A stretch of 64,000 nt of DNA, taken from Sulfuritalea hydrogenivorans sk43H (GTDB lineage Bacteria; Pseudomonadota; Gammaproteobacteria; Burkholderiales; Rhodocyclaceae). Every line of letters begins with the position of its first letter. The stretch's first letter is position 1. The notes beneath the pieces were generated by a model. The model saw nothing but the letters and a program-made list of their open reading frames with translations. It searched no databases and was not told the DNA's origin. The translations under genes and the position numbers were made by a program. Location of the stretch: contig NZ_AP012547.1 of NCBI RefSeq assembly GCF_000828635.1, positions 372,001 to 436,000 of the forward strand, written 5' to 3'. Positions 1 to 64,000 of this stretch are shown here, piece by piece.

Positions 1-567
1 CCGGTGGCCGGCGGGCCGCTGCTCGCCGTTCAGCCGGAGGCGCTGCGCGATCTGGCGCTGACGATCAACGGCATCGGTCTCGGTTCCGGCATCTTCATGT
101 ACACGGCCTTGCTGGCACTGGCCTTCCATCGGTTCTATGTACATAAGCGCCTGCCGCCGATGATGGCGCCGACCTTCTGGATCAACCTGGCGCCGCTGGG
201 CGTCACCGTGGTCAGCGTGCTCAACCTGGTGGCCGCCACGCCTTTCGCCGGCGACAAATCCGCCTACCTGATGGCGGTCTTCCTGCTCTGGGGCTTCGGC
301 GCCTTCTGGCTGGTGCTGGCGATGCTGTTTACCTGGTCCGTCAGAAAGATTGACCCGCTGCCGTTCTCGCTGACGTGGTGGGCCTTCACCTTTCCGCTGG
401 GCGCGTTCACCCTCGGCAGCCAGCGCCTGAGCGAGGTCAGCGGCCTGGCTACGCCATTGGCATTCGGCTGGCTGGCGTGGGCCCTGCTCGCGGGCATCTG
501 GACACTGACCCTGGTCAAGACCATCGGCGGCGTGGCCAGCGGAAAACTGTTTCAGCCCCATCCCTGA
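1..567 (+). CDS. TDT/TehA-SLAC1-like transporter, C-terminal part
   Basis: About 188 codons of a very hydrophobic protein run from the window edge to the stop. Roughly six membrane segments are visible, and the stretches APTFWINLAPLG and LPFSLTWWAFTFPLGAFTLG resemble the tellurite-resistance/dicarboxylate (TDT, TehA-SLAC1) transporter family, whose members usually have about ten membrane segments and 300 or more residues. The reading frame is open at base 1, so the start lies outside the window and the GTG at 4 is not a convincing start. The substrate cannot be read from the sequence; family members carry anions, sulfite or dicarboxylates. It ends 85 bases before the TetR gene and is probably a separate unit. 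Confidence 0.6.
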   Translation, partial: PVAGGPLLAVQPEALRDLALTINGIGLGSGIFMYTALLALAFHRFYVHKRLPPMMAPTFWINLAPLGVTVVSVLNLVAATPFAGDKSAYLMAVFLLWGFGAFWLVLAMLFTWSVRKIDPLPFSLTWWAFTFPLGAFTLGSQRLSEVSGLATPLAFGWLAWALLAGIWTLTLVKTIGGVASGKLFQPHP

Positions 568-588
568 TAGCGGGGCATGGCGACTTGC

Positions 589-617
589 TTGACATATCGG
601 AGGACCGTCAATAAGAT
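589..617 (+). promoter_or_regulatory. Sigma-70 promoter of the TetR/efflux operon
   Basis: TTGACA at 589-594 is a perfect -35 box. After 17 bases comes TAAGAT at 612-617 (four of six matches to TATAAT). The start codon at 652 lies about 35 bases further on. The -10 box is embedded in the palindrome at 612-637, which suits repression by the first gene product. Confidence 0.72.
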
Positions 618-637
618 AGTAACTAATTACTATCTTA
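612..637 (+). promoter_or_regulatory. Probable TetR operator (26-bp perfect inverted repeat)
   Basis: The arm TAAGATAGTAA (612-622) is repeated as its exact reverse complement at 627-637, with CTAA between. An 11-bp perfect dyad on the -10 box, just upstream of a TetR-family gene, is the usual layout of an autoregulatory operator. Repressor binding is an inference; the palindrome is seen directly. Confidence 0.75.
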
Positions 638-651
638 CGATCGAAGAAACC

Positions 652-1266
652 ATGGATGTCAGCGCCAAGCCACGAAACCTGCCGGCCGAACTGCGACGGG
701 CGGTGACGATTGAAGCCGTTGTCGAACTGACTGCCGAGCAGAATCCCGGTGATATCACCACGGCGGCGATTGCCAAGCGGATGAATCTCACGCAGGGTGC
801 GCTGTTTCGCCATTTTCCGAGCAAGGATGCGATCTGGCAGGCGGTCATGGAATGGGTGGCCGAGCGATTGCTGCAGCGGGTAGACCGTGCCATTCAAGGC
901 GCGGACTCGCCGCTGCTCGCGCTGGAAGCGGTGTTCATGGCCCACATCAAGTTCGTCGCCGAGCACCCCGGCGTGCCGCGACTTTTGTTCGGCGAGCTGC
1001 AACGCGCCGAGGACACTCCCGCCAAACGCATGGCGCGTACCCTGATCGGGGGCTACCGGGAACGCTTGAGCGGTCTCATCGATGCGGGGAAAGCCCGCGG
1101 CGAAGTGGCTTTGGAGGTCGATACTGCGGCGGCCGTCATAGCCTTCATCGGCAGCATCCAGGGCCTGGTCATGCAATCGCTGCTGAGTGGCAAGGCCGGA
1201 CAAATGCGCGCCGACGCGCGAGGTGCCTTCGCCATCTACCGTCGCGGAATCAGGAGCATCACATGA
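652..1266 (+). CDS. TetR/AcrR-family transcriptional repressor
   Basis: A 204-residue regulator. The N-terminal helix-turn-helix is clear (DITTAAIAKRMNLTQGALFRHFPSKDAIW, split here as ITTAAIAKRM and LTQGALFRHF), followed by a ligand-binding helical domain of normal length. I chose ATG 652 because an upstream in-frame start at 577 would place the -35/-10 boxes and operator inside the gene. It opens an operon with the efflux genes: its TGA overlaps the next ATG (ATGA, 1263-1266). It probably represses the operon through the dyad at 612-637. The inducer is unknown; a toxic compound exported by the downstream transporter is likely. Confidence 0.85.
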   Translation: MDVSAKPRNLPAELRRAVTIEAVVELTAEQNPGDITTAAIAKRMNLTQGALFRHFPSKDAIWQAVMEWVAERLLQRVDRAIQGADSPLLALEAVFMAHIKFVAEHPGVPRLLFGELQRAEDTPAKRMARTLIGGYRERLSGLIDAGKARGEVALEVDTAAAVIAFIGSIQGLVMQSLLSGKAGQMRADARGAFAIYRRGIRSIT

Positions 1267-1670
1267 AGTCCGAGCGCATGCTGAAATGGCTGGCCATTGC
1301 TGCCATCGCTTTCGGCGCCCTCACGGTGTTCAGCGGTGGCCGTGCATTGTTCGGCGGCATGGAGGCGCGCGCCGAGTTGGGCAACATCGTGCCCTTCGTG
1401 CTCTGGTTCAATTTTCTGGCGGGCTTTGTCTATGTCCTCGCCGGGGCGGCGCTGCTGCTGGCCAAACGCTGGGCTGCCCCGATGGCCTTGTTCCTGGCAG
1501 TGTCGACCGTTCTCGTCTTCCTGGCCTTTGCGGCGTACATCGTTACCGGCGGCGCGTATGAAGCGCGCACCGTCGGCGCCCTGTCGCTGCGCTCGCTGTT
1601 CTGGATCGCGGTGGCGCTGGCCGCCCTGCGCGCGATGAAGGCGACTGCGGCGGGGAGCAGCCCGCGATGA
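1263..1670 (+). CDS. Small four-helix membrane protein
   Basis: A 135-residue protein with four predicted membrane segments (near residues 8-25, 40-65, 70-95 and 105-122) and a short basic tail. I do not recognise the family beyond a general resemblance to small integral membrane proteins of efflux operons. It is translationally coupled on both sides through ATGA overlaps, with the TetR gene before it and the adaptor after it. An accessory role in the export system is inferred from position only. Confidence 0.6.
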   Translation: MKSERMLKWLAIAAIAFGALTVFSGGRALFGGMEARAELGNIVPFVLWFNFLAGFVYVLAGAALLLAKRWAAPMALFLAVSTVLVFLAFAAYIVTGGAYEARTVGALSLRSLFWIAVALAALRAMKATAAGSSPR

Positions 1671-2845
1671 AACTCTCCTTCGATCGTCGCACCACCCTCA
1701 TTACTGCCGCCGTCGTACTGTTGGCCATTCTGGTGTTGTTCGTCGCCCGCAGCGGGCCGCTGGCATCAATGCGCGTCACCGTTGCACCGGCCGCGCGAGC
1801 CGACCTGGCGCCCTTGCTGTTCGGCATCGGCGTGGTCGAAGCGCGGCACGGCTATCTGGTCGGACCCACCACGGCCGGGCGCGTGCGCCACGTCGCCGTG
1901 GATGTCGGCGACGTCGTGAAGGCCGGACAGTTGCTGGCGGAGATGGACCCGGTCGACCTCGATCAGCGCATCGCCGCAACGAGCGCGGCCGCCAACCGCG
2001 CGAAAAATGCAATCGATACGGCGGCGGCGCAACTTGCCGACAGCGCCGCGCGACGCGAAGTGGCAGCCGCCAATGCGCGCCGCTATGAAGATCTGGGGCG
2101 CAAGGGTTTCGTCAGTTCCAGCGTGACCGAAGGCAAGACGCAGGAGATGAATTCCGCTATGGCCCAGTTTGCCGCCGCCGAGGCAGCGCTGGCCGGCGCG
2201 CGCCAGGACCTCGCGCGCCTCGACGCGGAACGCGCCGGCGCGCAACAGCAGCGTGGCAACCTGCGCCTGCTGGCACCGGCCGACGGCGTGGTGACCGCGC
2301 GCGACGCCGAGCCGGGCTCGACCGTGGTCGCCGGACAGGCCGTGGTGCGGCTGGTCGCCGCCGACAGCCTGTGGCTAAAAATGCGCCTCGATCAGCATCG
2401 TTCGGCCGGACTGCAAGCGGGGCTCCCGGCTGAAATCGTCTTGCGCTCGCGGCCGGGCCAGGTGCTGCCGGGGAAAGTCGCGCGCATTGAAATGCTGAGC
2501 GACAGCGTGACCGAAGAGCGCATTGCGCTGGTGACTTTCGACACGCCGCCGAAGGACGTATCCATCGGCGAAATGAGCGAAATCACCCTGCACCCGCCGG
2601 GCGTCAAGCAGGCACTGGCCGTTCCCGGCGCGGCATTGCGCCTGCACGGAGGCAAAACCGGCGTCTGGCGGCTGGCCGCCGGCAAGCCGGATTTTGTTCC
2701 AGTCAAGACGGGCACCACCGGCGCCGACGGCAGGGTACAGATCATCGACGGCCTCAAGGAGGGCGATGTGGTGATCGTGCACAGCGAGAGCGAGCTCGCC
2801 GCGGACAGCCGCATCAAAGTGGTTTCCACCCTCACGGGTTCGTGA
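1667..2845 (+). CDS. HlyD/MacA-type periplasmic adaptor of an efflux system
   Basis: A 392-residue membrane-fusion protein. It has one N-terminal membrane anchor (residues about 10-28), then a split biotinyl-lipoyl-like domain (first half with HVAVDVGDVVKAGQLLAEMDP, second half with LRLLAPADGVVTARDAEPGS) around a long Ala-rich coiled-coil hairpin, then beta-barrel and membrane-proximal domains. Such proteins bridge an inner-membrane exporter to an outer-membrane channel. It is followed directly by a MacB/FtsX-type permease and an ATPase, so it belongs to a tripartite ABC exporter rather than an RND pump. The outer-membrane partner is not in the window. Confidence 0.85.
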   Translation: MKLSFDRRTTLITAAVVLLAILVLFVARSGPLASMRVTVAPAARADLAPLLFGIGVVEARHGYLVGPTTAGRVRHVAVDVGDVVKAGQLLAEMDPVDLDQRIAATSAAANRAKNAIDTAAAQLADSAARREVAAANARRYEDLGRKGFVSSSVTEGKTQEMNSAMAQFAAAEAALAGARQDLARLDAERAGAQQQRGNLRLLAPADGVVTARDAEPGSTVVAGQAVVRLVAADSLWLKMRLDQHRSAGLQAGLPAEIVLRSRPGQVLPGKVARIEMLSDSVTEERIALVTFDTPPKDVSIGEMSEITLHPPGVKQALAVPGAALRLHGGKTGVWRLAAGKPDFVPVKTGTTGADGRVQIIDGLKEGDVVIVHSESELAADSRIKVVSTLTGS

Positions 2846-2852
2846 GCCCGTC

Positions 2853-4046
2853 ATGATCAGCCTTGCCGGCCGCGACATCCTGCATTCCTGGGGCAAGTTC
2901 GTCCTCACCGGGGTCGGGCTGGGCCTGCTGATCGGCGCCACGCTGACCATGGCCGGCGTCTATCGCGGCATGGTCGATGACGCGCGGGTGCTGCTGACCA
3001 ACAGCGGCGCCGACATCTGGGTGGTGCAGAAGGACACCCAGGGACCGTACGCCGAGTCATCCAGCATCCGTGACGACGTGTATCGCGGGCTGCTCGGCAT
3101 GTCCGGCGTGGCGCAGGCGGCGAACGTGACCTACCTGACCATGCAGGTGCGCCACGGCAGCCGCGAGAGTCGCAGCATGGTGGTCGGCTTCGAGCCGGGC
3201 CAACCTGGCGAGCCGGCCTACCTGGTGGCGGGGCGGCGCCTGCTGCGCGGTCACTTCGAGGCCATCGCCGACGTCAAGACCGGCTTCAAGCTCGGCGAGC
3301 GCATCCGCATCCGCCGCCACGACTACGAAGTGGTCGGCCTGACGCGGCGCATGGTGTCCTCCGGCGGCGATCCGATGGTGTTCATTCCGCTCAAGGACGC
3401 GCAGGAAGCGCAGTTCCTCAAGGACAACGACGCCATCATCGCCGACCGCGCACGCACGGCGGCCAACCCCGCCCTGAACCGCCCCGGCGTGCCCGGCCTG
3501 CTCGACGCGGTGACCGCGTCGCAGACCATCAACCACAGCGTCAATGCGGTGCTGGTGAAAGTCGGCGCTGGCGACACGGCGGAAGCCGTGGCGCGGGAGA
3601 TACGCCGCTGGAAACACTTGCAGGCCTACACCCGCGAACAGATGGAGGAGATCCTGATCGCCAAGCTGATCGCCACTTCGGCCAAGCAGATCGGCATGTT
3701 CCTCGCCATCCTCACCATCGTCAGCGCGGCGATCGTCGCCTTCATCATCTACACCATGACGCTGGGCAAGATTCGCGAAATCGCGGTGCTGAAACTGATC
3801 GGCACGCGCAACCGCACCATCGCCGGCATGATCCTGCAACAGGCGCTCGGCCTCGGCCTGATCGGCTTCGTGGTCGGCAAGATTTCCGCCACGCTGTGGG
3901 CGCCGGCCTTTCCCAAGTATGTGCTGCTGGAGACGGCGGACGCCATGCGCGCCCTTGCCATCGTCATGGTGGTCTGCGCGCTGGCCAGCACGCTGGCCAT
4001 CCGCGCCGCGCTGAAGGTCGATCCGGCCACGGCGATCGGGGGCTGA
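2853..4046 (+). CDS. ABC transporter permease, FtsX/MacB (DevC-like) family
   Basis: A 397-residue permease with one N-terminal membrane segment (about 15-35), a periplasmic MacB-PCD-like domain (about 40-270), and three C-terminal membrane segments in an FtsX domain including the stretch IYTMTLGKIREIAVLKLIGT typical of the family. It starts eight bases after the adaptor stop. With the adaptor and the ATPase at 4199 it forms a DevBCA/MacAB-like exporter. Bases 3558-3580 match the dispersed repeat of this window in reverse orientation and are translated as KVGAGDTA. Confidence 0.85.
   Translation: MISLAGRDILHSWGKFVLTGVGLGLLIGATLTMAGVYRGMVDDARVLLTNSGADIWVVQKDTQGPYAESSSIRDDVYRGLLGMSGVAQAANVTYLTMQVRHGSRESRSMVVGFEPGQPGEPAYLVAGRRLLRGHFEAIADVKTGFKLGERIRIRRHDYEVVGLTRRMVSSGGDPMVFIPLKDAQEAQFLKDNDAIIADRARTAANPALNRPGVPGLLDAVTASQTINHSVNAVLVKVGAGDTAEAVAREIRRWKHLQAYTREQMEEILIAKLIATSAKQIGMFLAILTIVSAAIVAFIIYTMTLGKIREIAVLKLIGTRNRTIAGMILQQALGLGLIGFVVGKISATLWAPAFPKYVLLETADAMRALAIVMVVCALASTLAIRAALKVDPATAIGG
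3558..3580 (-). repeat. Dispersed 23-bp repeat, copy 1 (intragenic)
   Basis: Reverse-orientation match to the repeat with core CGCCAGCGCCGACT. It lies in frame inside the FtsX-type permease gene. Two to three bases differ from the other copies, and natural coding sequence cannot be excluded for this one. Confidence 0.5.
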
Positions 4047-4070
4047 GAGGCTGTGGAGAAATCAAGATTT

Positions 4071-4168
4071 ACCGCGGAGGCGCAGAGGCGCAGAGACAAC
4101 GCAGAGGAACCCTCATCGTTTCCTTTGAACTTCTCTGCGCCCCCTCCGCGCCTCCGCGCCTCTGCGGT
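4071..4168. repeat. Intergenic imperfect inverted repeat of the ACCGC-GAGGCGCAGAG type
   Basis: The left half has repeated GAGGCGCAGAG units and the right half the complementary CTCTGCG/CTCCGCGCCTC units, starting ACCGC and ending GCGGT. Similar GCAGAGGCGCAGAG elements are common between genes in betaproteobacterial and other environmental genomes. Here it separates the permease and ATPase genes of one operon, and its RNA could fold into a long imperfect hairpin that affects expression of the ATPase. Confidence 0.65.
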
Positions 4169-4198
4169 GGGTTCTCATGGGGTTTTTCATACGCTCTG

Positions 4199-4915
4199 AT
4201 GGATGACGGCATCCACATCGAAGGCCTCAGCAAACGCTACGGCGAGGGCGACACCGCCGTCGATGCGCTGAAGGAAGTCAACATGCGCATCGCGCCCGGC
4301 GAGGTGGTGGGTCTCGTCGGCCCCAGCGGTTCGGGCAAGACCACGCTGCTCAAGTGCCTCGGCGCGGTGATCGAACCGACGCGCGGGCGCATGACGCTGG
4401 GCGGCGAGGTGATCTACGACAGCGACCAGGGTGGCTGGAAAACGCCCGACCTGCGCGCCTTGCGGCGCGACCGCATCGGCTTCATCTTCCAGGCCCCCTA
4501 CCTGATTCCCTTCCTCGATGTCACCGACAACGTCGCCCTGCTGCCGATGCTGGCGGGACGCGCCAACGCGCCTTCCCGGGCGCGGGCGCTGGAACTGCTG
4601 CAGGCGCTCGACGTCGCGCATCGCGCCAAGGCACAGCCGAGCGAGCTTTCCGGCGGCGAGCAGCAGCGCGTCTCGATCGCACGCGCGCTGGCCAACCAGC
4701 CGCCGGTGATCCTCGCCGACGAACCCACCGCGCCGCTCGACAGCCAGCGTGCGCTGGCCGTGGTGCGCATCCTCAACCAGATGGCCAGCCAATACCAGAC
4801 CGCGATCATCGTCGTCACCCACGATGAGAAAATCATCCCGACCTTCAAGCGGATTTATCATATTCGGGACGGGAGGACGGTCGAGGAGGCCGGCGAAGGC
4901 CGGGACATTTCGTGA
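4199..4915 (+). CDS. ABC transporter ATP-binding protein (MacB/LolD type)
   Basis: A 238-residue ATPase with Walker A GPSGSGKTT, the signature LSGGEQQRV, and Walker B VILADEPTAPLD, followed by the H-loop VTHDEK. The size and motifs fit the LolD/MacB/DevA subgroup that pairs with FtsX-type permeases. I chose ATG 4199 because the frame upstream runs through the inverted repeat at 4071-4168 and encodes low-complexity Ala/Arg residues. Its stop overlaps the next start (GTGA, 4912-4915). It energises the exporter with the permease at 2853. Confidence 0.9.
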   Translation: MDDGIHIEGLSKRYGEGDTAVDALKEVNMRIAPGEVVGLVGPSGSGKTTLLKCLGAVIEPTRGRMTLGGEVIYDSDQGGWKTPDLRALRRDRIGFIFQAPYLIPFLDVTDNVALLPMLAGRANAPSRARALELLQALDVAHRAKAQPSELSGGEQQRVSIARALANQPPVILADEPTAPLDSQRALAVVRILNQMASQYQTAIIVVTHDEKIIPTFKRIYHIRDGRTVEEAGEGRDIS

Positions 4916-6189
4916 AGGCGGACGGCGTGAGGTTCTTGCGCAAGCTCATTTTCTTGCTGGCGGCCGGCCTGCTGGCATTTGCGTCGCTGCCCGGCCGCGC
5001 CGAGGATCCCTGGCTGCGCACCGGTGCCGACGGCCAGCCGGAAGTGCAGCTCTACTTCTTCTGGTCGCTCAGCTGTCCGCACTGCACCGCGGCGCATCCG
5101 TACATCGACGCGATTCCGCAGGCGCGGCCCTGGGTTCGCCTGCACTCGCTGGAGCTGACGCGCCATCCCGAAAACCTGCGCCGCTACGAGGCCATGGCAC
5201 GCGTGCTCGGCACTGAAACCGGCGGCGTTCCGGCGTGGCTGTTCTGCGGCGAAATGCATCTTGGCTGGGATGGCGACGAGATCACCGGTACCACGATTCG
5301 CCGCCAACTCGATGACTGCCGCGCCCGGGCCGGCGGCGGCACCGCGCCGGTCGCGCAGGTGTCGCCTGCCGCGGCGATCAATCTGCCGCTGATCGGCGCG
5401 ATCGATCCCGCCAGCCTCTCGCTGCCCGTGTTGACCCTGGTGCTGGCGGGGCTCGATGCCTTCAATCCCTGCGCCTTTTTCGTGCTGCTGTTTCTGCTTT
5501 CGATGATGGCGCACCAGAAGAGTCGCACCCGCATGCTGGTCATCGGCGGTGTCTTCGTCGCCATTTCGGGGTTGATGTATTTCGCCTTCATGGCGGCCTG
5601 GCTCAATGTCTTCCAGCTTTTCGGGCATCTGGCCTGGGTGACGCTGGCCGCCGGTGCGCTGGCGGTGTTCGTCGGCGCGGTGAACGTGAAGGACTTTTTC
5701 GCCTTCGAAAAGGGGCTCACGCTGTCGATTCCCGAATCGAAAAAACCCGACATCTTCCGCCGCACGCGCGGCATCCTCGGCGCCGAGAATCTGCCGGCGA
5801 TGATCGCCGCCACGGCCTTCCTCGCCATCGCCGCCAACTTTTACGAGCTGCTGTGCACCGCCGGCTTTCCGATGGTCTATACGCGCCTGCTGACGCTGGC
5901 CGATCTGTCGCCCGCCGCGCGCTACGGCTACCTCGCGGCCTACAACGCCATCTACGTCCTGCCGCTGGCCGCCATCGTCGTCGTCTTCGCCCGCAGCCTC
6001 GGCGCGCGCAAGCTCAGCGAACGCGAAGGCCGCCTGCTCAAGCTGATGTCCGGCGCGATGATGCTCGAACTCGGCGCGCTGCTGCTCCTTGCCCCCGAGC
6101 GCGTCAGCCAGGTCGGCATCGCCTTCGGCTTGATGGCCGTTGCGGGGCTGGTCACCTACGTCGCGGCACGACGCACCCGCGAAGGATGA
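4912..6189 (+). CDS. Periplasmic thioredoxin domain fused to DsbD/CcdA-like membrane protein
   Basis: A 425-residue protein. A signal segment (about 8-28) precedes a thioredoxin-like domain with the active-site motif CPHC (residues 55-58). A block of about six to seven membrane helices follows, with a Cys in LDAFNPCAFF and a second in ELLCTAGFP. These two fall where DsbD/CcdA proteins carry the membrane Cys pair. It probably moves reducing equivalents from the cytoplasm to the periplasm. It is coupled to the ABC ATPase by a GTGA overlap, which is unusual for a redox protein. The GTG start has no strong alternative. Confidence 0.75.
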   Translation: MKADGVRFLRKLIFLLAAGLLAFASLPGRAEDPWLRTGADGQPEVQLYFFWSLSCPHCTAAHPYIDAIPQARPWVRLHSLELTRHPENLRRYEAMARVLGTETGGVPAWLFCGEMHLGWDGDEITGTTIRRQLDDCRARAGGGTAPVAQVSPAAAINLPLIGAIDPASLSLPVLTLVLAGLDAFNPCAFFVLLFLLSMMAHQKSRTRMLVIGGVFVAISGLMYFAFMAAWLNVFQLFGHLAWVTLAAGALAVFVGAVNVKDFFAFEKGLTLSIPESKKPDIFRRTRGILGAENLPAMIAATAFLAIAANFYELLCTAGFPMVYTRLLTLADLSPAARYGYLAAYNAIYVLPLAAIVVVFARSLGARKLSEREGRLLKLMSGAMMLELGALLLLAPERVSQVGIAFGLMAVAGLVTYVAARRTREG

Positions 6190-6216
6190 AATGAACCCAA
6201 AGACCCCGGTTTTGTC

Positions 6217-6243
6217 CGCAGATTTCGCAGATTGACGCAGATT
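6217..6243. repeat. Three CGCAGATT units between operons
   Basis: CGCAGATT occurs at 6217, 6226 and 6236, spaced 9 and 10 bases, in the gap before the ars operon. Units of this kind are widespread intergenic repeats. No function can be assigned; it marks the end of the efflux operon. Confidence 0.55.
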
Positions 6244-6275
6244 GAACAACGGGCTGGAAACGGCGACCGCCTTGC

Positions 6276-6305
6276 TTGACTGAAATGCCGGCCGCCGCAT
6301 AAAAT
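6276..6305 (+). promoter_or_regulatory. Sigma-70 promoter of the ars operon
   Basis: TTGACT at 6276-6281 and TAAAAT at 6300-6305 (five of six matches) are separated by 18 bases. The ArsR start codon is 36 bases downstream of the -10 box, and palindromic sequence lies immediately after it. Confidence 0.65.
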
Positions 6306-6325
6306 GTTTCCACATTTCCGGAAAT
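6306..6325 (+). promoter_or_regulatory. Candidate ArsR operator
   Basis: A perfect 12-bp palindrome ATTTCCGGAAAT sits at 6314-6325. Just before it, GTTTCCAC (6306-6313) has its exact reverse complement at the start codon, GTGGAAAC (6341-6348). Both lie downstream of the -10 box where a repressor would block transcription. Which one ArsR binds is not decided by the sequence. Confidence 0.5.
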
Positions 6326-6340
6326 ATAAAAGCGAAACCC

Positions 6341-6685
6341 GTGGAAACCATCCAGGCCGTCGATAAGCTGGCTGCGCTTGCGCAGGAAACCCGCTTGCGC
6401 ATCTTCCGCCTGCTGGTCGAGCAGGGACCGCAAGGCCTGAAAGCCGGCGCGATTTCCGAGTCGCTGGCGCTTCCGCCCGCCACCCTGTCCTTCCACGTCG
6501 CGCATCTGGCGCGCAGCGGCCTGATCACATCGCGGCAGGAAGGCCGCTTCATCTTCTACGCGGCGAGCTTCGCGGCGATGGACGACCTGATCGCCTATCT
6601 CACCGACAACTGCTGCCAGGGCGGGCAGTGCCTGCCGAAGACGGTGGCACGCGCCACCACAGCCCGCCGCCGCAAGGCGGCTTGA
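6341..6685 (+). CDS. arsR: ArsR-family arsenite-responsive repressor
   Basis: A 114-residue winged-helix repressor (ALAQETRLRIFRLL and LPPATLSFHVAHLARSGLI are the family signature). The classic N-terminal ELCVCDL metal site is absent. Instead Cys91, Cys92 and Cys97 (CCQGGQC) form a C-terminal site like that described for Acidithiobacillus-type ArsR, where three C-terminal Cys bind As(III). The start is GTG. It heads the operon with ArsC and Acr3 and probably binds the palindrome just upstream. The basic tail RRRK after the Cys cluster is of unknown significance. Confidence 0.9.
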   Translation: METIQAVDKLAALAQETRLRIFRLLVEQGPQGLKAGAISESLALPPATLSFHVAHLARSGLITSRQEGRFIFYAASFAAMDDLIAYLTDNCCQGGQCLPKTVARATTARRRKAA

Positions 6686-6694
6686 GGAGAGCCC

Positions 6695-7210
6695 GTGTCG
6701 TTCAATGTTCTGGTGCTCTGCACCGGCAATTCCGCCCGCTCGATTCTCGGCGAAATGCTGTTCAACCATCTTGGCAAGGGCCGCGTCAGGGCCTGGTCGG
6801 CGGGCAGCAAGCCGGGCGGCGTGGTCAATCCGGTAGCGATCGAGACGCTGCAAGGACACGGCGTGCCCTGCGAGGGTGCGCGCAGCAAGTCCTGGGATGA
6901 ATTTGCCGCGAACGCCGTCTCGCCAGCGCCGACTTCTGCACAGGCGCAACCGGTGTTCGATTTCATTTTCACCGTCTGCGGCAACGCCGCGCAGGAAACC
7001 TGCCCGGTCTGGCCCGGCCATCCGGCCACGGCGCACTGGGGCATTCCCGATCCGGCCCACGTCGAGCCGATCGAGGCGCGGCGCGCGGCCTTCGAGGAGG
7101 CTTACCAATCCTTGAAGAAACGCATCGAAGCCTTTCTCGCCCTGCCGCTGGAAACCATGAGCCCTGAAGAGTCGGCGCTGGCGGCACGGCGAATCCACAC
7201 GGGGAGCTGA
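6695..7210 (+). CDS. arsC: Arsenate reductase, low-molecular-weight phosphatase type
   Basis: A 171-residue enzyme that reduces arsenate to arsenite in the cytoplasm. The P-loop CTGNSAR (Cys9, Arg15) is the LMW-phosphatase active site. Cys59, Cys95 and Cys103 are further Cys residues that could serve in disulfide relay. The conserved stretches CGNAAQETCPVWPG and HWGIPDP match the thiol-dependent ArsC group found with Acr3. Residues about 73-82 (NAVSPAPTSA) look like an insertion compared with the usual short loop before the FDFIFTVC strand, and are encoded by a copy of the dispersed repeat (6914-6936). GTG start with a GGAG box; nine bases after arsR. Confidence 0.9.
   Translation: MSFNVLVLCTGNSARSILGEMLFNHLGKGRVRAWSAGSKPGGVVNPVAIETLQGHGVPCEGARSKSWDEFAANAVSPAPTSAQAQPVFDFIFTVCGNAAQETCPVWPGHPATAHWGIPDPAHVEPIEARRAAFEEAYQSLKKRIEAFLALPLETMSPEESALAARRIHTGS
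6914..6936 (+). repeat. Dispersed 23-bp repeat, copy 2 (inside arsC)
   Basis: Contains the core CGCCAGCGCCGACT and is read in frame as AVSPAPTS within ArsC. It lies in a surface loop position where other family members are shorter, so it looks inserted. Confidence 0.75.
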
Positions 7211-7213
7211 GCC

Positions 7214-8284
7214 ATGTCAGTTCAATGCGAAGTCACCGCCAAACAAGCTGAAGGCGCGCCGATGTCCACTTTCGAGCGCTATCTGACGGTCTGGGTTTTT
7301 CTCTGCATCGTCGCCGGCATCGGCCTCGGCCAGTATCTGCCGGCACCCTTCCAGATGCTGGGGAAAATGGAAGTCGCCCGGGTCAATATTCCGGTCGGCC
7401 TGCTGATCTGGGTGATGATCATCCCGATGCTGGTCAAGGTGGATTTCGGCGCGCTGCACGAAGTCCGCAACCATGTCAAAGGCATCGGTGTCACGCTGTT
7501 CGTGAACTGGCTGGTGAAGCCCTTCTCGATGGCCTTCCTGGCCTGGCTGTTCATCCGCAACATCTTCGCGCCCTGGCTGCCGGCCGACCAGCTCGACAGC
7601 TACATCGCCGGCCTGATCCTGCTTGCCGCGGCGCCCTGCACCGCGATGGTCTTCGTCTGGAGCCGGCTGACCAACGGCGATCCGTTGTTCACCCTGTCGC
7701 AGGTGGCCTTGAACGACAGCATCATGGTCATCGCCTTCGCGCCGCTGGTGGCTTTCCTGCTCGGCATCTCGGCCATCACCGTGCCGTGGGACACATTGTT
7801 CACCTCGGTCGTGCTCTACATCGTGATCCCCGTGATCCTCGCCCAGCTCTGGCGCAAGTCGCTGCTCGCCAAGGGCCGGCAGCACTTCGACCGGACCATG
7901 GAAAAAATCGGCCCCTGGTCGATCGCCGCGCTGCTGGCGACGCTGGTACTGCTGTTCGCCTTTCAGGGCAAGGCCATCATCGACAAGCCGCTGATCATCG
8001 CGCTACTCGCGGTGCCGATCCTGATCCAGGTCTTCTTCAATTCCGCGCTGGCCTACTGGCTCAACCGCGCGGTGGGCGAGAAGCACAACGTCGCCTGTCC
8101 GTCGGCCCTGATCGGCGCTTCGAACTTCTTCGAACTGGCGGTTGCCGCCGCCATCAGCCTGTTCGGTTTCGAATCCGGCGCGGCGCTCGCCACCGTGGTC
8201 GGCGTGCTGATCGAAGTGCCGGTGATGCTGCTGGTGGTGAAACTGGTGAATTCCAGCAAGGGCTGGTACGAGGCGAAGGCCTGA
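7214..8284 (+). CDS. acr3: Acr3-family arsenite efflux permease
   Basis: A 356-residue membrane protein with about ten helices. The family signature is clear: LLAAAPCTAMVFVWS with the essential Cys, TNGDP, and a helix with ALIGASNFFELAVA. It exports As(III) driven by the membrane potential or proton gradient. The ATG at 7214 has a GGAG box. A second in-frame ATG at 7262 (MSTFERYL) coincides with the usual N-terminus of Acr3 proteins, so 16 extra residues (MSVQCEVTAKQAEGAP) may or may not be translated. Third gene of the ars operon, three bases after arsC. Confidence 0.92.
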   Translation: MSVQCEVTAKQAEGAPMSTFERYLTVWVFLCIVAGIGLGQYLPAPFQMLGKMEVARVNIPVGLLIWVMIIPMLVKVDFGALHEVRNHVKGIGVTLFVNWLVKPFSMAFLAWLFIRNIFAPWLPADQLDSYIAGLILLAAAPCTAMVFVWSRLTNGDPLFTLSQVALNDSIMVIAFAPLVAFLLGISAITVPWDTLFTSVVLYIVIPVILAQLWRKSLLAKGRQHFDRTMEKIGPWSIAALLATLVLLFAFQGKAIIDKPLIIALLAVPILIQVFFNSALAYWLNRAVGEKHNVACPSALIGASNFFELAVAAAISLFGFESGAALATVVGVLIEVPVMLLVVKLVNSSKGWYEAKA

Positions 8285-8291
8285 GTCCATC

Positions 8292-9731
8292 GTGGATATC
8301 CTGATCGCCGCGCTGCAAAGCGGTGCCGCCAGCCTCGCCTCCTATCTCGCGGCGCACGTGCTGCTGTGCCTGGTGCCGGCCTTTTTCATCGCGGGCGGGC
8401 TCTCGGCGCTGGTGCCGCAGCAATCCATCATCCGCTTCCTCGGTCCCGACGCACCGAAGTATGTTTCCTACTCGGCCGCGGCCGGCGCCGGCAGCCTGCT
8501 CGCCGTGTGTTCCTGCACCGTCCAGCCCTTGTTCGCCGGCATCTACAGCAGGGGCGCGGGGCTCGGTCCGGCGATCACCTTTCTCTTCTTTGCCCCGGCG
8601 GGCAACATCCTCGCGCTGTCCTACACCGGGGTGGCGCTCGGCGCCGATTTCGCCATTGCGCGCATCGTGCTCGCGCTGTGCTTCGGTATCGGCATCGGCA
8701 TGCTGATGGCGCTGATCTTCCATCGCGAAGAGTCCGCGCGCACCGCGGCGAACGGCGCATTCGTCGCCGGCGGCGGCATTCCGCGCAGGAATCTGCTGTT
8801 CCTCGCCGTCCTCGTCGCGCTGCTGATCGCCGGCACGCTCAAAATCGAATGGCTGACCGCGCCTCTGTTCAGCACGGTGCTGCCCTGGGATGGCGCGTCG
8901 ACGGCGCAGGGGCTGCTCGATCGACTGGTACCCGTAAATCAGATCAAGGGCGAGGAAGGCCTCAGCCTGCAGGGCCTGACCCTGATCGGCCTCCTGCTGG
9001 CGATCGGTGCCGCGGCATGGCGCGGGCTGGGGCAGGTCGATGCCGGCTTCAGCCGCCTGACCTGGCTGGCGCTCGGCCTGACGGCTTTCACGCTGGTCTT
9101 CGCCGCGCTCGGCGTGCAGGCAGGCTCGTCGGGGCTGGCGATCACCGTCAGCGGACGCACGCTGGCCGTGGCGATTCTCTGCGCCGCCATCCTGCCGCTG
9201 GCGCGCCGCTTTGACGCCTGGGACATGCAGCAATGGCTGTGGGAAACCTGGCGCTTCATCCGGATGATATTTCCGCTGCTGGTGGTCGGCGTGTTTCTGG
9301 TCGGCGTGGTGCGCAGCTTCATCCAGCCCGAGTGGATCCAGTTCATCGCGGGCAGCAACACGCTGCTGGCCAACCTCGCCGGCGTGGTGTTCGGCATCTT
9401 CATGTATTTTCCGACGCTGGTCGAAGTGCCGATCGCCAGGATGTTCCTCTCGCTCGGCATGCATCCGGGGCCGCTGATCGCCTACCTGATGGCCGACCCC
9501 GAACTCTCGCTGCAAAGCATCCTGATCACTTCCGCCATCATCGGCAAACTCAAGGCCTGGACCTACGTCGGGCTGGTGGCGGTATTCTCGACCATCGCGG
9601 GCCTGGCTTACGGCGCCTGGGTGGACGGCATGCCGCTCGGCACACTGGCGCTGATCATCGGCGGCTTCTTGCTCACGCTCGCGGCGGCAGTGCAACTGAT
9701 CGGGCGGGCGCAAGCTTCGCCCGCGCACTGA
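8292..9731 (+). CDS. YraQ/ArsP-like permease (DUF318 family), long form
   Basis: A 479-residue membrane protein with two similar halves of several helices each. The first contains AVCSCTVQPLFAGIYSRGAG, the second YFPTLVEVPIARMF; a CSC motif in a membrane helix is typical of this permease family, which includes the organoarsenical exporter ArsP. The position in the ars operon supports an arsenic role, but the family is broad and the substrate is inferred. It starts with GTG seven bases after acr3 and is followed by a mini-thioredoxin, a pairing repeated at 21.4-22.7 kb. Confidence 0.75.
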   Translation: MDILIAALQSGAASLASYLAAHVLLCLVPAFFIAGGLSALVPQQSIIRFLGPDAPKYVSYSAAAGAGSLLAVCSCTVQPLFAGIYSRGAGLGPAITFLFFAPAGNILALSYTGVALGADFAIARIVLALCFGIGIGMLMALIFHREESARTAANGAFVAGGGIPRRNLLFLAVLVALLIAGTLKIEWLTAPLFSTVLPWDGASTAQGLLDRLVPVNQIKGEEGLSLQGLTLIGLLLAIGAAAWRGLGQVDAGFSRLTWLALGLTAFTLVFAALGVQAGSSGLAITVSGRTLAVAILCAAILPLARRFDAWDMQQWLWETWRFIRMIFPLLVVGVFLVGVVRSFIQPEWIQFIAGSNTLLANLAGVVFGIFMYFPTLVEVPIARMFLSLGMHPGPLIAYLMADPELSLQSILITSAIIGKLKAWTYVGLVAVFSTIAGLAYGAWVDGMPLGTLALIIGGFLLTLAAAVQLIGRAQASPAH

Positions 9732-9746
9732 ACACAAGGAGGCACC

Positions 9747-9983
9747 ATGCAGATCAAGATCCTCGGTACCGGCTGCGCCAAGTGCCAGCGGCTCGAACAA
9801 CTCACGCGCGAAGTCGTCGCCGAACTCGGGATCGAAGCGGAATTCGATCACGTGCGCGACATGAAGGCGATCATGGCCTACCCGATCATGACCACCCCGG
9901 CCCTGGTGGTCGACGAAGAAGTCATGGTCTTCGGCCGCATGCCGAGCAAGGACGAAATCGCCGGCTGGCTGAAGCAGGCATGA
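9747..9983 (+). CDS. Mini-thioredoxin (redox-active disulfide protein 2 family)
   Basis: A 78-residue thioredoxin fold with the motif CAKC (residues 10-13) and the cis-Pro loop TTPALVV. Proteins of this size commonly accompany YraQ/ArsP-type permeases and probably act as their thiol partner or as a metal(loid) carrier. A strong AAGGAGG box precedes the ATG. It closely resembles the protein at 21428. Confidence 0.8.
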   Translation: MQIKILGTGCAKCQRLEQLTREVVAELGIEAEFDHVRDMKAIMAYPIMTTPALVVDEEVMVFGRMPSKDEIAGWLKQA

Positions 9984-9994
9984 GCGTCGTAACC

Positions 9995-10017
9995 GCCGTA
10001 CCACCAGCGCCGACTCT
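9995..10017 (+). repeat. Dispersed 23-bp repeat, copy 3
   Basis: Twelve bases after the mini-thioredoxin stop. One base in the core differs (CACCAGCGCCGACT). Same orientation as the genes around it. Confidence 0.75.
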
Positions 10018-10032
10018 CATCAGGAGCAAATC

Positions 10033-10056
10033 ATGAGTGAATCGCAGCAGTTCTAG
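10033..10056 (+). pseudogene. Eight-codon micro-ORF, likely remnant of an OsmC gene start
   Basis: AGGAG followed by an ATG opens a seven-residue reading frame (MSESQQF, then TAG). The next real gene begins MSDTPQF, so this looks like the start of a duplicated OsmC-type gene that has been lost, or a short leader peptide. It is too short to decide. Confidence 0.35.
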
Positions 10057-10072
10057 TTACGGCCGCTGCGCT

Positions 10073-10095
10073 TAACGCCGATAAATCCGGCGTTA
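10073..10095 (+). terminator. Hairpin upstream of the OsmC gene
   Basis: TAACGCCG at 10073-10080 pairs with CGGCGTTA at 10088-10095 around a seven-base loop. There is no T-run after it, so it is more likely an attenuator or RNA-stability element between the mini-thioredoxin and OsmC genes than a strong terminator. Confidence 0.4.
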
Positions 10096-10130
10096 GCCTT
10101 CACTGAAACTCTGTCTTAAAGGAGAAATTA

Positions 10131-10583
10131 ATGAGCGACACCCCGCAGTTTTCTTTCACCCTCGAACAGCAGGAGGACTTCGCTTTCCTGATCCGCTTCG
10201 ACCAGAACATTCCGCCGCTGCTGGCCGACGAGCCGGAGCCTTTGGGCAAGGGTGCCGGCCCCAATCCTTCGCGCCTGCTCGCCGCCGGCATTGCCAATTG
10301 CCTCTCGGCCAGCCTGTTGTTCGCGCTGCGCAAGTTCAAGAACAATCCCGGCCCGATCACCACGGTGGTTACCGCGCACATGGAGCGCAACGAGGCGAAG
10401 CGCCTGCGTGTCGGCAGCGTCGATGTCATGATCCAGTTCGATTCGCCGGCCGATTCGATGGAACACCTGGACCGCGTGCTCGACCAGTTCGAGGATTTCT
10501 GCGTCGTCACCCAGAGCGTTCGCAGCGGCTTTCCGGTGAACGTCACCGTGCGCGATGGCACTGGCAAGGTGCTTAAGGGCTAG
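10131..10583 (+). CDS. OsmC/Ohr-family thiol peroxidase-like protein
   Basis: A 150-residue OsmC-fold protein. The two redox Cys of the family are present at 57 (AANC-like ANCLSAS) and 124 (DFCVVTQSV). Members reduce organic or lipid hydroperoxides, and some handle sulfane sulfur. A strong AAAGGAG box precedes the ATG. It follows the ars genes and precedes a DUF4395 membrane protein; OsmC and DUF4395 genes are often neighbours of rhodanese and sulfur genes, so a role in sulfur-stress handling is possible. Confidence 0.8.
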   Translation: MSDTPQFSFTLEQQEDFAFLIRFDQNIPPLLADEPEPLGKGAGPNPSRLLAAGIANCLSASLLFALRKFKNNPGPITTVVTAHMERNEAKRLRVGSVDVMIQFDSPADSMEHLDRVLDQFEDFCVVTQSVRSGFPVNVTVRDGTGKVLKG

Positions 10584-10612
10584 GCTTGCACCGATTTATT
10601 GACAGGATGCAC

Positions 10613-11350
10613 ATGAGCAAAATTCTTGGATTTGGAGAGACCGTCGAAGGCCATGCCGTGCCGGTGCTCAACGAACGCGAAGTGCGGGCCGGCGCCGGCA
10701 TCCTGTTCTTCTTCGCCATGGTCGCCTTCATGAACGCATGGATGCTGGGCGACTTTCGCCTGACGCGGATTTTCGTCGTCGCCTTTCTGGTCGACTTCAC
10801 GATCCGGATTTTCATCAATCCGCGCTTTTCTCCGAGCCTCGTCGTCGGCCGCTTCGCGGTGCGTAACCAGCTCCCGGAATACGTCGGTGCGCCGCAGAAG
10901 CGCTTCGCCTGGGCCATCGGCTTCGCGCTGGCGTTGGCAATGCTGTTCCTGATCGTGATCCATAACGTGATCGGCCCGATCAACCTGCTGGTCTGCGCCG
11001 CCTGCCTGACGCTGATGTTCTTCGAAAGTGCTTTCGGCATCTGCCTCGGCTGCAAGGTCTACAACCGGTTCCACAGGGAGCAGGCCCAGCTCTGTCCGGG
11101 CGGCACCTGCGAGGTGTCGGCGCGGCAGGAAATCCAGAAAATCGGCTTTGCGCAAACCCTGATCGTCGTCGCCTTTTTGGTCATGATCGTGTTCGTCAGC
11201 CGGAACATTTCCACTCCGGTCGAGGCGCCGACGCTGCTCGACGCCGCCCCTGCGACGGAGAACACGGCCAGCGGCGACTGTACGCCGCCCGAGTGGGCCG
11301 TCGCCATGGGCCATGCCGAGAAATGGAAGCTGCATCACAACTGCAAGTGA
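10613..11350 (+). CDS. DUF4395 family integral membrane protein
   Basis: About 245 residues. The core (residues about 20-160) has four membrane helices and the family hallmark CLGCKVY near the end of the fourth. A Cys-containing segment (CPGGTCEV), one more helix and a C-terminal tail with further Cys follow. I start at ATG 10613, which has AGGA at the right distance; ATG 10607 is six bases upstream. Function unknown. The conserved Cys pairs suggest thiol or sulfur chemistry, and it is downstream of OsmC in the same direction. Confidence 0.65.
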   Translation: MSKILGFGETVEGHAVPVLNEREVRAGAGILFFFAMVAFMNAWMLGDFRLTRIFVVAFLVDFTIRIFINPRFSPSLVVGRFAVRNQLPEYVGAPQKRFAWAIGFALALAMLFLIVIHNVIGPINLLVCAACLTLMFFESAFGICLGCKVYNRFHREQAQLCPGGTCEVSARQEIQKIGFAQTLIVVAFLVMIVFVSRNISTPVEAPTLLDAAPATENTASGDCTPPEWAVAMGHAEKWKLHHNCK

Positions 11351-11749
11351 AAGGGGCGCGCACGACAGATCGTCGTCGCGTTCTCGTTGCCTGCGGCCAG
11401 CCGGGACAATAGCCGTACCGCGAGCGCCGTCCCCGGATACCGCTTCGCATGACTTTTCCAGGTTCGCATTTCCACCGCCGGCCCCCGCGCCGGGCCCATC
11501 CCGCGTAACATATGCCTAAAGTGAGTATGCCGCTTGCAGCGGTTGCCGGTAGCAGCGGACTCCCGTCCCGCTTGTGGCGATTGATAAACTGAGGCGGCAA
11601 CAAAAGCATTTACCCGGCGATGATCGGGACATGGGGGCAGGCGTGGGCATGAGGGTGTCTCGAAGCCGTTCAAACAGTTGCCGGAGGGTGTTCGCATGCC
11701 CGCCGCGAGTTCAATCGCGCCGCTCGCGGAATAGTGAAAACACTGCGAG
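11351..11749. other. Gap of 399 bases without a gene
   Basis: No convincing coding sequence on either strand. The region must carry the promoter for the signalling genes at 11750 and 15745, but I see no clear -35/-10 pair, sigma-54 site, terminator or repeat. Confidence 0.4.
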
Positions 11750-14700
11750 ATGAACACCAGCGCCATCGGCACCCTGCAGGAACAGCTGGAAGACTTGCGC
11801 GACAAGCTCGCGCGGGATGGCTGGGATCGATTGCGCGGCCTGCGTTTGCTGGATCGGCTGAAGCTGGCGCATTCGCTTCTGGAAAGCGGGCAGGTGCGGG
11901 ATACCTGCGCCGCACTGGTGTCCCTGTTGTCGAAGGCGGTCACCGAAAAGGAAATTGCCGCCGTTCGTCTGCATGCGCTGCTTGATCTCACCGGACAGAT
12001 GGTGGGCGCGCTGAGTACGAGAAACGCCATTCGCCAGTCAACGGCGCCGGTGGCGCCGCTGAACATGACAGTGATTGCCGTCGGCGCCCTCGATCAGGAC
12101 CTGGAACCCTTGCGCGTGGTGCTGGCCGGGATGGGGGCGACACTCGGGACATTCGGCCAGCCGGAGGACATGCCTGTACCTTTGGACAAGAGCCATCTGG
12201 TGCTGGCCGACATGAACTGGATCCTGTCGCTCACGGATTCCCGGCGCCGTTTTCTCGCAACGGAAGCCGCCAGGGCCGGCAGCTGGATCGTGCTGGCCGA
12301 TCCCGATGCCACGTTTTCACAGCAGGTCGAGCTGCTGCGTTCCGGCGTCAGGTGTTTCTTCACGAAGCCGCTGGCGCTGCATCGCCTCACCGGCCTCATG
12401 GAAGAGTTGCGGGTGGCCGAACGGGGGGACCGTTATCGCGTGATGCTGGTTGACGACGAGCAGAGTACGCTCAATGCGTTTGCCGCGATCCTGACCGAGG
12501 CCGGCATGGACGTGCTGCCCTCGGAAGACCCCTTGCTGGTGCTTGATTTCATGGACGAGTATCGGCCCGACGTGCTGGTGGTCGACTTCGAGATGGCGGC
12601 CTGCCGCGGACCGGAACTGGTCACCCTGATCCGGCAGCAGGAACGCCATGTGCAGCTGCCGGTGATCTATCTCACCGCCTGGAACGACCGCGAGCGGCAG
12701 TTGGCGGCCCGCCGCTCGGCTGCCGAAGACTTCCTGCCAAAATCCGGCGACCCCGCCGTGCTGATTACCGCGGCGTCCACCCTGGCGCGGCGCCATCGGC
12801 GCCTGCAGAGCATGATGGCGCAGGCCGCCGCCAGGGACGAGGACCTGAATCGCGCCTTGTCCCTGGCCCAGGTGGGCAGCTGGGTGCTCGACTTCAACCG
12901 CAACGAAATGCACTGGTCGCCGGAGGCGCGCCGCATCCTTGGCCTGCCGGACAATTCCAGCCTGAGTCTCGATGACTATCTGGGCAGGATGGTTCAGGCG
13001 GAAGATCAAAGCGCGGTAAGGCAGTTTCGCCGCCAGGTGCTCAAGGGCGAGCGCGCCGAGGTCGCCTATCGCGTCGTGCTGGGTGGCGAAACCCGCTGGG
13101 TGCGGAGCCGCGCCGAGCGGATTCTGGACGCGGCGGGAAACATCCTGCGCTATGTCGGCACGGTGCAGGACATCACCGATCGCCGCCGCGCCGAACTCGG
13201 ACAGGAGCACGCCAAGCGGGCGCTGACCCAGATCGTCGACGGCACGCCGGTCTCGACCTTCGTCATCGATGCCGATCACCGCGTCACGCACTGGAATCGC
13301 GCGTGCGAGCGCGTATTCAGGATTCCCGCGGCCGACATGATCGGCACCCAGGATGTGTGGCGGGCGTTTTACCCGGCGCCGAGGCCGGTGCTGGCCGATC
13401 TGATCGTCAACGACGACCAGGCCGCCCTGGCGGCCATGGAACACTACTACACGGGAACCGTTGGTCCGTCCCCCGTCGTGCGCGGAGCCTATGAAGCCGA
13501 GAATTACTTTCCCAATATCGGGCGCTGGCTGAGTTTTCTCGCCGCGCCGCTGCACGATGACAACGGACGCATCGTCGGCGCCATCGAAACCCTGCAGGAC
13601 ATCACCGAGCGCAAGGTCGCCGAAGCGGCCCTGCTGAAGAGCCAGACGCTGATGGCCTCCGTGCTTTCCAGCGCTTCCTACTCCATCATCGCCACCGATC
13701 TGCAAGGCCTCATCACGGTTTTCAATCGCGGCGCCGAGACGCTGCTGGGCCATGCCGCGGAAGACATGGTGGGCAGGCAGGATCCCGGGGTGTTCCATGA
13801 TCCCGACGAAGTTCTTGCCTATGCCGAGTTGCTGACGCGGGAGCTGGGCTTTGCCGTGGCGCCCGGCTTCGATGCCTTTGTCGCCAGGACACGCGTCACG
13901 GGCGAACCCGATGAGCGCGAATGGACGTATATCCGCAAGGACGGAACGCGCATACCGGTGCTGCTGTCGGTCACCGCGATACGCAACCAGCAGGGCGAAA
14001 TCACCGGCTATCTGGGCGTTGCCACCAGCATCGAGGAGCGCAGGCAGGCCGAGGCCAATCTGCGCGTTGCCGCGATTGCCTTCGAGTCGCAGGAAGGCAT
14101 GATGATCACCGACCCCAAGGGTGTCATTGTGCGCGTCAATCAGGCTTTCGTTCGCCTCACCGGCTACAGCGCGGATGAGGCCATCGGCCAGACCCCGGCC
14201 TTGTTCAAGTCGGGGCGCCACGATGCCGAGTACTACCGGCGCATGTGGACCACCTTGCGCGAGAGCGGTTACTGGCAGGGCGAAATCTGGAATCGGCGCA
14301 AGAACGGAAAGATCTATGCCGAGATGCTCACCATCAGTTCCGTCGTCGCGCCCGACGGGCAGGTCAGCAACTACATCGGGACTTTTTCGGACATTTCCCG
14401 CAACACCGAAGCGGAAGCCGAAATCCACCGCCTGGCGTTCTACGACCCGCTGACCCAGTTGCCCAATCGGCGGTTGCTGATCGACCGCCTGCAGCAGGCG
14501 ATTGGCGCCAGCGCCCGTTCGGGGCGCGAAGGCGCGCTGCTGTTCATCGATCTCGACAATTTCAAGATCCTCAATGACACGCTCGGCCACGATCACGGCG
14601 ACCTGCTGCTGAAGGAAGTTGCGCAGCGCCTGCGTGCATGCGTGCGCGAGAGCGACAGCGTGGCCCGCCTCGGCGGCGACGAGTTCGTGGTGATGCTGGA

Positions 14701-15748
14701 AGGCCTCGACGAAAATCCGGAGAATGCCGCGCCGCAGGCCAAGGCGGTCGGCGAAAAGATACTGACCGAGCTCAACGAGACCTACCTGTTGGGCGAACAC
14801 CGGCATCACAGTACGCCGAGCATCGGCATCACCTTGTTCGGCGAGAAGCAGGAAGCCGTTGACGAGCTGCTGAAGCGGGCGGACTTCGCCATGTACCAGT
14901 CCAAGGCGGCGGGCCGCAATACCCTGCGCTTCTTCGATCCGCAAATGCAGGCCGTGGTAACGGCCCGCGCCAGCCTGGAAGCGGAGCTGCGCCAGGCCCT
15001 GCAGGATGGCCAGTTCCTGCTTCACTACCAGGCCCAGGTCGATGCCACGGGGCGGATGACAGGCGCCGAAGCCCTGGTGCGCTGGCAGCATCCGGAGCGC
15101 GGCATGGTTCCTCCCGGCGAGTTCATTCCGCTTGCCGAAGACAATGGCCTGATATTGCAACTCGGCCACTGGGTGCTGCAAGCCGCCTGCGCGCAACTGG
15201 TAAGATGGGCGCGTCAGCCCGGCATGAACCATCTTACGGTGGCGGTCAATGTCAGCGTGCGCCAGTTCCATCACATCGACTTTGTCGAGCAGGTGCTGGC
15301 GATCCTCGACCACACCGGCGCGGACCCTCGACGACTCAAGCTGGAACTGACGGAAAGCCTGCTCCTGACGGATGTGGAAGACATCATCAAAAAAATGACC
15401 GCACTCAAGGTGAAAGGTGTCGGTTTCTCGCTCGACGACTTCGGCACCGGCTATTCGTCGCTCACCTATCTCAAGCGCCTGCCGCTCGACCAGTTGAAGA
15501 TCGACCAATCCTTTGTCCGTGACGTGCTCACCGACCCCAACGATGCGGCAATCGCCAAAGCCATCATTACCCTGGGGCAGAGCCTCGGCCTGGCGGTGAT
15601 CGCCGAAGGAGTGGAAACCGAGGGGCAGCGGGGTTTTCTCGCCAGCCACGGCTGCAACGCCTATCAGGGTTATCTGTTCGGCCGTCCGGTAGCGGCCGGG
15701 AGCCTTGAAGCCGCCAGGGGATGTGAATCCCGCGACCCGGTGACATGA
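11750..15748 (+). CDS. Receiver-PAS-GGDEF-EAL cyclic-di-GMP signalling protein
   Basis: A 1332-residue cytoplasmic protein. Residues about 100-215 look like a degenerate receiver. A true receiver follows (about 228-345, VMLVDDEQS, phospho-acceptor Asp in VVDFEM). Three to four PAS segments follow (from about 370, 490, 625 and 765), with PAC tails such as YVGTVQDITDRR. The GGDEF domain (RLGGDEFVVML near 974) keeps the diguanylate cyclase signature, and the EAL domain (GAEALVRW near 1105, DDFGTGYS) keeps phosphodiesterase residues. Its stop overlaps the next start (ATGA), so the two are co-translated. The two C-terminal halves are close paralogues. Confidence 0.9.
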   Translation: MNTSAIGTLQEQLEDLRDKLARDGWDRLRGLRLLDRLKLAHSLLESGQVRDTCAALVSLLSKAVTEKEIAAVRLHALLDLTGQMVGALSTRNAIRQSTAPVAPLNMTVIAVGALDQDLEPLRVVLAGMGATLGTFGQPEDMPVPLDKSHLVLADMNWILSLTDSRRRFLATEAARAGSWIVLADPDATFSQQVELLRSGVRCFFTKPLALHRLTGLMEELRVAERGDRYRVMLVDDEQSTLNAFAAILTEAGMDVLPSEDPLLVLDFMDEYRPDVLVVDFEMAACRGPELVTLIRQQERHVQLPVIYLTAWNDRERQLAARRSAAEDFLPKSGDPAVLITAASTLARRHRRLQSMMAQAAARDEDLNRALSLAQVGSWVLDFNRNEMHWSPEARRILGLPDNSSLSLDDYLGRMVQAEDQSAVRQFRRQVLKGERAEVAYRVVLGGETRWVRSRAERILDAAGNILRYVGTVQDITDRRRAELGQEHAKRALTQIVDGTPVSTFVIDADHRVTHWNRACERVFRIPAADMIGTQDVWRAFYPAPRPVLADLIVNDDQAALAAMEHYYTGTVGPSPVVRGAYEAENYFPNIGRWLSFLAAPLHDDNGRIVGAIETLQDITERKVAEAALLKSQTLMASVLSSASYSIIATDLQGLITVFNRGAETLLGHAAEDMVGRQDPGVFHDPDEVLAYAELLTRELGFAVAPGFDAFVARTRVTGEPDEREWTYIRKDGTRIPVLLSVTAIRNQQGEITGYLGVATSIEERRQAEANLRVAAIAFESQEGMMITDPKGVIVRVNQAFVRLTGYSADEAIGQTPALFKSGRHDAEYYRRMWTTLRESGYWQGEIWNRRKNGKIYAEMLTISSVVAPDGQVSNYIGTFSDISRNTEAEAEIHRLAFYDPLTQLPNRRLLIDRLQQAIGASARSGREGALLFIDLDNFKILNDTLGHDHGDLLLKEVAQRLRACVRESDSVARLGGDEFVVMLEGLDENPENAAPQAKAVGEKILTELNETYLLGEHRHHSTPSIGITLFGEKQEAVDELLKRADFAMYQSKAAGRNTLRFFDPQMQAVVTARASLEAELRQALQDGQFLLHYQAQVDATGRMTGAEALVRWQHPERGMVPPGEFIPLAEDNGLILQLGHWVLQAACAQLVRWARQPGMNHLTVAVNVSVRQFHHIDFVEQVLAILDHTGADPRRLKLELTESLLLTDVEDIIKKMTALKVKGVGFSLDDFGTGYSSLTYLKRLPLDQLKIDQSFVRDVLTDPNDAAIAKAIITLGQSLGLAVIAEGVETEGQRGFLASHGCNAYQGYLFGRPVAAGSLEAARGCESRDPVT

Positions 15749-18700
15749 GCATGCGGTACCCAGGGATGCGGAATGTGCGCATCGGCACGCGTGTCGGGCT
15801 CGCCCTGGCATTGCCGATCGTCGGCGTGCTGGTTCTGTCGGTGTGGATAGTCACCGGCTACTTCCGCATTGCCGGCGAAATGAGGGATCTGCGCGCCATG
15901 GGAGAGCTGGCACCCGTGATCGGCAACCTGATCCATGCGGTGCAGAAGGAGCGCGGCATTTCGGCCAGCTTCGTTGGCGCGACGGGCGACCAGCTGGCGG
16001 CAAGGTTGTCGGCGCACCGCGCGGAAACGGACGAAAAGCGCGCCGCGCTGGCCGGTGCGCTGGTCTATTTCAATGCCGATCGGATGGGCGGACTGCTGTC
16101 CAGCCGGATTGCGACCGCACGCGAGGCGACGGACCGGATTGATGCATGGCGCGGTGTCATCACCGAACATCGCATGGCGACGGCGGAGCTTACCCGGCAC
16201 TATGGCGGCGTCGTCAACCGGCTGATCGACGTCATCGAGGAAATCCTGGTGGTCAGCCCGCGGGCCGACCTCACGCGGTCGATCTATGCCTATCTGCATC
16301 TCCTGCAGGCCAAGGAAAGTGCCGGGATGGAACGGGCCATCGGTGTCGCGGGGTTTGCCGCCGGTCATTTCGATCTGATCAGCCAGGGGCGCCTGACTGA
16401 AATGATCGATCGGCAGCGGATGTACCTCGACCGTTTCAGTTCGTTTGCCACGCCGGGACAGATCGCGCTGCTCGACTATCTGCTCGAGGGTGTCAGCGCG
16501 GTGGAGCTTGAGCGCATGCGCCGGATCGCCACCAGCGGCCAGACCTCGCGCCTGAAAGGCGACATCAAGGCCGCGCACTGGTTCGATACGACAACGCAAA
16601 GAATGGACCAGATGAAGGTGGTCGAGGACAGCCTGGTTGCCGACCTGATTGCGCAGACCCGGGGGGCGGAAGCCGCCGCGACTCGCACCGCGCACATGGT
16701 CGCCGTATTCGCCACCCTCCTGCTGGTGCTCACCATCGCGCTGGCCGCGCTGCTGGCGCACGGGATCATCGAACCGATGGCGCGCATGACCCGCGCCATG
16801 AACAGGCTGGCGGCGCGCGACGAGTCCGCCGAGATCATCGAGGGCGACGACCTGCGCGGCGACGAAATCGGCGACATGGCGCGCGCCATGAACGTGTTCC
16901 GCGAGAACCTGGTCAAGGTGGTGCAGTCCGAGGAGCGGGAAAGGAGCGAGGCGGTCCTGCGCATACATTATCAGGCGCTGGCCTCGATCACGCAGGGCGT
17001 GATCATCACCGACGCCGAGCGCCGCATCACGTATGCCAACGAGGCTTTCCAGCGCATCACCGGCTACACGGAAGCCGAGATACTCGGGAAAACCCCGTCC
17101 TTTTTGCACAACCTGGCGGCGGATGATTCCATGCTCGCCGAATTGCGCGCCGCCCTTGCCGCGGAAGCCCGCTTCAGCGGCCAACTGATGAACTTCAAGA
17201 AGGATGGCACGCCGTTCTGGAGCGACCTGTCGGTGGCGCCGGTGCTGGACGGCGATGGCCGCGCCACGCACTTCGTCGGCATCACGCGCGACATCACCGA
17301 AAGCCGGCAACTGCAGCAGGAACTGCGCATAGCGGCAAAGGCCTTCGAGTCGCTGCACGGCATCATGGTCACCGATGCCAAGGGCATCATCCTGCGGGTC
17401 AACCCGGCATTCACCGAGCTGACCGGCTACAGTGCCGACGAAGCCGTGGGGCAGACTCCGGCGCTTCTCAAATCCGGCAAGCATGACCGGGAGTTCTATG
17501 CCGACATGTGGCGCCAGCTGGCGGCCACCGGCGCCTGGTATGGCGAAGTATGGGACAGGCGCAAGAACGGCGAGATCTTTCCCAAGTGGCAGACCATCTC
17601 CGCGGTGCGGGGCCTCGATGGGCAGATCACCCATTATGTGGCGGCCTTTTCCGACATCAGCGCGAGCAAGGCGGCGGAAGACGAAATCCGGCATCTGGCC
17701 TTCTTCGACCCGCTGACCCAGTTGCCCAACCGCAGGCTGCTGCTCGATCGCCTGCAACATGCGCTGGCCGCCAGCGCCCGTAACCGGCACCATGGCGCGG
17801 TGCTGTTCATCGACCTGGACAACTTCAAGAACCTGAACGACACCCTGGGCCATGAGAAGGGCGACCTGCTGCTGCAACAGGTCGCGGTGCGCCTCACCGA
17901 ATGCGTGCGTGAAGGCGATACGGTGGCTCGTCTCGGCGGCGACGAGTTCGTCCTGATGCTGGAAGACCTGAGCGAGACACTGCGCGATGCCGCGGCGCAG
18001 GCGGAAGTGGTGGGCGAAAAGATCGTCGAGGCGCTGAATCTGGATTATCAACTGGGCATCCACGAGTATCACTGCACTCCGAGCGTCGGCGTGACGCTGT
18101 TCTGCGGCCACGACACGGGTGTCGACGAATTGTTGCAGCAGGCCGATCTGGCCATGTACCAGGCCAAGGCGGCGGGCCGCAACGCGCTGCGTTTCTTCCA
18201 GCCGGACATGCAGGAGGTCGTTACCGTCCGCTCGGCGCTGGAGGCCGACTTGCGCAAGGCCTTGCGCGAAGGGCAGTTCGCGCTTTTCTACCAGCCCCAG
18301 GTGGGTGCCGAGGGCCAACTCACGGGTGTCGAGGCGCTGGTGCGCTGGCACCATCCCGAACGGGGCCTGATCGCTCCCAACGAATTCATTCCGCTGGCCG
18401 AGGAAACCGGCCTGATCCTGTCGCTGGGTTTGTGGGTGCTGGAAACCGCCTGCGCGCGCCTGGCGATCTGGGGTGGGGATTCCGGCAAGGCTCATCTGAC
18501 CATGGCGGTAAATGTCAGTGCACGACAGTTTCATCACCAGGACTTTGTCGATCAGGTGCTGGCAACGCTCGAACATACCGGCGCCAATCCGCAACGCCTG
18601 AAGCTGGAACTGACCGAGAGCCTGTTCCTCACCGACGTGGAGGACACCATCGTCAAGATGACCGCCCTGAAGGACGCCGGGGTGAGCTTCTCGCTCGACG

Positions 18701-18978
18701 ATTTCGGCACCGGATATTCCTCGCTGTCCTATCTGAAGCGCTTGCCCCTCGATCAACTGAAGATCGACCAGTCATTCATCCGCGATGTGCTGACCGATCC
18801 GAACGACGCCACGATTGCCCGGACCATCGTTGCGCTGGGGCACAGCATGGGCCTGGCGGTTATCGCCGAGGGCGTGGAGACCGAGGCGCAACGCGAGTTT
18901 CTCGCCAGCCACAACTGCCAGGCCTTCCAGGGTTATCTGTTCGGCAAGGCGGAACCGCCGGAGCGGATCCCGCATTGA
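15745..18978 (+). CDS. Membrane NIT-HAMP-PAS-GGDEF-EAL sensor
   Basis: A 1077-residue membrane sensor. A first membrane helix (about 15-38) is followed by a helical periplasmic domain like the nitrate/nitrite-sensing NIT domain (LIHAVQKERGISASFVGA is its hallmark), a second helix (about 312-335), HAMP, two PAS domains (about 405-520 and 530-640), GGDEF (RLGGDEFVLML near 730) and EAL (GVEALVRW near 861, DDFGTGYS near 985). Both catalytic motifs are intact. The NIT domain suggests oxyanion sensing, which suits a respiratory neighbourhood, but the ligand is not shown by sequence. Confidence 0.88.
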   Translation: MSMRYPGMRNVRIGTRVGLALALPIVGVLVLSVWIVTGYFRIAGEMRDLRAMGELAPVIGNLIHAVQKERGISASFVGATGDQLAARLSAHRAETDEKRAALAGALVYFNADRMGGLLSSRIATAREATDRIDAWRGVITEHRMATAELTRHYGGVVNRLIDVIEEILVVSPRADLTRSIYAYLHLLQAKESAGMERAIGVAGFAAGHFDLISQGRLTEMIDRQRMYLDRFSSFATPGQIALLDYLLEGVSAVELERMRRIATSGQTSRLKGDIKAAHWFDTTTQRMDQMKVVEDSLVADLIAQTRGAEAAATRTAHMVAVFATLLLVLTIALAALLAHGIIEPMARMTRAMNRLAARDESAEIIEGDDLRGDEIGDMARAMNVFRENLVKVVQSEERERSEAVLRIHYQALASITQGVIITDAERRITYANEAFQRITGYTEAEILGKTPSFLHNLAADDSMLAELRAALAAEARFSGQLMNFKKDGTPFWSDLSVAPVLDGDGRATHFVGITRDITESRQLQQELRIAAKAFESLHGIMVTDAKGIILRVNPAFTELTGYSADEAVGQTPALLKSGKHDREFYADMWRQLAATGAWYGEVWDRRKNGEIFPKWQTISAVRGLDGQITHYVAAFSDISASKAAEDEIRHLAFFDPLTQLPNRRLLLDRLQHALAASARNRHHGAVLFIDLDNFKNLNDTLGHEKGDLLLQQVAVRLTECVREGDTVARLGGDEFVLMLEDLSETLRDAAAQAEVVGEKIVEALNLDYQLGIHEYHCTPSVGVTLFCGHDTGVDELLQQADLAMYQAKAAGRNALRFFQPDMQEVVTVRSALEADLRKALREGQFALFYQPQVGAEGQLTGVEALVRWHHPERGLIAPNEFIPLAEETGLILSLGLWVLETACARLAIWGGDSGKAHLTMAVNVSARQFHHQDFVDQVLATLEHTGANPQRLKLELTESLFLTDVEDTIVKMTALKDAGVSFSLDDFGTGYSSLSYLKRLPLDQLKIDQSFIRDVLTDPNDATIARTIVALGHSMGLAVIAEGVETEAQREFLASHNCQAFQGYLFGKAEPPERIPH

Positions 18979-19015
18979 CCGGGGGGCCGGCATTGAATCT
19001 TCGGCGCGCCGGATC

Positions 19016-19038
19016 GCCGTACCGCCAGCGCCGACTTT
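19016..19038 (+). repeat. Dispersed 23-bp repeat, copy 4
   Basis: Lies 38 bases after the GGDEF-EAL stop and 25 bases before the rhodanese start. Contains the full core CGCCAGCGCCGACT. Confidence 0.8.
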
Positions 19039-19063
19039 GAACCTGCGTGCATAAACGAAGACC

Positions 19064-20002
19064 ATGATCCGATTCCACGGCACTACCCTGCGCTTGATTT
19101 TCCTTCTCTGCCTGCTCGGCCTCTGCGGCATGGCCCGCGCCGCGCCACCCGACTTCCTGGTCGACGCCGCCTGGCTCGAAGCGCGGCTCAAGCAGCCGAA
19201 GTTGGTGATTCTCGAAGTGCGCTACTTTCCGCATCGATACGATACCGTCGGCCACTTGCCGGGCGCGGTGCAGGTGCAGCGTTTCAAGGACCTCGGCGAC
19301 AACGATTCCGCGGTGCTGATGCGCCTGCCTTCGCGCGCCGCCTTCCAGGCAACCTTGCGGCGCTGGGGCGTGGACAATGATTCGACGCTGGTGCTCTACG
19401 ACGATTCGCGTTCCGTGCTCGCCTCGCGGCTGTACTTCCTCCTCGTCTATTTCGGCTACGACATGGCGCGGGTGAAGATTCTCGACGGTGGCACCATCGA
19501 ATGGTCGGCCTTCAACGAGCTGAGCAAGGAGCGCGTGTCGCCCAAACCCGGCAAGGTGACGCTGCAGCCCGGCAAGCGCGAGATGCTCGCCGAATGGACC
19601 GATGTCCATGATCGCGTCGTCGCCCGCCGCGACCCGAAGGTGGTGCTGCTCGATGCGCGCCCGCGCGAGATGTATTCGGGCAAGATCATCCGTCATTCGG
19701 TTCAGGGCGGCCACATCCCCGGCGCGCGCAACGTCGTCAGCCTCGACGCCACCGACGCGCAGTCGCAAAAGTGGCTGGGCATGGCCGAGGTCGCCGCGCT
19801 GTACAAGGACGTGCCGAAGGACGCAACCATCATCACCTATTGCCACGACGGTTTCCGCTCGACCCTGGCCTGGTTGCAGCTCAGGGCTCTGGGCTACCGG
19901 GACGTGCGCTTCTTCAACGGCGGCTGGAGCCAGTGGGACCACTCGCTGACGCTGCCCGTGGTCCAGGGCGACGCGCCCTTCGACGCGGATTTCTCGCTCT
20001 AG
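19064..20002 (+). CDS. Secreted two-domain rhodanese (sulfurtransferase)
   Basis: A 312-residue protein with an N-terminal signal segment (cleavage near ARA-AP, residue 26) and two rhodanese domains. The active-site loop CHDGFR begins at Cys260 in the second domain; the first domain has no Cys at the equivalent place and is structural. It should transfer sulfane sulfur from thiosulfate or a similar donor in the periplasm. A second secreted rhodanese of the same design is at 30649. Downstream lies a SigZ-like gene, 12 bases after the stop. Confidence 0.88.
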   Translation: MIRFHGTTLRLIFLLCLLGLCGMARAAPPDFLVDAAWLEARLKQPKLVILEVRYFPHRYDTVGHLPGAVQVQRFKDLGDNDSAVLMRLPSRAAFQATLRRWGVDNDSTLVLYDDSRSVLASRLYFLLVYFGYDMARVKILDGGTIEWSAFNELSKERVSPKPGKVTLQPGKREMLAEWTDVHDRVVARRDPKVVLLDARPREMYSGKIIRHSVQGGHIPGARNVVSLDATDAQSQKWLGMAEVAALYKDVPKDATIITYCHDGFRSTLAWLQLRALGYRDVRFFNGGWSQWDHSLTLPVVQGDAPFDADFSL

Positions 20003-20014
20003 TCCGCCCCGGCC

Positions 20015-20551
20015 ATGCGCTGCGTCGCCGATGCCTGGTCTGCCCACGAAGCCGAGCTGCGGCGCTTCCTGCGGCACCGGGCCAGCAGTGACGCGGAAGC
20101 CGAGGATCTGCTGCAGGAGGTATTCCTGCGCGCCCTGCGCCGCAACAACGGGCTGTGCGGCATCGACAGCCCGCGCGCCTGGCTGTTCCATGCCGCGCGC
20201 AACCTGCTGATCGATCGCCTGCGGTTGCGCAAGGATCAGGTGCCGCTACCCGATGATCTTGTCGCCGCCAGCAACGATCCGCCAGCGCCGGTCGACAGCC
20301 TCACGCAATGCCTGCCGCGCGCACTGGCCGAGCTTTCGGAACAGGACCGCGAGGCCATCACCCTGTGCGACATCGAGGGCATGACCCAGCAGGACTACGC
20401 CAGGCGCATCGGACTTTCCCTGCCCGCCGCCAAGTCGCGCGTGCAACGGGCACGGGCACGGCTCAAGACCCAGCTGACCAGTTTTTGCCAGGTCAGTTTC
20501 GACGGCGACGGCCATGTCGCCGGCTTTGTGCCGCGTCCGCCCGTGGTATAG
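20015..20551 (+). CDS. sigZ: ECF sigma factor, SigZ-like
   Basis: A 178-residue ECF sigma factor with region 2 (EAEDLLQEVFLRALR, then SPRAWLFHAARNLLIDRLR) and region 4 (MTQQDYARRIGLSLPAAKSR, split as MTQQDYARRIG and LSLPAAKSRVQRARARLK). The short tail CQVSFDGDGHVAGFVPRP resembles the Cys-containing tail of SigZ. No anti-sigma gene follows; the Cys tail may itself sense redox. It follows the secreted rhodanese closely and may respond to sulfur or oxidative stress. Confidence 0.75.
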   Translation: MRCVADAWSAHEAELRRFLRHRASSDAEAEDLLQEVFLRALRRNNGLCGIDSPRAWLFHAARNLLIDRLRLRKDQVPLPDDLVAASNDPPAPVDSLTQCLPRALAELSEQDREAITLCDIEGMTQQDYARRIGLSLPAAKSRVQRARARLKTQLTSFCQVSFDGDGHVAGFVPRPPVV

Positions 20552-20553
20552 GC

Positions 20554-20576
20554 GCCGTCCCGCCGGCGCCGACTTT
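20554..20576 (+). repeat. Dispersed 23-bp repeat, copy 5
   Basis: Begins three bases after the sigma factor stop. Core variant CGCCGGCGCCGACT. Confidence 0.8.
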
Positions 20577-20642
20577 CTGCATCCTTTGCGCTCGGTCTTC
20601 GACTACATTGACGCGCAGCCACCAAGCAATTGGGGGATGATC

Positions 20643-21317
20643 ATGAACGCACGTCAGGTCGTACTCTGCAACCCGGTTCGCACGCCGATCGGCACCTATG
20701 GCGGCGCATTGAAGAACACGCCGGCAACTGCGCTCGGCGCGATCGTCATCCGCGAGGTGCTGAAGCGCTCCGGCCTTGCGCCGGAAAAAGTGCAAGCCCT
20801 GGTCATGGGGCAGGTGATCCAGGCCGGCAGCAAGATGAACCCGGCACGCCAGGCGGGCATCGGCGGCGCAGGCGGCCGGCAAGTTCGACACGGAAATTGT
20901 TGTGATCGAGGTCAAGGGCCGCAAGGGGTCCGAACTTTTCGGGAAAGACGAGCGCAACCGGCCCGAGACCACGGCTGAGTCGCTGGCCAGGTTGCGTCCG
21001 GCCTTTCGCAAGGACGGCAGCATCACTGCGGGTAATGCGCCGGGGCTCAACAGCGGGGCGGCGGCGTCGATCGCATGGAAGCCAATGAAGCCTTTGCCGC
21101 CATCGCCATCGCCTGTACCCGCGAACTGGGCTTCGCCCACGACGTGGTGAACGTCGAGGGCGGCGCCATCGCCCACGGCCATCCCATCGGTGCCTCGGGC
21201 GCGGTGCTGACGACGCGGTTGATCCATTCGCTACAACGCGATGGTCTCAAGCGAGGCATCGTCACCCTGCGTATCGGCAGCGAGGAGGGCATCGCGCTGG
21301 CCATCGAGATGATTTGA
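20643..21317 (+). pseudogene. Decayed acetyl-CoA acetyltransferase (thiolase)
   Basis: Fragments of a thiolase similar to the intact gene at 23961. The N-terminal part (MNARQVVLCNPVRTPIGTYG to [10 protein letters not shown]) is followed by a jump of roughly 330 bases that removes the CGSG active-site Cys. A middle block ([16 protein letters not shown] to GLNSGAAAS) resumes in another frame, then a second deletion of about 150 bases leads to [17 protein letters not shown] and GHPIGASGA in a third frame. The C-terminal Cys loop reads RIGSEEG instead of CIGGG. It cannot be functional. Confidence 0.9.
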
Positions 21318-21427
21318 ACTTTCCCGTGATGTCGCGCTACCCGCAGCACCGCCGGGGCTGAGGCCTGCATCCTTTTCGCCGGTGTTTCGTCTCCATGGGT
21401 GTTATCAACCTGCCTGGAGACAAGGCT

Positions 21428-21661
21428 ATGAAGAACATCAAGGTGCTGGGCACCGGCTGTGCCAACTGCAAGACCACCCTGAAACTGATCGAGGAGGTCG
21501 CCGCCGCCAGGGGCATGGCGGTGCAGCTCGAAAAGGTGGAAGAAATCAAGGACATCATGGGCTACGGCGTGATGAGCACGCCGGGCGTGGTGATCGACGG
21601 CAAGGTAGTGCACGCCGGCGGGATTCCGGGTCGCGACAAGATAGCGGGGTGGCTTGCATGA
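21428..21661 (+). CDS. Mini-thioredoxin paired with a permease
   Basis: A 77-residue protein with CANC at residues 11-14 and the cis-Pro loop STPGVVID. It is a close relative of the protein at 9747. The stop overlaps the ATG of the downstream permease (ATGA). I chose ATG 21428 over an upstream in-frame start at 21395 because the former aligns with its paralogue and has an upstream GGAGACAAGG. Confidence 0.82.
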
Positions 21662-22719
21662 GCGGTAAAGGCACTGTGGTCGCCGTCCCGCCGGCGCCGA
21701 CTCTTGCGAAGTGGGTCGTCGGCTTGGGCGTTGGCGTCGTTGCCTGGGGCGCGGCATACGCCCACCTTACCGATTTCGCCGACGCCATCGTTGGCGCGCT
21801 GGACCTCCAACGCGGTACCCATTTCGCCGAGGCCGTGCATTTCTTCGTCTACGACACGCCCAAGGTGCTGTTGCTGCTTATCGGCATCGTGTTCCTGATG
21901 GGTGTGATCCAGACCTTCTTCTCGCCGGAACGCACCCGCGCGCTGCTCTCGGGCAAGCGTCTCGGCGTCGGCAACGCCATGGCCGCCAGCCTCGGCATCG
22001 TTACGCCCTTCTGCTCCTGCTCGGCGGTGCCGCTGTTCATCGGCTTCCTCTCGGCCGGGGTGCCGATGGGCGTGACCTTTTCCTTCCTGATTTCGGCGCC
22101 GATGGTCAATGAAGTCGCGCTGGCGCTGCTGTTCGGCATGTTCGGCTGGAAGGTGGCGGCGCTTTATCTCGGGATGGGCCTGCTGGTCGCCATCGTTGCC
22201 GGTTACGTGATCGGCGAGTTGAAGATGGAACGCCATCTGGAAGACTGGGTACGTGCAATCCAGGCAGGCGAGGCTCAGGCAGCCGATGGCAGCGACATGA
22301 ACTGGGTGCGGCGTTTCGAGGCCGGGGGCCACCACGTCAGGGAAATCGTCGGCAAGGTCTGGCCCTATGTCATGGCCGGCATTGCGCTGGGCGCCGGCAT
22401 CCACGGCTATGTGCCCGAGGACTTCATGGCCTCGATCATGGGCAAGGATGCGCCGTGGTGGTCGGTGCCGGCTGCCGTGCTGCTCGGCGTGCCGATGTAC
22501 ACCAATGCGGCCGGCATCATCCCGGTGGTCGAGGCGCTGATCGGCAAGGGCGCGGCGCTGGGCACGGTGCTGGCCTTCATGATGGCGGTGATCGCGCTTT
22601 CCGCTCCGGAAATGATCATCCTGCGCAAGGTACTGAAGCCGACGCTGATCGCCACCTTCGCGGGAATTGTGGCGGCCGGCATTCTGCTCGTGGGCTATGT
22701 GTTCAATGCCGTGCTGTAA
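21658..22719 (+). CDS. YraQ/ArsP-like permease (DUF318 family), short form
   Basis: A 353-residue permease with about eight to ten helices in two halves. The motif [15 protein letters not shown] is the family signature and the second half has [19 protein letters not shown]. It is co-translated with the mini-thioredoxin before it. The N-terminus (residues about 5-16, [12 protein letters not shown]) is encoded by the dispersed repeat at 21682-21704, and the natural protein probably began later. Substrate unknown; arsenic, another metalloid, or a thiol compound is possible. Confidence 0.8.
21682..21704 (+). repeat. Dispersed 23-bp repeat, copy 6 (permease N-terminus)
   Basis: Lies 21 bases after the mini-thioredoxin stop, the same relation to a stop codon as the intergenic copies, but here the next gene already begins upstream, so the repeat is translated as AVPPAPTL. 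Confidence 0.8.
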
Positions 22720-23122
22720 CCGGGAGAACAGCGCGCGCCGCCTGTTGATCGCCATCGCCCTGCTGGGCAGCCTCGCCGCGTGCGGCGCCGATGCCACGCC
22801 GCCGTCCTCGCCGGGCATCAAGCTGGTGCAGAACGCCACGGCCTCGGGCCTGCCCGCCATTGTCGAGTTCGGAGCCGAGACTTGCGCTTCCTGCCGCGAG
22901 ATGAAAGTCGTGCTCGACCGCGTCGCGCGGCGCACGCAAGGCCGCGCGCACGTGCTGGTGATCGACATCAGCAAGGACTGGGAAGCGGCGCAGATGTTTC
23001 GCATCCAGTTGATGCCGACGCAAGCCTTCTTCGGCCCGGACGGGCGCGAGATCGGACGCCACATGGGCAAGCTCTCCGAAGCCGAGGTGATCGCCCGTCT
23101 GGGCGTCTCAGCCACGCCATGA
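22706..23122 (+). CDS. Thioredoxin-fold lipoprotein
   Basis: A 138-residue lipoprotein precursor: a signal segment ending in the lipobox LAAC (Cys26), then a thioredoxin fold with CASC (Cys60, Cys63) and the cis-Pro loop LMPTQAFFG. It overlaps the end of the permease gene by 14 bases and the start of the CcdA gene by ATGA. With CcdA it should form a reducing relay: CcdA passes electrons across the membrane and this protein uses them in the periplasm. It has two additional N-terminal Cys (MPCC). Confidence 0.78.
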   Translation: MPCCNRENSARRLLIAIALLGSLAACGADATPPSSPGIKLVQNATASGLPAIVEFGAETCASCREMKVVLDRVARRTQGRAHVLVIDISKDWEAAQMFRIQLMPTQAFFGPDGREIGRHMGKLSEAEVIARLGVSATP

Positions 23123-23817
23123 TCGAAAGCGAAGCCCTGATCGCCACCTATCCGCTGGCCGCCGCCGCGACCGCGCTGCTGGCCGGGCTGGCGTCGTCGG
23201 TTTCGCCCTGCACCGTGGCCGCCGTGCCGCTGGTGGTGGGCTATGTCGGCGGTTATGCCGACGGCAGTCGGCGGCGTGCATTTCTCTACGCCGCCGCGTT
23301 TGCGTTCGGCCTGGCGCTGGCCTTCACCGGTGTCGGACTGGCGGTTGCCTTGGCCGGCGCGATCTTCCTGCCGGCGGGTGGACTCTGGCGCGGCGTGCTG
23401 ATCGTGCTGGCACTGGTGGCGGGGGCGAGCCTGCTCGCCGGTCGTGCCTTGCCCGGAATGGGTGCCCCCCGTTGCGGGGGCGATGGAGTCGTCGCCTCTC
23501 ACTGGAAGGGCGGCTTCGGCGCCTTCGTCACCGGCGCGCTGTCCGGCGTCGTTTTCGCGCCTTGCGCCACGCCGGTGATGGTCGGCATCCTGGCCCTGAT
23601 CGGCAACCAGCAGGATGTGCTGTTTGGCACCCTGCTGATGTTTCTGTATTCCATCGGCCACGGCGCGTTGTTGTTGGCGGCGGGCAGTTCGGTGGGTTTC
23701 GCCCAATGGGTGGCCGGATCGCACTGGGCTGGGCGGGTCAATTGGTGGTTCACTCGCGTCGCCGGCACCTTGCTGGTCGGCTATGCGCTGTATCTCGCCT
23801 CCGAGATGGTCGGCTGA
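23119..23817 (+). CDS. CcdA/DsbD-like thiol-disulfide membrane transporter
   Basis: A 232-residue protein with six predicted helices. Paired Cys in SSVSPCTVAAVP and VFAPCATPVM are the CcdA signature. It shuttles reducing equivalents from cytoplasmic thioredoxin to periplasmic partners, here probably the lipoprotein encoded just upstream. Such systems support cytochrome c maturation or reduction of periplasmic thiols. Confidence 0.82.
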   Translation: MIESEALIATYPLAAAATALLAGLASSVSPCTVAAVPLVVGYVGGYADGSRRRAFLYAAAFAFGLALAFTGVGLAVALAGAIFLPAGGLWRGVLIVLALVAGASLLAGRALPGMGAPRCGGDGVVASHWKGGFGAFVTGALSGVVFAPCATPVMVGILALIGNQQDVLFGTLLMFLYSIGHGALLLAAGSSVGFAQWVAGSHWAGRVNWWFTRVAGTLLVGYALYLASEMVG

Positions 23818-23837
23818 CTGGCCTGAAGCAGATATCC

Positions 23838-23860
23838 GCCGTCTTGCCAGCGCCGACTTT
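23838..23860 (+). repeat. Dispersed 23-bp repeat, copy 7
   Basis: Begins 21 bases after the CcdA stop, in the same orientation as the genes. Carries the core TGCCAGCGCCGACT. Confidence 0.8.
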
Positions 23861-23960
23861 TGGCCGGAGGTAAATGGCCGACTGCATCCATTTCGGGAGT
23901 GAATCGTCGACATGGATGCAGGGTAAGCTTATTTTTTCGATCACTCAATGGAGCCTCATC

Positions 23961-25145
23961 ATGACAAACCGTGAAGTCGTCCTGTGCAATCCCGTGCGCA
24001 CCGCGATCGGTACCTATAACGGCAGCCTCAAGGACGTGGCTGCTCCGATGCTGGGCGCCGCAGCGATCCGCGAAACCCTCAAGCGCGCCAATCTGTCCCC
24101 TGACAAGGTTGAGGCCTTGGTCATGGGCAATGTGATCCAGGCCGGCGTCAAGATGAATCCGGCGCGCCAGGCGGGTATTGCCGGCGGCTTGCCGGTCGAG
24201 GTGCCGGCCTTGACGGTGAATCGCGTCTGCGGTTCCGGCGCGCAGGGCGTGGTCAGTGCCGCGCTCGAAATCTGGTCGGGCATGATCGACTGCGCCATCG
24301 GCGGCGGCATGGAGAACATGGACCGCGCGCCCTACCTGATGCCGCAGGTCCGCTGGGGGGCGCGCATGGGCGACGTCACGGTCTACGACGCGATGCTGTT
24401 CGACGGCCTCAACGATGCCTTCTCCGACAAGCATTCGGGCTGGCATACCGAAGATTTGGTGACGAAGAACGGCATCAGCCGCGCCGATCAGGATGCCTGG
24501 GCCTTGCGTTCGCAGCAGAACTTCTCCGCGGCGCAGGCCGCCGGCAAGTTTGCCGCCGAGATCGTCGCCGTCGAAGTGCCGGGTCGCAAGGGCCCGACGC
24601 TGTTCGACAAGGACGAGCACAACCGGCCGGAGACCACGGCCGAAAGCCTCGCCAAACTCAAACCCGCCTTCCGCAAGGAAGGCACGATCACCGCCGGCAA
24701 TGCGCCCGGCCTGAATACCGGCGCGGCGGCAATGGTCGTCGCCGAGCGCAACTGGGCCGAGAAGAACGGCCTCAAGCCCATGGCGAAGCTGGTGGCCTAC
24801 GGCATCGGCGCGGTCGAGCCGGGCTTCTTCGGTCTTGGCCCGGTACCCGCAGTGCGCCAGGCCTTGGCGCGAGCCGGCTGGAGCGTGGCCGACGTGCAGC
24901 GGGTGGAGATCAACGAAGCCTTCGCCGCGATTGCGCTGGCCTGCCAGCGTGAGCTGGGTTTTGCTCCGGACATCGTCAACGTCGAGGGCGGCGCAATCGC
25001 GCATGGCCATCCGATCGGCGCCTCGGGCGCGGTGCTGGCCACGCGTTTGATGCACTCGATGCAGCGCGACGGCCTAAAGCGCGGCATCGTCACGCTCTGC
25101 ATCGGCGGTGGTCAGGGCATCGCGCTGGCCATCGAGATGCTGTGA
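23961..25145 (+). CDS. Acetyl-CoA acetyltransferase (thiolase)
   Basis: A 394-residue thiolase of normal length. The nucleophile Cys in RVCGSGAQ (about residue 89), NEAFA, the His in GHPIGASGA and the C-terminal Cys in LCIGGGQG are all present. It condenses two acetyl-CoA or cleaves acetoacetyl-CoA, in polyhydroxybutyrate or fatty-acid metabolism. No PHB partner genes are adjacent. The decayed relative at 20643 shows this locus was once duplicated. ATG 23961 aligns with the paralogue start. Confidence 0.9.
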   Translation: MTNREVVLCNPVRTAIGTYNGSLKDVAAPMLGAAAIRETLKRANLSPDKVEALVMGNVIQAGVKMNPARQAGIAGGLPVEVPALTVNRVCGSGAQGVVSAALEIWSGMIDCAIGGGMENMDRAPYLMPQVRWGARMGDVTVYDAMLFDGLNDAFSDKHSGWHTEDLVTKNGISRADQDAWALRSQQNFSAAQAAGKFAAEIVAVEVPGRKGPTLFDKDEHNRPETTAESLAKLKPAFRKEGTITAGNAPGLNTGAAAMVVAERNWAEKNGLKPMAKLVAYGIGAVEPGFFGLGPVPAVRQALARAGWSVADVQRVEINEAFAAIALACQRELGFAPDIVNVEGGAIAHGHPIGASGAVLATRLMHSMQRDGLKRGIVTLCIGGGQGIALAIEML

Positions 25146-25156
25146 GGCAGTCCATC

Positions 25157-25477
25157 ATGAGACCCATTCGACTGCTACCGTTCGCAGTGCTGGCTATGAG
25201 TTTGCAGGCTTTCGCCCAGCCGGCGACCGCCCCCGCCAATCCGGTGCAACGCGAGTTGATCTATTGTGCCGACCAGATGAGCCACGAGGAGCGCGCAGCC
25301 TATCGCGCAAAAATGCAGGCGACGCGCTCGGTGGCGGAAAAGGAGGCGCTGCGCACGGCACACCGCCGCGACATGCAGGAGCGCGCTCGCGCCGCCGGGC
25401 GCGAAGGGCAATGCGAACCGCTCGGTCCGCGTGGCCCCGGTTTTGGCGCGGGACAGGGCAGGGGGCCGGCAAAATGA
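25157..25477 (+). CDS. Secreted charged helical protein of unknown function
   Basis: A 106-residue protein with a signal peptide (residues 1-19, ending AFAQ) and a charged alpha-helical body (QMSHEERAAYRAKMQATRSVAEKE) with a Gly-rich tail. Two Cys (in LIYCADQ and GQCEPLG) could form a disulfide. The helical, Met- and Arg-rich body recalls Spy/CpxP-like periplasmic proteins, but I do not recognise the family. Its stop overlaps the next gene (ATGA), so it is co-translated with a cytochrome-like lipoprotein. Confidence 0.55.
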   Translation: MRPIRLLPFAVLAMSLQAFAQPATAPANPVQRELIYCADQMSHEERAAYRAKMQATRSVAEKEALRTAHRRDMQERARAAGREGQCEPLGPRGPGFGAGQGRGPAK

Positions 25478-25758
25478 GGACGCCCGGGAAATTTCTGTAC
25501 GTCCTTGCCTCTGCCGTTCTGCTGGGCGGCTGCACCGGCGCACCAAAGGGCGATCCCGTGCGCGGCATGGAGGTGCACAAGGTTTGCCTCGATTGTCACG
25601 GCACCGAGCTCTACACCTCGCCGAAGCGCAAGATCCAGTCCCTCGCTGCCTTGCGCAAGGACGTCGTGCGCTGGGGCGACTACTATGCACCGGCCCTGTC
25701 GGAGCAGGACGTGGATGACATCACCGCCTACCTCAACCGGGACTTCTACAAGTTCTGA
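25474..25758 (+). CDS. Small monohaem cytochrome c lipoprotein
   Basis: A 94-residue precursor with a lipobox (LGGC, Cys21) and one haem site CLDCH. The C-terminus (SEQDVDDITAYLNRDFYKF) is the last helix of a class-I cytochrome c. No Met ligand is obvious. It probably carries electrons at the periplasmic face of a membrane. Confidence 0.75.
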   Translation: MRTPGKFLYVLASAVLLGGCTGAPKGDPVRGMEVHKVCLDCHGTELYTSPKRKIQSLAALRKDVVRWGDYYAPALSEQDVDDITAYLNRDFYKF

Positions 25759-25778
25759 TTTTCGAGTGGCGAGCGCGC

Positions 25779-26104
25779 ATGGACAGCCTGGGCTCGACCC
25801 ATCTGATCGCCACCGCGCTGGTGTTCGCCGTGTCGCTGGTGTTTTCCATGCTCGGCCTGGGCGGCGCCATGCTCTACGTGCCGATCTTCAAGTGGCTCGA
25901 ATTGCCCTTGAAAACGGTGGCGATTCCGCTCGGCCTTTCTGCGCTACTGGCGCGAAGGTCTGGTGGATTTTCGCGGCGATTGCCGGCGCCCAGGCGGGCG
26001 CCTGGTTCATGGCCACCCGCGCCAAGCCGGCGTGGGTCAAACGGTTTTACGGCGGCCTGCTGCTGGCGGTGGCGGCCAAGTTGATCTGGGACGTGATGCA
26101 TTGA
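25779..26104 (+). pseudogene. TauE/SafE-family sulfite exporter remnant
   Basis: The first 55-60 codons (ALVFAVSLVFSMLGLGGAMLYVP) are the N-terminal helix and GLGG motif of the TauE/SafE family. The frame then shifts near 25950 to a C-terminal piece (AGAQAGAWFMATRAKPAWVK, GGLLLAVAAKLIWDV). About half of the usual 250 residues are missing. A broken sulfite or sulfonate exporter next to the sulfur operon. Confidence 0.8.
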
Positions 26105-26117
26105 CAGGGGGAACACC

Positions 26118-26394
26118 ATGGACATGAGCGATCCCAGACTGATCCTGACCCGCGCGCTGGAATTCCACGGCCACCGCTGCTGGGCCAGCGTCGCCGGCGT
26201 GCAGTTCGCCACCGGCTGCACCCTCGGCAAGGGCAACATGAGCAAGCAGCCGCTGGGCAAGCTGGCAGTGACCCTGGTCGAAAAGAAGACCCACCGGGCC
26301 TTGCGCGGCCTGCCACGAACTCACGGCACGGGCCTATCTGCGCGTGGTGGGCGACAAGCATGTCTGCATTCCCTGCTCGGGTTACGAACGGTAG
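26118..26394 (+). pseudogene. FmdE-like protein remnant
   Basis: The start (LEFHGHRCWASVAG, GCTLGKGN) matches the N-terminus of the FmdE family, originally named from formylmethanofuran dehydrogenase. After residue about 58 the frame breaks, and a different frame gives [11 protein letters not shown], the C-terminal Cys pair of the family, ending at TAG 26392-26394. The middle is deleted. Confidence 0.7.
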
Positions 26395-26523
26395 GACAGG
26401 CAGAATTGGTTGTGCCGATGTCGCCGAGCGCACGGCCTCATCGCAACTGGCGACTCGGCCGGCAAAATCCATTCACGCCTGGGCACGTAGACTGCGTCGA
26501 ATGGTCCGTGGCGGAAAACGGTC

Positions 26524-26874
26524 TTACCCGCCGTGCTGCTCGGTTCGCCCTGGCGCGCTCTCGCTGCCCGGTTCCGCGCCGGCGTAGATGTTCAGGTACT
26601 TGAGGCAGATCACGCGCAGGCAGGACGACAGATTTTTGTCGTTGGCGACCAGGCAACTGTCGAGCACTTGCTCGATCAGGCGCGGCACGGGCAGGCCGCA
26701 TTCCTGGGCCATGGCGTCGATCACGTTCCAGAAGGCGCGCTCGAGCGTGACGGTGGTGCTGTGACCGTGCAGGCGAAAGCCGCGCTTTTCGGGAATGAAC
26801 TCGCTGATCTGCGCCGTGGTGCAGGCGTTGAACATGTGATCGAGAATTCCCTGCGATTCCTGATAGATGGTCAT
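26524..26874 (-). CDS. Ribbon-helix-helix regulator
   Basis: A 116-residue protein whose central part (GFRLHGHSTTVTLERAFW, AQECGLPVPRLIEQVL, LSSCLRVICL) matches the ribbon-helix-helix RHH_4 family. The N-terminal 25 residues and the hydrophilic tail are unknown. It is divergent from the YeeE/TusA operon and shares its control region, so it is a good candidate regulator of that operon. The ATG at 26872-26874 is preferred over an upstream in-frame start because conserved sequence begins after it. Confidence 0.7.
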   Translation of the reverse strand: MTIYQESQGILDHMFNACTTAQISEFIPEKRGFRLHGHSTTVTLERAFWNVIDAMAQECGLPVPRLIEQVLDSCLVANDKNLSSCLRVICLKYLNIYAGAEPGSESAPGRTEQHGG

Positions 26875-26901
26875 TTCATTTTCCGGCCGGGTGGCGGCGC
26901 T

Positions 26902-26919
26902 TTGGCAAAATGTTGGCAA
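26902..26919 (+). promoter_or_regulatory. TTGGCAA direct repeats / weak sigma-54-like site before the sulfur operon
   Basis: TTGGCAA occurs at 26902-26908 and 26913-26919, 11 bases apart (one helical turn). The same bases (26903-26918) also give a GG-N10-GC spacing like a sigma-54 promoter with three mismatches. Either a regulator site (for example for the divergent ribbon-helix-helix protein) or a promoter is possible. Confidence 0.4.
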
Positions 26920-27026
26920 TAAATACTACCTCAGTGCGGAGGACTGCCGCAGAATGATTCCCACAACAAGGCGGCGTCGGCGAGTCATTGACCCCTAGGC
27001 CGAACGCACAAAGGAGGAGGATCTGC

Positions 27027-27524
27027 ATGGAGTTTTTTCGCAAGACTCTGGACCCGATCATTGCACTTGCGGCGATCGCGGTACTCGACATATTCATGTT
27101 CCTGCTGATGGGGGCGTGGACCGTCGGTGGTGGCGAGACCATGATGACCGGCCTGATGGCCCAGGCCGTGCTCGGCGACGAACTCGATCGCATCCCCTTC
27201 TGGAGCGTGGTGTTTCCGCCCCATGCCGACTACTGGAAGATCTACATCAGCCTCGGCATGCTGTTCGGCGCCTTTGTCGGCGCGGTGGCGAGCAAGGAGT
27301 TCTACTGGCGCGTGCCACGCCATTTGTCCGAGTGGGTGCTGATCACCATCGGCGGGCTGCTGATGGGCTTCGGCATCCGCCTGGCTTACATCTGCAACGT
27401 GTCGACCTTCTTCGGCCTGATGCCGGAGATGAACCTCGGCGGCTATCTCGCCATGTCCGGCATCATCGCCGGCGCCTGGGTGGGCTCGATGATTTACAAG
27501 AAGATGCTGGAGGGGGACGTATGA
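27027..27524 (+). CDS. YeeE/YedE-family sulfur-transport membrane protein, first half
   Basis: A 165-residue membrane protein with about four helices. The stretch IRLAYICNVSTFFG corresponds to the conserved Cys-containing loop of YeeE/YedE sulfur (thiosulfate) transporters. A near-perfect AAGGAGGAGG box precedes the ATG. In many bacteria the transporter is made of two such halves, and the second half follows with an ATGA overlap. Together they should import thiosulfate or another sulfane-sulfur donor. It heads an operon of sulfur-trafficking genes. Confidence 0.8.
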   Translation: MEFFRKTLDPIIALAAIAVLDIFMFLLMGAWTVGGGETMMTGLMAQAVLGDELDRIPFWSVVFPPHADYWKIYISLGMLFGAFVGAVASKEFYWRVPRHLSEWVLITIGGLLMGFGIRLAYICNVSTFFGLMPEMNLGGYLAMSGIIAGAWVGSMIYKKMLEGDV

Positions 27525-28171
27525 CGCCTGTTGTCGAATGCCTGGTGGCCTTCCTGTTCGGCTCGGTGGCCGGCCTGCTGATGCAGCGCTCGCGCTTCTG
27601 CAATACCGCCGCGCTGCGCGACGCGATCATGTTCAAGACCTATCGCAACACCAAGGCCATGCTGGTGGCGATGATGATCCTGACCGTAGGCTTCACCGGT
27701 TTCATGAGCGTCGGCGCCGGGCATCCGCTGCAGTTCGACGTCGGTCTCAACACCTTCGCCGGACTCTTCCTGTTCGGCATCGGCATGGTGCTGGCCGGGG
27801 CCTGCACGGTGTCGACCTGGGTCAAGGCCGGCGAGGGCAACATCGGCGCGCTGTGGGCGCTGATCTTCACCTTCGTCGGCATGTTCCTCTTCTCGCTGGT
27901 GTGGTCGGCAAGCTGGTGGCCGCCGGCGCCGCAGACCATGACCGGGCAGATCAACGCGCCCGCGCTGCAACTGGGCTTCGCCAATGCGCAGACGCTGCAG
28001 GACAAGCTCGGCGTGCCGGCCATCGTCTTCGGACTGGTGCAGACGGCCTTCCTCGCCTTGCTCTATCGCGGCATCCTGCGTCGTGAGGCGGCCCAGCACG
28101 CCGAGCATGAGAAACACCAGAAGGAACACCAGAAAAAAAAGGCGGCCAAGGTCGCCACTGTCGAAGCCTGA
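27521..28171 (+). CDS. YeeE/YedE-family sulfur-transport membrane protein, second half
   Basis: A 216-residue membrane protein. MQRSRFCNTAALRD and FGIGMVLAGACTVSTWVKAGEGN hold the two Cys loops conserved in the family. About five helices are followed by a charged Lys/His/Glu-rich tail. It overlaps the first half by ATGA and is followed 15 bases on by TusA, the usual cytoplasmic sulfur acceptor for such transporters. Confidence 0.85.
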   Translation: MTPVVECLVAFLFGSVAGLLMQRSRFCNTAALRDAIMFKTYRNTKAMLVAMMILTVGFTGFMSVGAGHPLQFDVGLNTFAGLFLFGIGMVLAGACTVSTWVKAGEGNIGALWALIFTFVGMFLFSLVWSASWWPPAPQTMTGQINAPALQLGFANAQTLQDKLGVPAIVFGLVQTAFLALLYRGILRREAAQHAEHEKHQKEHQKKKAAKVATVEA

Positions 28172-28186
28172 CCAAGGGAGAAAAGA

Positions 28187-28492
28187 ATGGGACTGTTCGG
28201 AACGAAGAAGAAGGTCGAAGAAGTCGCTTCCGGCGGCGAGGCAGTGCTCGCGGATGGCACGAAAATCGGCATCGCCCGCCGCGTTGATTGCCTGGGTGTC
28301 TCCTGCCCGCGCCCGCAGTTGATGACCAAGAAAGCCATCAACGAGGTCGCTGTCGGCGACATCATCGAGGTGCTGGCCGACAACCCGTCCTCGGTCGAAG
28401 CGCTGCCGCCCTTGTGCGACGAACTCGATGCCACGCATCTGGAAACCGTCAAGGCCTCCCACTGCTGGCATATCTACATCCGCAAGGACTGA
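28187..28492 (+). CDS. tusA: TusA-family sulfur carrier
   Basis: A 101-residue protein whose C-terminal 75 residues are a TusA fold. The sulfur-carrying Cys is in CPRP (Cys40), preceded by a further Cys at 35 (DCLGVSCPRP). An N-terminal extension of about 30 residues (MGLFGTKKKVEE) is longer than in plain TusA. It probably takes sulfur from the YeeE-type transporter and passes it to the DsrE-like proteins encoded downstream. Confidence 0.88.
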   Translation: MGLFGTKKKVEEVASGGEAVLADGTKIGIARRVDCLGVSCPRPQLMTKKAINEVAVGDIIEVLADNPSSVEALPPLCDELDATHLETVKASHCWHIYIRKD

Positions 28493-28496
28493 GGCC

Positions 28497-28706
28497 ATGT
28501 GGCAACGACTGCTCCTGCGTTTTCTGGTTGCGCTCTCGGCGATTGCCAGCGTCGGCGGATTTCTCTGGATGAGCTTCGCGCCGCCGCCGGGCATGAAGGC
28601 GACCAGGGACGGCGTGCCCTATTTCACGCCGCCCGTGGTGCATCCGGTCACGGGCCAGCCGGTGCCGGTGGAAACCCTGGTGCAGCACTACAAGGGGGGC
28701 AAATGA
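28497..28706 (+). CDS. Small single-helix membrane protein
   Basis: A 69-residue protein with an N-terminal hydrophobic segment (residues 4-27) and a Pro-rich periplasmic tail (FTPPVVHPVTGQPVPVETLV). No family recognised. It starts four bases after TusA and overlaps the next tiny gene, so it belongs to the same operon. Confidence 0.6.
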   Translation: MWQRLLLRFLVALSAIASVGGFLWMSFAPPPGMKATRDGVPYFTPPVVHPVTGQPVPVETLVQHYKGGK

Positions 28707-28798
28707 TGGGCCTGGACCTGCAAACCGTTTTCCACGGACTGCTTTTCTGCCTGGCGTTCGGCATGATGTATCTGGCCTTTTTCAGCGACTCGCTGTGA
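28703..28798 (+). CDS. 31-residue single-helix micro-protein
   Basis: The frame MMGLDLQTVFHGLLFCLAFG continues to a stop at 28796-28798. Residues about 8-27 form one membrane helix with one Cys. It overlaps the stop of the previous gene (ATGATG at 28703-28708) and has GGGGGGC as a weak ribosome site. The tight packing between coding neighbours suggests it is real; its role is unknown, perhaps a small subunit of the transporter. Confidence 0.5.
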   Translation: MMGLDLQTVFHGLLFCLAFGMMYLAFFSDSL

Positions 28799-28811
28799 GT
28801 GGAGAATCAAT

Positions 28812-29084
28812 ATGCTGAATCGCACCGGCGTGATTTTCTGTTCCGTGAGTCTGGTGCTTGCCGGAGTGGTGTGTGCGGCTGGTTTCTCGCTCGCCGCTCT
28901 GCCGCGCGAAACCGTCGTGGCATCGAAAAGGCCGGCGCCGCCGGAAACCCTGCCCGAACTCGATCTGCCCGGCTTCGGCAAGGTGACGGTGATCGACCTG
29001 ATGGGCTATTACATCGACAATCCACCGGCTCCGGTGACGGCGAGCGGCGCGCCGGCAGCGGCGAAGCGATTCGGCGGTTGCTGA
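28812..29084 (+). CDS. Membrane-anchored protein ending in GGC
   Basis: A 90-residue protein with an N-terminal membrane anchor or signal (residues 5-30), a Pro-rich linker and a conserved-looking segment (PGFGKVTVIDLMGYYIDNPP). It ends with the residues GGC, a C-terminal Cys that could accept sulfur. Family not recognised. It is placed within the sulfur-trafficking operon, two bases before the next gene. Confidence 0.55.
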   Translation: MLNRTGVIFCSVSLVLAGVVCAAGFSLAALPRETVVASKRPAPPETLPELDLPGFGKVTVIDLMGYYIDNPPAPVTASGAPAAAKRFGGC

Positions 29085-29086
29085 AG

Positions 29087-29728
29087 ATGCGTGCCGCCTT
29101 GCTCGTTTTGGCCATGATCGTCGCGCCGGCGTGGGCGGCGGGCGATTTTGCCTACACGCAGAAAGTCGGCGCTGGCGAGACGGTGATCGACAGTCGGCCG
29201 CTGGCCGATTGCAAGCGCGCCAGCCTTCCCGGCGCACGCTGCCTGCCGGCCGAGGAATTTCTCGGGCCTCAGCAACGGCTGCCGAGCGAACGCGACATTC
29301 TTTGGCTGCTCGGCACCGCGGGACTTCATGGCAGCGAAACCGCGCTGGTCGTCGGCCAGGATGCGACCGCGCGCGATTTCGTCGCCGGTCTGCTCTACCT
29401 CGCCGGACAGAAATCGGTGCGCGTCCTCACCGGGCCTTTGCCCCGTCTGGCCGGCGGCGGCCAGGAGCGCGGCATGGTGCGCAGCGCGGTGTGGACGGCG
29501 CCGATGCGCGATGACTTGTGGGTGCTGGGCGCCGACATCCTGCGCGACAAGCCGGCACTCCTCGATGCTCGCGAACCCGGGCCGCAACCGACCGCGGCCG
29601 GCGGGGTGGTGATTGCGAACGATGCCTATCAGGCGATCGCCCGCTTTACCCGGCTGCGCGCCGGCCGGGGGATTGCCGTCCGCGTTCATCCCGGAAGCCT
29701 GGCCCTGGCAGCAGGAGGCGCGCGCTAA
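29087..29728 (+). CDS. Degenerate secreted rhodanese-like protein
   Basis: A 213-residue protein with a signal peptide (cleavage near WAA-GD, residue 18). The pattern VIDSRP, LPGARCLPAEEF, and ALVVGQDATARDF resembles rhodanese domains, but the Cys of the active loop is replaced (VVGQDATARD), so it is probably not a catalytic sulfurtransferase. The stretch KVGAGETVIDS is encoded by bases matching the dispersed repeat (29162-29184). The stop overlaps the next start by one base. Confidence 0.6.
   Translation: MRAALLVLAMIVAPAWAAGDFAYTQKVGAGETVIDSRPLADCKRASLPGARCLPAEEFLGPQQRLPSERDILWLLGTAGLHGSETALVVGQDATARDFVAGLLYLAGQKSVRVLTGPLPRLAGGGQERGMVRSAVWTAPMRDDLWVLGADILRDKPALLDAREPGPQPTAAGGVVIANDAYQAIARFTRLRAGRGIAVRVHPGSLALAAGGAR
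29162..29184 (-). repeat. Dispersed 23-bp repeat, copy 8 (intragenic)
   Basis: Reverse-orientation match inside the rhodanese-like gene, translated as KVGAGET. It contains the reverse complement of the core CGCCAGCGCCGACT without a mismatch. Confidence 0.65.
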
Positions 29729-30018
29729 TGGACATCCTGTTTCATGTCGGCACGGCGGCGGGCGGGCGGCTTTTGTATCCGCTGCTGCTCGCCGCAGGGC
29801 GCGCCGGTTGCCGCGTCGGCGCATTCTTCACGCATGAAGGCGTGCTCGGCCTGCGCGACACCGACCTCGCGGCGGCCCTTGTCGAGGTCGAGCGTGCCGT
29901 GGTCTGCGAGGAATCCTGGCATCGCTTTCTTCCGGGGCTGGCCTGTCCGGTGGAGGCCGGCAGCCAGACCAGCAACAGCGCCCTGATGGGCGAAGCAAGG
30001 AAGGTGGTGAGCCTGTGA
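29728..30018 (+). CDS. DsrE-like sulfur-relay protein
   Basis: A 96-residue protein with a DsrE-type beta-alpha start (MDILFHVGTAAGGRLLYPLL) and Cys in VVCEESW and GLACPVE. DsrE/TusD-like proteins accept sulfur on a conserved Cys from TusA. The similarity is low, so family membership is moderate. It starts on the last base of the previous stop. Confidence 0.55.
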   Translation: MDILFHVGTAAGGRLLYPLLLAAGRAGCRVGAFFTHEGVLGLRDTDLAAALVEVERAVVCEESWHRFLPGLACPVEAGSQTSNSALMGEARKVVSL

Positions 30019-30087
30019 GCGCCCCGCACGGCCGCCCGAAGGGGCGCCAGTCATCGCACGGAGCCGCGCAGCGGCGAACCATCGCCA

Positions 30088-30108
30088 CCCCCTCGCTTGG
30101 CGAGGGGG
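30088..30108 (+). terminator. Strong hairpin between DsrE-like genes
   Basis: CCCCCTCGC at 30088-30096 pairs perfectly with GCGAGGGGG at 30100-30108 around a TTG loop, inside a 109-base insertion of GC-rich repetitive sequence in an otherwise tight operon. There is no T-run, so it may be an intergenic repeat unit or RNA-stability hairpin rather than a terminator. Confidence 0.5.
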
Positions 30109-30127
30109 CCGGGGGGAGGGTTGTCCA

Positions 30128-30406
30128 GTGAGCGAGAAAAAACTCCTGGTGCTGGCGCGGCGCGATCACGCGGAGGCGATGCGCGTGGCGGCCGGCCTGA
30201 CCATCTTCGGCCATCAGGTCGGCCTGGTGTTCATGACCGGACCGGTCGCCGAGACTCCGGAAAATGCCGCGAACGCCGAATTGCTGGAACTGACCGGCAT
30301 CGCGCCGCAAACCACTGTCGCCGAGATGGCCGATGATCTGCCTATGCTCGATGCCGCGACCCTGGCCTTGGCGATGACCAGCGCAGACATCGTGCTTTCC
30401 CTGTGA
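30128..30406 (+). CDS. DsrE-like protein without active Cys
   Basis: A 92-residue protein with a Rossmann-like DsrE layout (KKLLVLARRDHAEAMRVAAGLTIFGHQVGLVFMTG, here split as KKLLVLARRDHAEAM and GLTIFGHQVGLVFM). It has no Cys at all, unlike catalytic DsrE proteins, so it is more likely a structural partner of a heteromeric complex. The start is GTG. Confidence 0.55.
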   Translation: MSEKKLLVLARRDHAEAMRVAAGLTIFGHQVGLVFMTGPVAETPENAANAELLELTGIAPQTTVAEMADDLPMLDAATLALAMTSADIVLSL

Positions 30407-30413
30407 GAGGATC

Positions 30414-30599
30414 ATGAACATTGTGCAATTGAATACCGGTCTGTTCCCCGACGCCCAGACCGTGATTGCCGCCCTGCGGCAGACGACGTCGACGCACCGC
30501 GTCGACGTCGTCGATATCCGGCGTCCGGACCTGCAGCAAAGCGACTGGGACGGCGTCATTGCCGCCATCCTGGCCGCCGATCTGGTTGTCAGCACCTGA
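30414..30599 (+). CDS. Small DsrH/TusB-like protein of the sulfur operon
   Basis: A 61-residue protein (MNIVQLNTGLFPDAQTVIAA to AADLVVST) with one alpha/beta repeat, eight bases after the preceding gene. It may be the third, smallest member of a DsrE/F/H-type set, but sequence similarity is too weak to be sure. It has no Cys. A perfect 14-bp inverted repeat lies inside the gene (30482-30512). Confidence 0.5.
   Translation: MNIVQLNTGLFPDAQTVIAALRQTTSTHRVDVVDIRRPDLQQSDWDGVIAAILAADLVVST
30482..30512 (+). repeat. Perfect 14-bp inverted repeat inside a coding region
   Basis: GACGACGTCGACGC (30482-30495) and its exact reverse complement (30499-30512) flank ACC. The RNA would form a very stable hairpin in the middle of the 61-residue gene, upstream of the secreted rhodanese. 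Confidence 0.7.
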
Positions 30600-30648
30600 A
30601 GCACGCAGCACCCGGCAGAACCCACAAAACCTGATGGAGGAGAGAACT

Positions 30649-31581
30649 ATGAAGAACCTATTGATGAATAGCAGTCGGTCGTTCTGGCTGGCACTGACGT
30701 TCCTGTTCGGTTTCATCGGCACCGCCTTCGCCGCCGATCCGCTGGTCGACGCGGCCTGGGTCAAGGCCAACCTCGGCAAGTCGGGCATCGTCGTCGTGGA
30801 CATGCAACCGACATCGGACTTCCTGCGCGGCCACATTCCCGGCGCGGCGAGCACGGATTTCGCCAAGTCGGGCTGGCGCGAGGAGCGTGCCGACAAGGTA
30901 CCGGACATGCTGCCGGCCAGGTTCGACAAGCTCGCCACCCATATCGGCAGCCTCGGCATCGACAACAACACCCATGTCGTGCTGGTGGCGCCCGGCGGCG
31001 CCTATCTGGACATGGGCTGGGCCACGCGCATCTACTGGACCTTCAAGGTACTTGGCCACGACAAGGTGTCGATCCTCAACGGCGGCATGGCGGCCTGGAC
31101 CAAGGACAAGACCAACCCGGTCGAAACCGGCGCCGCCAAGGTCGCGGCCAAGACCTTCACGCCGCATCCGCGCATGGAGATGGTCGCCAGCCTCGACGAC
31201 GTGAAAGCCTCCAAGGCCAAGGGTGTGATGCTGGTGGATAGCCGTCCGGAAGACCAGTACGTCGGCATCAACCGCAATCCGAAAGCGACGGAAAACGGCA
31301 CCCTGCCCGGCGCCAGGAACCTGCCATCGGGCTGGACCACCGAGAACGGTGGCGGCATGTTCCGACCCAAGTCCGAACTGGAAAAGCTGTTCAAGGTCGC
31401 CAATGTGCCCACCAGCGGCGACCAGATCACCTTCTGCAACACTGGCCATCTGGCTTCGATCGGCTGGTTCGTTTCCAGCGAACTGGTCGGCAACAAGAAG
31501 GTCAAGCTCTACGATGGCTCCATGGTTGAATGGACCCTGGTCAAGGCCGGCCCGGTGGAACAAAAGGTCAGCCTGAAATAA
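30649..31581 (+). CDS. Secreted two-domain rhodanese (sulfurtransferase)
   Basis: A 310-residue protein with a signal peptide (cleavage near AFA-AD, residue 28) and two rhodanese domains. The active loop CNTGHLA begins at Cys263. GHIPGAAS and GTLPGARN are the CH2A-type motifs of each domain. It should move sulfane sulfur from periplasmic donors. A GGAGGAG box precedes the ATG. The cytochrome c gene follows in five bases. The paralogue at 19064 has the same design. Confidence 0.9.
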   Translation: MKNLLMNSSRSFWLALTFLFGFIGTAFAADPLVDAAWVKANLGKSGIVVVDMQPTSDFLRGHIPGAASTDFAKSGWREERADKVPDMLPARFDKLATHIGSLGIDNNTHVVLVAPGGAYLDMGWATRIYWTFKVLGHDKVSILNGGMAAWTKDKTNPVETGAAKVAAKTFTPHPRMEMVASLDDVKASKAKGVMLVDSRPEDQYVGINRNPKATENGTLPGARNLPSGWTTENGGGMFRPKSELEKLFKVANVPTSGDQITFCNTGHLASIGWFVSSELVGNKKVKLYDGSMVEWTLVKAGPVEQKVSLK

Positions 31582-31586
31582 GCCGG

Positions 31587-32192
31587 GTGCGCATTTGCTC
31601 CCTCCTTGCCGGACTGGCGGCGGCGTTTTGTTGCGCCGCCGTCCAGGCCGCGGGAGAGCACGAGCGGCGGCTGGCGGCCGAAGTCGTCGTGATGGCTGGC
31701 GATGTGCGCCGGCTGATGGCCGGTGAAGGAGGGCCGCTGGAACGCGAGGGACTGGTCAAGCGCCTGAACGGGGCGCTTTCTTCGCTGCCGTTGCTGTTGC
31801 GGCGGGCGAGTGAGAATCCCAAACCCGTCGCCGCGATGCGCGACTCGCTTGCCCGCAGGGACTGGCGCGCGCTTTCCGCTGCGCTCGCGGCCTTGAAGCA
31901 ACGTCACCCGTTCGATGCACGCATGCTGCTGGCGGCCGATCCCACGCCGGAAATGATCAGCCTCGGCGCTTCGATCCATCGCACGACCTGCGCCGGCTGT
32001 CATGAAGCCCCTGCCGGTGACAGCCTGCTGCCGGCCAAAAATCTCGCCGTTCAGATCAAGTCGATACCGCGAGAAGAATTTGCCGCCCGCCTGCTGCTGG
32101 GTGTGCGTGGCGACCGAACGGCAAGCTGGGTCAATCCATTCGATGCCCCGGAGTTGGCCGCGCTCATCGCCTTCTATTCCATTTCGCGCTAG
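31587..32192 (+). CDS. Secreted monohaem cytochrome c
   Basis: A 201-residue protein with a signal peptide (cleavage near VQA-AG) and a C-terminal cytochrome c domain with CAGCH at about residue 142. The N-terminal 110 residues form a helical domain of unknown type. The GTG at 31587 is chosen because it directly precedes the hydrophobic signal; an upstream in-frame start would lie inside the rhodanese gene. It is the last gene of the sulfur operon and may take electrons released by sulfur oxidation. Confidence 0.78.
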   Translation: MRICSLLAGLAAAFCCAAVQAAGEHERRLAAEVVVMAGDVRRLMAGEGGPLEREGLVKRLNGALSSLPLLLRRASENPKPVAAMRDSLARRDWRALSAALAALKQRHPFDARMLLAADPTPEMISLGASIHRTTCAGCHEAPAGDSLLPAKNLAVQIKSIPREEFAARLLLGVRGDRTASWVNPFDAPELAALIAFYSISR

Positions 32193-32467
32193 TTGCAACA
32201 CCGCAATGCGTCGATCCACGACCGTCAAGAACCGCAAGGTCAATTTACCAGGGCGATAGACTCTGCTCGTCACACTCGCTGCCACTTTTGCCTTTGCCGG
32301 CGCGGGTGCCGCCCTGGCCGGCAACAGCCTGTTAGGCTATACAAACCTCCATCGCGTGCAGGGCGGCATTTCGGCCTCGATGGAGGCGGGCTATTCCTAC
32401 AAAACTTTTCTGAAGCAGTTTTTCCCGAGGATTGCGGTGAGGCGGTTTCCGTCTCGCCGCATGCGTT
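32193..32467. other. Intergenic region between convergent operons, possible gene remnant
   Basis: A short open stretch on the plus strand from about 32262 (LLVTLAATFAFAGAGAALAG, then SASMEAGYSYKTFLKQFFP) looks like the end of a signal peptide plus some mature sequence without a start codon. It may be a decayed secreted protein. I cannot name it. Confidence 0.3.
32434..32460. terminator. Candidate terminator hairpin between convergent operons
   Basis: Bases 32434-32445 pair with 32449-32460 (12 pairs, two of them G-U) around TTT. It lies eight bases after the end of the minus-strand operon and 240 bases after the plus-strand operon. No T-run follows. Confidence 0.4.
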
Positions 32468-32869
32468 TCAGTGCGTGGTCGGCGGATGTTCCGCCACGGT
32501 CTGCCGGTGCCAGTCAGCCACCTCGCTCACGGCATTCTCCAGCGGCATGCCGGCTTCGACGCGATCCATGATCTGGCGTTGCAGAATCGCGCCGAGCATT
32601 TCGACGTTGGCGGCCATCACCGGCGCCAGCTCGCGCAGAAACTGCACGGTAGGCGGATCGTAGGCGTAGGCTGTGAGGTGCGTTTCGAGATCCTTGCTGG
32701 TGGCCAGCGCGTAGCAAAGGTCGTAGAGCAGATGATAGGTGCGCGTGAACGTGTCCGTGTCGCCGCCGACGTTCTGCCGCACCTCTTCGGCCAGTCCCTT
32801 GCGGAAGTCGGCAAGACCGTAGCCGATTTCGCCCTTGACCACTTGCTGCGGCGTGAATTCCCATTCCAT
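32468..32869 (-). CDS. Conserved-looking protein of unknown function, last gene of the molybdoenzyme operon
   Basis: A 133-residue soluble, mostly helical protein (KGEIGYGLADFRKGLAEEVR, YHLLYDLCYALATSKDLETH). No signal peptide, one Cys, no cofactor motif. I do not recognise the family. A GGAG box lies before the ATG at 32867-32869, and it follows the polyferredoxin gene by 19 bases. It may be a cytoplasmic assembly factor. Confidence 0.55.
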   Translation of the reverse strand: MEWEFTPQQVVKGEIGYGLADFRKGLAEEVRQNVGGDTDTFTRTYHLLYDLCYALATSKDLETHLTAYAYDPPTVQFLRELAPVMAANVEMLGAILQRQIMDRVEAGMPLENAVSEVADWHRQTVAEHPPTTH

Positions 32870-32888
32870 GCGCGGTTCTCCTTGCGTT

Positions 32889-33986
32889 CTAGCCGTAGAT
32901 GGCGGTGAAGGCATCCTGATCGTCGCTGCAAACCCGGCAGGTTTCTTCCGGATGCGGTGAAACAAAAAAGCGGTCGCAGCGCTTGCAACGCTGCTTGGCC
33001 AGGCGGATCAGCGGTCGCGCCGGCTGATCGGGCGTGAGATCGAATGTCGCGGCGGCATCCAGCACCCGTGGTTGGCAGACTTCCAGGCAGACCGCGCAAC
33101 CGACGCAACGATCGCGCTGAAACAGCAGCGCCCAGTCGCCGGGGTTTTCGGTGATCGTGATGGCGCCGGTGGGGCAAACGCGAAAACAGGCCTCGCAGAC
33201 GGTGCAGCCGGGGCTGATGGTGATGTCGAGCGCCGGTAGCGCCTCGTGGATGGCGACTTGAAACGGCTGCCCGTCCTTGCGTCCGGCGACGATCTGCAAC
33301 AGCTCGCGCTGTTCCGTCAGCGCATAGGCACCGGGGCGGATGGCTTTGTCGGGCACGGGCTGGGCCGTCGGCTTTTGCTCCACGACTGCAGCGACTTCAT
33401 CGACGCCCCGGCCAAGCAGACGGCGAAACAGGTGACGGCGAGCGGAAGCGAAGCGCGGCTTTTCCGCGGCCACCGCGGCGGTGTCTTCCACGACTTCGAT
33501 CGGCAGCCATGGGTCGGGCGCGGCAGCGGCCCGCAACTCGGCCACGGACTCCAGGTTCGCCGCCAGTTGCGCCGCACCCTTGGTGCCATGCGCGCAATCG
33601 GTACAAAGGGAAGCGCCGAACAAGGTGGTCGGCAGCCGGCGCTTTTCGATATAGGCCAGCAGCGAGGCATCGAGTGCGCCGAGGCAGGGCACGATCGCGT
33701 CGGCGGGATGGCCCGAGGGCGCGCAGGCGATGCTGAAGCGCCCGGTCTTGATCGCCTGGCGCAGCATGTCGATGGGCTTGAAACTGTCCGCCGCAAAGGC
33801 GCCCGTGCGACAAGCGGAAACGCACAGCGCGCAGTTGCGGCATTGGTCCGCGTCAATCGCCGCGCGGGTATCGGAGAGCCTTATCGCCTGGTGCGGACAG
33901 GCATCCATACAGCGCGCGCATTCGCTGTAGCGATAGCGGTAACGCACGCATCGCGAGGGGCGAAATTCCGGGATGCCGACGCTCAC
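32889..33986 (-). CDS. Multi-[4Fe-4S] cytoplasmic protein with C-terminal zinc-ribbon-like motif
   Basis: About 365 residues without signal peptide or membrane helix. The N-terminal part has two ferredoxin-type clusters (CARCMDACPHQ, CRNCALCVSACRTG), a middle domain has spaced Cys (IACAPSGH, VPCLGALD, SLCTDCAHG), then two more clusters follow (CTVCEACFRVCPTG, CVGCAVCLEVCQP) and a final Cys-pair module (CKRCDRFF ... CRVC). It starts with GTG that overlaps the previous stop (GTGA). I find no named homologue. It may feed electrons to, or mature, the molybdoenzyme. Confidence 0.75.
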   Translation of the reverse strand: MSVGIPEFRPSRCVRYRYRYSECARCMDACPHQAIRLSDTRAAIDADQCRNCALCVSACRTGAFAADSFKPIDMLRQAIKTGRFSIACAPSGHPADAIVPCLGALDASLLAYIEKRRLPTTLFGASLCTDCAHGTKGAAQLAANLESVAELRAAAAPDPWLPIEVVEDTAAVAAEKPRFASARRHLFRRLLGRGVDEVAAVVEQKPTAQPVPDKAIRPGAYALTEQRELLQIVAGRKDGQPFQVAIHEALPALDITISPGCTVCEACFRVCPTGAITITENPGDWALLFQRDRCVGCAVCLEVCQPRVLDAAATFDLTPDQPARPLIRLAKQRCKRCDRFFVSPHPEETCRVCSDDQDAFTAIYG

Positions 33987-34456
33987 TTCTTTTTGTCCGG
34001 CCGCAGTTCCTGCAGGGGTTTGCCCTGCTCGCAGGTATTGGCGGGAATGACGAAGCTCACCGGGCCATTCATGGCGGCATCCATGCCGGCGGCGGCGAGC
34101 AGGGACAGCGACGCGGCCTTCCAGGTCGGGAGGCCGCCCTTGACGGCGAAAATCGGTTTGCCCGGATGCTTGCGCCCCAGTGCGTTGGCAATGCCCAGCG
34201 CATCCCGGTCGCGGTCGGCGATGACCACCACGATGGCCGTCGGGTTGATCTTCAGGTCGGTGCGCCAGGGCAAGGCGTTGTCCAGAACCTCGCGCGTGCG
34301 GCTCGCGGCGGCGCGGCCATCGATCACGCAGCAGGGCGGTTTGGCGGCCAAAGCGGTGACCAGTTGCGTCTTGTCGGCGAGGCTGACCTGCGCCTGCGCC
34401 ACGCTGGCGAACAGGACGCACAGGGGAGCAAGCAGCGAGCCGATGCGCGACCTCAT
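33983..34456 (-). CDS. Secreted rhodanese-like protein
   Basis: A 157-residue protein with a signal peptide (cleavage near AQA-QV, residue 22) and a rhodanese-like domain (VIDGRAAASRTREVLDNALPW, VVVIADRDRDALGIANALG, FAVKGGLPTWKAA). The active-site Cys expected after the third strand is replaced by Asp/Arg (IADRDRD), while Cys pairs are found elsewhere (PPCCVID, ANTCEQG). It may bind rather than transfer a sulfur compound. Translational overlap with both neighbours. Confidence 0.65.
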   Translation of the reverse strand: MRSRIGSLLAPLCVLFASVAQAQVSLADKTQLVTALAAKPPCCVIDGRAAASRTREVLDNALPWRTDLKINPTAIVVVIADRDRDALGIANALGRKHPGKPIFAVKGGLPTWKAASLSLLAAAGMDAAMNGPVSFVIPANTCEQGKPLQELRPDKKK

Positions 34457-35169
34457 GCGGCTGACCTTGCGGCCCCGAGCAGGCTGTCGCGCTGTTCATG
34501 GGCGGCCTCGGGCAAAACGATCTGTCGGCACTGACCGTAATCCACCCAGTCGGCAAGATGCGGCTGCGGGTCCGCCAGAGGCCCGATCCACAAGCTGTCG
34601 CCAAATTGCTCGACCAGTCCGGCACAGAGATTGAGGTCGGTGTCGTCGCGGATGTCGACCTGCACCAGGAAGTGCGACGCGCCCAGTTCGCGCAGGGCGG
34701 CCAGCCACCACGACGCAAGGGTGCCGGTACCCGTGCCATCGGCGCGCAGTACCTCCCAGGCGGGTTCGCAATGGGATGGCGTGACGGTCTTGAAGTCGGC
34801 ATTCGAGACCGTTTCGAACGACCAGCTGATGCTTTGCCGTCCAAGCGGCGCGTAGATGCCGATGCGTTCGGCGCCGTGGGCAGCGACCAGCCGATCGATG
34901 ACCGTGCTGTCGATCAGCGCGGCTTCGCCAACGAATACGCAATCGGCCCCTGCCGTGAGCAGCGTGACGGCGCGCTGTTCGTCGCCACGGGGGAGGACGA
35001 TGCCGGCGCACAGCGAGGCGACGGCTTCGACGCCCGGCTCGTCGAACACCAGATCATCGGCTTCGACCCCGGTGCCGCCTTCGAATGCCACCCAGCGCCG
35101 TACCGTCAGCGCCGACTCCTGGGGGGCAACTGCTTCGATCGCATCGGATTCCGCTACGCCGGCTTGCAT
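34453..35169 (-). CDS. HisA-like TIM-barrel protein
   Basis: A 238-residue protein. ELGASHFLVQVDIRDDTDLN and LWIGPLADPQPHLADWVDYG follow the pattern of HisA/HisF-type barrels, but phosphate-binding glycines and catalytic Asp residues are only partly kept. It is out of place in a respiratory operon, so a recruited function in cofactor or enzyme maturation is possible. Residues 18-27 (ESALTVRRWV) are encoded by the dispersed repeat (35097-35119). Its stop overlaps the next start. Confidence 0.5.
   Translation of the reverse strand: MQAGVAESDAIEAVAPQESALTVRRWVAFEGGTGVEADDLVFDEPGVEAVASLCAGIVLPRGDEQRAVTLLTAGADCVFVGEAALIDSTVIDRLVAAHGAERIGIYAPLGRQSISWSFETVSNADFKTVTPSHCEPAWEVLRADGTGTGTLASWWLAALRELGASHFLVQVDIRDDTDLNLCAGLVEQFGDSLWIGPLADPQPHLADWVDYGQCRQIVLPEAAHEQRDSLLGAARSAA
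35097..35119 (+). repeat. Dispersed 23-bp repeat, copy 9 (inside HisA-like gene)
   Basis: In reverse orientation relative to its gene, with one mismatch in the core (CGTCAGCGCCGACT). It is translated as ESALTVRR on the coding strand. Confidence 0.7.
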
Positions 35170-35175
35170 GACGAT

Positions 35176-35619
35176 TCAGGTGGTGTATTCGAACTTCGGA
35201 TAGACAAAAGGATACAACGGGCAGTCGGCATCCGGCGCCAGCCCGACCAGCAGCGGGCGCAGTTCCTGAAGGCCGCCGAGAATGGGCTCGACATTCACGC
35301 CGAGAAAGCGCGGGCGATACTTCGCCAGCGCCATCTGCGCGTCGTCGATCAGCAGCAGCGCGCCGTCCTGATTCTGGTTCTGGGTGAAGAATAGCGCCAG
35401 CGTGGCGAAGGCGAGGCCTTGCAGGAACTCGGCCTCCGGATCCCTGGTGCCGAGCAGGCTGTTGCGGATCAGGCGCGACCAGCGCTCGTTGAGCCAGTCG
35501 TGCAGCGCCCCCAGATCGTTGCTGTTCCACATTACCGCGACATCCCTCCAGTCGAGCTGCGAGAGCACGCCGCGGTCCGGTGCCGGCAATTCCTTCGGAG
35601 TGGCGAGGTCGAGAATCAT
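35176..35619 (-). CDS. Conserved-looking operon protein of unknown function
   Basis: A 147-residue soluble protein (MILDLATPKELPAPDRGVLS to YPKFEYTT). Motifs LHDWLNERWSRLIRNSLLGT and LLIDDAQMALAKYRPRFLGV stand out, but I do not know the family. It lies between the TorD-like chaperone and the HisA-like gene. I chose the ATG at 35617-35619 with no close upstream alternative inside the conserved part. Confidence 0.55.
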   Translation of the reverse strand: MILDLATPKELPAPDRGVLSQLDWRDVAVMWNSNDLGALHDWLNERWSRLIRNSLLGTRDPEAEFLQGLAFATLALFFTQNQNQDGALLLIDDAQMALAKYRPRFLGVNVEPILGGLQELRPLLVGLAPDADCPLYPFVYPKFEYTT

Positions 35620-35629
35620 GGTGGCCGCC

Positions 35630-36499
35630 CTATCGCAGATCGCCCAGGCTGCGCATTTCCTCCAGGCGCCGCACATTGTCGGGCGCCGACAGCGTGGTGG
35701 ACAGCGCGTCCGTCATGCAGCCGTTGCAAACCGGTTCGTTTGGATTGAATTCGACGCGGATGTCGTCCTTGGGCACCTCCAGCCGCGCCTGGTCGGCATC
35801 TTCGATGCGCAGGCTCATCGCCTCGATTTCCTCGGCCGCGAAGCCACCGAGGAAACGCGCCATTTCACGGTAGAACGAGTGCTCGGCGGTGCGTTCGATC
35901 AGGCGGCTGTAGCCGCGCACCCAGCGTCCGAGATGCTGGCTCCAGAAGCGCTTGATTTCCTTTTCCAGGCGGCGATGCGTGACGGCGTCGCCTTGCTCCA
36001 GCGCAGTCGCCCCGCGCTCCAGCAGCTCGGCGACGAACATCAATTCAATGCCCAGCTGATCGGCAAACACTTCGAAGCGGCCCGGCTGGAGTACGAAGCC
36101 GAGGCGCTTGTAGGTCTGCATGGCGTCGAAATTCGGCTGCTGCTTGTAGCGGCCGGTCAGTCGCACCGACTCTACCGGCGGGAAGCCGCCGGAGGAGGCG
36201 AACTGCGTGGTGTACTCGATGGCCAGCGCTTCGAGCAGCGCGTCCTGCGGAGCATCCAGAAAATCAGCATCGAAGCGCAGGCCGGCTTCAGCAAGTTGTG
36301 CCAGCGCCTCCGGGCTGCGCAACGCCGTGACGAACTCGCGCCCCGGCTCTTCGACGAACACGCCCGAGAGCAGGCGATAGATTTCGGCGCGGGCGCGCCA
36401 GTCGGCTGCCGTTTCGGCGGGCGACGCCAGCACGGTCGCCGTCTCGCCGGCGCCGACTTCCTCTTCGCTGTCATCCAGAGCCAGTACGTTTTTCAGCAT
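35630..36499 (-). CDS. TorD/DmsD-family molybdoenzyme chaperone
   Basis: A 289-residue cytoplasmic chaperone. The all-helical TorD fold is recognised by RAEIYRLLSGVFVEEPG, EYTTQFASSGGFPPVES and DQLGIELMFVAELLE. It would bind the twin-arginine leader of the catalytic subunit encoded upstream. It has an unusually long N-terminal part and a C-terminal Cys pair (VCNGC). Residues 14-21 (VGAGETAT) are encoded by the dispersed repeat. It is separated from the catalytic gene by a terminator-like hairpin, so it is likely made in smaller amounts. Confidence 0.82.
   Translation of the reverse strand: MLKNVLALDDSEEEVGAGETATVLASPAETAADWRARAEIYRLLSGVFVEEPGREFVTALRSPEALAQLAEAGLRFDADFLDAPQDALLEALAIEYTTQFASSGGFPPVESVRLTGRYKQQPNFDAMQTYKRLGFVLQPGRFEVFADQLGIELMFVAELLERGATALEQGDAVTHRRLEKEIKRFWSQHLGRWVRGYSRLIERTAEHSFYREMARFLGGFAAEEIEAMSLRIEDADQARLEVPKDDIRVEFNPNEPVCNGCMTDALSTTLSAPDNVRRLEEMRSLGDLR
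36438..36460 (+). repeat. Dispersed 23-bp repeat, copy 10 (inside torD-like gene)
   Basis: Core variant CGCCGGCGCCGACT, in reverse orientation relative to its gene, translated there as VGAGETA near the N-terminus. Confidence 0.75.
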
Positions 36500-36512
36500 G
36501 TCAATTCCTCGG

Positions 36513-36545
36513 AAAAAAAGCCGGCCCGCCGGGTATGGCGGGCCG
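36513..36545 (-). terminator. Intercistronic terminator/attenuator after the catalytic subunit
   Basis: GGCCCGCC (36523-36530) pairs with GGCGGGCC (36537-36544); on the minus strand the hairpin is followed by seven Ts (complement of AAAAAAA at 36513-36519). This is a good Rho-independent terminator placed inside the operon between catalytic subunit and chaperone, so partial read-through is expected. Confidence 0.75.
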
Positions 36546-36603
36546 CAATTACCCGGCCGCAAGGGGGAGGAGTGCCGGCCGGTCATCCCTCCTCAGGGAG
36601 TGC

Positions 36604-39243
36604 TCAATGGCCGCCGCCTTCATGGTGCTTGACGCTGCCGGGGCCGGCCCACGACGCCATCTCCGGGTGCATCTTGCGATGCAGGTCGCCGGTGTAGGCG
36701 TAGCGCATGGTTTCCTTGTAGGCCGCGTAGTGCTTCTCCCAATCCCCTTGCGAATCGCCGTATTTGTCGTTCGGGCCGGCCTTGGTCACCTTGACCACGG
36801 TGTCGTACCAGCCCTGCGAGCCGCCGATCGGATCGGCCACCACCGGGATGATGTTGTTGGGATGGACGCCCTTGTCGTCCCACCAGACGTTGTTGAGGTC
36901 CGGATCGTCCGCACCGTGGCTGGCTTCGCTCTTCTTGTCCTTCAGCTTGAGCGTGGCCAGGCGGCCGTATTCCCAGTGGCCGAAGCCGGTCGGGATGGCC
37001 ACTGTCCTCGGGTGGATGCCCTCGGTGACGTAGGCCTTGGTGACGAGGTGGCCCACCTTCGACTCGACGCGCACCAGATCACCGGTCTTGATGCCGAGCT
37101 TGGCCGCCGTGCTGGTGCCGATCCACATCGGGTTGCTGTGGGCGATCTCGGCCAGCCATTTCACCGCCGCCGTGCGCGACTGCTTCATCACGTTGAGCTT
37201 GAAGGTGACCATCACCAGTTCGTCGTCCTTCATCGCCTCGTGCCACGGAATGCGCTTGAAGGTCGGCATCGGGTTGAAGCCATACTCGGCCCACTTGTCG
37301 ACGCGCACGTTGATGATGCGGTTGCCGGTGGGGAAGCCGACGTAGTTCTTGCCGTTGCGCTTGACGCCGATGGCCTTGCCGTTCTTGGTGATGACGCCGT
37401 TCTTGTCGGTCGCCGTGCCGGCCATGTCGGCGGCGGACAACTCCTTCTTGAACAGGCCGTACTCGGCCTTGATTTCGCGGCCGGTCTTGTCCGACACCTT
37501 GCCGGTCTTCGGATTGAGCTTGCCGTAGATCGGCCAGACGCCATGCTTCTTGAGGAAGTTGAGGCCGCCGGCTTCCTTGAGTCCGGGCACGTTGTCGAAG
37601 TGGTGGCGCATGTAATCCTCGCCATCCTTGAAGTTCCAGAACTGCTTCATGCCGCGCTTGCCGTCGGGATCCAGCTTCCAGATGATGTCGCGCATCATGA
37701 TGCGGTTTTCGCGCGATTCGCCCAGCGACTTGTGCACCGGCTGGCGAATGCCCAACCACGGCCATAGCGAATTGGGCATCGATTCCGGTTCCCAGCGCTC
37801 CAGATACGGGCAGTCGGGCAGGATCAGGTCGGCCAGCGCGGTCTCCTCGCCCATGAAGGGGCTCATCGACACCAGGTAGGGAATCAGCTTCTCGTCCTTG
37901 AACAATTTTCCCCATACCGCCATGGCGCCGGGATTGGTATAGACCGGATTGTCCTGGTAGGTGAAGTAGACGTTGATCTTCTGCTTGCCGTCGGCGATCC
38001 AGAAGGGCACCAGGTGACTGACCTTGTGCCCGGCCAGCGGGTATTCGGTCGGGTGCGCGAGGTAGGAATCCTTCTTCGGCTTGCCCGGCTCCGGGCTCGG
38101 CTGCGGCCAGCCCATGCCGCGCGGCAGGCAGTAGCCGCCCTTTTTCTCGACGTTGCCGGTCATGATCGGCAGCATCATGCAGGAGCGCTCGTTGTAGGAG
38201 CCGTAGAGGTGCTTGGCCGGGCCGCGATAAGTGAATAGCGTGGCCGGCTTGGTGGTGGCGAACTCGGTCGCGATGCGCTCGATGGTTTCGGCCGGCACGC
38301 CGGAAATCTTCGACGCCCATTCCGGGGTGAATTGCTTGTAATGCTCCTTGAGTTCCTTCACCGTGACATTGGTCCAGGTCTCGATGAACTCGCTGTCCTG
38401 CAGGTCGTCGCGCAGGATCACATGGCCCATGGCCAGGGCCACCGCGCCGTCGGTCCCCGGATGCACCGGCACCCACTCGTCGGAGAAGCCGGCGGTGTTC
38501 GACAGCCGCACGTCGAAGGTGACGATCTTCATGTGGTTGTCGACGCGGCCTTCCGTCACGCGCTGCGACAGCGGGTTGTGGAAGTAGGCGGCTTCAAGGA
38601 TGTTGGAGCCGAAATTGAGCACGTACTTGGCATTGGCGAAGTCCGGCGTCTCGATGTCCGGGCCCCAGGTGGGTTCCATGCCGATCTTCTTCGACGATTC
38701 GCAGACCGAGGTGTGATTGACCACGGTGGCCGAGCCCAGTGTCTTCATGAAGCGATCGACGGCACCGCCGGAGCGGTTGCGGCCGTATTTCAGCATGATG
38801 GTGTTGGGGTCTTCCTTGAGCGCCGCATCGAGCTTGCCGGCGAGTTCGGTCAGCGCCTCGTCCCAGGTGATGCGCTTCCACTTGCCCTCGCCGCGCGCAC
38901 CGACGCGCTTCAGCGGATAAAGGATGCGATCCGGGTCGTAGCTGTACCACATGCCGGCGTTGCCCTTGGCGCAGAGCCGGCCGCGCGTCGAGACATGCTC
39001 CGGATTGCCTTCGAGCTTGACCACGCGGTCGTTCTCGACATAGGCGATGGCGCCGTCCTGGATGTTGCAGACGTGGCAGTTGATCGGGATGGCCTTGCGT
39101 TCGGCGCCGGTGACCGGGCCGAAATCCTTGCCGCCCAGTTCGTGCTCCATGGCGTTGAGCAGACGGGGGGCGGCAGCAGCGGCAGCACCGGTGGTGGCGC
39201 TGACCTTGAGGAAGGTGCGACGCGTGACTTTTGGCATTTCCAT
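36604..39243 (-). CDS. Molybdopterin oxidoreductase catalytic subunit (CISM family), substrate unknown
   Basis: An 879-residue periplasmic molybdoenzyme with a Tat leader (RRTFLK, residues 8-13). The iron-sulfur site reads Cys56-x2-Cys59-x3-Asp63-x27-Cys91: spacing is exactly that of the family but the third ligand is Asp. The probable Mo ligand is Cys181 (HTSVCESS), as in the polysulfide/thiosulfate/arsenate branch. MGD-binding stretches such as VLNFGSNILE, VHPGTDGAVALAMG and TGFGHWEYG are present. With the ferredoxin and NrfD anchor encoded before it, it forms an A-B-C complex. I cannot place it in a named clade; a sulfur or metalloid oxyanion is likely from context. Confidence 0.85.
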   Translation of the reverse strand: MEMPKVTRRTFLKVSATTGAAAAAAPRLLNAMEHELGGKDFGPVTGAERKAIPINCHVCNIQDGAIAYVENDRVVKLEGNPEHVSTRGRLCAKGNAGMWYSYDPDRILYPLKRVGARGEGKWKRITWDEALTELAGKLDAALKEDPNTIMLKYGRNRSGGAVDRFMKTLGSATVVNHTSVCESSKKIGMEPTWGPDIETPDFANAKYVLNFGSNILEAAYFHNPLSQRVTEGRVDNHMKIVTFDVRLSNTAGFSDEWVPVHPGTDGAVALAMGHVILRDDLQDSEFIETWTNVTVKELKEHYKQFTPEWASKISGVPAETIERIATEFATTKPATLFTYRGPAKHLYGSYNERSCMMLPIMTGNVEKKGGYCLPRGMGWPQPSPEPGKPKKDSYLAHPTEYPLAGHKVSHLVPFWIADGKQKINVYFTYQDNPVYTNPGAMAVWGKLFKDEKLIPYLVSMSPFMGEETALADLILPDCPYLERWEPESMPNSLWPWLGIRQPVHKSLGESRENRIMMRDIIWKLDPDGKRGMKQFWNFKDGEDYMRHHFDNVPGLKEAGGLNFLKKHGVWPIYGKLNPKTGKVSDKTGREIKAEYGLFKKELSAADMAGTATDKNGVITKNGKAIGVKRNGKNYVGFPTGNRIINVRVDKWAEYGFNPMPTFKRIPWHEAMKDDELVMVTFKLNVMKQSRTAAVKWLAEIAHSNPMWIGTSTAAKLGIKTGDLVRVESKVGHLVTKAYVTEGIHPRTVAIPTGFGHWEYGRLATLKLKDKKSEASHGADDPDLNNVWWDDKGVHPNNIIPVVADPIGGSQGWYDTVVKVTKAGPNDKYGDSQGDWEKHYAAYKETMRYAYTGDLHRKMHPEMASWAGPGSVKHHEGGGH

Positions 39244-39265
39244 GTTCTCTATCTCCTCTGACCTG

Positions 39266-40129
39266 TCAGTACAGGGTCTGCAATTGCTGGGGGCCCATCA
39301 GCAGGGCATAGCGCAGGGCGGCACTGCCGACCAGGATCAGCACGGCGGACAGCATCAAACCGGTCTGCTGCTCGCGCACATGGGCGGCCAGTAGAAGCGC
39401 TACGGGAGCCGCGGTGCCCGCCAGCAGGCCGACCCCGATGAAGATCATTCCCATGGTGCCGGTGGTCATGATGATGAAGGTCAGTTCCTGCGCCGATCCG
39501 CCGTAGTTGGTGGTGCCGAGAATGGAGACCAGGATCACGCCCACGGCGCCGGTCGACCACAGCATGTACTCACGCAAGACCTTCTGCGCGGCGTCATTGC
39601 CGCCGGTCAGCAGCGCGCCGACGGCGGAACCGGAGGCGACGGCCAGGGCGACGAACAGCACAGGCATGATCGGCGTGTTCCACACCGGCCGCGACTGGTG
39701 CACCGAAAGGTCGTAGCCGGTGTAGACCGGCAGGCCCAGCGCCAGCAGCGCGGTGACCAGCGCCAGCATCTTGCCGCGCGCGCTGTCTTCCGCCTTGCGC
39801 AGCTCAAGGATGTACAACACCGAGCAAACGCCGAAGGCGACGATGTTCAACGAGCCCCAGGCCAGCGGCGAGGTGAAGTTGAGGTAGGCCGGGTTGAGGA
39901 CATTGAAGAAGCGCAGCGGTTGCGACAGATCGGCGATCAGCAGCATGCCGCCCAGCGCCAGCAACACCATCGAACCGTAAGCCGCTTTTTCACGCAGCGG
40001 TCTCAGCGCCGGCGTGATCCAGGAGCCGTAGGACATGAACGACAGGCCGGCGAGAATGCCGATAATGAAAAAATAGACGGCATAGCTCGCGTGCCATGAC
40101 ACATCGTGAAACCAGACGTATTCACCCAT
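39266..40129 (-). CDS. NrfD/PsrC-family membrane anchor subunit
   Basis: A 287-residue membrane protein with about eight helices, typical of the NrfD/PsrC quinol-interacting subunit (SHASYAVYFFIIGILAGLSF-like start, LRFFNVLNPAYLNFTSPLAWG). It would oxidise quinol (or reduce quinone) and exchange electrons with the ferredoxin subunit. It lies between the ferredoxin and catalytic genes. Confidence 0.87.
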   Translation of the reverse strand: MGEYVWFHDVSWHASYAVYFFIIGILAGLSFMSYGSWITPALRPLREKAAYGSMVLLALGGMLLIADLSQPLRFFNVLNPAYLNFTSPLAWGSLNIVAFGVCSVLYILELRKAEDSARGKMLALVTALLALGLPVYTGYDLSVHQSRPVWNTPIMPVLFVALAVASGSAVGALLTGGNDAAQKVLREYMLWSTGAVGVILVSILGTTNYGGSAQELTFIIMTTGTMGMIFIGVGLLAGTAAPVALLLAAHVREQQTGLMLSAVLILVGSAALRYALLMGPQQLQTLY

Positions 40130-40139
40130 GATGTCCCTC

Positions 40140-40850
40140 TCAGATCTTGAAATTGCGCTTGAAGGCGGAACGCTCGGGTTCCATCACTTCGGGCTTGTGG
40201 TAGGCATCGCGGCCGAACTCGGTCGCGTTGCGATCGGCGCCGATGTAGAAGACGTGCGGCTTGGTGCCTTCTTCCGGGCGCAGCACCTGGGTCGGGTTGT
40301 TCGCCACCAGATACGACACCTCGCTGTTCGGATCGTTGATGTCGCCGAACACGCGCGAGCGTCCGATGCAGGTCTGCACGCAGGCCGGCACCAGGTTTTG
40401 CGATACGCGGTGGAAACAGAAGGTGCACTTGTCGACCACGTTGGTGATCGGCGTGTAAGTGCGATGGGACGGCAGCATGAAGCGCGCGTTGTAGGGGCAG
40501 GCCGCCATGCAGGAGCGGCAGCCGATGCAGCGCTCGTAGCGCTGCAGAATGAAGCCGCCGTCCTCGACCTTGAAGGTGGCGTCCACCGGGCAGTTACGCA
40601 CGCAGGGCGCGTCGTCGCAGTGGTTGCACAGGCGAGGCAGGAACTGTCGTTTGACGTTGGGATACTTGCCGACGACCTTGTAGGGAACCCAGGTGCGATT
40701 GACCCCGAGCGGGGTGTCGTATTCGGCCTTGCACGCAACCTGGCAGGCCATGCAGCCGATGCAGCGCCGCGTATCGACCACCATGGCAAAACGCCTCTTG
40801 CCGGCGATGCCGCGTGTCTCGATGGGAGAGACCCTCAATTCTTCACTCAT
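40140..40850 (-). CDS. Four-cluster ferredoxin subunit of the molybdoenzyme
   Basis: A 236-residue PsrB/DmsB-type ferredoxin with four [4Fe-4S] Cys groups (CIGCMACQVACK, CNHCDDAPCVRNCP, CIGCRSCMAACP, CTFCFHR with VPACVQTC). It moves electrons between the NrfD anchor and the catalytic subunit. It has no leader and would be co-exported with the Tat-bearing subunit. AGGAGG lies eight bases before the ATG at 40848-40850. It is the first gene of the minus-strand operon, behind a sigma-54 promoter. Confidence 0.9.
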   Translation of the reverse strand: MSEELRVSPIETRGIAGKRRFAMVVDTRRCIGCMACQVACKAEYDTPLGVNRTWVPYKVVGKYPNVKRQFLPRLCNHCDDAPCVRNCPVDATFKVEDGGFILQRYERCIGCRSCMAACPYNARFMLPSHRTYTPITNVVDKCTFCFHRVSQNLVPACVQTCIGRSRVFGDINDPNSEVSYLVANNPTQVLRPEEGTKPHVFYIGADRNATEFGRDAYHKPEVMEPERSAFKRNFKI

Positions 40851-40945
40851 CTGCCTTGCCTCCTCTGATTTCTGCGATCCGATGTTTGTTCTGGTCGCCG
40901 TGGGCAAAAATCGGTGTCCGCTGGACCAGCCTGCCGTTTCCTTTA

Positions 40946-40961
40946 CGCAACATCCGGGCCA
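40946..40961 (-). promoter_or_regulatory. Sigma-54 promoter of the minus-strand molybdoenzyme operon
   Basis: On the minus strand TGGCCCGGATGTTGCG has GG and GC in the -24/-12 spacing (ten bases between) and matches the consensus TGGCACG-N4-TTGCW at all but two positions. The start codon is about 96 bases further. Two GTTACG-type inverted repeats lie 80-140 bases upstream. Confidence 0.75.
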
Positions 40962-41039
40962 TTTGTGTTGCTCGGCGCGCAATCCCTTGCTGGCGCTAAG
41001 GGTTTGAACGACGCGGGTTCTCCAGTCCCGTTTGCCTGC

Positions 41040-41055
41040 GTTACGCCGCCGTAAC
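41040..41055. promoter_or_regulatory. Regulator site 1: GTTACG-N4-CGTAAC
   Basis: A perfect six-base dyad, GTTACG (41040-41045) and CGTAAC (41050-41055), separated by CCGC. It lies about 80 bases upstream of the sigma-54 promoter on the minus strand, where an NtrC-type activator would bind. Very similar sites occur near 51.6 kb. Confidence 0.72.
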
Positions 41056-41083
41056 ACTTGGCTTCGATGCTGCGCTGCAAGGT

Positions 41084-41099
41084 GCTACGCGCACGTAAC
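41084..41099. promoter_or_regulatory. Regulator site 2: GCTACG-N4-CGTAAC
   Basis: Same pattern as site 1 with one base off the dyad, 44 bases away (about four helical turns), so two activator dimers would sit on the same face of the DNA. Confidence 0.65.
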
Positions 41100-41150
41100 G
41101 CGGTGGAAATTGGAAATCACACAGCTGCGTTCGCGCTTATCATCGTTGTC

Positions 41151-42029
41151 ATGAATGCAGGCGATCACAGTTCCGCAAGGCTGCGTCGACGGTTCTTCCT
41201 TCAGTCGGCGCTAGTCGTTGCCGCGATACCGCTATTGCCCGTGCGGGCAGAGCCCGGCGCCTTGCGCATCGGGCTGACCCCCGTCTTCCTCGACGACCAG
41301 ATGAGTTTTCTGACGCGCTGGCGTGTGTGGCTGGAACGCCGCCTGAAGCGCCCGGTGATGTTCGTGCAAAGGGGCAGCTACCGGGAAGTGCTGGACCTGA
41401 TTCGTGGCGGCAAGATCGATTTTGCCTGGATCTGCGGCTATCCCTATGTGCGTTATCGGCACGAGTTGCGCCTGGTGGCCGTACCTCTTTGGCGGGGACG
41501 CCCGTACTACCAGTCCTATCTCATCGTACCGGCCGATGACCGGAAGTCGAACGCGCTGACCGACCTGCGTGGCAAGGTGTTCGCCTATTCTGATCCCGAC
41601 TCCAATTCAGGTTACCTCTATCCTCAGTACCGGCTGACCACCCTGGGGGAGAATCCGGCGACGTTCTTTTCCCGCAATTTCTTCACATGGGGCCACCGCA
41701 AGGTGGTCGAAGCCGTCGGCGTCGGGCTGTCCGATGGCGGTGCGGTGGACGGTTATGTCTGGGAGACCCTGGCCGAAACCCATCCTGCGCTTACACGCGC
41801 CACGCGAATCATCGAAAGATCGCCGGACCTCGGCCACCCGCCGTTCGCGGCACGCCCGGACATACCGGAACAGGAACTGCAGCAGTTTCGCGCCGCCCTG
41901 CTGGGGATGCCTGCCGATGCCGAGGGCGCGGAATTGCTGCGCCTGTTGCGACTGGATGGCTTTGTCGCCGGGCAGCCTTCCTTGTTCGACGAGATTGCCC
42001 GAATGGCGGCGCGGGTGCGACGGGCATGA
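41151..42029 (+). CDS. PhnD-like periplasmic oxyanion-sensing protein
   Basis: A 292-residue protein with a Tat-like leader (RRRFFLQSALVVAA) and a PhnD/phosphonate-type binding-protein fold (LRIGLTPVFL, VLDLIRGGKIDFAWICGYPY, YPQYRLTTLG). In AioX-, ArxX- and TorT-like systems such proteins bind the substrate and signal to an adjacent sensor kinase. The kinase start overlaps its stop (ATGA). A close paralogue is at 50725. It probably senses the substrate of the molybdoenzyme encoded divergently. I start at ATG 41151 because it directly precedes the leader. Confidence 0.85.
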   Translation: MNAGDHSSARLRRRFFLQSALVVAAIPLLPVRAEPGALRIGLTPVFLDDQMSFLTRWRVWLERRLKRPVMFVQRGSYREVLDLIRGGKIDFAWICGYPYVRYRHELRLVAVPLWRGRPYYQSYLIVPADDRKSNALTDLRGKVFAYSDPDSNSGYLYPQYRLTTLGENPATFFSRNFFTWGHRKVVEAVGVGLSDGGAVDGYVWETLAETHPALTRATRIIERSPDLGHPPFAARPDIPEQELQQFRAALLGMPADAEGAELLRLLRLDGFVAGQPSLFDEIARMAARVRRA

Positions 42030-43474
42030 TCGTCCTGGCCGATCTTTCGCTGCGCTGGAAGATTCCGCTGCGCGTCATGGGGGCCGTGCTGGGCACGGCC
42101 CTGGCGGTCACCGCCGCGCTGGTAACGCGCGAGTACGACGAAATGCGCCAGAATCTCGAGGTCCATGCCAAAAGCCTGGCACGGGTGCTGGCCAACACGC
42201 TGGTGGCGCCGGTACTGCACGACGACATCTGGCGCGCCTACGAAATCCTCCAGTCGGCTCGTGACCCGGTCGCCATCGTTCCCGAATTGCAGGCTGACGT
42301 GGTGCTGGTGACCGACGCGGAATTTCGGGTATTCGTGTCCAGTCGGCCGCGCGATTTTCCGATCGGCAGCAGTCCGGCGAGTCAGGGCGGTGTTTATGGT
42401 CGATTGCGCGCCGCCATGATGAAAGCCAAACTCACCGAGCAGCAGGTGATCGAGCCGGCCGATTCCGCCCATTACTTCGTCATGTCGCCGCTGACAGCCG
42501 ACGGCGTTGCGCTCGGCCATGTCATTCTCGGCTATTCAAAAGTCTCGTTTCTGCCGCGATTCATCGGCTTGGTGGGGCAGGCGGCCTTCGTTACCCTGCT
42601 GGTACTCGTGCTGATCATGCCAATTTCATGGGTTTGGGCGCGGCGAACGGGCGCGCCCCTGCTCGCCCTGGCCGAGGCCATGCGCCATGTGCCAGGCCAA
42701 CTTGAGATGGCGAGCCTCGCAAACCTGCCCAGGAGTCGCGACGAGATCGGACAGTTGGGTGATGCCTTTGGCCGCATGGTGAGTGAGTTGAAGAAGAAGG
42801 AAGACCTGGAGGAGCAGATGCTGGTCACGGAACGGCTGGCGGCTGTCGGACGGTTGTCGGCGGGCATTGCGCACGAAATCAACAATCCGCTGGGAGGCAT
42901 GCTGACCGCCATCAAGACCTATCAGCGCCACGGCGCCGGAGATCCATTGGCGAACCAGACACTGGCCTTGCTGGAGCGGGGGCTTTCGCAGATACGCAAT
43001 ACCGTTGCCGCGCTGCTGGTAGAAACCAAGCCAACGGACCGCCCGTTCCAGCCGGCGGATATCGACGATCTGCTGATCCTGGTCGAGGCCGAGGCACATG
43101 CGCGTTCGGTCACCATCGTCGCGGAAGGCCCGCTCGAGCATCCGCTTTCGCTGCCTGCCACGCTGATGCGTCAGATCCTGCTCAATCTCCTGCTCAATGC
43201 CATTGCCGCCGCCGACGAGGGTGGCCGCGTCAGGGTCGGTCTCACGACCAGCGACGGAATGCTGCGGATTTCCGTATGCAACGACGGCAAACATATTCCC
43301 GACGAACAGATGGCCTATCTTTTCGAACCCTTTGCCAGCGGTCGCGAGAAGGGCTACGGTCTCGGGCTTTGGGTGGTCTATCAGATCGTGCAGCAACTCG
43401 GCGGCGGGCTTACCGTGGATAGCGAGCCCGGCTGCACGACCTTCCGCGTCGAAATACCTTATGCCGAGAACTGA
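42026..43474 (+). CDS. Membrane histidine kinase partnered with the PhnD-like sensor
   Basis: A 482-residue kinase: a helix (about 12-33), a periplasmic domain of about 140 residues (DDIWRAYEILQSA is shared with its paralogue), a second helix (about 182-203), HAMP, and a HisKA/HATPase core with the phospho-acceptor His near 283 (GIAHEINNPLGG) and G-boxes GYGLGLWVVYQI. It is of the NtrB/DctB type that signals to NtrC-like regulators. Overlaps on both sides show a three-gene operon. Confidence 0.88.
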   Translation: MIVLADLSLRWKIPLRVMGAVLGTALAVTAALVTREYDEMRQNLEVHAKSLARVLANTLVAPVLHDDIWRAYEILQSARDPVAIVPELQADVVLVTDAEFRVFVSSRPRDFPIGSSPASQGGVYGRLRAAMMKAKLTEQQVIEPADSAHYFVMSPLTADGVALGHVILGYSKVSFLPRFIGLVGQAAFVTLLVLVLIMPISWVWARRTGAPLLALAEAMRHVPGQLEMASLANLPRSRDEIGQLGDAFGRMVSELKKKEDLEEQMLVTERLAAVGRLSAGIAHEINNPLGGMLTAIKTYQRHGAGDPLANQTLALLERGLSQIRNTVAALLVETKPTDRPFQPADIDDLLILVEAEAHARSVTIVAEGPLEHPLSLPATLMRQILLNLLLNAIAAADEGGRVRVGLTTSDGMLRISVCNDGKHIPDEQMAYLFEPFASGREKGYGLGLWVVYQIVQQLGGGLTVDSEPGCTTFRVEIPYAEN

Positions 43475-44810
43475 ATCCGCGCTGCGCCTTTGCCTCATCG
43501 AGGATGACGAGATCATGGGTGAATCCCTGGTCCAGTTGTTTCGCCTGGAAGGCTTCGCCGTGGATTGGTGCCGTACGGCGGCGGCGGGCGCCGAAGCGCT
43601 GGCGGCCCACCGTTACAGTGCCGTGGTAAGCGACATCAGGCTGCCGGATCGCAATGGCGGCGACCTGTTTCTCGATCTGAAGGAGACGCTCACCGGCTTG
43701 CCGCCCTTCCTCTTCATGACGGCCTTCGGCACCATCGACAGAGCGGTGGAACTGCTCAAGGCGGGTGCGGCGGACTACGTCACCAAGCCCTTCGATGTCG
43801 ACGTTCTCGTGCAGAAGGTTCGCGGCCTGGCCGAGGGATACGGCGCGGTCAGCGATATCGGCGACCAGTCGCTCGGGGTTTCGCCGGCCATGAAGCGCAT
43901 TGCCGAATCGATTCCGCGGCTTGCGCGCCATGCCGCCGCGCTGCTGATTACCGGCGAATCCGGAGCCGGCAAGGAGCATGTGGCGAAGCTGTTCCACCAT
44001 CACGCGATCGGCGCGACGGGTGAGTTCGTCGCCGTCAATTGCGCCTCGATTCCCGAGTCGCTGATGGAATCCGAACTCTTCGGTTACGAGCGCGGCGCCT
44101 TCACCGGTGCGGTCAAGGCCAAGCGCGGGTTGTTCGAACAGGCCCATCAGGGCATCCTGTTTCTCGACGAGATCGGAGAGATGCCGCTGTCGATGCAGGC
44201 CAAGATGCTGCGTGTCCTGCAGGACAAGCGCTTGACTCGCCTCGGGGGCGAGAAAGCCATCACCGCGGATTTCCGGCTGGTCTGCGCCACTCACCGCGAC
44301 CTGCGCGCCATGGTCGACGCCGGGCAGTTTCGCGAAGACCTCTATTACCGGATCCATGTGATTCACCTGCGCATTCCGCCACTGCGGGAGCGGCCGGAGG
44401 ACATCCGCTGGTTCGTTCGACATTTCGTCGAGGAATTCAACCACGCGCATTCAGGCGAGCGGCGGCGCATCGATCCGCGTACCGAGCAGGCCCTGCTCAG
44501 CTACGCATGGCCGGGTAACGTGCGAGAGCTGAAGCATGCGGTGGAGCGCGCCTGCATCCTGTCAAATGGACCCTTGCTCGGCGCCGAGGCGTTCTTCGGC
44601 GGCAGCCTCGACGATGAGGTCGGAACTTCACAGGGCAGCTCCGAATCCCTGGCCGAATACCTCATGGCCTGCGAACGTGACTATCTTTCGCTGATACTGG
44701 AGCGGCACGGCGGACACATGACCCATGCCGCGGAGGCCCTGGGGATTACGCGCAAGACCCTCTGGGAAAAGTTGCGTCGGCTCGGAATCAAGGCGAGGGG
44801 CGAGCCATAA
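43461..44810 (+). CDS. NtrC-type sigma-54 response regulator
   Basis: A 449-residue regulator: receiver (LCLIEDDE, phospho-acceptor Asp in VVSDIRLPD), AAA+ domain with Walker A GESGAGKE, intact GAFTGA sigma-54 loop, Walker B LFLDEIGEM, and a Fis-type helix-turn-helix at the C-terminus (THAAEALGITRKTLWEKLRR). It overlaps the kinase by 14 bases. The divergent operon has a sigma-54 promoter and two dyads (41040, 41084) that this protein probably binds. Confidence 0.9.
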   Translation: MPRTESALRLCLIEDDEIMGESLVQLFRLEGFAVDWCRTAAAGAEALAAHRYSAVVSDIRLPDRNGGDLFLDLKETLTGLPPFLFMTAFGTIDRAVELLKAGAADYVTKPFDVDVLVQKVRGLAEGYGAVSDIGDQSLGVSPAMKRIAESIPRLARHAAALLITGESGAGKEHVAKLFHHHAIGATGEFVAVNCASIPESLMESELFGYERGAFTGAVKAKRGLFEQAHQGILFLDEIGEMPLSMQAKMLRVLQDKRLTRLGGEKAITADFRLVCATHRDLRAMVDAGQFREDLYYRIHVIHLRIPPLRERPEDIRWFVRHFVEEFNHAHSGERRRIDPRTEQALLSYAWPGNVRELKHAVERACILSNGPLLGAEAFFGGSLDDEVGTSQGSSESLAEYLMACERDYLSLILERHGGHMTHAAEALGITRKTLWEKLRRLGIKARGEP

Positions 44811-45022
44811 TTCAAGATGCAAGCCCGACACGAGGTCCCGACCATCGACGGTAATGCATCGCGGCGCATCATGCAGGTGCTTGTTTCAGGTGTGAAATAT
44901 TTTTCGGGTGGCGGACTCTGTTCGGGCGCAGGAATCTTCCGACTTGACACCCTGCTCCCGGGAGGGCTAAATCCGGAGGTCAGCAGGCAGCGATTCAATC
45001 CCCACCGCAGGAGAAAACAACA

Positions 45023-45784
45023 ATGGCACCACCCCCACTGGCCTCTCGCGAGGCGGTACGCGAAGAGCGTTTCAGCGACGTCTGGAGCAACGAACTGAAT
45101 GATGCATTTGCGGATATCGCGCGCTATTACGATCGCGCCAACGAGATCGCCGCGCTCGGCTTGTGGAGCACCTTCCTCAAGCGCTTCATGCAAACGGTGG
45201 ACATCAAGCCGCAACAGAAGGTGCTGGATGTCTGCGCCGGCACCAACGCCATCGGCATTGCCCTGCTCAAACGCGAACCGACGCTGGACGTGCATGCCAT
45301 GGACCGCAGCGCGGAGATGCAGACCGTGGGGCAGCAGAATGCCACGGCGCTGGGCTTCCAGATCAAGAGCACCATCGGCGACGTGCATACGCTGCCCTTC
45401 CCGGACAATCATTTCGATGTCGTCACCCTGCAGTTCGCCTCGCGCCACCTGCGCGTTCGCGAAGTGTTCACCGAGATCCTGCGGGTGCTCAAGCCCGGCG
45501 GCCACTTCCATCATTCCGACATGCTGCGTCCGCGCAATCCGATCGTGAAGAACCTGTACTACGCCTATCTCAAGACCTGCCTCAATTTCACCAGCCTGAT
45601 CGTCGGCAGCAGCCCCGCGGCGACCAAGTTCAAGCAGTATTTCATCGACGCGCTGGATTTGTTCTACACCGCCGAAGAACTGTCGATCGTGCTGCGCGAA
45701 CTGGGCTTCGTCGAGGTGACCGTGGATACGGTGTTCCACGGCATGATCGGCTTTCACCGCGCGGTCAAGCCGGCAACCCCCTGA
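45023..45784 (+). CDS. UbiE/MenG-like quinone methyltransferase, copy 1
   Basis: A 253-residue class-I SAM methyltransferase. SAM motif I reads VLDVCAGTNAIGIALL; RYYDRANEIAALGLWSTF near the N-terminus and VLKPGGHFHHSDMLRPRNPI are like the UbiE/MenG quinone C-methyltransferases. It lies between respiratory gene clusters, and a second copy is at 56141, so a role in making menaquinone or methylmenaquinone for these systems is likely. An AGGAG box precedes the ATG. An arsenite methyltransferase is less likely because the ArsM Cys pattern is absent. Confidence 0.75.
   Translation: MAPPPLASREAVREERFSDVWSNELNDAFADIARYYDRANEIAALGLWSTFLKRFMQTVDIKPQQKVLDVCAGTNAIGIALLKREPTLDVHAMDRSAEMQTVGQQNATALGFQIKSTIGDVHTLPFPDNHFDVVTLQFASRHLRVREVFTEILRVLKPGGHFHHSDMLRPRNPIVKNLYYAYLKTCLNFTSLIVGSSPAATKFKQYFIDALDLFYTAEELSIVLRELGFVEVTVDTVFHGMIGFHRAVKPATP
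45287..45422 (+). repeat. 136-base tract identical to 56402-56537
   Basis: Within the two methyltransferase genes this tract is base-for-base identical although the rest of the genes differ clearly. This suggests recent gene conversion. Confidence 0.85.
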
Positions 45785-45901
45785 CTCAGCGCGGTACTTG
45801 ATGCCATGAGCGGGAGTAACATGCGTTTGGTAGTGTGACATTCGGCTGGCGGATTCCCGGATGTAAGCATTGACGGTTCTGAGGAAAACCAAGTCGGTTC
45901 A

Positions 45902-45917
45902 TGGCACAGGGATTGCT
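45902..45917 (+). promoter_or_regulatory. Sigma-54 promoter of the eight-haem gene, copy 1
   Basis: TGGCACAGGGATTGCT has the -24/-12 elements TGGCAC and TTGCT in correct spacing. The start codon is 39 bases downstream. The same sequence stands before the second copy (63340-63355). Upstream are GTAAC/GTGAC half-sites near 45820-45840. Confidence 0.85.
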
Positions 45918-46562
45918 CGTCTCCCTTCGAACAGTCGAACAACAAGGGGATCGTCATGAACAAAAAAATTATCGGAAGCTTGCTGGTGATCGCTTCCGCG
46001 TTCCTGATCTACGGTTGTACGGGCGGAGTGAAGAGCTACCCGAACACTGCCTTCAAGGGCGTGGTCGAGGACGGCAGCAAGGAGACCTTCCTCAAGGTGG
46101 CCGATGCCACGGTCTGGCTGATTCCCGCCAACGACATCGCGGCGATGGGCAAGACGCCGATCGAAGTCAGAAAGGATTCGCCGAACGACGAGCCGCTGGA
46201 AGACAGCCTGGCCGCCAATCGCGGACGCTACCTGAACGCGAAGACCAACGACAAGGGCGAATTCAGCTTCGCCGACGTGCCCGGCGGCAAATACTTTGTC
46301 TATGTCGAACCCGCCACCAGCAAATACCTGCCGGGCGGCGACAAGTCGCGCAAGGCGCTGGGCACCGATGAACTGGGCGCCGCGCCGATGCTGATCAAGA
46401 TCTCCGGCAACGTGCCGCCCGATGCCAAATACATCGGCAGCACCGCTTGCATCGAATGCCACGAAGACCAGAAGCACATCACCAAGACCCTGCACCGGCT
46501 GGGCATGACGGTCATCGGCAAGCCGAGCAAGCTGCAGGATCATTCCCGCTTCCCGGAATTCA
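45902..46562 (+). repeat. Direct repeat, left copy (pairs with 63340-64000)
   Basis: From the sigma-54 promoter onward this sequence is nearly identical (about 97%) to 63340-64000 at a constant offset of 17438 bases. The first 146 bases are identical. The repeat extends to the window end, so its full length is not known. Confidence 0.9.
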
Positions 46563-47872
46563 ACAAGGGCCTGGACAAGCTCATGGCCGGCACCAAGTTC
46601 TGGTTCCACGGTTTCGACAAGGGCCGCGGCTTCGACAAGTACCAGATCGCCACCAAGGCACCGGCCGATGCCGCGTCGGCAAGTTTCACCGCCACTTTCT
46701 ACAAGGACACCGACGGCAAGCTCAAGCTGCGTACCGAAAACCTGCGTGACAGCGCGGACAAGCCCCGCACCTATACGGTGGACATGACCTACGGCGGCGG
46801 CCTTTACAAGCAGCGCTACCTGGTGCGCGTTGGTGCCAACCTGTTCCCCTTCGTGCAGTTCAACCAGAACGGCGACGACAGCTTTGCCGACCGTACCCGC
46901 AAGCCCTGGCGCGACTACCACGCCGACTGGTTCTACAACGAGGAGAAAAAGCAGCTGACCGATCCGCCACAGGCCAAGTCCTTCGACAAGGAATGCGCAT
47001 CCTGCCACTACGCCGGCTACACGCTGACCAAGAACGCCAAGGGTGATTACATCGCCGGCGCCGTCAATGATCGCAACGGCGAGATGGACATCGACGGCGA
47101 CGGCAAGCCCAACGAGCTAAACCTGGGTTGCGAAACCTGCCACGGCCCCGGTTCGGTGCACGACAAGGCAAAAGAAATCGACATGCCCGCCACCATCGTC
47201 AGCCCCAACAAGCTCTCGGCGGAACGCGCCGATGTGTTGTGCGGGCAGTGCCACAGCCGGCCCCAGGGATTCCTGAACAACGACCAGCCGGTGAACAAGG
47301 ACAACAAGATGATGTTGCCGGGCACCTCGCGCAACCGCTTCCTCACGGAATACACCACCCGGGCGGACGGCAAGGACGCCGACTTCTGGGCGGACGGACA
47401 GCATTCCAAGAGCCACCACCAGCCCTACTCGGACCTGATCAAGGCGAAAAAATATCGCAACGGCACCCAGCTGGTGGCGTGCTCCGACTGCCATGATCCG
47501 CACGGTAACGGCAAGTCGCTGCATCAGCTGAAGCACGATCCGAAGACGCCAGAGGTGTGCACCGCCTGCCACAAGAACCGCGACAGCATGAAGGATCATC
47601 TGGCGGACAAGGCCAGGTGCACGGTGGATCCCGCCAAGATCACCTGCATCGACTGCCACAACGCCAAGACCGCACAGACTGGCGCCGGCTTCGGCAAGGG
47701 CCTGCTCAACAAGGACGGCAAGAACTACTGGGTCAACGACATCAGCTCGCACGTCTATGACGTTCCGCGCAAGGACAACAAGGGCGTCAAGGGTGTGGAA
47801 CCGGGCAAGGCGATGCCGATCCCCTACACCAACTCCTGCGGCGCGGCTTGCCACGATACGAAGAATCTTTAG
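45956..47872 (+). CDS. Eight-haem cytochrome c lipoprotein, copy 1
   Basis: A 638-residue lipoprotein (lipobox IYGC, Cys21). An N-terminal carboxypeptidase-regulatory-like beta domain (about 30-160, GEFSFADVPGGKYFVYVEPA) precedes a large haem region with seven CXXCH sites (CIECH, CASCH, CETCH, CGQCH, CSDCH, CTACH, CIDCH) and one CX3CH (CGAACH) near the C-terminus. It is probably anchored in the outer or inner membrane and handles multi-electron redox chemistry or storage. It has its own sigma-54 promoter and a strong terminator. No named homologue is certain. Confidence 0.85.
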   Translation: MNKKIIGSLLVIASAFLIYGCTGGVKSYPNTAFKGVVEDGSKETFLKVADATVWLIPANDIAAMGKTPIEVRKDSPNDEPLEDSLAANRGRYLNAKTNDKGEFSFADVPGGKYFVYVEPATSKYLPGGDKSRKALGTDELGAAPMLIKISGNVPPDAKYIGSTACIECHEDQKHITKTLHRLGMTVIGKPSKLQDHSRFPEFNKGLDKLMAGTKFWFHGFDKGRGFDKYQIATKAPADAASASFTATFYKDTDGKLKLRTENLRDSADKPRTYTVDMTYGGGLYKQRYLVRVGANLFPFVQFNQNGDDSFADRTRKPWRDYHADWFYNEEKKQLTDPPQAKSFDKECASCHYAGYTLTKNAKGDYIAGAVNDRNGEMDIDGDGKPNELNLGCETCHGPGSVHDKAKEIDMPATIVSPNKLSAERADVLCGQCHSRPQGFLNNDQPVNKDNKMMLPGTSRNRFLTEYTTRADGKDADFWADGQHSKSHHQPYSDLIKAKKYRNGTQLVACSDCHDPHGNGKSLHQLKHDPKTPEVCTACHKNRDSMKDHLADKARCTVDPAKITCIDCHNAKTAQTGAGFGKGLLNKDGKNYWVNDISSHVYDVPRKDNKGVKGVEPGKAMPIPYTNSCGAACHDTKNL

Positions 47873-47892
47873 CAGGGGCTTTCGATGAAATC

Positions 47893-47922
47893 AAAACCGC
47901 CGGCATGTCCGGCGGTTTTTTT
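47893..47922. terminator. Bidirectional Rho-independent terminator
   Basis: AAAACCGCCGG and CCGGCGGTTTT pair around CATGT, followed by T-rich sequence on the plus strand and preceded by As that give a U-tract on the minus strand. It serves the eight-haem gene and the convergent regulator gene at 47946. Confidence 0.9.
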
Positions 47923-47945
47923 GTCCATGAAATTGCACTTGGCGT

Positions 47946-49265
47946 TCAGCCGTCGGCCATTCCCAGCTTGCGCATTTTTTCCCAGAGATTCTTGCGGCTG
48001 ATGCCGAGCAGGGCGGCGGTGTCGGCGATGCGGCCACCGCATTCGCTCAGCGCGCGGCGGATGTAGGCGCGCTCGCATTCCTGCAGGTGGTCGCTGAGTG
48101 GTTGCCGCAGCGCGTCGCTTTCCAGAGCGGGTGTTCCGCTGCCGCCGAACAGGTTTTCGGCGTTCAATACCGGTGTCAGCGAGAGCACGCAGGCGCGCTC
48201 AAGGCAGTGCTGCAACTCGCGAACATTGCCTGGCCAGGGATAGCGGGTGAGGGCGCGTTCGGCTTCAGAGGTCAGCGTGCGCCGGGTTTCACCCTTGCTC
48301 GCCCGGTCGTCGAGAAAACGCGCCGCGAGCCAGAGGATGTCCTCCTGCCGTTCGCGCAGAGGCGGCACGTGCAAGTGGATGACGTGGATCCGGTAGTACA
48401 GGTCCTCACGGAAGCTGCCTTGTTCCACCATGGCTTTCAGGTCGTGATGCGTGGCGCAGACCAGCCGGATATCTACCTTGTGCGATGTCGCGCCGCCAAC
48501 CCGAACCACGGCCCTTTCCTGAATCGCACGCAGCAGCTTGACTTGCATCGAGGGCGGCATTTCGCCGATTTCGTCGAGGAACAGCGAGCCGCCGTCCGCC
48601 TGTTCGAACACCCCGCGTCGGTCGCGGTCGGCGCCGGTGAACGCACCTTTCTCGTGGCCGAACAGCTCCGACTCGATCAGGTTCTCGGGAATTGCGCCGC
48701 AATTGACCGCGACGAAAGGAGTCTTGCCATCGGGATCGCCGGCGCGGTGCAGGGCGCGCGCGACTTCTTCCTTGCCGGCACCCGACTCGCCCGAGACCAG
48801 CACAGCGCTGCGGCTGGCGGCCAGTCGTGGCAACAGTTCCTCGATCTGGCGCATGCCGGTTGAAATCCCGAGTTGCGCGACGGCGTTGCCCGCCGGGCGT
48901 TGCCGCTCGCACAGGCCGCGAATCTTGCCGATCAGTTCACCGACGTTGAAGGGTTTGGTGACGTAGTCGTGGGCCCCCAGCTTGAGCAGGCGCACGGCCT
49001 GGTCGATGGCGCCGTAACCGGTGATGAAGATGAATGGGGTCATGGCTTGCCCGGCATCGAGCAAGTCGCTGAACAGTTGCTCGCCGCTGATGTCCGGCAG
49101 ATTGATGTCGCTCACCACCACGCTGTAGCGGCGTTGGCCAAGCCCGCGCCGGGCGGACTTGCCGTCGCGATACCAGTCGCAGGCGAAGCCCTCGAAGTCG
49201 AGGCGCTCGGAGAGCGCCTCGCCGATGATCGGATCGTCTTCGATCAGTGCGATGCGGTGCTGCAT
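47946..49265 (-). CDS. NtrC-type sigma-54 response regulator (second system)
   Basis: A 439-residue regulator: receiver (IALIEDDP, Asp in VVSDINLPD), AAA+ domain with GESGAGKE, GAFTGA and LFLDEIGEM, and a C-terminal Fis-type helix-turn-helix (IADTAALLGISRKNLWEKMRK, split as IADTAALLGIS and KNLWEKM). It is a paralogue of the regulator at 43461. It overlaps the kinase stop by 22 bases. The likely targets are the GTTACG dyads at 51580-51647. Confidence 0.9.
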   Translation of the reverse strand: MQHRIALIEDDPIIGEALSERLDFEGFACDWYRDGKSARRGLGQRRYSVVVSDINLPDISGEQLFSDLLDAGQAMTPFIFITGYGAIDQAVRLLKLGAHDYVTKPFNVGELIGKIRGLCERQRPAGNAVAQLGISTGMRQIEELLPRLAASRSAVLVSGESGAGKEEVARALHRAGDPDGKTPFVAVNCGAIPENLIESELFGHEKGAFTGADRDRRGVFEQADGGSLFLDEIGEMPPSMQVKLLRAIQERAVVRVGGATSHKVDIRLVCATHHDLKAMVEQGSFREDLYYRIHVIHLHVPPLRERQEDILWLAARFLDDRASKGETRRTLTSEAERALTRYPWPGNVRELQHCLERACVLSLTPVLNAENLFGGSGTPALESDALRQPLSDHLQECERAYIRRALSECGGRIADTAALLGISRKNLWEKMRKLGMADG

Positions 49266-50725
49266 GGGGTTTCTCCAAGGGGCAGGTGGACCACGAATTC
49301 GACCTTGCCGTCGATGTTTCTCGCCGTGATGCGGCCGTTCAGCTGTGTCACGATTTGATAAGTGACCCAGAGGCCGAGGCCGTGCCCGCCAGCGCGCGTG
49401 GAAGCGAATGGCTCGAACAGGTGGGCAAGCTGTTCTTCGCCGAGCAGGGCGCCGTCGTTGCGCACCACGATGGCCAGGCAGGTCTCCGAATCGTCTTTGC
49501 GCCCCAGCCAAAGGCTGACATGGCCGTCCTCGTCCGCGGCCTGCACGGCGTTGAGCAACAGGTTGATCAGTATCTGGCGCACCAGGCTGGCCGGCGCCGG
49601 CAATTCGGCCGGCATCGCGGCCGACCATTCAAGCTGAATGCGGCGCTTGCCGACCTGCGGCTGGATCAGGGTATGGATGTCTTCGAGGTCATGCAGGTTC
49701 AGTGGGCGCGCCTGCACCCTGGTTTGCACCAGCAGTGCGGCGACGGTGTCGCGAATCTGTGTCAGGCCGCGATCGATCAGATCCAGGCTGCGCAAGGCGC
49801 GCGGGTCGAGGTCGCGGCGCAGCTTGAGGGTATCCACCACCGTGATCAACCCGGCCAGCGGATTATTGATTTCATGGGCGATGCCGGCGGTGAGCTGGCC
49901 GATCGCGGCCAGCCGTTCCGACTTGACCACTTCGGCCTCCAGCGCCGCCTTGTCGCGCAGCGCCAGGGCCATCTGGTCGTAGGCCTCGAACAGTTGTCCG
50001 AGTTCGTCGTGGTAGGGATACAGGCCCGAGGGCAGCGGTTCCGGTGCCTTCTCCAGCATCAGGCCCATGCGCTGCGCCAGATCGACCAGCGGCGCCGACA
50101 TGCGGCTGCCCCAGTACCAGTTGATCGGAATCAGCACCGCCAGCACCAGCAGGCCGATGCCCAGCCCCTGCCAGATGGTGTCGATGAACCAGGGATGGAA
50201 TACCGATTTGGAATAACGCAGGACCAGATGCCCCAGTTGCGCATCCTTGTGCACCACGGGCAAGGCCAGGTAGAGGTAGTCGGAGTTCGCCGGCTCCAGT
50301 ACCAGTGGCCATTTCCTTTCGGGGGCGGCGTCGAGCCGCTCGTCGATCTGCCGCCAGTCGGCGCCCAGCGTGGCCGCCGCGGCGAGCATCGGCAGGGTTT
50401 CGGGATGGCTGGAAACGAACACCTTGCGGTCGCGTCCGAGTACCACGACGGCATCCACCTCGACCGGCGTCATGGCCGATTTCGCGCGTATCGGCGAGCG
50501 CACGATCTCGAAGGCGCGCCAGACGTCGTCGTGCAGCAGCGTCGGCGCCACGGTGTTGGCCAGCGTATGGGCGAGGTTCTCGGCGCTGACCACCACTGCG
50601 TTCTTCATGTCGTTGTAGGCGCGCGTCATCAGCGCGGCGCCGACGGCGAAGATCGACAGGCCGATCAGGAACGAGGTCCACAGCGGAATCTTGTGGCGAA
50701 AGGAGAGATTGAACAGCCAGCGCAT
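49244..50725 (-). CDS. Membrane histidine kinase (second system)
   Basis: A 493-residue kinase with a helix near 12-33, a periplasmic domain (LLHDDVWRAFEIVRSP like its paralogue), a second helix near 190-212, HAMP, and HisKA/HATPase (GIAHEINNPLAGLI; GHGLGLWVTYQIV). The start overlaps the stop of the PhnD-like gene (ATGA). Same design and order as 42026. Confidence 0.88.
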   Translation of the reverse strand: MRWLFNLSFRHKIPLWTSFLIGLSIFAVGAALMTRAYNDMKNAVVVSAENLAHTLANTVAPTLLHDDVWRAFEIVRSPIRAKSAMTPVEVDAVVVLGRDRKVFVSSHPETLPMLAAAATLGADWRQIDERLDAAPERKWPLVLEPANSDYLYLALPVVHKDAQLGHLVLRYSKSVFHPWFIDTIWQGLGIGLLVLAVLIPINWYWGSRMSAPLVDLAQRMGLMLEKAPEPLPSGLYPYHDELGQLFEAYDQMALALRDKAALEAEVVKSERLAAIGQLTAGIAHEINNPLAGLITVVDTLKLRRDLDPRALRSLDLIDRGLTQIRDTVAALLVQTRVQARPLNLHDLEDIHTLIQPQVGKRRIQLEWSAAMPAELPAPASLVRQILINLLLNAVQAADEDGHVSLWLGRKDDSETCLAIVVRNDGALLGEEQLAHLFEPFASTRAGGHGLGLWVTYQIVTQLNGRITARNIDGKVEFVVHLPLGETPCSTASH

Positions 50726-51618
50726 CAGGCTTCGCCGAAGGCGCGCATCATGCGCGCCACGCCGTCGTACAGCGCCGGGCTGCCGGCGGTGAAGCCGTCC
50801 AGGTGCAGGCGGGCCAGCAGCTTGCGTCCGGCCTCCGTCTTCGCCGTGCCGATCAGGTGGTTCTGCATCTGCCGAAAGTCGGCGGCGCTTACCGAGCGAT
50901 GGCTGACGAAGGGCGGAAAGCCATACTCCGGCGAGCGCCACACCACGCGCGTTCGCGCGGTCACGGTCGGCTCCACATGCGCCAGCGTCTCCCATATGTA
51001 GCTATCCACGGCACCGCCCTGCGCCAGCCCGGTGGCCACCGCCTCCACCACCTTGCGGTGCGACCAGGTGAAAAAGGTCTTGCGAAAGTAGGTCGCGGGG
51101 TCGCGGCCGAGTTGGCGGACTTCATAGCGTGGCGACAGATAGCCGGTATTTGAATACGGGTCGGCGTACGCAAAGATCGAGCCGGCCAGGTCGGCCATCG
51201 AGCGCGTCGTGGTGTTGTCCTTGTGCACGATCAGGTAGGAGCGGTAGTGCGGTCGCCCCTGGTAGAGCGGCACCGCCAGCAGGCGCACGGTGTCCTTCAG
51301 ATGCAGGTAGGGGTAATCGCAGACCCAGGCGAATTCGAGTTTTTCCAGTTGCAGCAGGTCCATGGTTTCGCGGTAGCTGTCGCGCTGCACGAACTCCACG
51401 GGGCGGTTCAGCGAGGCGGCCATGAATTCGCGCCATTCGTCGAGCAGGCCATGCTGGTCGTGCAGGAAGGCCGGCGTCATGCCGACGCGAATTCGCCCGG
51501 CGGCTGCCTGTGACTTGCGGGTAAGCCCGACCAGAGCGGCGGCGGCGATGCATCCGCCTTGTATCAGCCACTGGCGGCGGTTACGGTTTGGTAACGGGAT
51601 TCTCATGTCCGGATGCAT
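50725..51618 (-). CDS. PhnD-like periplasmic oxyanion-sensing protein (second system)
   Basis: A 297-residue paralogue of the protein at 41151 with a Tat-like leader (RRQWLIQGGCIAAAAL) and the same binding-protein motifs (IRVGMTPAFLHDQ, LEKLEFAWVCDYPY, FFTWSHRKVVEAV). It is divergent from the ArrA-like operon, as the first is divergent from the other molybdoenzyme operon, so it probably senses arsenate, arsenite or a related oxyanion. A GGAG box precedes the ATG at 51616-51618. Confidence 0.85.
   Translation of the reverse strand: MHPDMRIPLPNRNRRQWLIQGGCIAAAALVGLTRKSQAAAGRIRVGMTPAFLHDQHGLLDEWREFMAASLNRPVEFVQRDSYRETMDLLQLEKLEFAWVCDYPYLHLKDTVRLLAVPLYQGRPHYRSYLIVHKDNTTTRSMADLAGSIFAYADPYSNTGYLSPRYEVRQLGRDPATYFRKTFFTWSHRKVVEAVATGLAQGGAVDSYIWETLAHVEPTVTARTRVVWRSPEYGFPPFVSHRSVSAADFRQMQNHLIGTAKTEAGRKLLARLHLDGFTAGSPALYDGVARMMRAFGEA
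51580..51595. promoter_or_regulatory. Regulator site 3: GTTACG-N4-GGTAAC
   Basis: GTTACG (51580-51585) and GGTAAC (51590-51595) flank GTTT, inside the first codons of the PhnD-like gene. It matches the sites at 41.0 kb and lies about 140 bases upstream of the sigma-54 candidate at 51733. Confidence 0.65.
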
Positions 51619-51631
51619 GGAGGTCTCCTCG

Positions 51632-51647
51632 GTTACGGTGTGGTAAC
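51632..51647. promoter_or_regulatory. Regulator site 4: GTTACG-N4-GGTAAC
   Basis: GTTACG (51632-51637) and GGTAAC (51642-51647) flank GTGT. It is 52 bases from site 3 (five helical turns) and 86 bases upstream of the -24 element at 51733. Confidence 0.7.
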
Positions 51648-51732
51648 TATCTTAACCGGTTTCTGCCGCCGGTCCGTCCCTGCTCGCCCGCATGCGAGCC
51701 CAAGCTCCTGATGCTGCGGGGTTTGACTCCGA

Positions 51733-51748
51733 TGGCATGGTTCTCGCA
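51733..51748 (+). promoter_or_regulatory. Candidate sigma-54 promoter of the ArrA-like operon
   Basis: TGGCATGGTTCTCGCA has GG and GC in -24/-12 spacing with two mismatches to consensus. It would give a leader of about 285 bases before the catalytic gene. Its relation to sites 3 and 4 mirrors that of the other molybdoenzyme operon. Confidence 0.55.
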
Positions 51749-51856
51749 GATCGACAGGCAAGAGCATGTCGAGGCCGATGTCGTGAATCCTTCATTTCTC
51801 CCCATCCGAAATCTCCGTGACGCGCCAGGCGCCGTGCAGGCCGCGCTGTCCCGGAC

Positions 51857-51879
51857 GCCGTACCGCCAGCGCCGACTTT
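51857..51879 (+). repeat. Dispersed 23-bp repeat, copy 11
   Basis: Full core CGCCAGCGCCGACT in the long leader of the ArrA-like operon, in operon orientation. Confidence 0.8.
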
Positions 51880-51940
51880 CGGCAATGACTGATCGCCGTT
51901 CGTGCGGGCAGCGGAACGGGCTGATCGCGACCTGCTTCAG

Positions 51941-51956
51941 GTTACCGAGTAGTAAC
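51941..51956. promoter_or_regulatory. Regulator-like site 5: GTTACC-N4-AGTAAC
   Basis: A further GTTAC-N6-GTAAC dyad, with the inner base pair off (C opposite A), lying 75 bases before the ArrA-like gene and downstream of the sigma-54 candidate. It could repress, or belong to another promoter not recognised. Confidence 0.5.
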
Positions 51957-52030
51957 GCCAATTCGAGGCCGACACCGGGCGTCGGGGGGACAGATTTCAA
52001 ATTGATCGAATACCGATACAGGAGGCAGTC

Positions 52031-54583
52031 ATGAAATTGACAAGACGTGAGTTCATCAGGGCGTCGGCCGCATCCGCGGCCTGGATGCTCGGCGCCAACG
52101 CGTTGGCGGCCGACAAGCCGAAGGCCGCGCCCATGCCGTTCAAGAATGCGCTGATCCCGCGCAAGGCGCGGTCCAGCACACCGGCCAAGGGCGAATGGAT
52201 AGCCAGTACCTGCCAGGGCTGCACCCAGTGGTGCGCGATCCAGCTGTACGTGTCGGGGGGGCGCGCAACCCGCGTGCGCGGCAACGAGATTTCCAAGAGC
52301 AACCACGGTTACGTCTGCCCGCGCGGCCACCTGATTCCGCAGCAGACCTACGATCCGGATCGCGTCAAGGTGCCGCTGAAGCGCACCAATCCGCTCAAGG
52401 GGCGCGGCATCGATCCCAAGTTCGTGCCGATCAGCTGGGACGAGGCGATGAACATCGTCGCCGACAAGATGCTCGAACTGCGCAACGCCGGCGAGCCCGA
52501 AAAGCTGATGTACATGCGCGGCCGCTACGGTCCGCTATCGCAGGAACTGCTCTACGGCACGCTGCCGAAGATTTTCGGAACCGGCCAGTACTTCTCGCAC
52601 AGCGCGATCTGCGCCGAAGCAGAAAAGATGGGCCCGGGGCTGACCCAGGGTTTCTACGGCTATCGTGACTACGATCTCGAAAAAACCAATTGCCTGGTGA
52701 TCTGGGGCTGCGACCCGTTGGCGTCCAACCGTCAGGTACCGAATACCATTCATCGCTTCCATGAGATCGTTGCGCGCGGCACGGTGATCGCGGTTGATCC
52801 GCGCCTGTCGAACGCCGCCGCCAAGGCCCACGAGTGGCTGCCGGTCAAGCCCGGCACCGACGGCGCGCTGGCCGGCGCCATCGCCCATGTGATCCTCACC
52901 GAAGGCCTGTGGAACAGGGAATTCGTCGGCGACTTCAAGGACGGCAAGAACCTCTTCGTCGCCGGTGAAATGGTGGACGAAGCCGCCTTCGTCGAGAAGG
53001 AAACCTCGGGTCTGGTCAAGTGGTGGAACCTCGAACTCAAGGACCGCACGCCGGCCTTTGGCGAAAAGGAATCGCTGATTCCTGCCGACCAGATCCTCCG
53101 CGTCGCGCGCGCCATGGGCAAGGCCGCGCCCAACACCGCAGTCTGGATGGGCCCCGGTGCGGCGATGATGCCTCGCGGCACCTATGCCGCCATGGCCGTG
53201 TATGCGCTGAACGGCCTGATGGGTTCGATTGACGTCGTTGTTCTGGAAGGCGCCCCGGGCGCGCCGCTCAACAAATTCCCCAGCACCGAGAAGTTCATCG
53301 ATGAAGTCGCCAAGAAAGGCAGCAAGACAGGCAAGAAACTCGACGGTCGTGGCGAAAAGAACATGCCCGCCCTGATGGGTTCCGCGATGAACAACGTGCC
53401 CAACAACCTGCTCAAGGACCCGGGTGCGGTCAAGGTCATGCTTGCCTCCTGGAACAACTACAACCATTCCGCAACAGGCGCGAGTCGCTGGGACGAGGTC
53501 ATGGCCAAGGTGCCCTTCTTCGCCCACATGGTCACCAACCCGTCGGAAATGACCCAGTTTGCCGACATCGTGCTGCCGTCCACCCACAACACGACCGAGG
53601 GCTGGAACATCATCACCAACGGCAGCAACGGCTACAGCTATGCCTCGATCCAGCAGAATCCGATCAAGCGCGTGTTCGACGTCAAGCAGGAAGAAAACGA
53701 GGTGGTGTGGCTGCTGGCGCAGAAGCTGAAGGCCAAAGGTTTCCCCAATCTGGCTGACTACTACGACACGATCAAGGATCCCGAGACCGGCAAGGCGGCG
53801 ACCAATGAACTGGAGTTCGCCGAGATCACAACGAGGTTCCTCAGCGCGCCGATCTGGATGGCCAAGGAAGCGCCGAAGGGCGACGCCCAGATCAAGGGCT
53901 GGGCCGAGTTCAAGGCCAAGGGCATGTTCCACGGCCCGCGCTACACGCCGAAGAAGGGCTGGGGCGGCAAGTTCAAGAGCGAGACCAGGAAATTCGAGTT
54001 CTACAGCGCGACGCTCAAAAAGCGTCTGGGGGAGCATGCCAAGAAGCATGAGACCACCACCGACGACATCCTCACTGTCAGTGGCTATACGGCGCGCGGC
54101 GACCTCGCCTTCGTGCCGCACTATGAAGTTCCGAAGCGCAACGGCAGTCTGGAGGAGTTCCCCTTCACCTTCATCGACTACAAGTCGCGCCTGAACCGCG
54201 AAGGCCGCTCGCAGAACCTTCCTTGGTATCAGGAGTTCAAGAAGGTCGATCCGGGCGATGTGTCCTGGGGCGACGTGGTCAAGATGAATCCGGCCGACGG
54301 CGCCAGGCTGGGCCTGAAGACTGGCGACAAGGTCACCATCACCTCGCAGGCGGGTTCCATCACGGTCGATCTCAAGCTGTGGGAGGGTGTGCGTCCCGGC
54401 ACCGTGGCCAAGTGCTACGGCCAGGGCCACTGGGCCTACGGCCGCGTGGCGACCAAGGACTATGCCAAGGCAGTGCCACTGGGCGGCAACAACAACACGA
54501 TACTGGTCGATGACCTCGACCGCTTGAGCGGCTCCACGGCGCGCAACGGCGGCTTCACCGGCGTGCGGATCACCAAGGCCTGA
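52031..54583 (+). CDS. arrA: ArrA/ArxA-clade molybdopterin oxidoreductase catalytic subunit
   Basis: An 850-residue periplasmic enzyme with a Tat leader (RREFIR). The cluster motif is complete: Cys61-x2-Cys64-x3-Cys68-x27-Cys96. The Mo ligand is Cys194 (SAICAEAEK). The stretches MRGRYGP, HSAICAEAEKMGPGL, YGYRDYDL, AAKAHEWLPVKPGTDGAL and FVGDFKDGKNLF closely follow respiratory arsenate reductase ArrA and the related arsenite oxidase ArxA as I know them. Arg165, Lys199 and Tyr211 fall where ArrA keeps arsenate-binding residues. The absence of an NrfD gene fits ArrAB more than ArxABC. Direction of the reaction is inferred. Confidence 0.75.
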   Translation: MKLTRREFIRASAASAAWMLGANALAADKPKAAPMPFKNALIPRKARSSTPAKGEWIASTCQGCTQWCAIQLYVSGGRATRVRGNEISKSNHGYVCPRGHLIPQQTYDPDRVKVPLKRTNPLKGRGIDPKFVPISWDEAMNIVADKMLELRNAGEPEKLMYMRGRYGPLSQELLYGTLPKIFGTGQYFSHSAICAEAEKMGPGLTQGFYGYRDYDLEKTNCLVIWGCDPLASNRQVPNTIHRFHEIVARGTVIAVDPRLSNAAAKAHEWLPVKPGTDGALAGAIAHVILTEGLWNREFVGDFKDGKNLFVAGEMVDEAAFVEKETSGLVKWWNLELKDRTPAFGEKESLIPADQILRVARAMGKAAPNTAVWMGPGAAMMPRGTYAAMAVYALNGLMGSIDVVVLEGAPGAPLNKFPSTEKFIDEVAKKGSKTGKKLDGRGEKNMPALMGSAMNNVPNNLLKDPGAVKVMLASWNNYNHSATGASRWDEVMAKVPFFAHMVTNPSEMTQFADIVLPSTHNTTEGWNIITNGSNGYSYASIQQNPIKRVFDVKQEENEVVWLLAQKLKAKGFPNLADYYDTIKDPETGKAATNELEFAEITTRFLSAPIWMAKEAPKGDAQIKGWAEFKAKGMFHGPRYTPKKGWGGKFKSETRKFEFYSATLKKRLGEHAKKHETTTDDILTVSGYTARGDLAFVPHYEVPKRNGSLEEFPFTFIDYKSRLNREGRSQNLPWYQEFKKVDPGDVSWGDVVKMNPADGARLGLKTGDKVTITSQAGSITVDLKLWEGVRPGTVAKCYGQGHWAYGRVATKDYAKAVPLGGNNNTILVDDLDRLSGSTARNGGFTGVRITKA

Positions 54584-54603
54584 GCGCCGCGGACAAGGAG
54601 AAC

Positions 54604-55407
54604 ATGATGAAACTAGGAATGGTTATCGATCTGTCGCGTTGTGTCGGTTGCGGCGCTTGCGCCTTTGCCTGCAAGACCGAGAACAACACGCGCAACCGCG
54701 CCAACGGCCAAAGTCACAACTGGGCCGATTTCCTGATGCACAGCGAGGGCACGTTTCCCAACACCCGTCATATGGTGATACCGGTGTTGTGCAACCACTG
54801 CGACGAGCCGCCCTGCATCAAGATCTGCCCGGGCAATCCGGAGAAGGCCGGCCCCGGCAAACCCTACAAGGCCCTGTTCAAGACGCCGGAAGGCATCACC
54901 CTGCACAACCCGGAACTCTGCGTCGGTTGCGGCGACTGCCAGACCAAGAACGGCTGTCCCTACAGCCACGAGAAGCTCGACGCCAAGAGCCTTACCGGCG
55001 AGACCTACAGCGTGATCAGCCTCAACGCGGCGGAAGACGAGCCCCAGCCGTTCTGGGCCGACAAGACCTCGGCGATTCCGGGCTGCACGTCATCGGGCGC
55101 GGAAGTGGCGGCCAGGGCCGGCGCACGGGTTCCGGCGATGAACGACTGGCAGGGCGGCGAGTTGAAGGCGATCCGTTCGGACGACGTCGTCGAGAAGTGC
55201 ACCTTCTGCTACCACCGTGTGAGCAACGGCCTGCAACCGGCCTGCGTCGAGGTCTGTCCGTCCCAGGCGCGCATCTTCGGCGACCAGCAGGATCCGGCCA
55301 GCAAGATTTCTCAGATACTGAAGACAGAAAAGTCCTTCCGCTTGCAGGAAGAGAAAGGGACCAAGCCCAATGTGCACTACATCGGCAAGTACAGTCCCCG
55401 TGCGTGA
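54604..55407 (+). CDS. arrB: Four-cluster ferredoxin subunit of the ArrA-like enzyme
   Basis: A 267-residue ferredoxin (MKLGMVIDLSRCVGCGACAF start) with Cys groups CVGCGACAFACK, CNHCDEPPCIKICP, CVGCGDCQTKNGCP and CTFCYHR with PACVEVCP for four [4Fe-4S] clusters. It carries electrons from a cytochrome to the catalytic subunit. A Pro/Ala-rich insertion between the third and fourth groups makes it longer than usual. It follows the catalytic gene by 20 bases. Confidence 0.85.
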   Translation: MMKLGMVIDLSRCVGCGACAFACKTENNTRNRANGQSHNWADFLMHSEGTFPNTRHMVIPVLCNHCDEPPCIKICPGNPEKAGPGKPYKALFKTPEGITLHNPELCVGCGDCQTKNGCPYSHEKLDAKSLTGETYSVISLNAAEDEPQPFWADKTSAIPGCTSSGAEVAARAGARVPAMNDWQGGELKAIRSDDVVEKCTFCYHRVSNGLQPACVEVCPSQARIFGDQQDPASKISQILKTEKSFRLQEEKGTKPNVHYIGKYSPRA

Positions 55408-55416
55408 AATAGAGAC

Positions 55417-55440
55417 GGGGGCCGGCTTCGGCCGGCCTCT
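55417..55440 (+). terminator. TTCG-tetraloop hairpin after the ferredoxin gene
   Basis: A ten-pair stem (two G-U) closed by C(TTCG)G, an extra-stable tetraloop. It lies between ferredoxin and chaperone genes and is followed by only a short T-rich stretch. Likely an attenuator or RNA-protecting hairpin. Confidence 0.6.
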
Positions 55441-55453
55441 TTCAGGAGTCGCA

Positions 55454-56116
55454 ATGATCGACTATGTCACCGGAGTCACCGGGGCGCGCGAGGATCTATG
55501 CCGATATCTCGCGGCCTGCTATTGCGAACCCAGCACTGTTTTCAGCGAAGAGCTCCTGTTCGATTCCATGGCGGCCGCGGCAAGCGCCATCGATTCCGGC
55601 CTCGCCGACTCCGCGCGCAAGCTGGGCGCAGCGTTTGTGGCGCAGGACCTGGAAACGTTGCTGGTCGACTACACGGCGCTGTTCATCGGACCTTCGCAAC
55701 CCAGGGCCATGCCCTATGCGTCGTTCTGGCTGACCGACGACCAGTCGATGCGGCATGAGGCGACAATGGGGGTGCTCGATTTCTACGAGCAGGGCGGCTT
55801 CGAGGTCAGCGAGGAGCTTCACGAATTGCCGGATCACGTAGCAGTGGAGCTGGAATTTCTCTATGCGCTGATCTTCGCGCAGAACCAGGTGCAACCCGAA
55901 GGCGATGCCGAGGACGCGGCGGCGGCCAGTGCGCTGCATCGCCGCTTTGCCAGCGAACACATGAGCACCTGGATCGGGCCGTTCGCCGCCGCGGTCGGCT
56001 CGGGCGCCGAGACCGCGTTTTACCGCGAACTGGCCGCGCTCACCGAGCGTTTCGTGCGGCTTGAGGCCGCATGGGCGCCAACTGCAGGCGTTCCGGAAAA
56101 TGGCCGGCCCAACTGA
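55454..56116 (+). CDS. TorD/DmsD-family chaperone of the ArrA-like enzyme
   Basis: A 220-residue all-helical protein. LLVDYTALFIGPSQPRAMPYAS and ELPDHVAVELEFLYALI are TorD hallmarks. It should hold the Tat leader and help insert the molybdenum cofactor of the catalytic subunit (52031). CAGGAG precedes the ATG at a normal distance. Confidence 0.85.
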   Translation: MIDYVTGVTGAREDLCRYLAACYCEPSTVFSEELLFDSMAAAASAIDSGLADSARKLGAAFVAQDLETLLVDYTALFIGPSQPRAMPYASFWLTDDQSMRHEATMGVLDFYEQGGFEVSEELHELPDHVAVELEFLYALIFAQNQVQPEGDAEDAAAASALHRRFASEHMSTWIGPFAAAVGSGAETAFYRELAALTERFVRLEAAWAPTAGVPENGRPN

Positions 56117-56140
56117 ACTCCGTTCAGGGAGACAGCATCA

Positions 56141-56956
56141 ATGGCACCCCCGTTAGCCATGCGCGAGTCAGTACGCGAACAATGTCTGGGCGACGTCTGG
56201 AGCAACGACCTCAACGACGTCTTTGCCGACGTCGCGCCCTATTACGACCGCGCGAACAACATTGCGGCCCTCGGCCAGTTCGGCAACTTCCTGCGGCGTT
56301 TCATGCAGCAGGTGGATTTGCAGCCGGGGCAGAAGGTGCTCGATGTCTGCGCCGGCACCAACGCCATCGGCATCGCCCTGCTCACGCGTGAGCCGACACT
56401 TGACGTGCATGCCATGGACCGCAGCGCGGAGATGCAGACCGTGGGGCAGCAGAATGCCACGGCGCTGGGCTTCCAGATCAAGAGCACCATCGGCGACGTG
56501 CATACGCTGCCCTTCCCGGACAATCATTTCGATGTCGCCACCCTGCAATTTGCCTCGCGCCACCTGCGCGTGCGCGAGGTATTTACCGAGATATTGCGGG
56601 TACTCAAGCCCGGCGGGCATTTCCACCATTCCGACATGTTGCGGCCACGAAACGTGATCGTGAAGAATTTCTACTACGCCTATTTGCGAGGGTGTCTTGG
56701 ATTGACGGGGCTGATTGTCGGCAGTGGTCCGGCGGCGGTGAGGGCCAAGCAGTACTTCATGGACGCTCTGGAGCTGTTCTACACCGCCGAAGAGCTGTCG
56801 ATCGTGCTGCGCGAACTGGGCTTTGTCGAGGTGACCGTGGATATGGTGTTCCACGGGATGCTGGGCTTCCATCGCGCGGTGAAGCCGGCGGCCAGAGACG
56901 CCGATGCCGCGAGTGCGGGCGCGGGGGAAACATGCCTGGATGTAGGAATCGTCTGA
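56141..56956 (+). CDS. UbiE/MenG-like quinone methyltransferase, copy 2
   Basis: A 271-residue paralogue of the protein at 45023, with the same SAM motif (VLDVCAGTNAIGIALL) and an identical central block. The C-terminal tail differs (AARDADAASAGAGETC). It lies inside the ArrA-like operon, so quinone tailoring for that respiration is a reasonable inference. An unusual place for a quinone biosynthesis gene. Confidence 0.75.
   Translation: MAPPLAMRESVREQCLGDVWSNDLNDVFADVAPYYDRANNIAALGQFGNFLRRFMQQVDLQPGQKVLDVCAGTNAIGIALLTREPTLDVHAMDRSAEMQTVGQQNATALGFQIKSTIGDVHTLPFPDNHFDVATLQFASRHLRVREVFTEILRVLKPGGHFHHSDMLRPRNVIVKNFYYAYLRGCLGLTGLIVGSGPAAVRAKQYFMDALELFYTAEELSIVLRELGFVEVTVDMVFHGMLGFHRAVKPAARDADAASAGAGETCLDVGIV
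56402..56537 (+). repeat. 136-base tract identical to 45287-45422
   Basis: Partner of the identical tract in the first methyltransferase gene. Confidence 0.85.
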
Positions 56957-57064
56957 TTGACATGGGGTATTCGCGCGGACTAACGTTCCGCGGGAGTATT
57001 CTGCATGTCGAGGTAGTGCCGGCCGGGGCCGGGAGTTCATTTCAACTTTAACTGGAGTCTTGCC

Positions 57065-57409
57065 ATGAAAATCCATACCACTCTCGTGCTGACCGGGTCG
57101 CTGGTTGTTGCCCTTGCCGGAATTGCACCGGCCCATGCCCAGGTCGACGAAGCGGCGGCGCAGGCGCTGGCCAAGAAGAACGACTGCTTCAAGTGTCATG
57201 CCGTAGACAAGACCAAGAAGGGTCCCTCCTACAAGAAAATCGCCGCCAAGTACAAGGAAAAGAAACTCGGCGAGAAGGAGGCCATCAAGCAGATGACCAC
57301 CTCCCCCAAGGTCAAGCTTGAAGACGGCACCGAAGAAGACCACAAGAACATCGAGACCAGGGACCCGAAGGAGCTGAGCAACCTGGCGCAGTGGATCCTT
57401 TCGCGCTGA
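57065..57409 (+). CDS. Small secreted cytochrome c, copy 1
   Basis: A 114-residue protein with a signal peptide (cleavage near AHA-QV) and one haem site CFKCH followed by DKTKKGPSYKKIA, typical of class-I cytochrome c. The C-terminal helix LSNLAQWILS is present. It is rich in Lys and would dock to acidic partners. Close paralogue at 59586 (both keep KNDCFKCHA or RNDCFKCHA). Likely electron carrier to the ArrA-like complex. Confidence 0.88.
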   Translation: MKIHTTLVLTGSLVVALAGIAPAHAQVDEAAAQALAKKNDCFKCHAVDKTKKGPSYKKIAAKYKEKKLGEKEAIKQMTTSPKVKLEDGTEEDHKNIETRDPKELSNLAQWILSR

Positions 57410-57454
57410 CCTAGCCACGTTTGCCGGGAGTTCGTCGAGGGGCACCGGCATGAT

Positions 57455-57482
57455 CGGCAACGGCCGCCTGCGGCCGTTGCCG
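57455..57482 (+). terminator. Perfect 13-bp hairpin before the nine-haem gene
   Basis: CGGCAACGGCCGC (57455-57467) and its reverse complement (57470-57482) flank CT. No T-run follows. An intercistronic processing or stability hairpin is likely. Confidence 0.6.
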
Positions 57483-57513
57483 GAAATACAACGACTCACG
57501 GGGAACGGACATC

Positions 57514-59514
57514 ATGGGCATCAACCAGTGGGCCGCATGGCTTGCCGCAGCAGCGCTTGGCCTTGCCGGAGGCCTGGGCAGCGCCGCAGCCGCCAACGCG
57601 CCATCGGCGCCCGCCGCACAGAAACTCGACAACGCCACTTGCCAGGGCTGCCATGACGGCAAGAAGGGCAAGCTGGAAGTGCCCAAGGCCGACGGCGAGA
57701 AGCGCGAACTGCTGGCCGTGAACCCCGACAAGTACACCAAGAGCGTGCACGCCAAGATGGAGTGCGTCGCCTGCCACAAGGAAATCATCGATAGCGTCGC
57801 GCCGCACCAGAAGCCGGCCGGTGTGAAGAAAGCCGAGTGTGCCCAATGCCACCTCGATTTGTGGGAGGCCGCGAAGAAGGACAACAAGGCCGCGGAGAAG
57901 CCACGCCTCGGTATCGTCGTGGAAAACGTCGAGGCCTACAAGAAATCCTTCCACGCCAAGCAGAACAAGGACGACGAGACCAGGCTCAATGCGATTTGCA
58001 GCGATTGCCACAATGTGCACACCTTTGACGTGCCGCCGCGCGGCACGCAGGAGCGCAAGGAATGGCACCTCGCGGTGCCGGCCGTCTGCGGCAAATGCCA
58101 TGAGGACCACCTGGAGGATTGGACCGGCTCGGCGCACGGCCGCGAAGCCGACAAGAAGAATTTCAAGACGGCGGTCTGTTCCGACTGCCACACCACCCAC
58201 GACATCGTCGGCAGTTCCACCGACAAGGCCAAGCTGGCGATCACCGCGAGTTGCGGCGATTGCCACAAGGATGCCTACGAGTCCTACAAGGCCTCCTATC
58301 ACGGCCAGGTTAACCGGCTGGGCTACGCCTATACCGCCAAGTGCGCCGATTGCCATGGCAGCCATGCCATCGAAGCTTCGAAGGATCCGAAATCGAAGAT
58401 GCACGAGAAGAACCGGCTCAAGACCTGCCAGAAGTGCCACAGCGGCAAGGAAGGCAAGCCCGGGCTGGCGACTGCCGGCTTCCTCAGCTTCAGCCCGCAC
58501 GGCAACAGCCACGACTTTGCCAAGTACCCGGAAATCTGGTTGACCACCAAGGCGATGATCGCCCTGCTGGTCGGGGTCTTCGCCTTCTTCTGGCTGCATT
58601 CCGGCCTGTGGTGGTATCGCGAGTATGCGGATCGCAAGCAAGGCAGGAGCGTGCCGCATGTCATGACCGACAAGCTGCCGCCCGAACTCGCCACCAGGCA
58701 TGTCAAGCGCTTCGGTCCGATGTGGCGCATCGCGCACCTGCTGTTCGCCTTGAGCGTGATGCTGCTGGTGCTGACCGGGATGGCGGCCTTCTTCCCCGAG
58801 ACCAGCTGGGCCAAGGCAGTGATGGCGGCCTTCGGTACTCCGAAAATCGCCGGGCAGGTACACCGTCTGGCGGCCTACACCATGCTGGGCATCTTCGCCC
58901 TCCATCTGGTGGCGGTCTCGATCAGCATCGCCCGCAAGTGGAAGGACTTCAGGTTCTTCGGCCCCGACTCCTTCGTGCCGAACTGGAAGGACATGTACGA
59001 CATGATCGGCATGTTCAAGTGGTTCGTCGGCAAGGGGCCGCGCCCCGCGATCGAACGCTGGTCCTACTGGGAGAAGTTCGACTACTGGGCGGTGTTCTGG
59101 GGTATGGCCATCATCGGCGGCAGCGGCATGATGCTCGCCTTCCCGCACGTGGTTGCCGCCTACCTGCCGGGCTGGGTGTTCAACGTGGCGATGGTGGTGC
59201 ATGGTGAAGAAGCGGTGCTCGCCGCCGTGTTCCTCTTCACGGTGCACTTCTTCAACAACCACTTCCGGCCCGACAAGCTGCCTCCGCCGGATGTGGTGAT
59301 GTTCACCGGCACGCAGTCGCTGCAGGAGTTCAGGCACGAGCACCGGGCGCAATACGATCGCCTGGTGGCGAGCGGCGAACTGGAGAAATATCTGGTCGAC
59401 GCGCCGTCGGCGCCCTTCACGCTGGCGTCGAAGATTCTCGGCCTGGTGCTGATTGCCTTCGGCCTGACGTTGCTGACGCTGATCGTCATCGGCTTCCTCG
59501 GCGGCGGTCACTGA
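57514..59514 (+). CDS. Nine-haem cytochrome c fused to a cytochrome b-type membrane domain
   Basis: A 666-residue protein. After a signal segment (about 8-27) come nine CXXCH sites (CQGCH, CVACH, CAQCH, CSDCH, CGKCH, CSDCH, CGDCH, CADCH, CQKCH) in residues 40-320, then a membrane domain of four to five helices (about 345-650) with His-containing helices (IAHLLFALSVMLLVLTG, QVHRLAAYTMLGIFALHLVA, VVHGEEAVLAAVFLFTVHFF) as in cytochrome b561 / formate dehydrogenase gamma. It probably oxidises quinol in the membrane and passes electrons out to the small cytochromes. It replaces the NrfD anchor missing from the ArrA-like set. Confidence 0.85.
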   Translation: MGINQWAAWLAAAALGLAGGLGSAAAANAPSAPAAQKLDNATCQGCHDGKKGKLEVPKADGEKRELLAVNPDKYTKSVHAKMECVACHKEIIDSVAPHQKPAGVKKAECAQCHLDLWEAAKKDNKAAEKPRLGIVVENVEAYKKSFHAKQNKDDETRLNAICSDCHNVHTFDVPPRGTQERKEWHLAVPAVCGKCHEDHLEDWTGSAHGREADKKNFKTAVCSDCHTTHDIVGSSTDKAKLAITASCGDCHKDAYESYKASYHGQVNRLGYAYTAKCADCHGSHAIEASKDPKSKMHEKNRLKTCQKCHSGKEGKPGLATAGFLSFSPHGNSHDFAKYPEIWLTTKAMIALLVGVFAFFWLHSGLWWYREYADRKQGRSVPHVMTDKLPPELATRHVKRFGPMWRIAHLLFALSVMLLVLTGMAAFFPETSWAKAVMAAFGTPKIAGQVHRLAAYTMLGIFALHLVAVSISIARKWKDFRFFGPDSFVPNWKDMYDMIGMFKWFVGKGPRPAIERWSYWEKFDYWAVFWGMAIIGGSGMMLAFPHVVAAYLPGWVFNVAMVVHGEEAVLAAVFLFTVHFFNNHFRPDKLPPPDVVMFTGTQSLQEFRHEHRAQYDRLVASGELEKYLVDAPSAPFTLASKILGLVLIAFGLTLLTLIVIGFLGGGH

Positions 59515-59519
59515 GCGAT

Positions 59520-59551
59520 TCCCGCTTCGAGGCGCCTGCCTTGAAGCGGGA
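59520..59551 (+). terminator. Long hairpin after the nine-haem gene
   Basis: CCCGCTTC (59521-59528) pairs with GAAGCGGG, and the stem continues through GAGGC/GCCTT around a GCCT loop, about 14 pairs in all. No T-run. It separates this gene from the second small cytochrome c. Confidence 0.6.
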
Positions 59552-59585
59552 TCATCGCAGACCGGATGAGCGGGGACAACTGGCC

Positions 59586-59924
59586 ATGAAGAAGGCGCTT
59601 GCGCTGGCAGGAATCCTGCTGCTTGGAATGGCCGCGTACGGCCCGGCGCGGGCGGAGGCCGACGCGGAGGCCGCCAGGGCGCTGGCAAAGCGCAACGACT
59701 GCTTCAAGTGCCACGCCATCGACAAGACCAAAAAGGGCCCCGCCTACAGCAGGATCGCCACCCGATTGAAGACAAGGCCCGATGGTGTGGAAACGATCAT
59801 CGAACACATCACGACGGGACCCATGATTCAACTGGCGGATGGCAGCGACGAGAAGCACAGGATCATCGATACTAAGGACCCCGCCGAGCTGAAAAACCTA
59901 GCGCAGTGGATACTCTCATTTTGA
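59586..59924 (+). CDS. Small secreted cytochrome c, copy 2
   Basis: A 112-residue paralogue of the cytochrome at 57065, with a signal peptide (cleavage near ARA-EA), CFKCH and the same C-terminal helix (LKNLAQWILSF). It is less basic than the first copy. Likely a second electron carrier of the same chain. Confidence 0.87.
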   Translation: MKKALALAGILLLGMAAYGPARAEADAEAARALAKRNDCFKCHAIDKTKKGPAYSRIATRLKTRPDGVETIIEHITTGPMIQLADGSDEKHRIIDTKDPAELKNLAQWILSF

Positions 59925-60110
59925 ATGAAGCCTCTCCGCAGCAAGGCGGACGAGTCAAGTATGTTCTGATGAAGTCTCTGCGCAGCGGGACGATCGAGCA
60001 AAATACGCTCCCCAAGCCGCTGCGGATGACTACACGCAGAGAGGTTTCCGGGATGCGCATTTCCAGGACCGGGTTGCCACCGGCGCACGACAGGCGCAGA
60101 CTTGCTGACC

Positions 60111-61877
60111 ATGACTTCCGTTACTCCGGCCCGACAGCCCCGGCGCGTCAAGGCGGCTTTCATCGGCCCGATTGCGCTCGCACTGACCTTCGTCATGTGC
60201 GTGTTTGCCGTCGCCATTTACCTGGTCGAGGCCAGCATACGCGACCGGGACCTTGCCGAGCGATCGGCCGCGGTGGCGAAACTGTTCGAGCAGAAGCTGG
60301 ACAAGGATGCCAACCTCATGCGCGCGGTCCTGCGCGCGATGACCACCAACCGGGCACTGGAAAAGTCGTTTCGCGACGGTGACCGCGCCAGTCTGGCGCG
60401 ACAGACGGGGCCGCTGTTCGATACCCTGCGCGCCGAGCATCGAATCACCCACCTCTATTTCACCGGCATCGATCTGATCAACCTGTATCGCGTGCATAGC
60501 CCCGGCGAGTTCGGCGATGAAATCGACCGGCTGACGATGAAGAAGGCCAGGGACCAGGCCGCCGCCGCGAGCGGCCTCGAACTCGGGCCGCTGGGAACGC
60601 TCACCCTGCGGATGGTGATGCCGTGGAAGCATGACGACAAGGTGTTCGGCTACCTCGAAATCGGCGAAGAAGTCGAACAGTTGCTGGATGAAATACGCGA
60701 CAGCCTGACGGTCGATCTGGCCGTGCTGGTCGACAAGAAGTTTCTGCGCCCCGAACAGTGGCAGCGCGGGTTGCACATGATGCAGCGACAGGGGGACTGG
60801 GAGCGCTTTGCAAATCATGTCGCCCTGGCGCAGACCAGCGGGCAGTTGCCGGCTACCTTTGACAAGCGCATGCTCGACGGATTGCATGCTGGACGCAACG
60901 CGGTCATCGGCGACCGCGGGCGGTCGCTTCACGTGGCGCTGGTGCCGCTTGAGGATGCCGGCGGGCGCCACATCGGGGAGCTGGTGGTGATTCGCGACAT
61001 CACGAAATTGCAGGCGACCTTTGGCCGGTCGATCGCGACGGTTACCCTGGTCAGCCTGCTGGTTGCCGCGGGCGTGCTGGCAATTTTCTATTTCGCCCTC
61101 GACCGGGTGGAACGCGACTACCAGCGGCAGCATGACCTCGAGCACCAGATCCTGCGTTTCAACACGGAGCACCACCGCATTCTGCAACTCGAAAAGCTTT
61201 CGGCGCTGGGAACCATGGTCGGCGGCATTGCCCACCAGCTCAACAATCCGCTGGTCGGCGTGGTCAACATGGCCCAGCTTGCCGAACGCGAAACGGACAA
61301 TCCGCAACAAACACGCGAATTGCTGGGCGAGATCCGGCGTGCGGGCGAGGACTGCCGCGCTTTCGTCCGCCGCATGCTGGAGTTTTCGAAGGTGTCGTGC
61401 TTCGACAGCAAGCCGACGCCGATGGCACCCCTGATCGAGGACACGGTACTCATGTTCCGCCAGGCGGAGGATCGGCATCATCCGGTCGAAGTCCGCCTGC
61501 CGGAGGAGCCGGTGGTGCTGATGGTCGATCCCATCCTGATTCGCCACGCGCTGTTCAACCTGCTGCTCAACGCCGCCCAGGCGGCGAGCGGCGACGATCC
61601 GATCGTCATTACGCTGGAGCCGGAGGTCGATCCGGACGGAAATGCTTCGGGCTGGTCGCTCGCGGTCACGGATCGAGGCCCGGTGATTCCGCCGGATGTG
61701 CTGGAAAAGGTCTTCGTTCCGTTCTTCACCACGCGCAGCGACGGCACCGGGCTGGGTCTTCCCGTGGTTCAGCATGTAGCCTTGCTGCACGGCGGCCATG
61801 TCTCGGCAAGCAGTGCACCGGGCGATGGCACGCGATTTGCAATCTGGCTCCCCATGACTCAGCCCAAGGCCGCTTGA
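60111..61877 (+). CDS. Membrane histidine kinase (third system)
   Basis: A 588-residue kinase. Two helices (about 15-38 and about 305-328) flank a periplasmic sensor of about 260 residues resembling a double-CACHE domain (HLYFTGIDLINLYRVHSPGEF). The catalytic core has the phospho-acceptor His near residue 374 (GGIAHQLNNPLVGVV) and DGTGLGLPVV. It differs in sensor type from the PhnD-coupled kinases. It lies one base before the regulator gene. ATG 60111 is preferred to upstream non-ATG starts. Confidence 0.87.
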   Translation: MTSVTPARQPRRVKAAFIGPIALALTFVMCVFAVAIYLVEASIRDRDLAERSAAVAKLFEQKLDKDANLMRAVLRAMTTNRALEKSFRDGDRASLARQTGPLFDTLRAEHRITHLYFTGIDLINLYRVHSPGEFGDEIDRLTMKKARDQAAAASGLELGPLGTLTLRMVMPWKHDDKVFGYLEIGEEVEQLLDEIRDSLTVDLAVLVDKKFLRPEQWQRGLHMMQRQGDWERFANHVALAQTSGQLPATFDKRMLDGLHAGRNAVIGDRGRSLHVALVPLEDAGGRHIGELVVIRDITKLQATFGRSIATVTLVSLLVAAGVLAIFYFALDRVERDYQRQHDLEHQILRFNTEHHRILQLEKLSALGTMVGGIAHQLNNPLVGVVNMAQLAERETDNPQQTRELLGEIRRAGEDCRAFVRRMLEFSKVSCFDSKPTPMAPLIEDTVLMFRQAEDRHHPVEVRLPEEPVVLMVDPILIRHALFNLLLNAAQAASGDDPIVITLEPEVDPDGNASGWSLAVTDRGPVIPPDVLEKVFVPFFTTRSDGTGLGLPVVQHVALLHGGHVSASSAPGDGTRFAIWLPMTQPKAA

Positions 61878-61878
61878 A

Positions 61879-63255
61879 ATGCTCCCCAGAATTCTGGTGG
61901 TGGATGACGACCACTACACCCGGACCCTGCTCAAACGCCTTCTGAAAAAGTCGGCGGAGCTCAGCCTTGCTGCCGATGGCGAGGAGGCGCGGCGCCTGTT
62001 CGCCACCGAGGATTTCAACCTGGTGCTGATGGATCAGCGCCTGCCCAAGGACAACGGCATCGATCTGGCGCGCGAATTCCGTGCCCGGCGGCCGAAACTC
62101 GTGACGATCCTGATGACCGGCTTTGCCGATGTCCGCGATGCGGTGGCTGCGGTGCGTGAAGGCCTGTTCGACTACCTGACCAAGCCGTTCGAGGATCTCG
62201 AAGCCTTGGAGGCGGTAATCGGCAAGGCGCTCGAGCTCGATGCCGCCTACCGGGAGATCGACGGTCTGCGCACTCGACTCGCCGCCGAGTCGGGTGCGCC
62301 GGCGACGGTTGGGCAGTCACCGGCCATGGAGCGCCTGCTCGACCAGGTTCGCCAAGTCGCCGGCCTCGATACTACCGTGTTGCTGGAAGGCGAAAGCGGA
62401 ACCGGCAAGGATGTTGTCGCCAGGCTGTTGCATGCGTGGAGCGCGCGCGCGGAGAAGCCCTTCCTCGAAGTCAATTGCGGCGGCCTCCCGGAATCGCTGC
62501 TGGAAAGCCTGCTCTTCGGCCACGAGAAGGGGGCATTCACCGGGGCGACGCAGGCAAGTCCCGGCTATTTTGAAAAAGCGCATGGCGGCAATCTGTTCCT
62601 GGACGAGATCGCCGACATGAGTCCAAAGTTGCAGAGCAGCTTGCTGCACGTGCTGCAAAGCCATCAATTCACGCGGATTGGCAGCACCCAGCCGCGGACC
62701 GCCGATTTCCGCCTGATCTGCGCCACGAATCGACAGCTGTCTTCCGAAGTTCAGGCGGGTCGCTTTCGCGAGGACCTGTTCTATCGCATCAACGTGGTTG
62801 CACTGCGCCTGCCACCCTTGCGCGAGCGACACGGAGACATCATTCTCCTGGCCGCCCATTTTCTCGATTATTTCAACGCCAAATTCGACAAGAACTGCGG
62901 CCCCTTCACCGCGGCGGCAGTGCGCCTGCTCGAAACCAGCCAGTGGCCAGGCAACGTGCGCCAGTTGAAGCATTGCATCGAGCGTGCGGTGGCACTTCAT
63001 CCGGGGGGGCCGATCGATGGCACGCATTTGTTCATGGCAGGCGAGGCTGCCATGAACACCTCACTCACCAACGCAGCGGCGTCTGTCGCCGCGCTACGTT
63101 ATCAGGATGTGCGTGCCGGTTTCGAGCGCGAATATTTCCAGCGCCTGCTCGATGCGGCCGGAGGAAACATGTCCGAGGCGGCGCGTCTGAGCGGCATCCC
63201 GCGACAGAATCTCTATGTGCGCATGAAGCGATGGGGGATTGTCACTAATCAGTGA
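61879..63255 (+). CDS. NtrC-type sigma-54 response regulator (third system)
   Basis: A 458-residue regulator: receiver (ILVVDDDH, Asp in VLMDQRLP), AAA+ domain with GESGTGKD, GAFTGA and LFLDEIADM, and a C-terminal Fis-type helix-turn-helix (MSEAARLSGIPRQNLYVRMKR, split as MSEAARLSGIP and QNLYVRM). Its last codons overlap the palindrome 63241-63256, upstream of the sigma-54 promoter of the second eight-haem gene, which is therefore a likely target. Confidence 0.9.
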   Translation: MLPRILVVDDDHYTRTLLKRLLKKSAELSLAADGEEARRLFATEDFNLVLMDQRLPKDNGIDLAREFRARRPKLVTILMTGFADVRDAVAAVREGLFDYLTKPFEDLEALEAVIGKALELDAAYREIDGLRTRLAAESGAPATVGQSPAMERLLDQVRQVAGLDTTVLLEGESGTGKDVVARLLHAWSARAEKPFLEVNCGGLPESLLESLLFGHEKGAFTGATQASPGYFEKAHGGNLFLDEIADMSPKLQSSLLHVLQSHQFTRIGSTQPRTADFRLICATNRQLSSEVQAGRFREDLFYRINVVALRLPPLRERHGDIILLAAHFLDYFNAKFDKNCGPFTAAAVRLLETSQWPGNVRQLKHCIERAVALHPGGPIDGTHLFMAGEAAMNTSLTNAAASVAALRYQDVRAGFEREYFQRLLDAAGGNMSEAARLSGIPRQNLYVRMKRWGIVTNQ

Positions 63256-63256
63256 C
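63241..63256. promoter_or_regulatory. Regulator site: GTCACT-N4-AGTGAC
   Basis: A perfect six-base dyad with AATC between, overlapping the stop codon of the regulator gene. It lies 84 bases upstream of the sigma-54 promoter at 63340, the normal distance for an NtrC-type enhancer. Upstream of copy 1 only degenerate half-sites remain (GTAAC at 45820 region, GTGAC near 45837). Confidence 0.75.
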
Positions 63257-63339
63257 ATGCGTCTTTGTATTGTGACAACCTGGTAGTCGATTCCCGGGCG
63301 TGACCATTGACAGTTCTAGAGAAAAATCAAGTCTGCTGG

Positions 63340-63355
63340 TGGCACAGGGATTGCT
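63340..63355 (+). promoter_or_regulatory. Sigma-54 promoter of the eight-haem gene, copy 2
   Basis: TGGCACAGGGATTGCT, identical to the promoter at 45902-45917, 39 bases before the start codon. Confidence 0.87.
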
Positions 63356-63393
63356 CGTCTCCCTTCGAACAGTCGAACAACAAGGGGATCGTC

Positions 63394-64000
63394 ATGAACA
63401 AAAAAATTATCGGAAGCTTGCTGGTGATCGCTTCCGCGTTCCTGATCTACGGTTGTACGGGCGGAGTGAAGAGCTACCCGAACACCGCTTTCAAGGGCGT
63501 GGTCGAGGATGGCAGCAAGGAGACCTTCCTCAAGGTGGCCGATGCCACGGTCTGGCTGATTCCCGCCAACGACATCGCGGCGATGGGCAAGACGCCGATC
63601 GAAGTCAAAAAGGACTCACCGAACGACGAGCCGCTGGAAGACAGCCTGGCCGCCAATCGCGGACGCTACCTGAATGCGAAGACCAATGCCAAGGGTGAAT
63701 TCAGCTTCGCCGACGTGCCCGGCGGCAAATACTTTGTCTATGTCGAACCGGCCACCAGCAAGTATCTGCCGGGTGGCGACAAGTCGCGCAAGGCTCTGGG
63801 CACGGATGAACTGGGCGCCGCGCCGATGCTGATCAAGATTTCCGGCAACGTGCCGCCCGATGCCAAATACATCGGCAGCACCGCTTGCATCGAATGCCAC
63901 GAAGACCAGAAGCACATCACCAAGACCCTGCACCGGCTGGGCATGACGGTCATCGGCAAGCCGAGCAAGCTGCAGGATCATTCCCGCTTCCCGGAATTCA
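63394..64000 (+). CDS. Eight-haem cytochrome c lipoprotein, copy 2 (cut by window end)
   Basis: The first 202 codons of a second copy of the gene at 45956: same lipobox (IYGC), same beta domain and the first haem site CIECH. Only a few residues differ (for example VKKDSP for VRKDSP, TNAKGE for TNDKGE). The rest lies outside the window. It has its own sigma-54 promoter and a cleaner enhancer dyad, so the two copies may be regulated differently. Confidence 0.9.
   Translation, partial: MNKKIIGSLLVIASAFLIYGCTGGVKSYPNTAFKGVVEDGSKETFLKVADATVWLIPANDIAAMGKTPIEVKKDSPNDEPLEDSLAANRGRYLNAKTNAKGEFSFADVPGGKYFVYVEPATSKYLPGGDKSRKALGTDELGAAPMLIKISGNVPPDAKYIGSTACIECHEDQKHITKTLHRLGMTVIGKPSKLQDHSRFPEF

Follow-up and report, generated by a model that had tools for sequence, protein, structure and literature searches.

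Oxidation of arsenite controls the mobility of arsenic in water. Two arsenite oxidases, AIO and ARX, are recognised (PMC6549141). The genes of Arx, the anaerobic enzyme, as laid out there, are arxB2ABCD with a divergent arxXSR, and the motifs GRGWG and (R/K)GRY are given for ArxA and ArrA, respectively. AioBA, the aerobic enzyme, has the AioXSR regulators. A further candidate, the SoeABC-like enzyme of Thioalkalivibrio, has been proposed for arsenite/thioarsenate oxidation outside Aio and Arx and is cytoplasmic with no TAT signal (PMC6620896).

Here, we describe a nine-gene operon on the minus strand (40850-32468) of the window, a stretch of 64,000 nucleotides from Sulfuritalea hydrogenivorans sk43H. 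All nine genes, including the ferredoxin/NrfD/catalytic/TorD set, lie where a first-pass annotation had placed them (Table 1). We favour, with about an even chance of being right, the reading that the operon encodes a quinone-linked periplasmic molybdoenzyme for As(III) or thio-As(III), within an arsenic-responsive respiratory module. The enzyme probably works as an oxidase, and it may represent a third kind of arsenite oxidase in bacteria.

Table 1. Features of the nine-gene operon and its divergent regulatory genes, in window positions.
Feature	Position	Strand	Remarks
B: four-cluster Fe-S subunit, TtrB/DsrO/ArrB-like	40140..40850	-	
C: NrfD-type membrane subunit	39266..40129	-	
A: TAT-exported molybdopterin (MopB) catalytic subunit, 879 aa	36604..39243	-	Cys-type Mo ligand motif NHTSVCESSKK
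Hairpin resembling a terminator, with T run, separating A from TorD	about 36513..36545	-	from sequence
TorD-like chaperone	35630..36499	-	
U147, DUF309-like, 147 aa	35176..35619	-	22/22 members
HisA/HisF-like protein	34453..35169	-	
Secreted rhodanese-like protein	33983..34456	-	loop without Cys; Cys42, Cys43, tail Cys142 conserved
Polyferredoxin	32889..33986	-	[4Fe-4S] clusters in two pairs, Cys region in the middle, Zn-ribbon-like CxxC pairs at the end
U133, all-helical, 133 aa, without known family	32468..32869	-	
Sigma-54-like site	40946..40961	-	TGGCCCGGATGTTGCG, 111 nt before B
X: AioX-type periplasmic sensor	41151..42029	+	
S: sensor histidine kinase	42026..43474	+	
R: sigma-54-dependent response regulator	43461..44810	+	

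The operon shares with Arx a divergent X, kinase and sigma-54-type regulator, genes for Fe-S, NrfD and TorD proteins, and a polyferredoxin of equal layout (PMC6549141). It differs in its B-C-A order, in four extra accessory genes and in a catalytic subunit that lies outside the Arr/Arx clade and lacks GRGWG. The genes had been described as joined mostly by start-stop overlaps, which in the window is true of two junctions only, HisA-like/rhodanese-like and rhodanese-like/polyferredoxin (4 nt each); the others are gapped by 6 to 104 nt. By one folding criterion, the hairpin between A and TorD is present in 22/31 loci, the window included.

The neighbourhood comparison that the first-pass annotation had proposed shows the accessory genes to be conserved beside the catalytic gene. 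Homologous loci whose contig reaches far enough number 28. In every one, the genes for TorD, the DUF309-like and HisA-like proteins, the polyferredoxin and U133 come after the catalytic gene, which has 79-96% identity; an intact rhodanese-like gene is present in 27 of them. The gene set recurs across 19 genera of carriers, which is beyond chance. The suggestion of an uncharacterised respiratory molybdoenzyme system, with accessory genes that travel with the catalytic subunit, is thus upheld. The open-licence literature searched held no description of the nine-gene system, described the HisA-like, DUF309-like and U133 proteins for no molybdoenzyme and, for the antimonate reductase AnrA, gave nothing on this cluster.

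Subunit A combines molybdopterin, dinucleotide-binding and Fe4S4 domains, and its Mo-ligand position is a Cys; these are the features of a Cys-ligated respiratory complex of the MopB (DMSO reductase) family. Unlike the SoeABC-like candidate, A has a TAT-type signal, with a score below Pfam's cut-off, and its operon has an arsenite-type sensor. The top curated family is PhsA, a thiosulfate reductase, at 354 bits against an NCBIfam cut-off of 694, i.e., about half; as a sulfur enzyme, PhsA counts against the arsenic reading. A also shares with the Phs/Psr/Srr branch a Cys-type site and a B-C-A type complex, whereas its active-site motif is unlike that of Thermus PsrA and an AioX-type sensor accompanies its operon. 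The ArrA model gives 180 of 1600 bits. Identification as AioA was rejected at 36 bits against a cut-off of 359 (TIGR02693), a relationship at the superfamily level only.

In the trees, A groups as a clade separate from Arr/Arx. It has neither GRGWG nor (R/K)GRY, the core copies showing (Y/W)GR(N/D/Q) instead, and membership of Arr/Arx is ruled out by tree and motif together. The ArrA-site positions GR, H and K are retained in A, with residue numbers anchored on Cys193 of ArrA; own_L097, another MopB of the same genome, also has the GR and H...C motifs. Thermus PsrA, the only Phs/Psr/Srr-branch reference in the trees, takes no settled place, and among the clades testable with this reference set A falls inside no characterised one. 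Both points on which the first-pass annotation had staked its proposal, a catalytic subunit outside the characterised clades and accessory genes conserved with it, came out in its favour, the former with Thermus PsrA as the sole Psr-side reference. Both trees exclude own_L101, far_L052, nb_G000 and duplicate rows, and the second also drops arr_L111, far_L043, own_L098, nb_G148, far_L050 and far_L053. A search of 200 genomes for PhsA examples gave no match at E 1e-90, but neither did the controls, so that nothing is said about PhsA absence.

Upstream of the operon lies a divergent sensor gene, X, in 28/28 loci with upstream sequence. X matches AioX at E 3.5e-68 and ArrX at 5.6e-40. All AioX pocket residues (Tyr88, Cys106, Tyr131, Ser161, Ser163, His192 and Asp210, as given in PMC5908839) are retained in 29/29 X copies, as is the Val56-Phe57 loop; these 29 core sensors exclude the neighbouring paralogue L065 and include G436, G450 and G238, counted as core by place. 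The sensor pocket is thus identical to that of AioX at the compared residues, and the sigma-54-dependent regulator is a further likeness to AioXSR. X is apparently an AioX/ArxX-type arsenite sensor, a ligand predicted from the pocket. Next to arr and next to arx, the X proteins have one common pocket variant, unlike core X, and it follows that the pocket alone cannot separate an oxidase from a reductase.

These sensor data bear on two other readings. An arsenate or thioarsenate reductase, with electrons flowing from quinol to arsenic, would use the same subunit architecture, and an ArrA-type cluster with its own X lies about 11 kb off in the window; we consider this quite unlikely, given that A is outside the Arr/Arx clade and that the sensor has the loop of AioX/ArxX, which ArrX lacks (PMC5908839). 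The Cys-containing pocket could also bind other thiophilic molecules, for instance antimonite or methylated arsenite. Acr3 families are linked to antimonite as well, a point in favour of an enzyme for such a metalloid. We judge that very unlikely, since no antimonite binding was seen for AioX, ArxX or ArrX (PMC5908839).

The sigma-54-like site upstream of the operon scores above most shuffles in 24/29 loci and no better than shuffles in the other 5/29; as the scan always returns a best site, weight lies only in the score relative to shuffles and in the steady position. The first-pass annotation was silent on the divergent AioX-type sensor, the kinase and the sigma-54 regulator, as well as on the ArrA-type cluster and acr3.

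Arsenic genes recur around the operon. Acr3 lies within 40 kb in 15/32 carriers, with about 2% expected per genome assuming 1.1 copies in 3.7 Mb; in 17/32, the contig that bears the operon shows no Acr3 in that range, and one of the 32 lacks Acr3 altogether. Since related genomes are not independent, we use the genus-level count, in which arsenic genes are nearby in 10/19 genera. The association with ArrA is a weak link (4/27 against 10/270, p 0.03). In Azoarcus sp. KH32C, where the catalytic gene is AZKH_RS23115 and neither Aio, Arx nor Arr gave a match, ars genes lie near the operon on plasmid pAZKH. In the window itself, acr3 is present too, and together with the AioX-type regulator and the ArrA-type cluster it points to arsenic. 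The earlier leading idea, simple respiration of a sulfur compound, is therefore set aside as lead reading on the sensor match and the arsenic neighbourhood; the other half of that guess, a thio-metalloid compound, may still hold. Ordinary polysulfide or thiosulfate respiration with a merely borrowed AioX-type regulator would agree with PhsA as top family and with sulfur oxidisers among the relatives of the window organism (PMC6397845); with the regulator divergent in every locus where it could be scored and arsenic genes in so many genera, it is the least probable of the readings considered.

The accessory proteins give further clues. The 147-residue protein, called unknown in the first-pass annotation, is DUF309-like in 22/22 aligned members, although the window copy falls below Pfam's own cut-off. 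The multi-cluster protein does have the zinc-ribbon-like end ascribed to it; against five proteins in arx clusters, this polyferredoxin shows full-length homology and a common Cys layout at 25-29% identity, the features looked for in an ArxB2-type polyferredoxin. For U133, the best of five models has pLDDT 90 (the others 50-77), with no PDB match below E 1. The rhodanese-like protein is, as had been claimed, secreted and without Cys in its active-site loop, so that it lacks the catalytic cysteine of rhodanese sulfurtransferases; its conserved Cys residues are Cys42, Cys43 and one in the C-terminal tail, the Cys of the tail being its most conserved part. Its predicted structure has pLDDT 63 (tail <50), and its Foldseek matches are rhodaneses, none at E 0.001; this model is too weak for cysteine geometry. 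The best PDB match of its profile is 1qxn, 'sulfide dehydrogenase' (E 0.003), which we take to be Sud of Wolinella.

The convergent neighbour, described earlier as a sulfur-trafficking operon, indeed carries YeeE/YedE sulfur-transport, TusA and rhodanese domains; its 92-aa ORF, suspected to be DsrE-like, has no Pfam match. It presumably resembles the YTD sulfur-disproportionation cluster, a link that was rejected because TusA is near the nine-gene operon in only 4/32 regions of differing span (G000, G200, G311 and G268). The convergent operon, the Sud-like match and the PhsA score would suit an arsenite-induced polysulfide/thiosulfate reductase, whose periplasmic sulfide would trap As(III) as thioarsenite or arsenic sulfide, with the rhodanese-like protein as a Sud-like sulfur feeder. 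That reading is unlikely in view of the scarcity of TusA, the rhodanese loop without Cys and the active-site motif of A, which differs from that of Thermus PsrA.

For the favoured molybdoenzyme of trivalent arsenic, we infer a substrate, a direction of electron flow and a role for every accessory protein from computed features: the operon and its conservation, the sensor pocket, the sigma-54-like site, the arsenic neighbourhood and the polyferredoxin homology. Periplasmic arsenite, or a thio form, would bind X via its cysteine, and X would signal through kinase S and regulator R to fire the divergent promoter. TorD would mature A, perhaps helped by the DUF309-like, HisA-like and U133 proteins. 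A would leave via TAT and, with Fe-S subunit B in between, dock on the NrfD-type C. There, A would most likely oxidise trivalent arsenic at its Cys-ligated molybdenum, with B and C relaying the electrons to the quinone pool, and the secreted rhodanese-like protein may carry arsenic or sulfur, as the thiophilic substrate, or present it to A. A more specific version, which we offer tentatively, is a third respiratory arsenite oxidase lineage of Rhodocyclaceae and neighbouring families, independent of both Aio and Arx, in which the secreted Cys-tail protein, on the SoxY-like carrier principle, presents As(III) or thioarsenite to the periplasmic Mo site, with the HisA-like, DUF309-like and U133 proteins as partners.

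If the operon does encode a third arsenite oxidase, surveys based on aioA and arxA miss it; aioA, arxA and arrA were not found in 21/32 carriers. For four protein families of which little is known, the operon offers a concrete setting for function tests. Finally, a phenotype is to be expected under the favoured reading in Azoarcus sp. KH32C, a named isolate and an example of a carrier without Aio and Arx.

The first-pass annotation of the nine-gene operon overlooked genes for a periplasmic binding protein (X), a histidine kinase and a sigma-54 response regulator, which run divergently on the other strand and start 300 nt away from the start codon of the operon's first gene. X resembles AioX, an arsenite sensor of solved structure (E 3.5e-68), and, less strongly, the arsenate sensor ArrX (5.6e-40). 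According to PMC5908839, the AioX pocket consists of Tyr88, Cys106, Tyr131, Ser161, Ser163, His192 and Asp210, ArrX is without the AioX loop residues Val56 and Phe57, and, with ten oxyanions tested, AioX and ArxX bind only arsenite, and ArrX binds arsenate and phosphate. The seven pocket residues and the Val-Phe loop are all kept in 29 of 29 X sensors of operon-type loci, and ten other X proteins in the same regions, found near arr, arx or other molybdopterin (MopB) genes wherever the contig reaches far enough to tell, differ in having Ala56 and Thr163. The X gene lies upstream of the operon in all 28 loci with sufficient sequence. The best sigma-54-like site stands 67–142 nt ahead of the first gene in the 29 loci scanned; in 24 of these its score is reached by no more than 8 of 200 shuffles, and in the remaining five by 45 to 161 of 200.

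All nine ORFs were confirmed at the positions first assigned to them. The Fe-S subunit B is nearest to TtrB, DsrO and ArrB, all under the curated cut-offs, and family searches identify C as an NrfD subunit, A as a molybdopterin subunit with a TAT-type start, and TorD as a TorD-like chaperone. Among the accessory proteins, U147 is DUF309-like in 22 of 22 members, the HisA-like protein is HisA/HisF-like in 17 of 21 (its profile matches a HisF chain at 4.9e-8 over positions 53–103), and the secreted rhodanese-like protein is rhodanese-like in 10 of 21. U133, a 133-residue protein with no consistent Pfam family among its members, has a helical model (the best of five models reaches pLDDT 90) with no match in the PDB. 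Two junctions have 4-nt overlaps, and a terminator-like hairpin in the A-TorD gap may cause the accessory genes to be expressed at a lower level than B-C-A. The convergent operon next to U133, which encodes YeeE/YedE, TusA and rhodanese domains, resembles the YTD cluster of sulfur-disproportionating organisms.

Features of the operon, its surroundings and related loci (L, fetched locus; G, sampled genome)
Feature	Location	Remarks
Nine-gene operon	window 40850-32468	minus strand
X, histidine kinase, sigma-54 response regulator	window 41151-44810	opposite strand to operon
Terminator-like hairpin	window 36513-36545	A-TorD gap; present in 22/31 loci
Convergent operon	window 27116-32192	
Acr3	window 7214-8284	
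Multihaem-type cytochrome gene	window 45956-47872	
ArrA/ArrB-type cluster	window 50725-55407	about 11 kb from operon
ArrA/ArrB-type pair	window 52031-55407	967 and 223 bits, both below curated cut-offs (1600 and 450)
Multihaem-type cytochrome gene	window 57514-59514	
Rhodanese-like remnant	L061 about 5530-5790 (G261)	
TusA and MoaA-type genes	L083 2746-5335 (G182)	beside U133; MoaA tested by Pfam
Similar-looking TusA and MoaA-type genes	L084 15341-17556 (G035)	around U133; MoaA judged by eye

With carriers defined by a catalytic subunit of at least 79% identity, they make up 27 of 297 genomes of the family sample, 8 of 200 of the order sample (with two further matches at 43%) and 2 of 398 of the phylum sample (with 16 other matches at 38–47%), which combine to 32 genomes of 19 genera, the window genome included. 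Thirty-one loci were fetched besides the window, and 28 were scored, the contig ending inside the cluster in three. TorD, U147, the HisA-like protein, the polyferredoxin and U133 are present in all 28. The rhodanese-like gene is intact in 27 of them; G261 has lost its rhodanese domain but retains a start resembling a signal peptide and the Cys-containing tail SSFVIPKNTCESG. The tail motif, IP-x-(N/D)TC(E/Q)-x-G, lies about 20 residues before the end and occurs exactly once, and nowhere else, in 30 of 32 regions, the contig stopping before the tail in the other two (G450, G170). In nine comparison loci with more distant catalytic homologues (36–42% over the ORF), B is present in 9, a recognisable C in 4 and TorD in 2, and U147, the HisA-like, rhodanese-like and polyferredoxin genes and U133 are all absent from the fetched stretch.

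The best curated match of A is PhsA (354 bits, cut-off 694); ArrA (180, 1600), TtrA (142, 1750) and AioA (36, 359) score lower. In two trees the 12 operon-type A sequences group together with SH-aLRT 100, and their sister group consists of uncharacterised homologues; Arr and Arx form a separate clade (support 99 in the later tree), and Thermus PsrA takes no firm position. Five sister-clade proteins (L042, L044, L047, L090, L093) may be non-catalytic or otherwise ligated, since the aligned Mo-ligand cysteine is missing. The 12 sequences carry (Y/W)GR(N/D/Q) and NHTSVCESSKK. At ArrA positions whose numbering and roles we presume, R165, H189, C193 and K198 are kept in A and Y166 and Y210 are not; this likeness lends weak support to an arsenic reading, since another MopB protein of the window genome (own_L097) also has GR and H...C. 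Another uncharacterised MopB clade, with HGHGK or WGQGK and HRTTxCE, adjoins AioX-like sensors or arx-type clusters in G436 (L136), G228 (L064/L120), G150 (L127) and G020 (L128).

The operon shares with arx its regulator type, the polyferredoxin and B-, C- and D-type genes, but has another catalytic subunit. Its polyferredoxin aligns full-length, at 25–29% identity, with five proteins of arx-type clusters (G182, G020, G315, G150, G353), three lying between X and the ArxA-type gene and two at the distal end of the cluster. The cysteine layout is largely shared, most positions matching in both dicluster ends, in the central PCLG and C..C stretch and in the zinc-ribbon pairs at the terminus. The arxB2 ferredoxin appears arx-cluster-specific and varies in place, as described in PMC6549141, and from position and layout, rather than comparison with a named ArxB2 sequence, it follows that the five would be ArxB2. 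The closest idea found is a SoeABC-like candidate of Thioalkalivibrio, which is without a TAT signal (PMC6620896). The clade of A may be among the unnamed novel branches near PsrA/PhsA/SrrA enzymes that PMC10100899 reports. Judged by titles and abstract starts, the open-licence papers searched yielded no description of the nine-gene cluster, and no mention of two protein accessions of Azoarcus sp. KH32C was found there.

Fifteen of 32 carriers (10 of 19 genera) have Acr3 no more than 40 kb from the operon, with about 2% expected per genome; in the other 17 no Acr3 is as close on the operon's contig, and one of these lacks Acr3 altogether. ArsR-, ArsC- and Acr3-type genes come after U133 in G261, G326 and G132. 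In KH32C (G407) the operon is on plasmid pAZKH, where the annotation calls the four accessory genes hypothetical proteins and a helix-turn-helix gene, arsC, arsD, arsA and acr3 are separated from the regulator by a single hypothetical ORF. An ArsP permease and an ArrA-type gene with the ArrA motif RGRY are also present in the window. Arsenate respiration by Sulfuritalea hydrogenivorans sk43H is reported in PMC6397845. The ArrA/ArrB-type cluster has its own divergent AioX-like sensor, of the Ala56/Thr163 variant, and is flanked by two large multihaem-type cytochrome genes.

Of the 32 carriers, several of which are drafts, 5 have AioA and 10 have an ArrA- or ArxA-type gene; in 21 none of the three was found at E 1e-60. 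The 21 include the well-assembled G407, G268, G331, G294 and G214. First-look candidates were scored in part in some genomes, among these five for ArrA/ArxA in G268, G331 and G294 and for AioA in G294. For ArrA the association with the operon is weak: it is present in 4 of 27 carriers and in 10 of 270 other genomes (p 0.03).

In two carriers of other families, G182 and G035, TusA and MoaA-type genes are inserted at U133, which suggests a part for some accessory proteins in maturing the cofactor or supplying sulfur. That possible role keeps alive both a thioarsenite variant and the alternative of an arsenite-induced polysulfide or thiosulfate reductase making sulfide that traps As(III). In the reading as an arsenic-responsive, quinone-linked molybdoenzyme, there is good support for the type of sensor, for where it lies and for the arsenic context. 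Because X proteins, as a rule, bind the substrate of their enzyme, it follows that As(III) would be the substrate of A, and we infer that A oxidises rather than reduces it.
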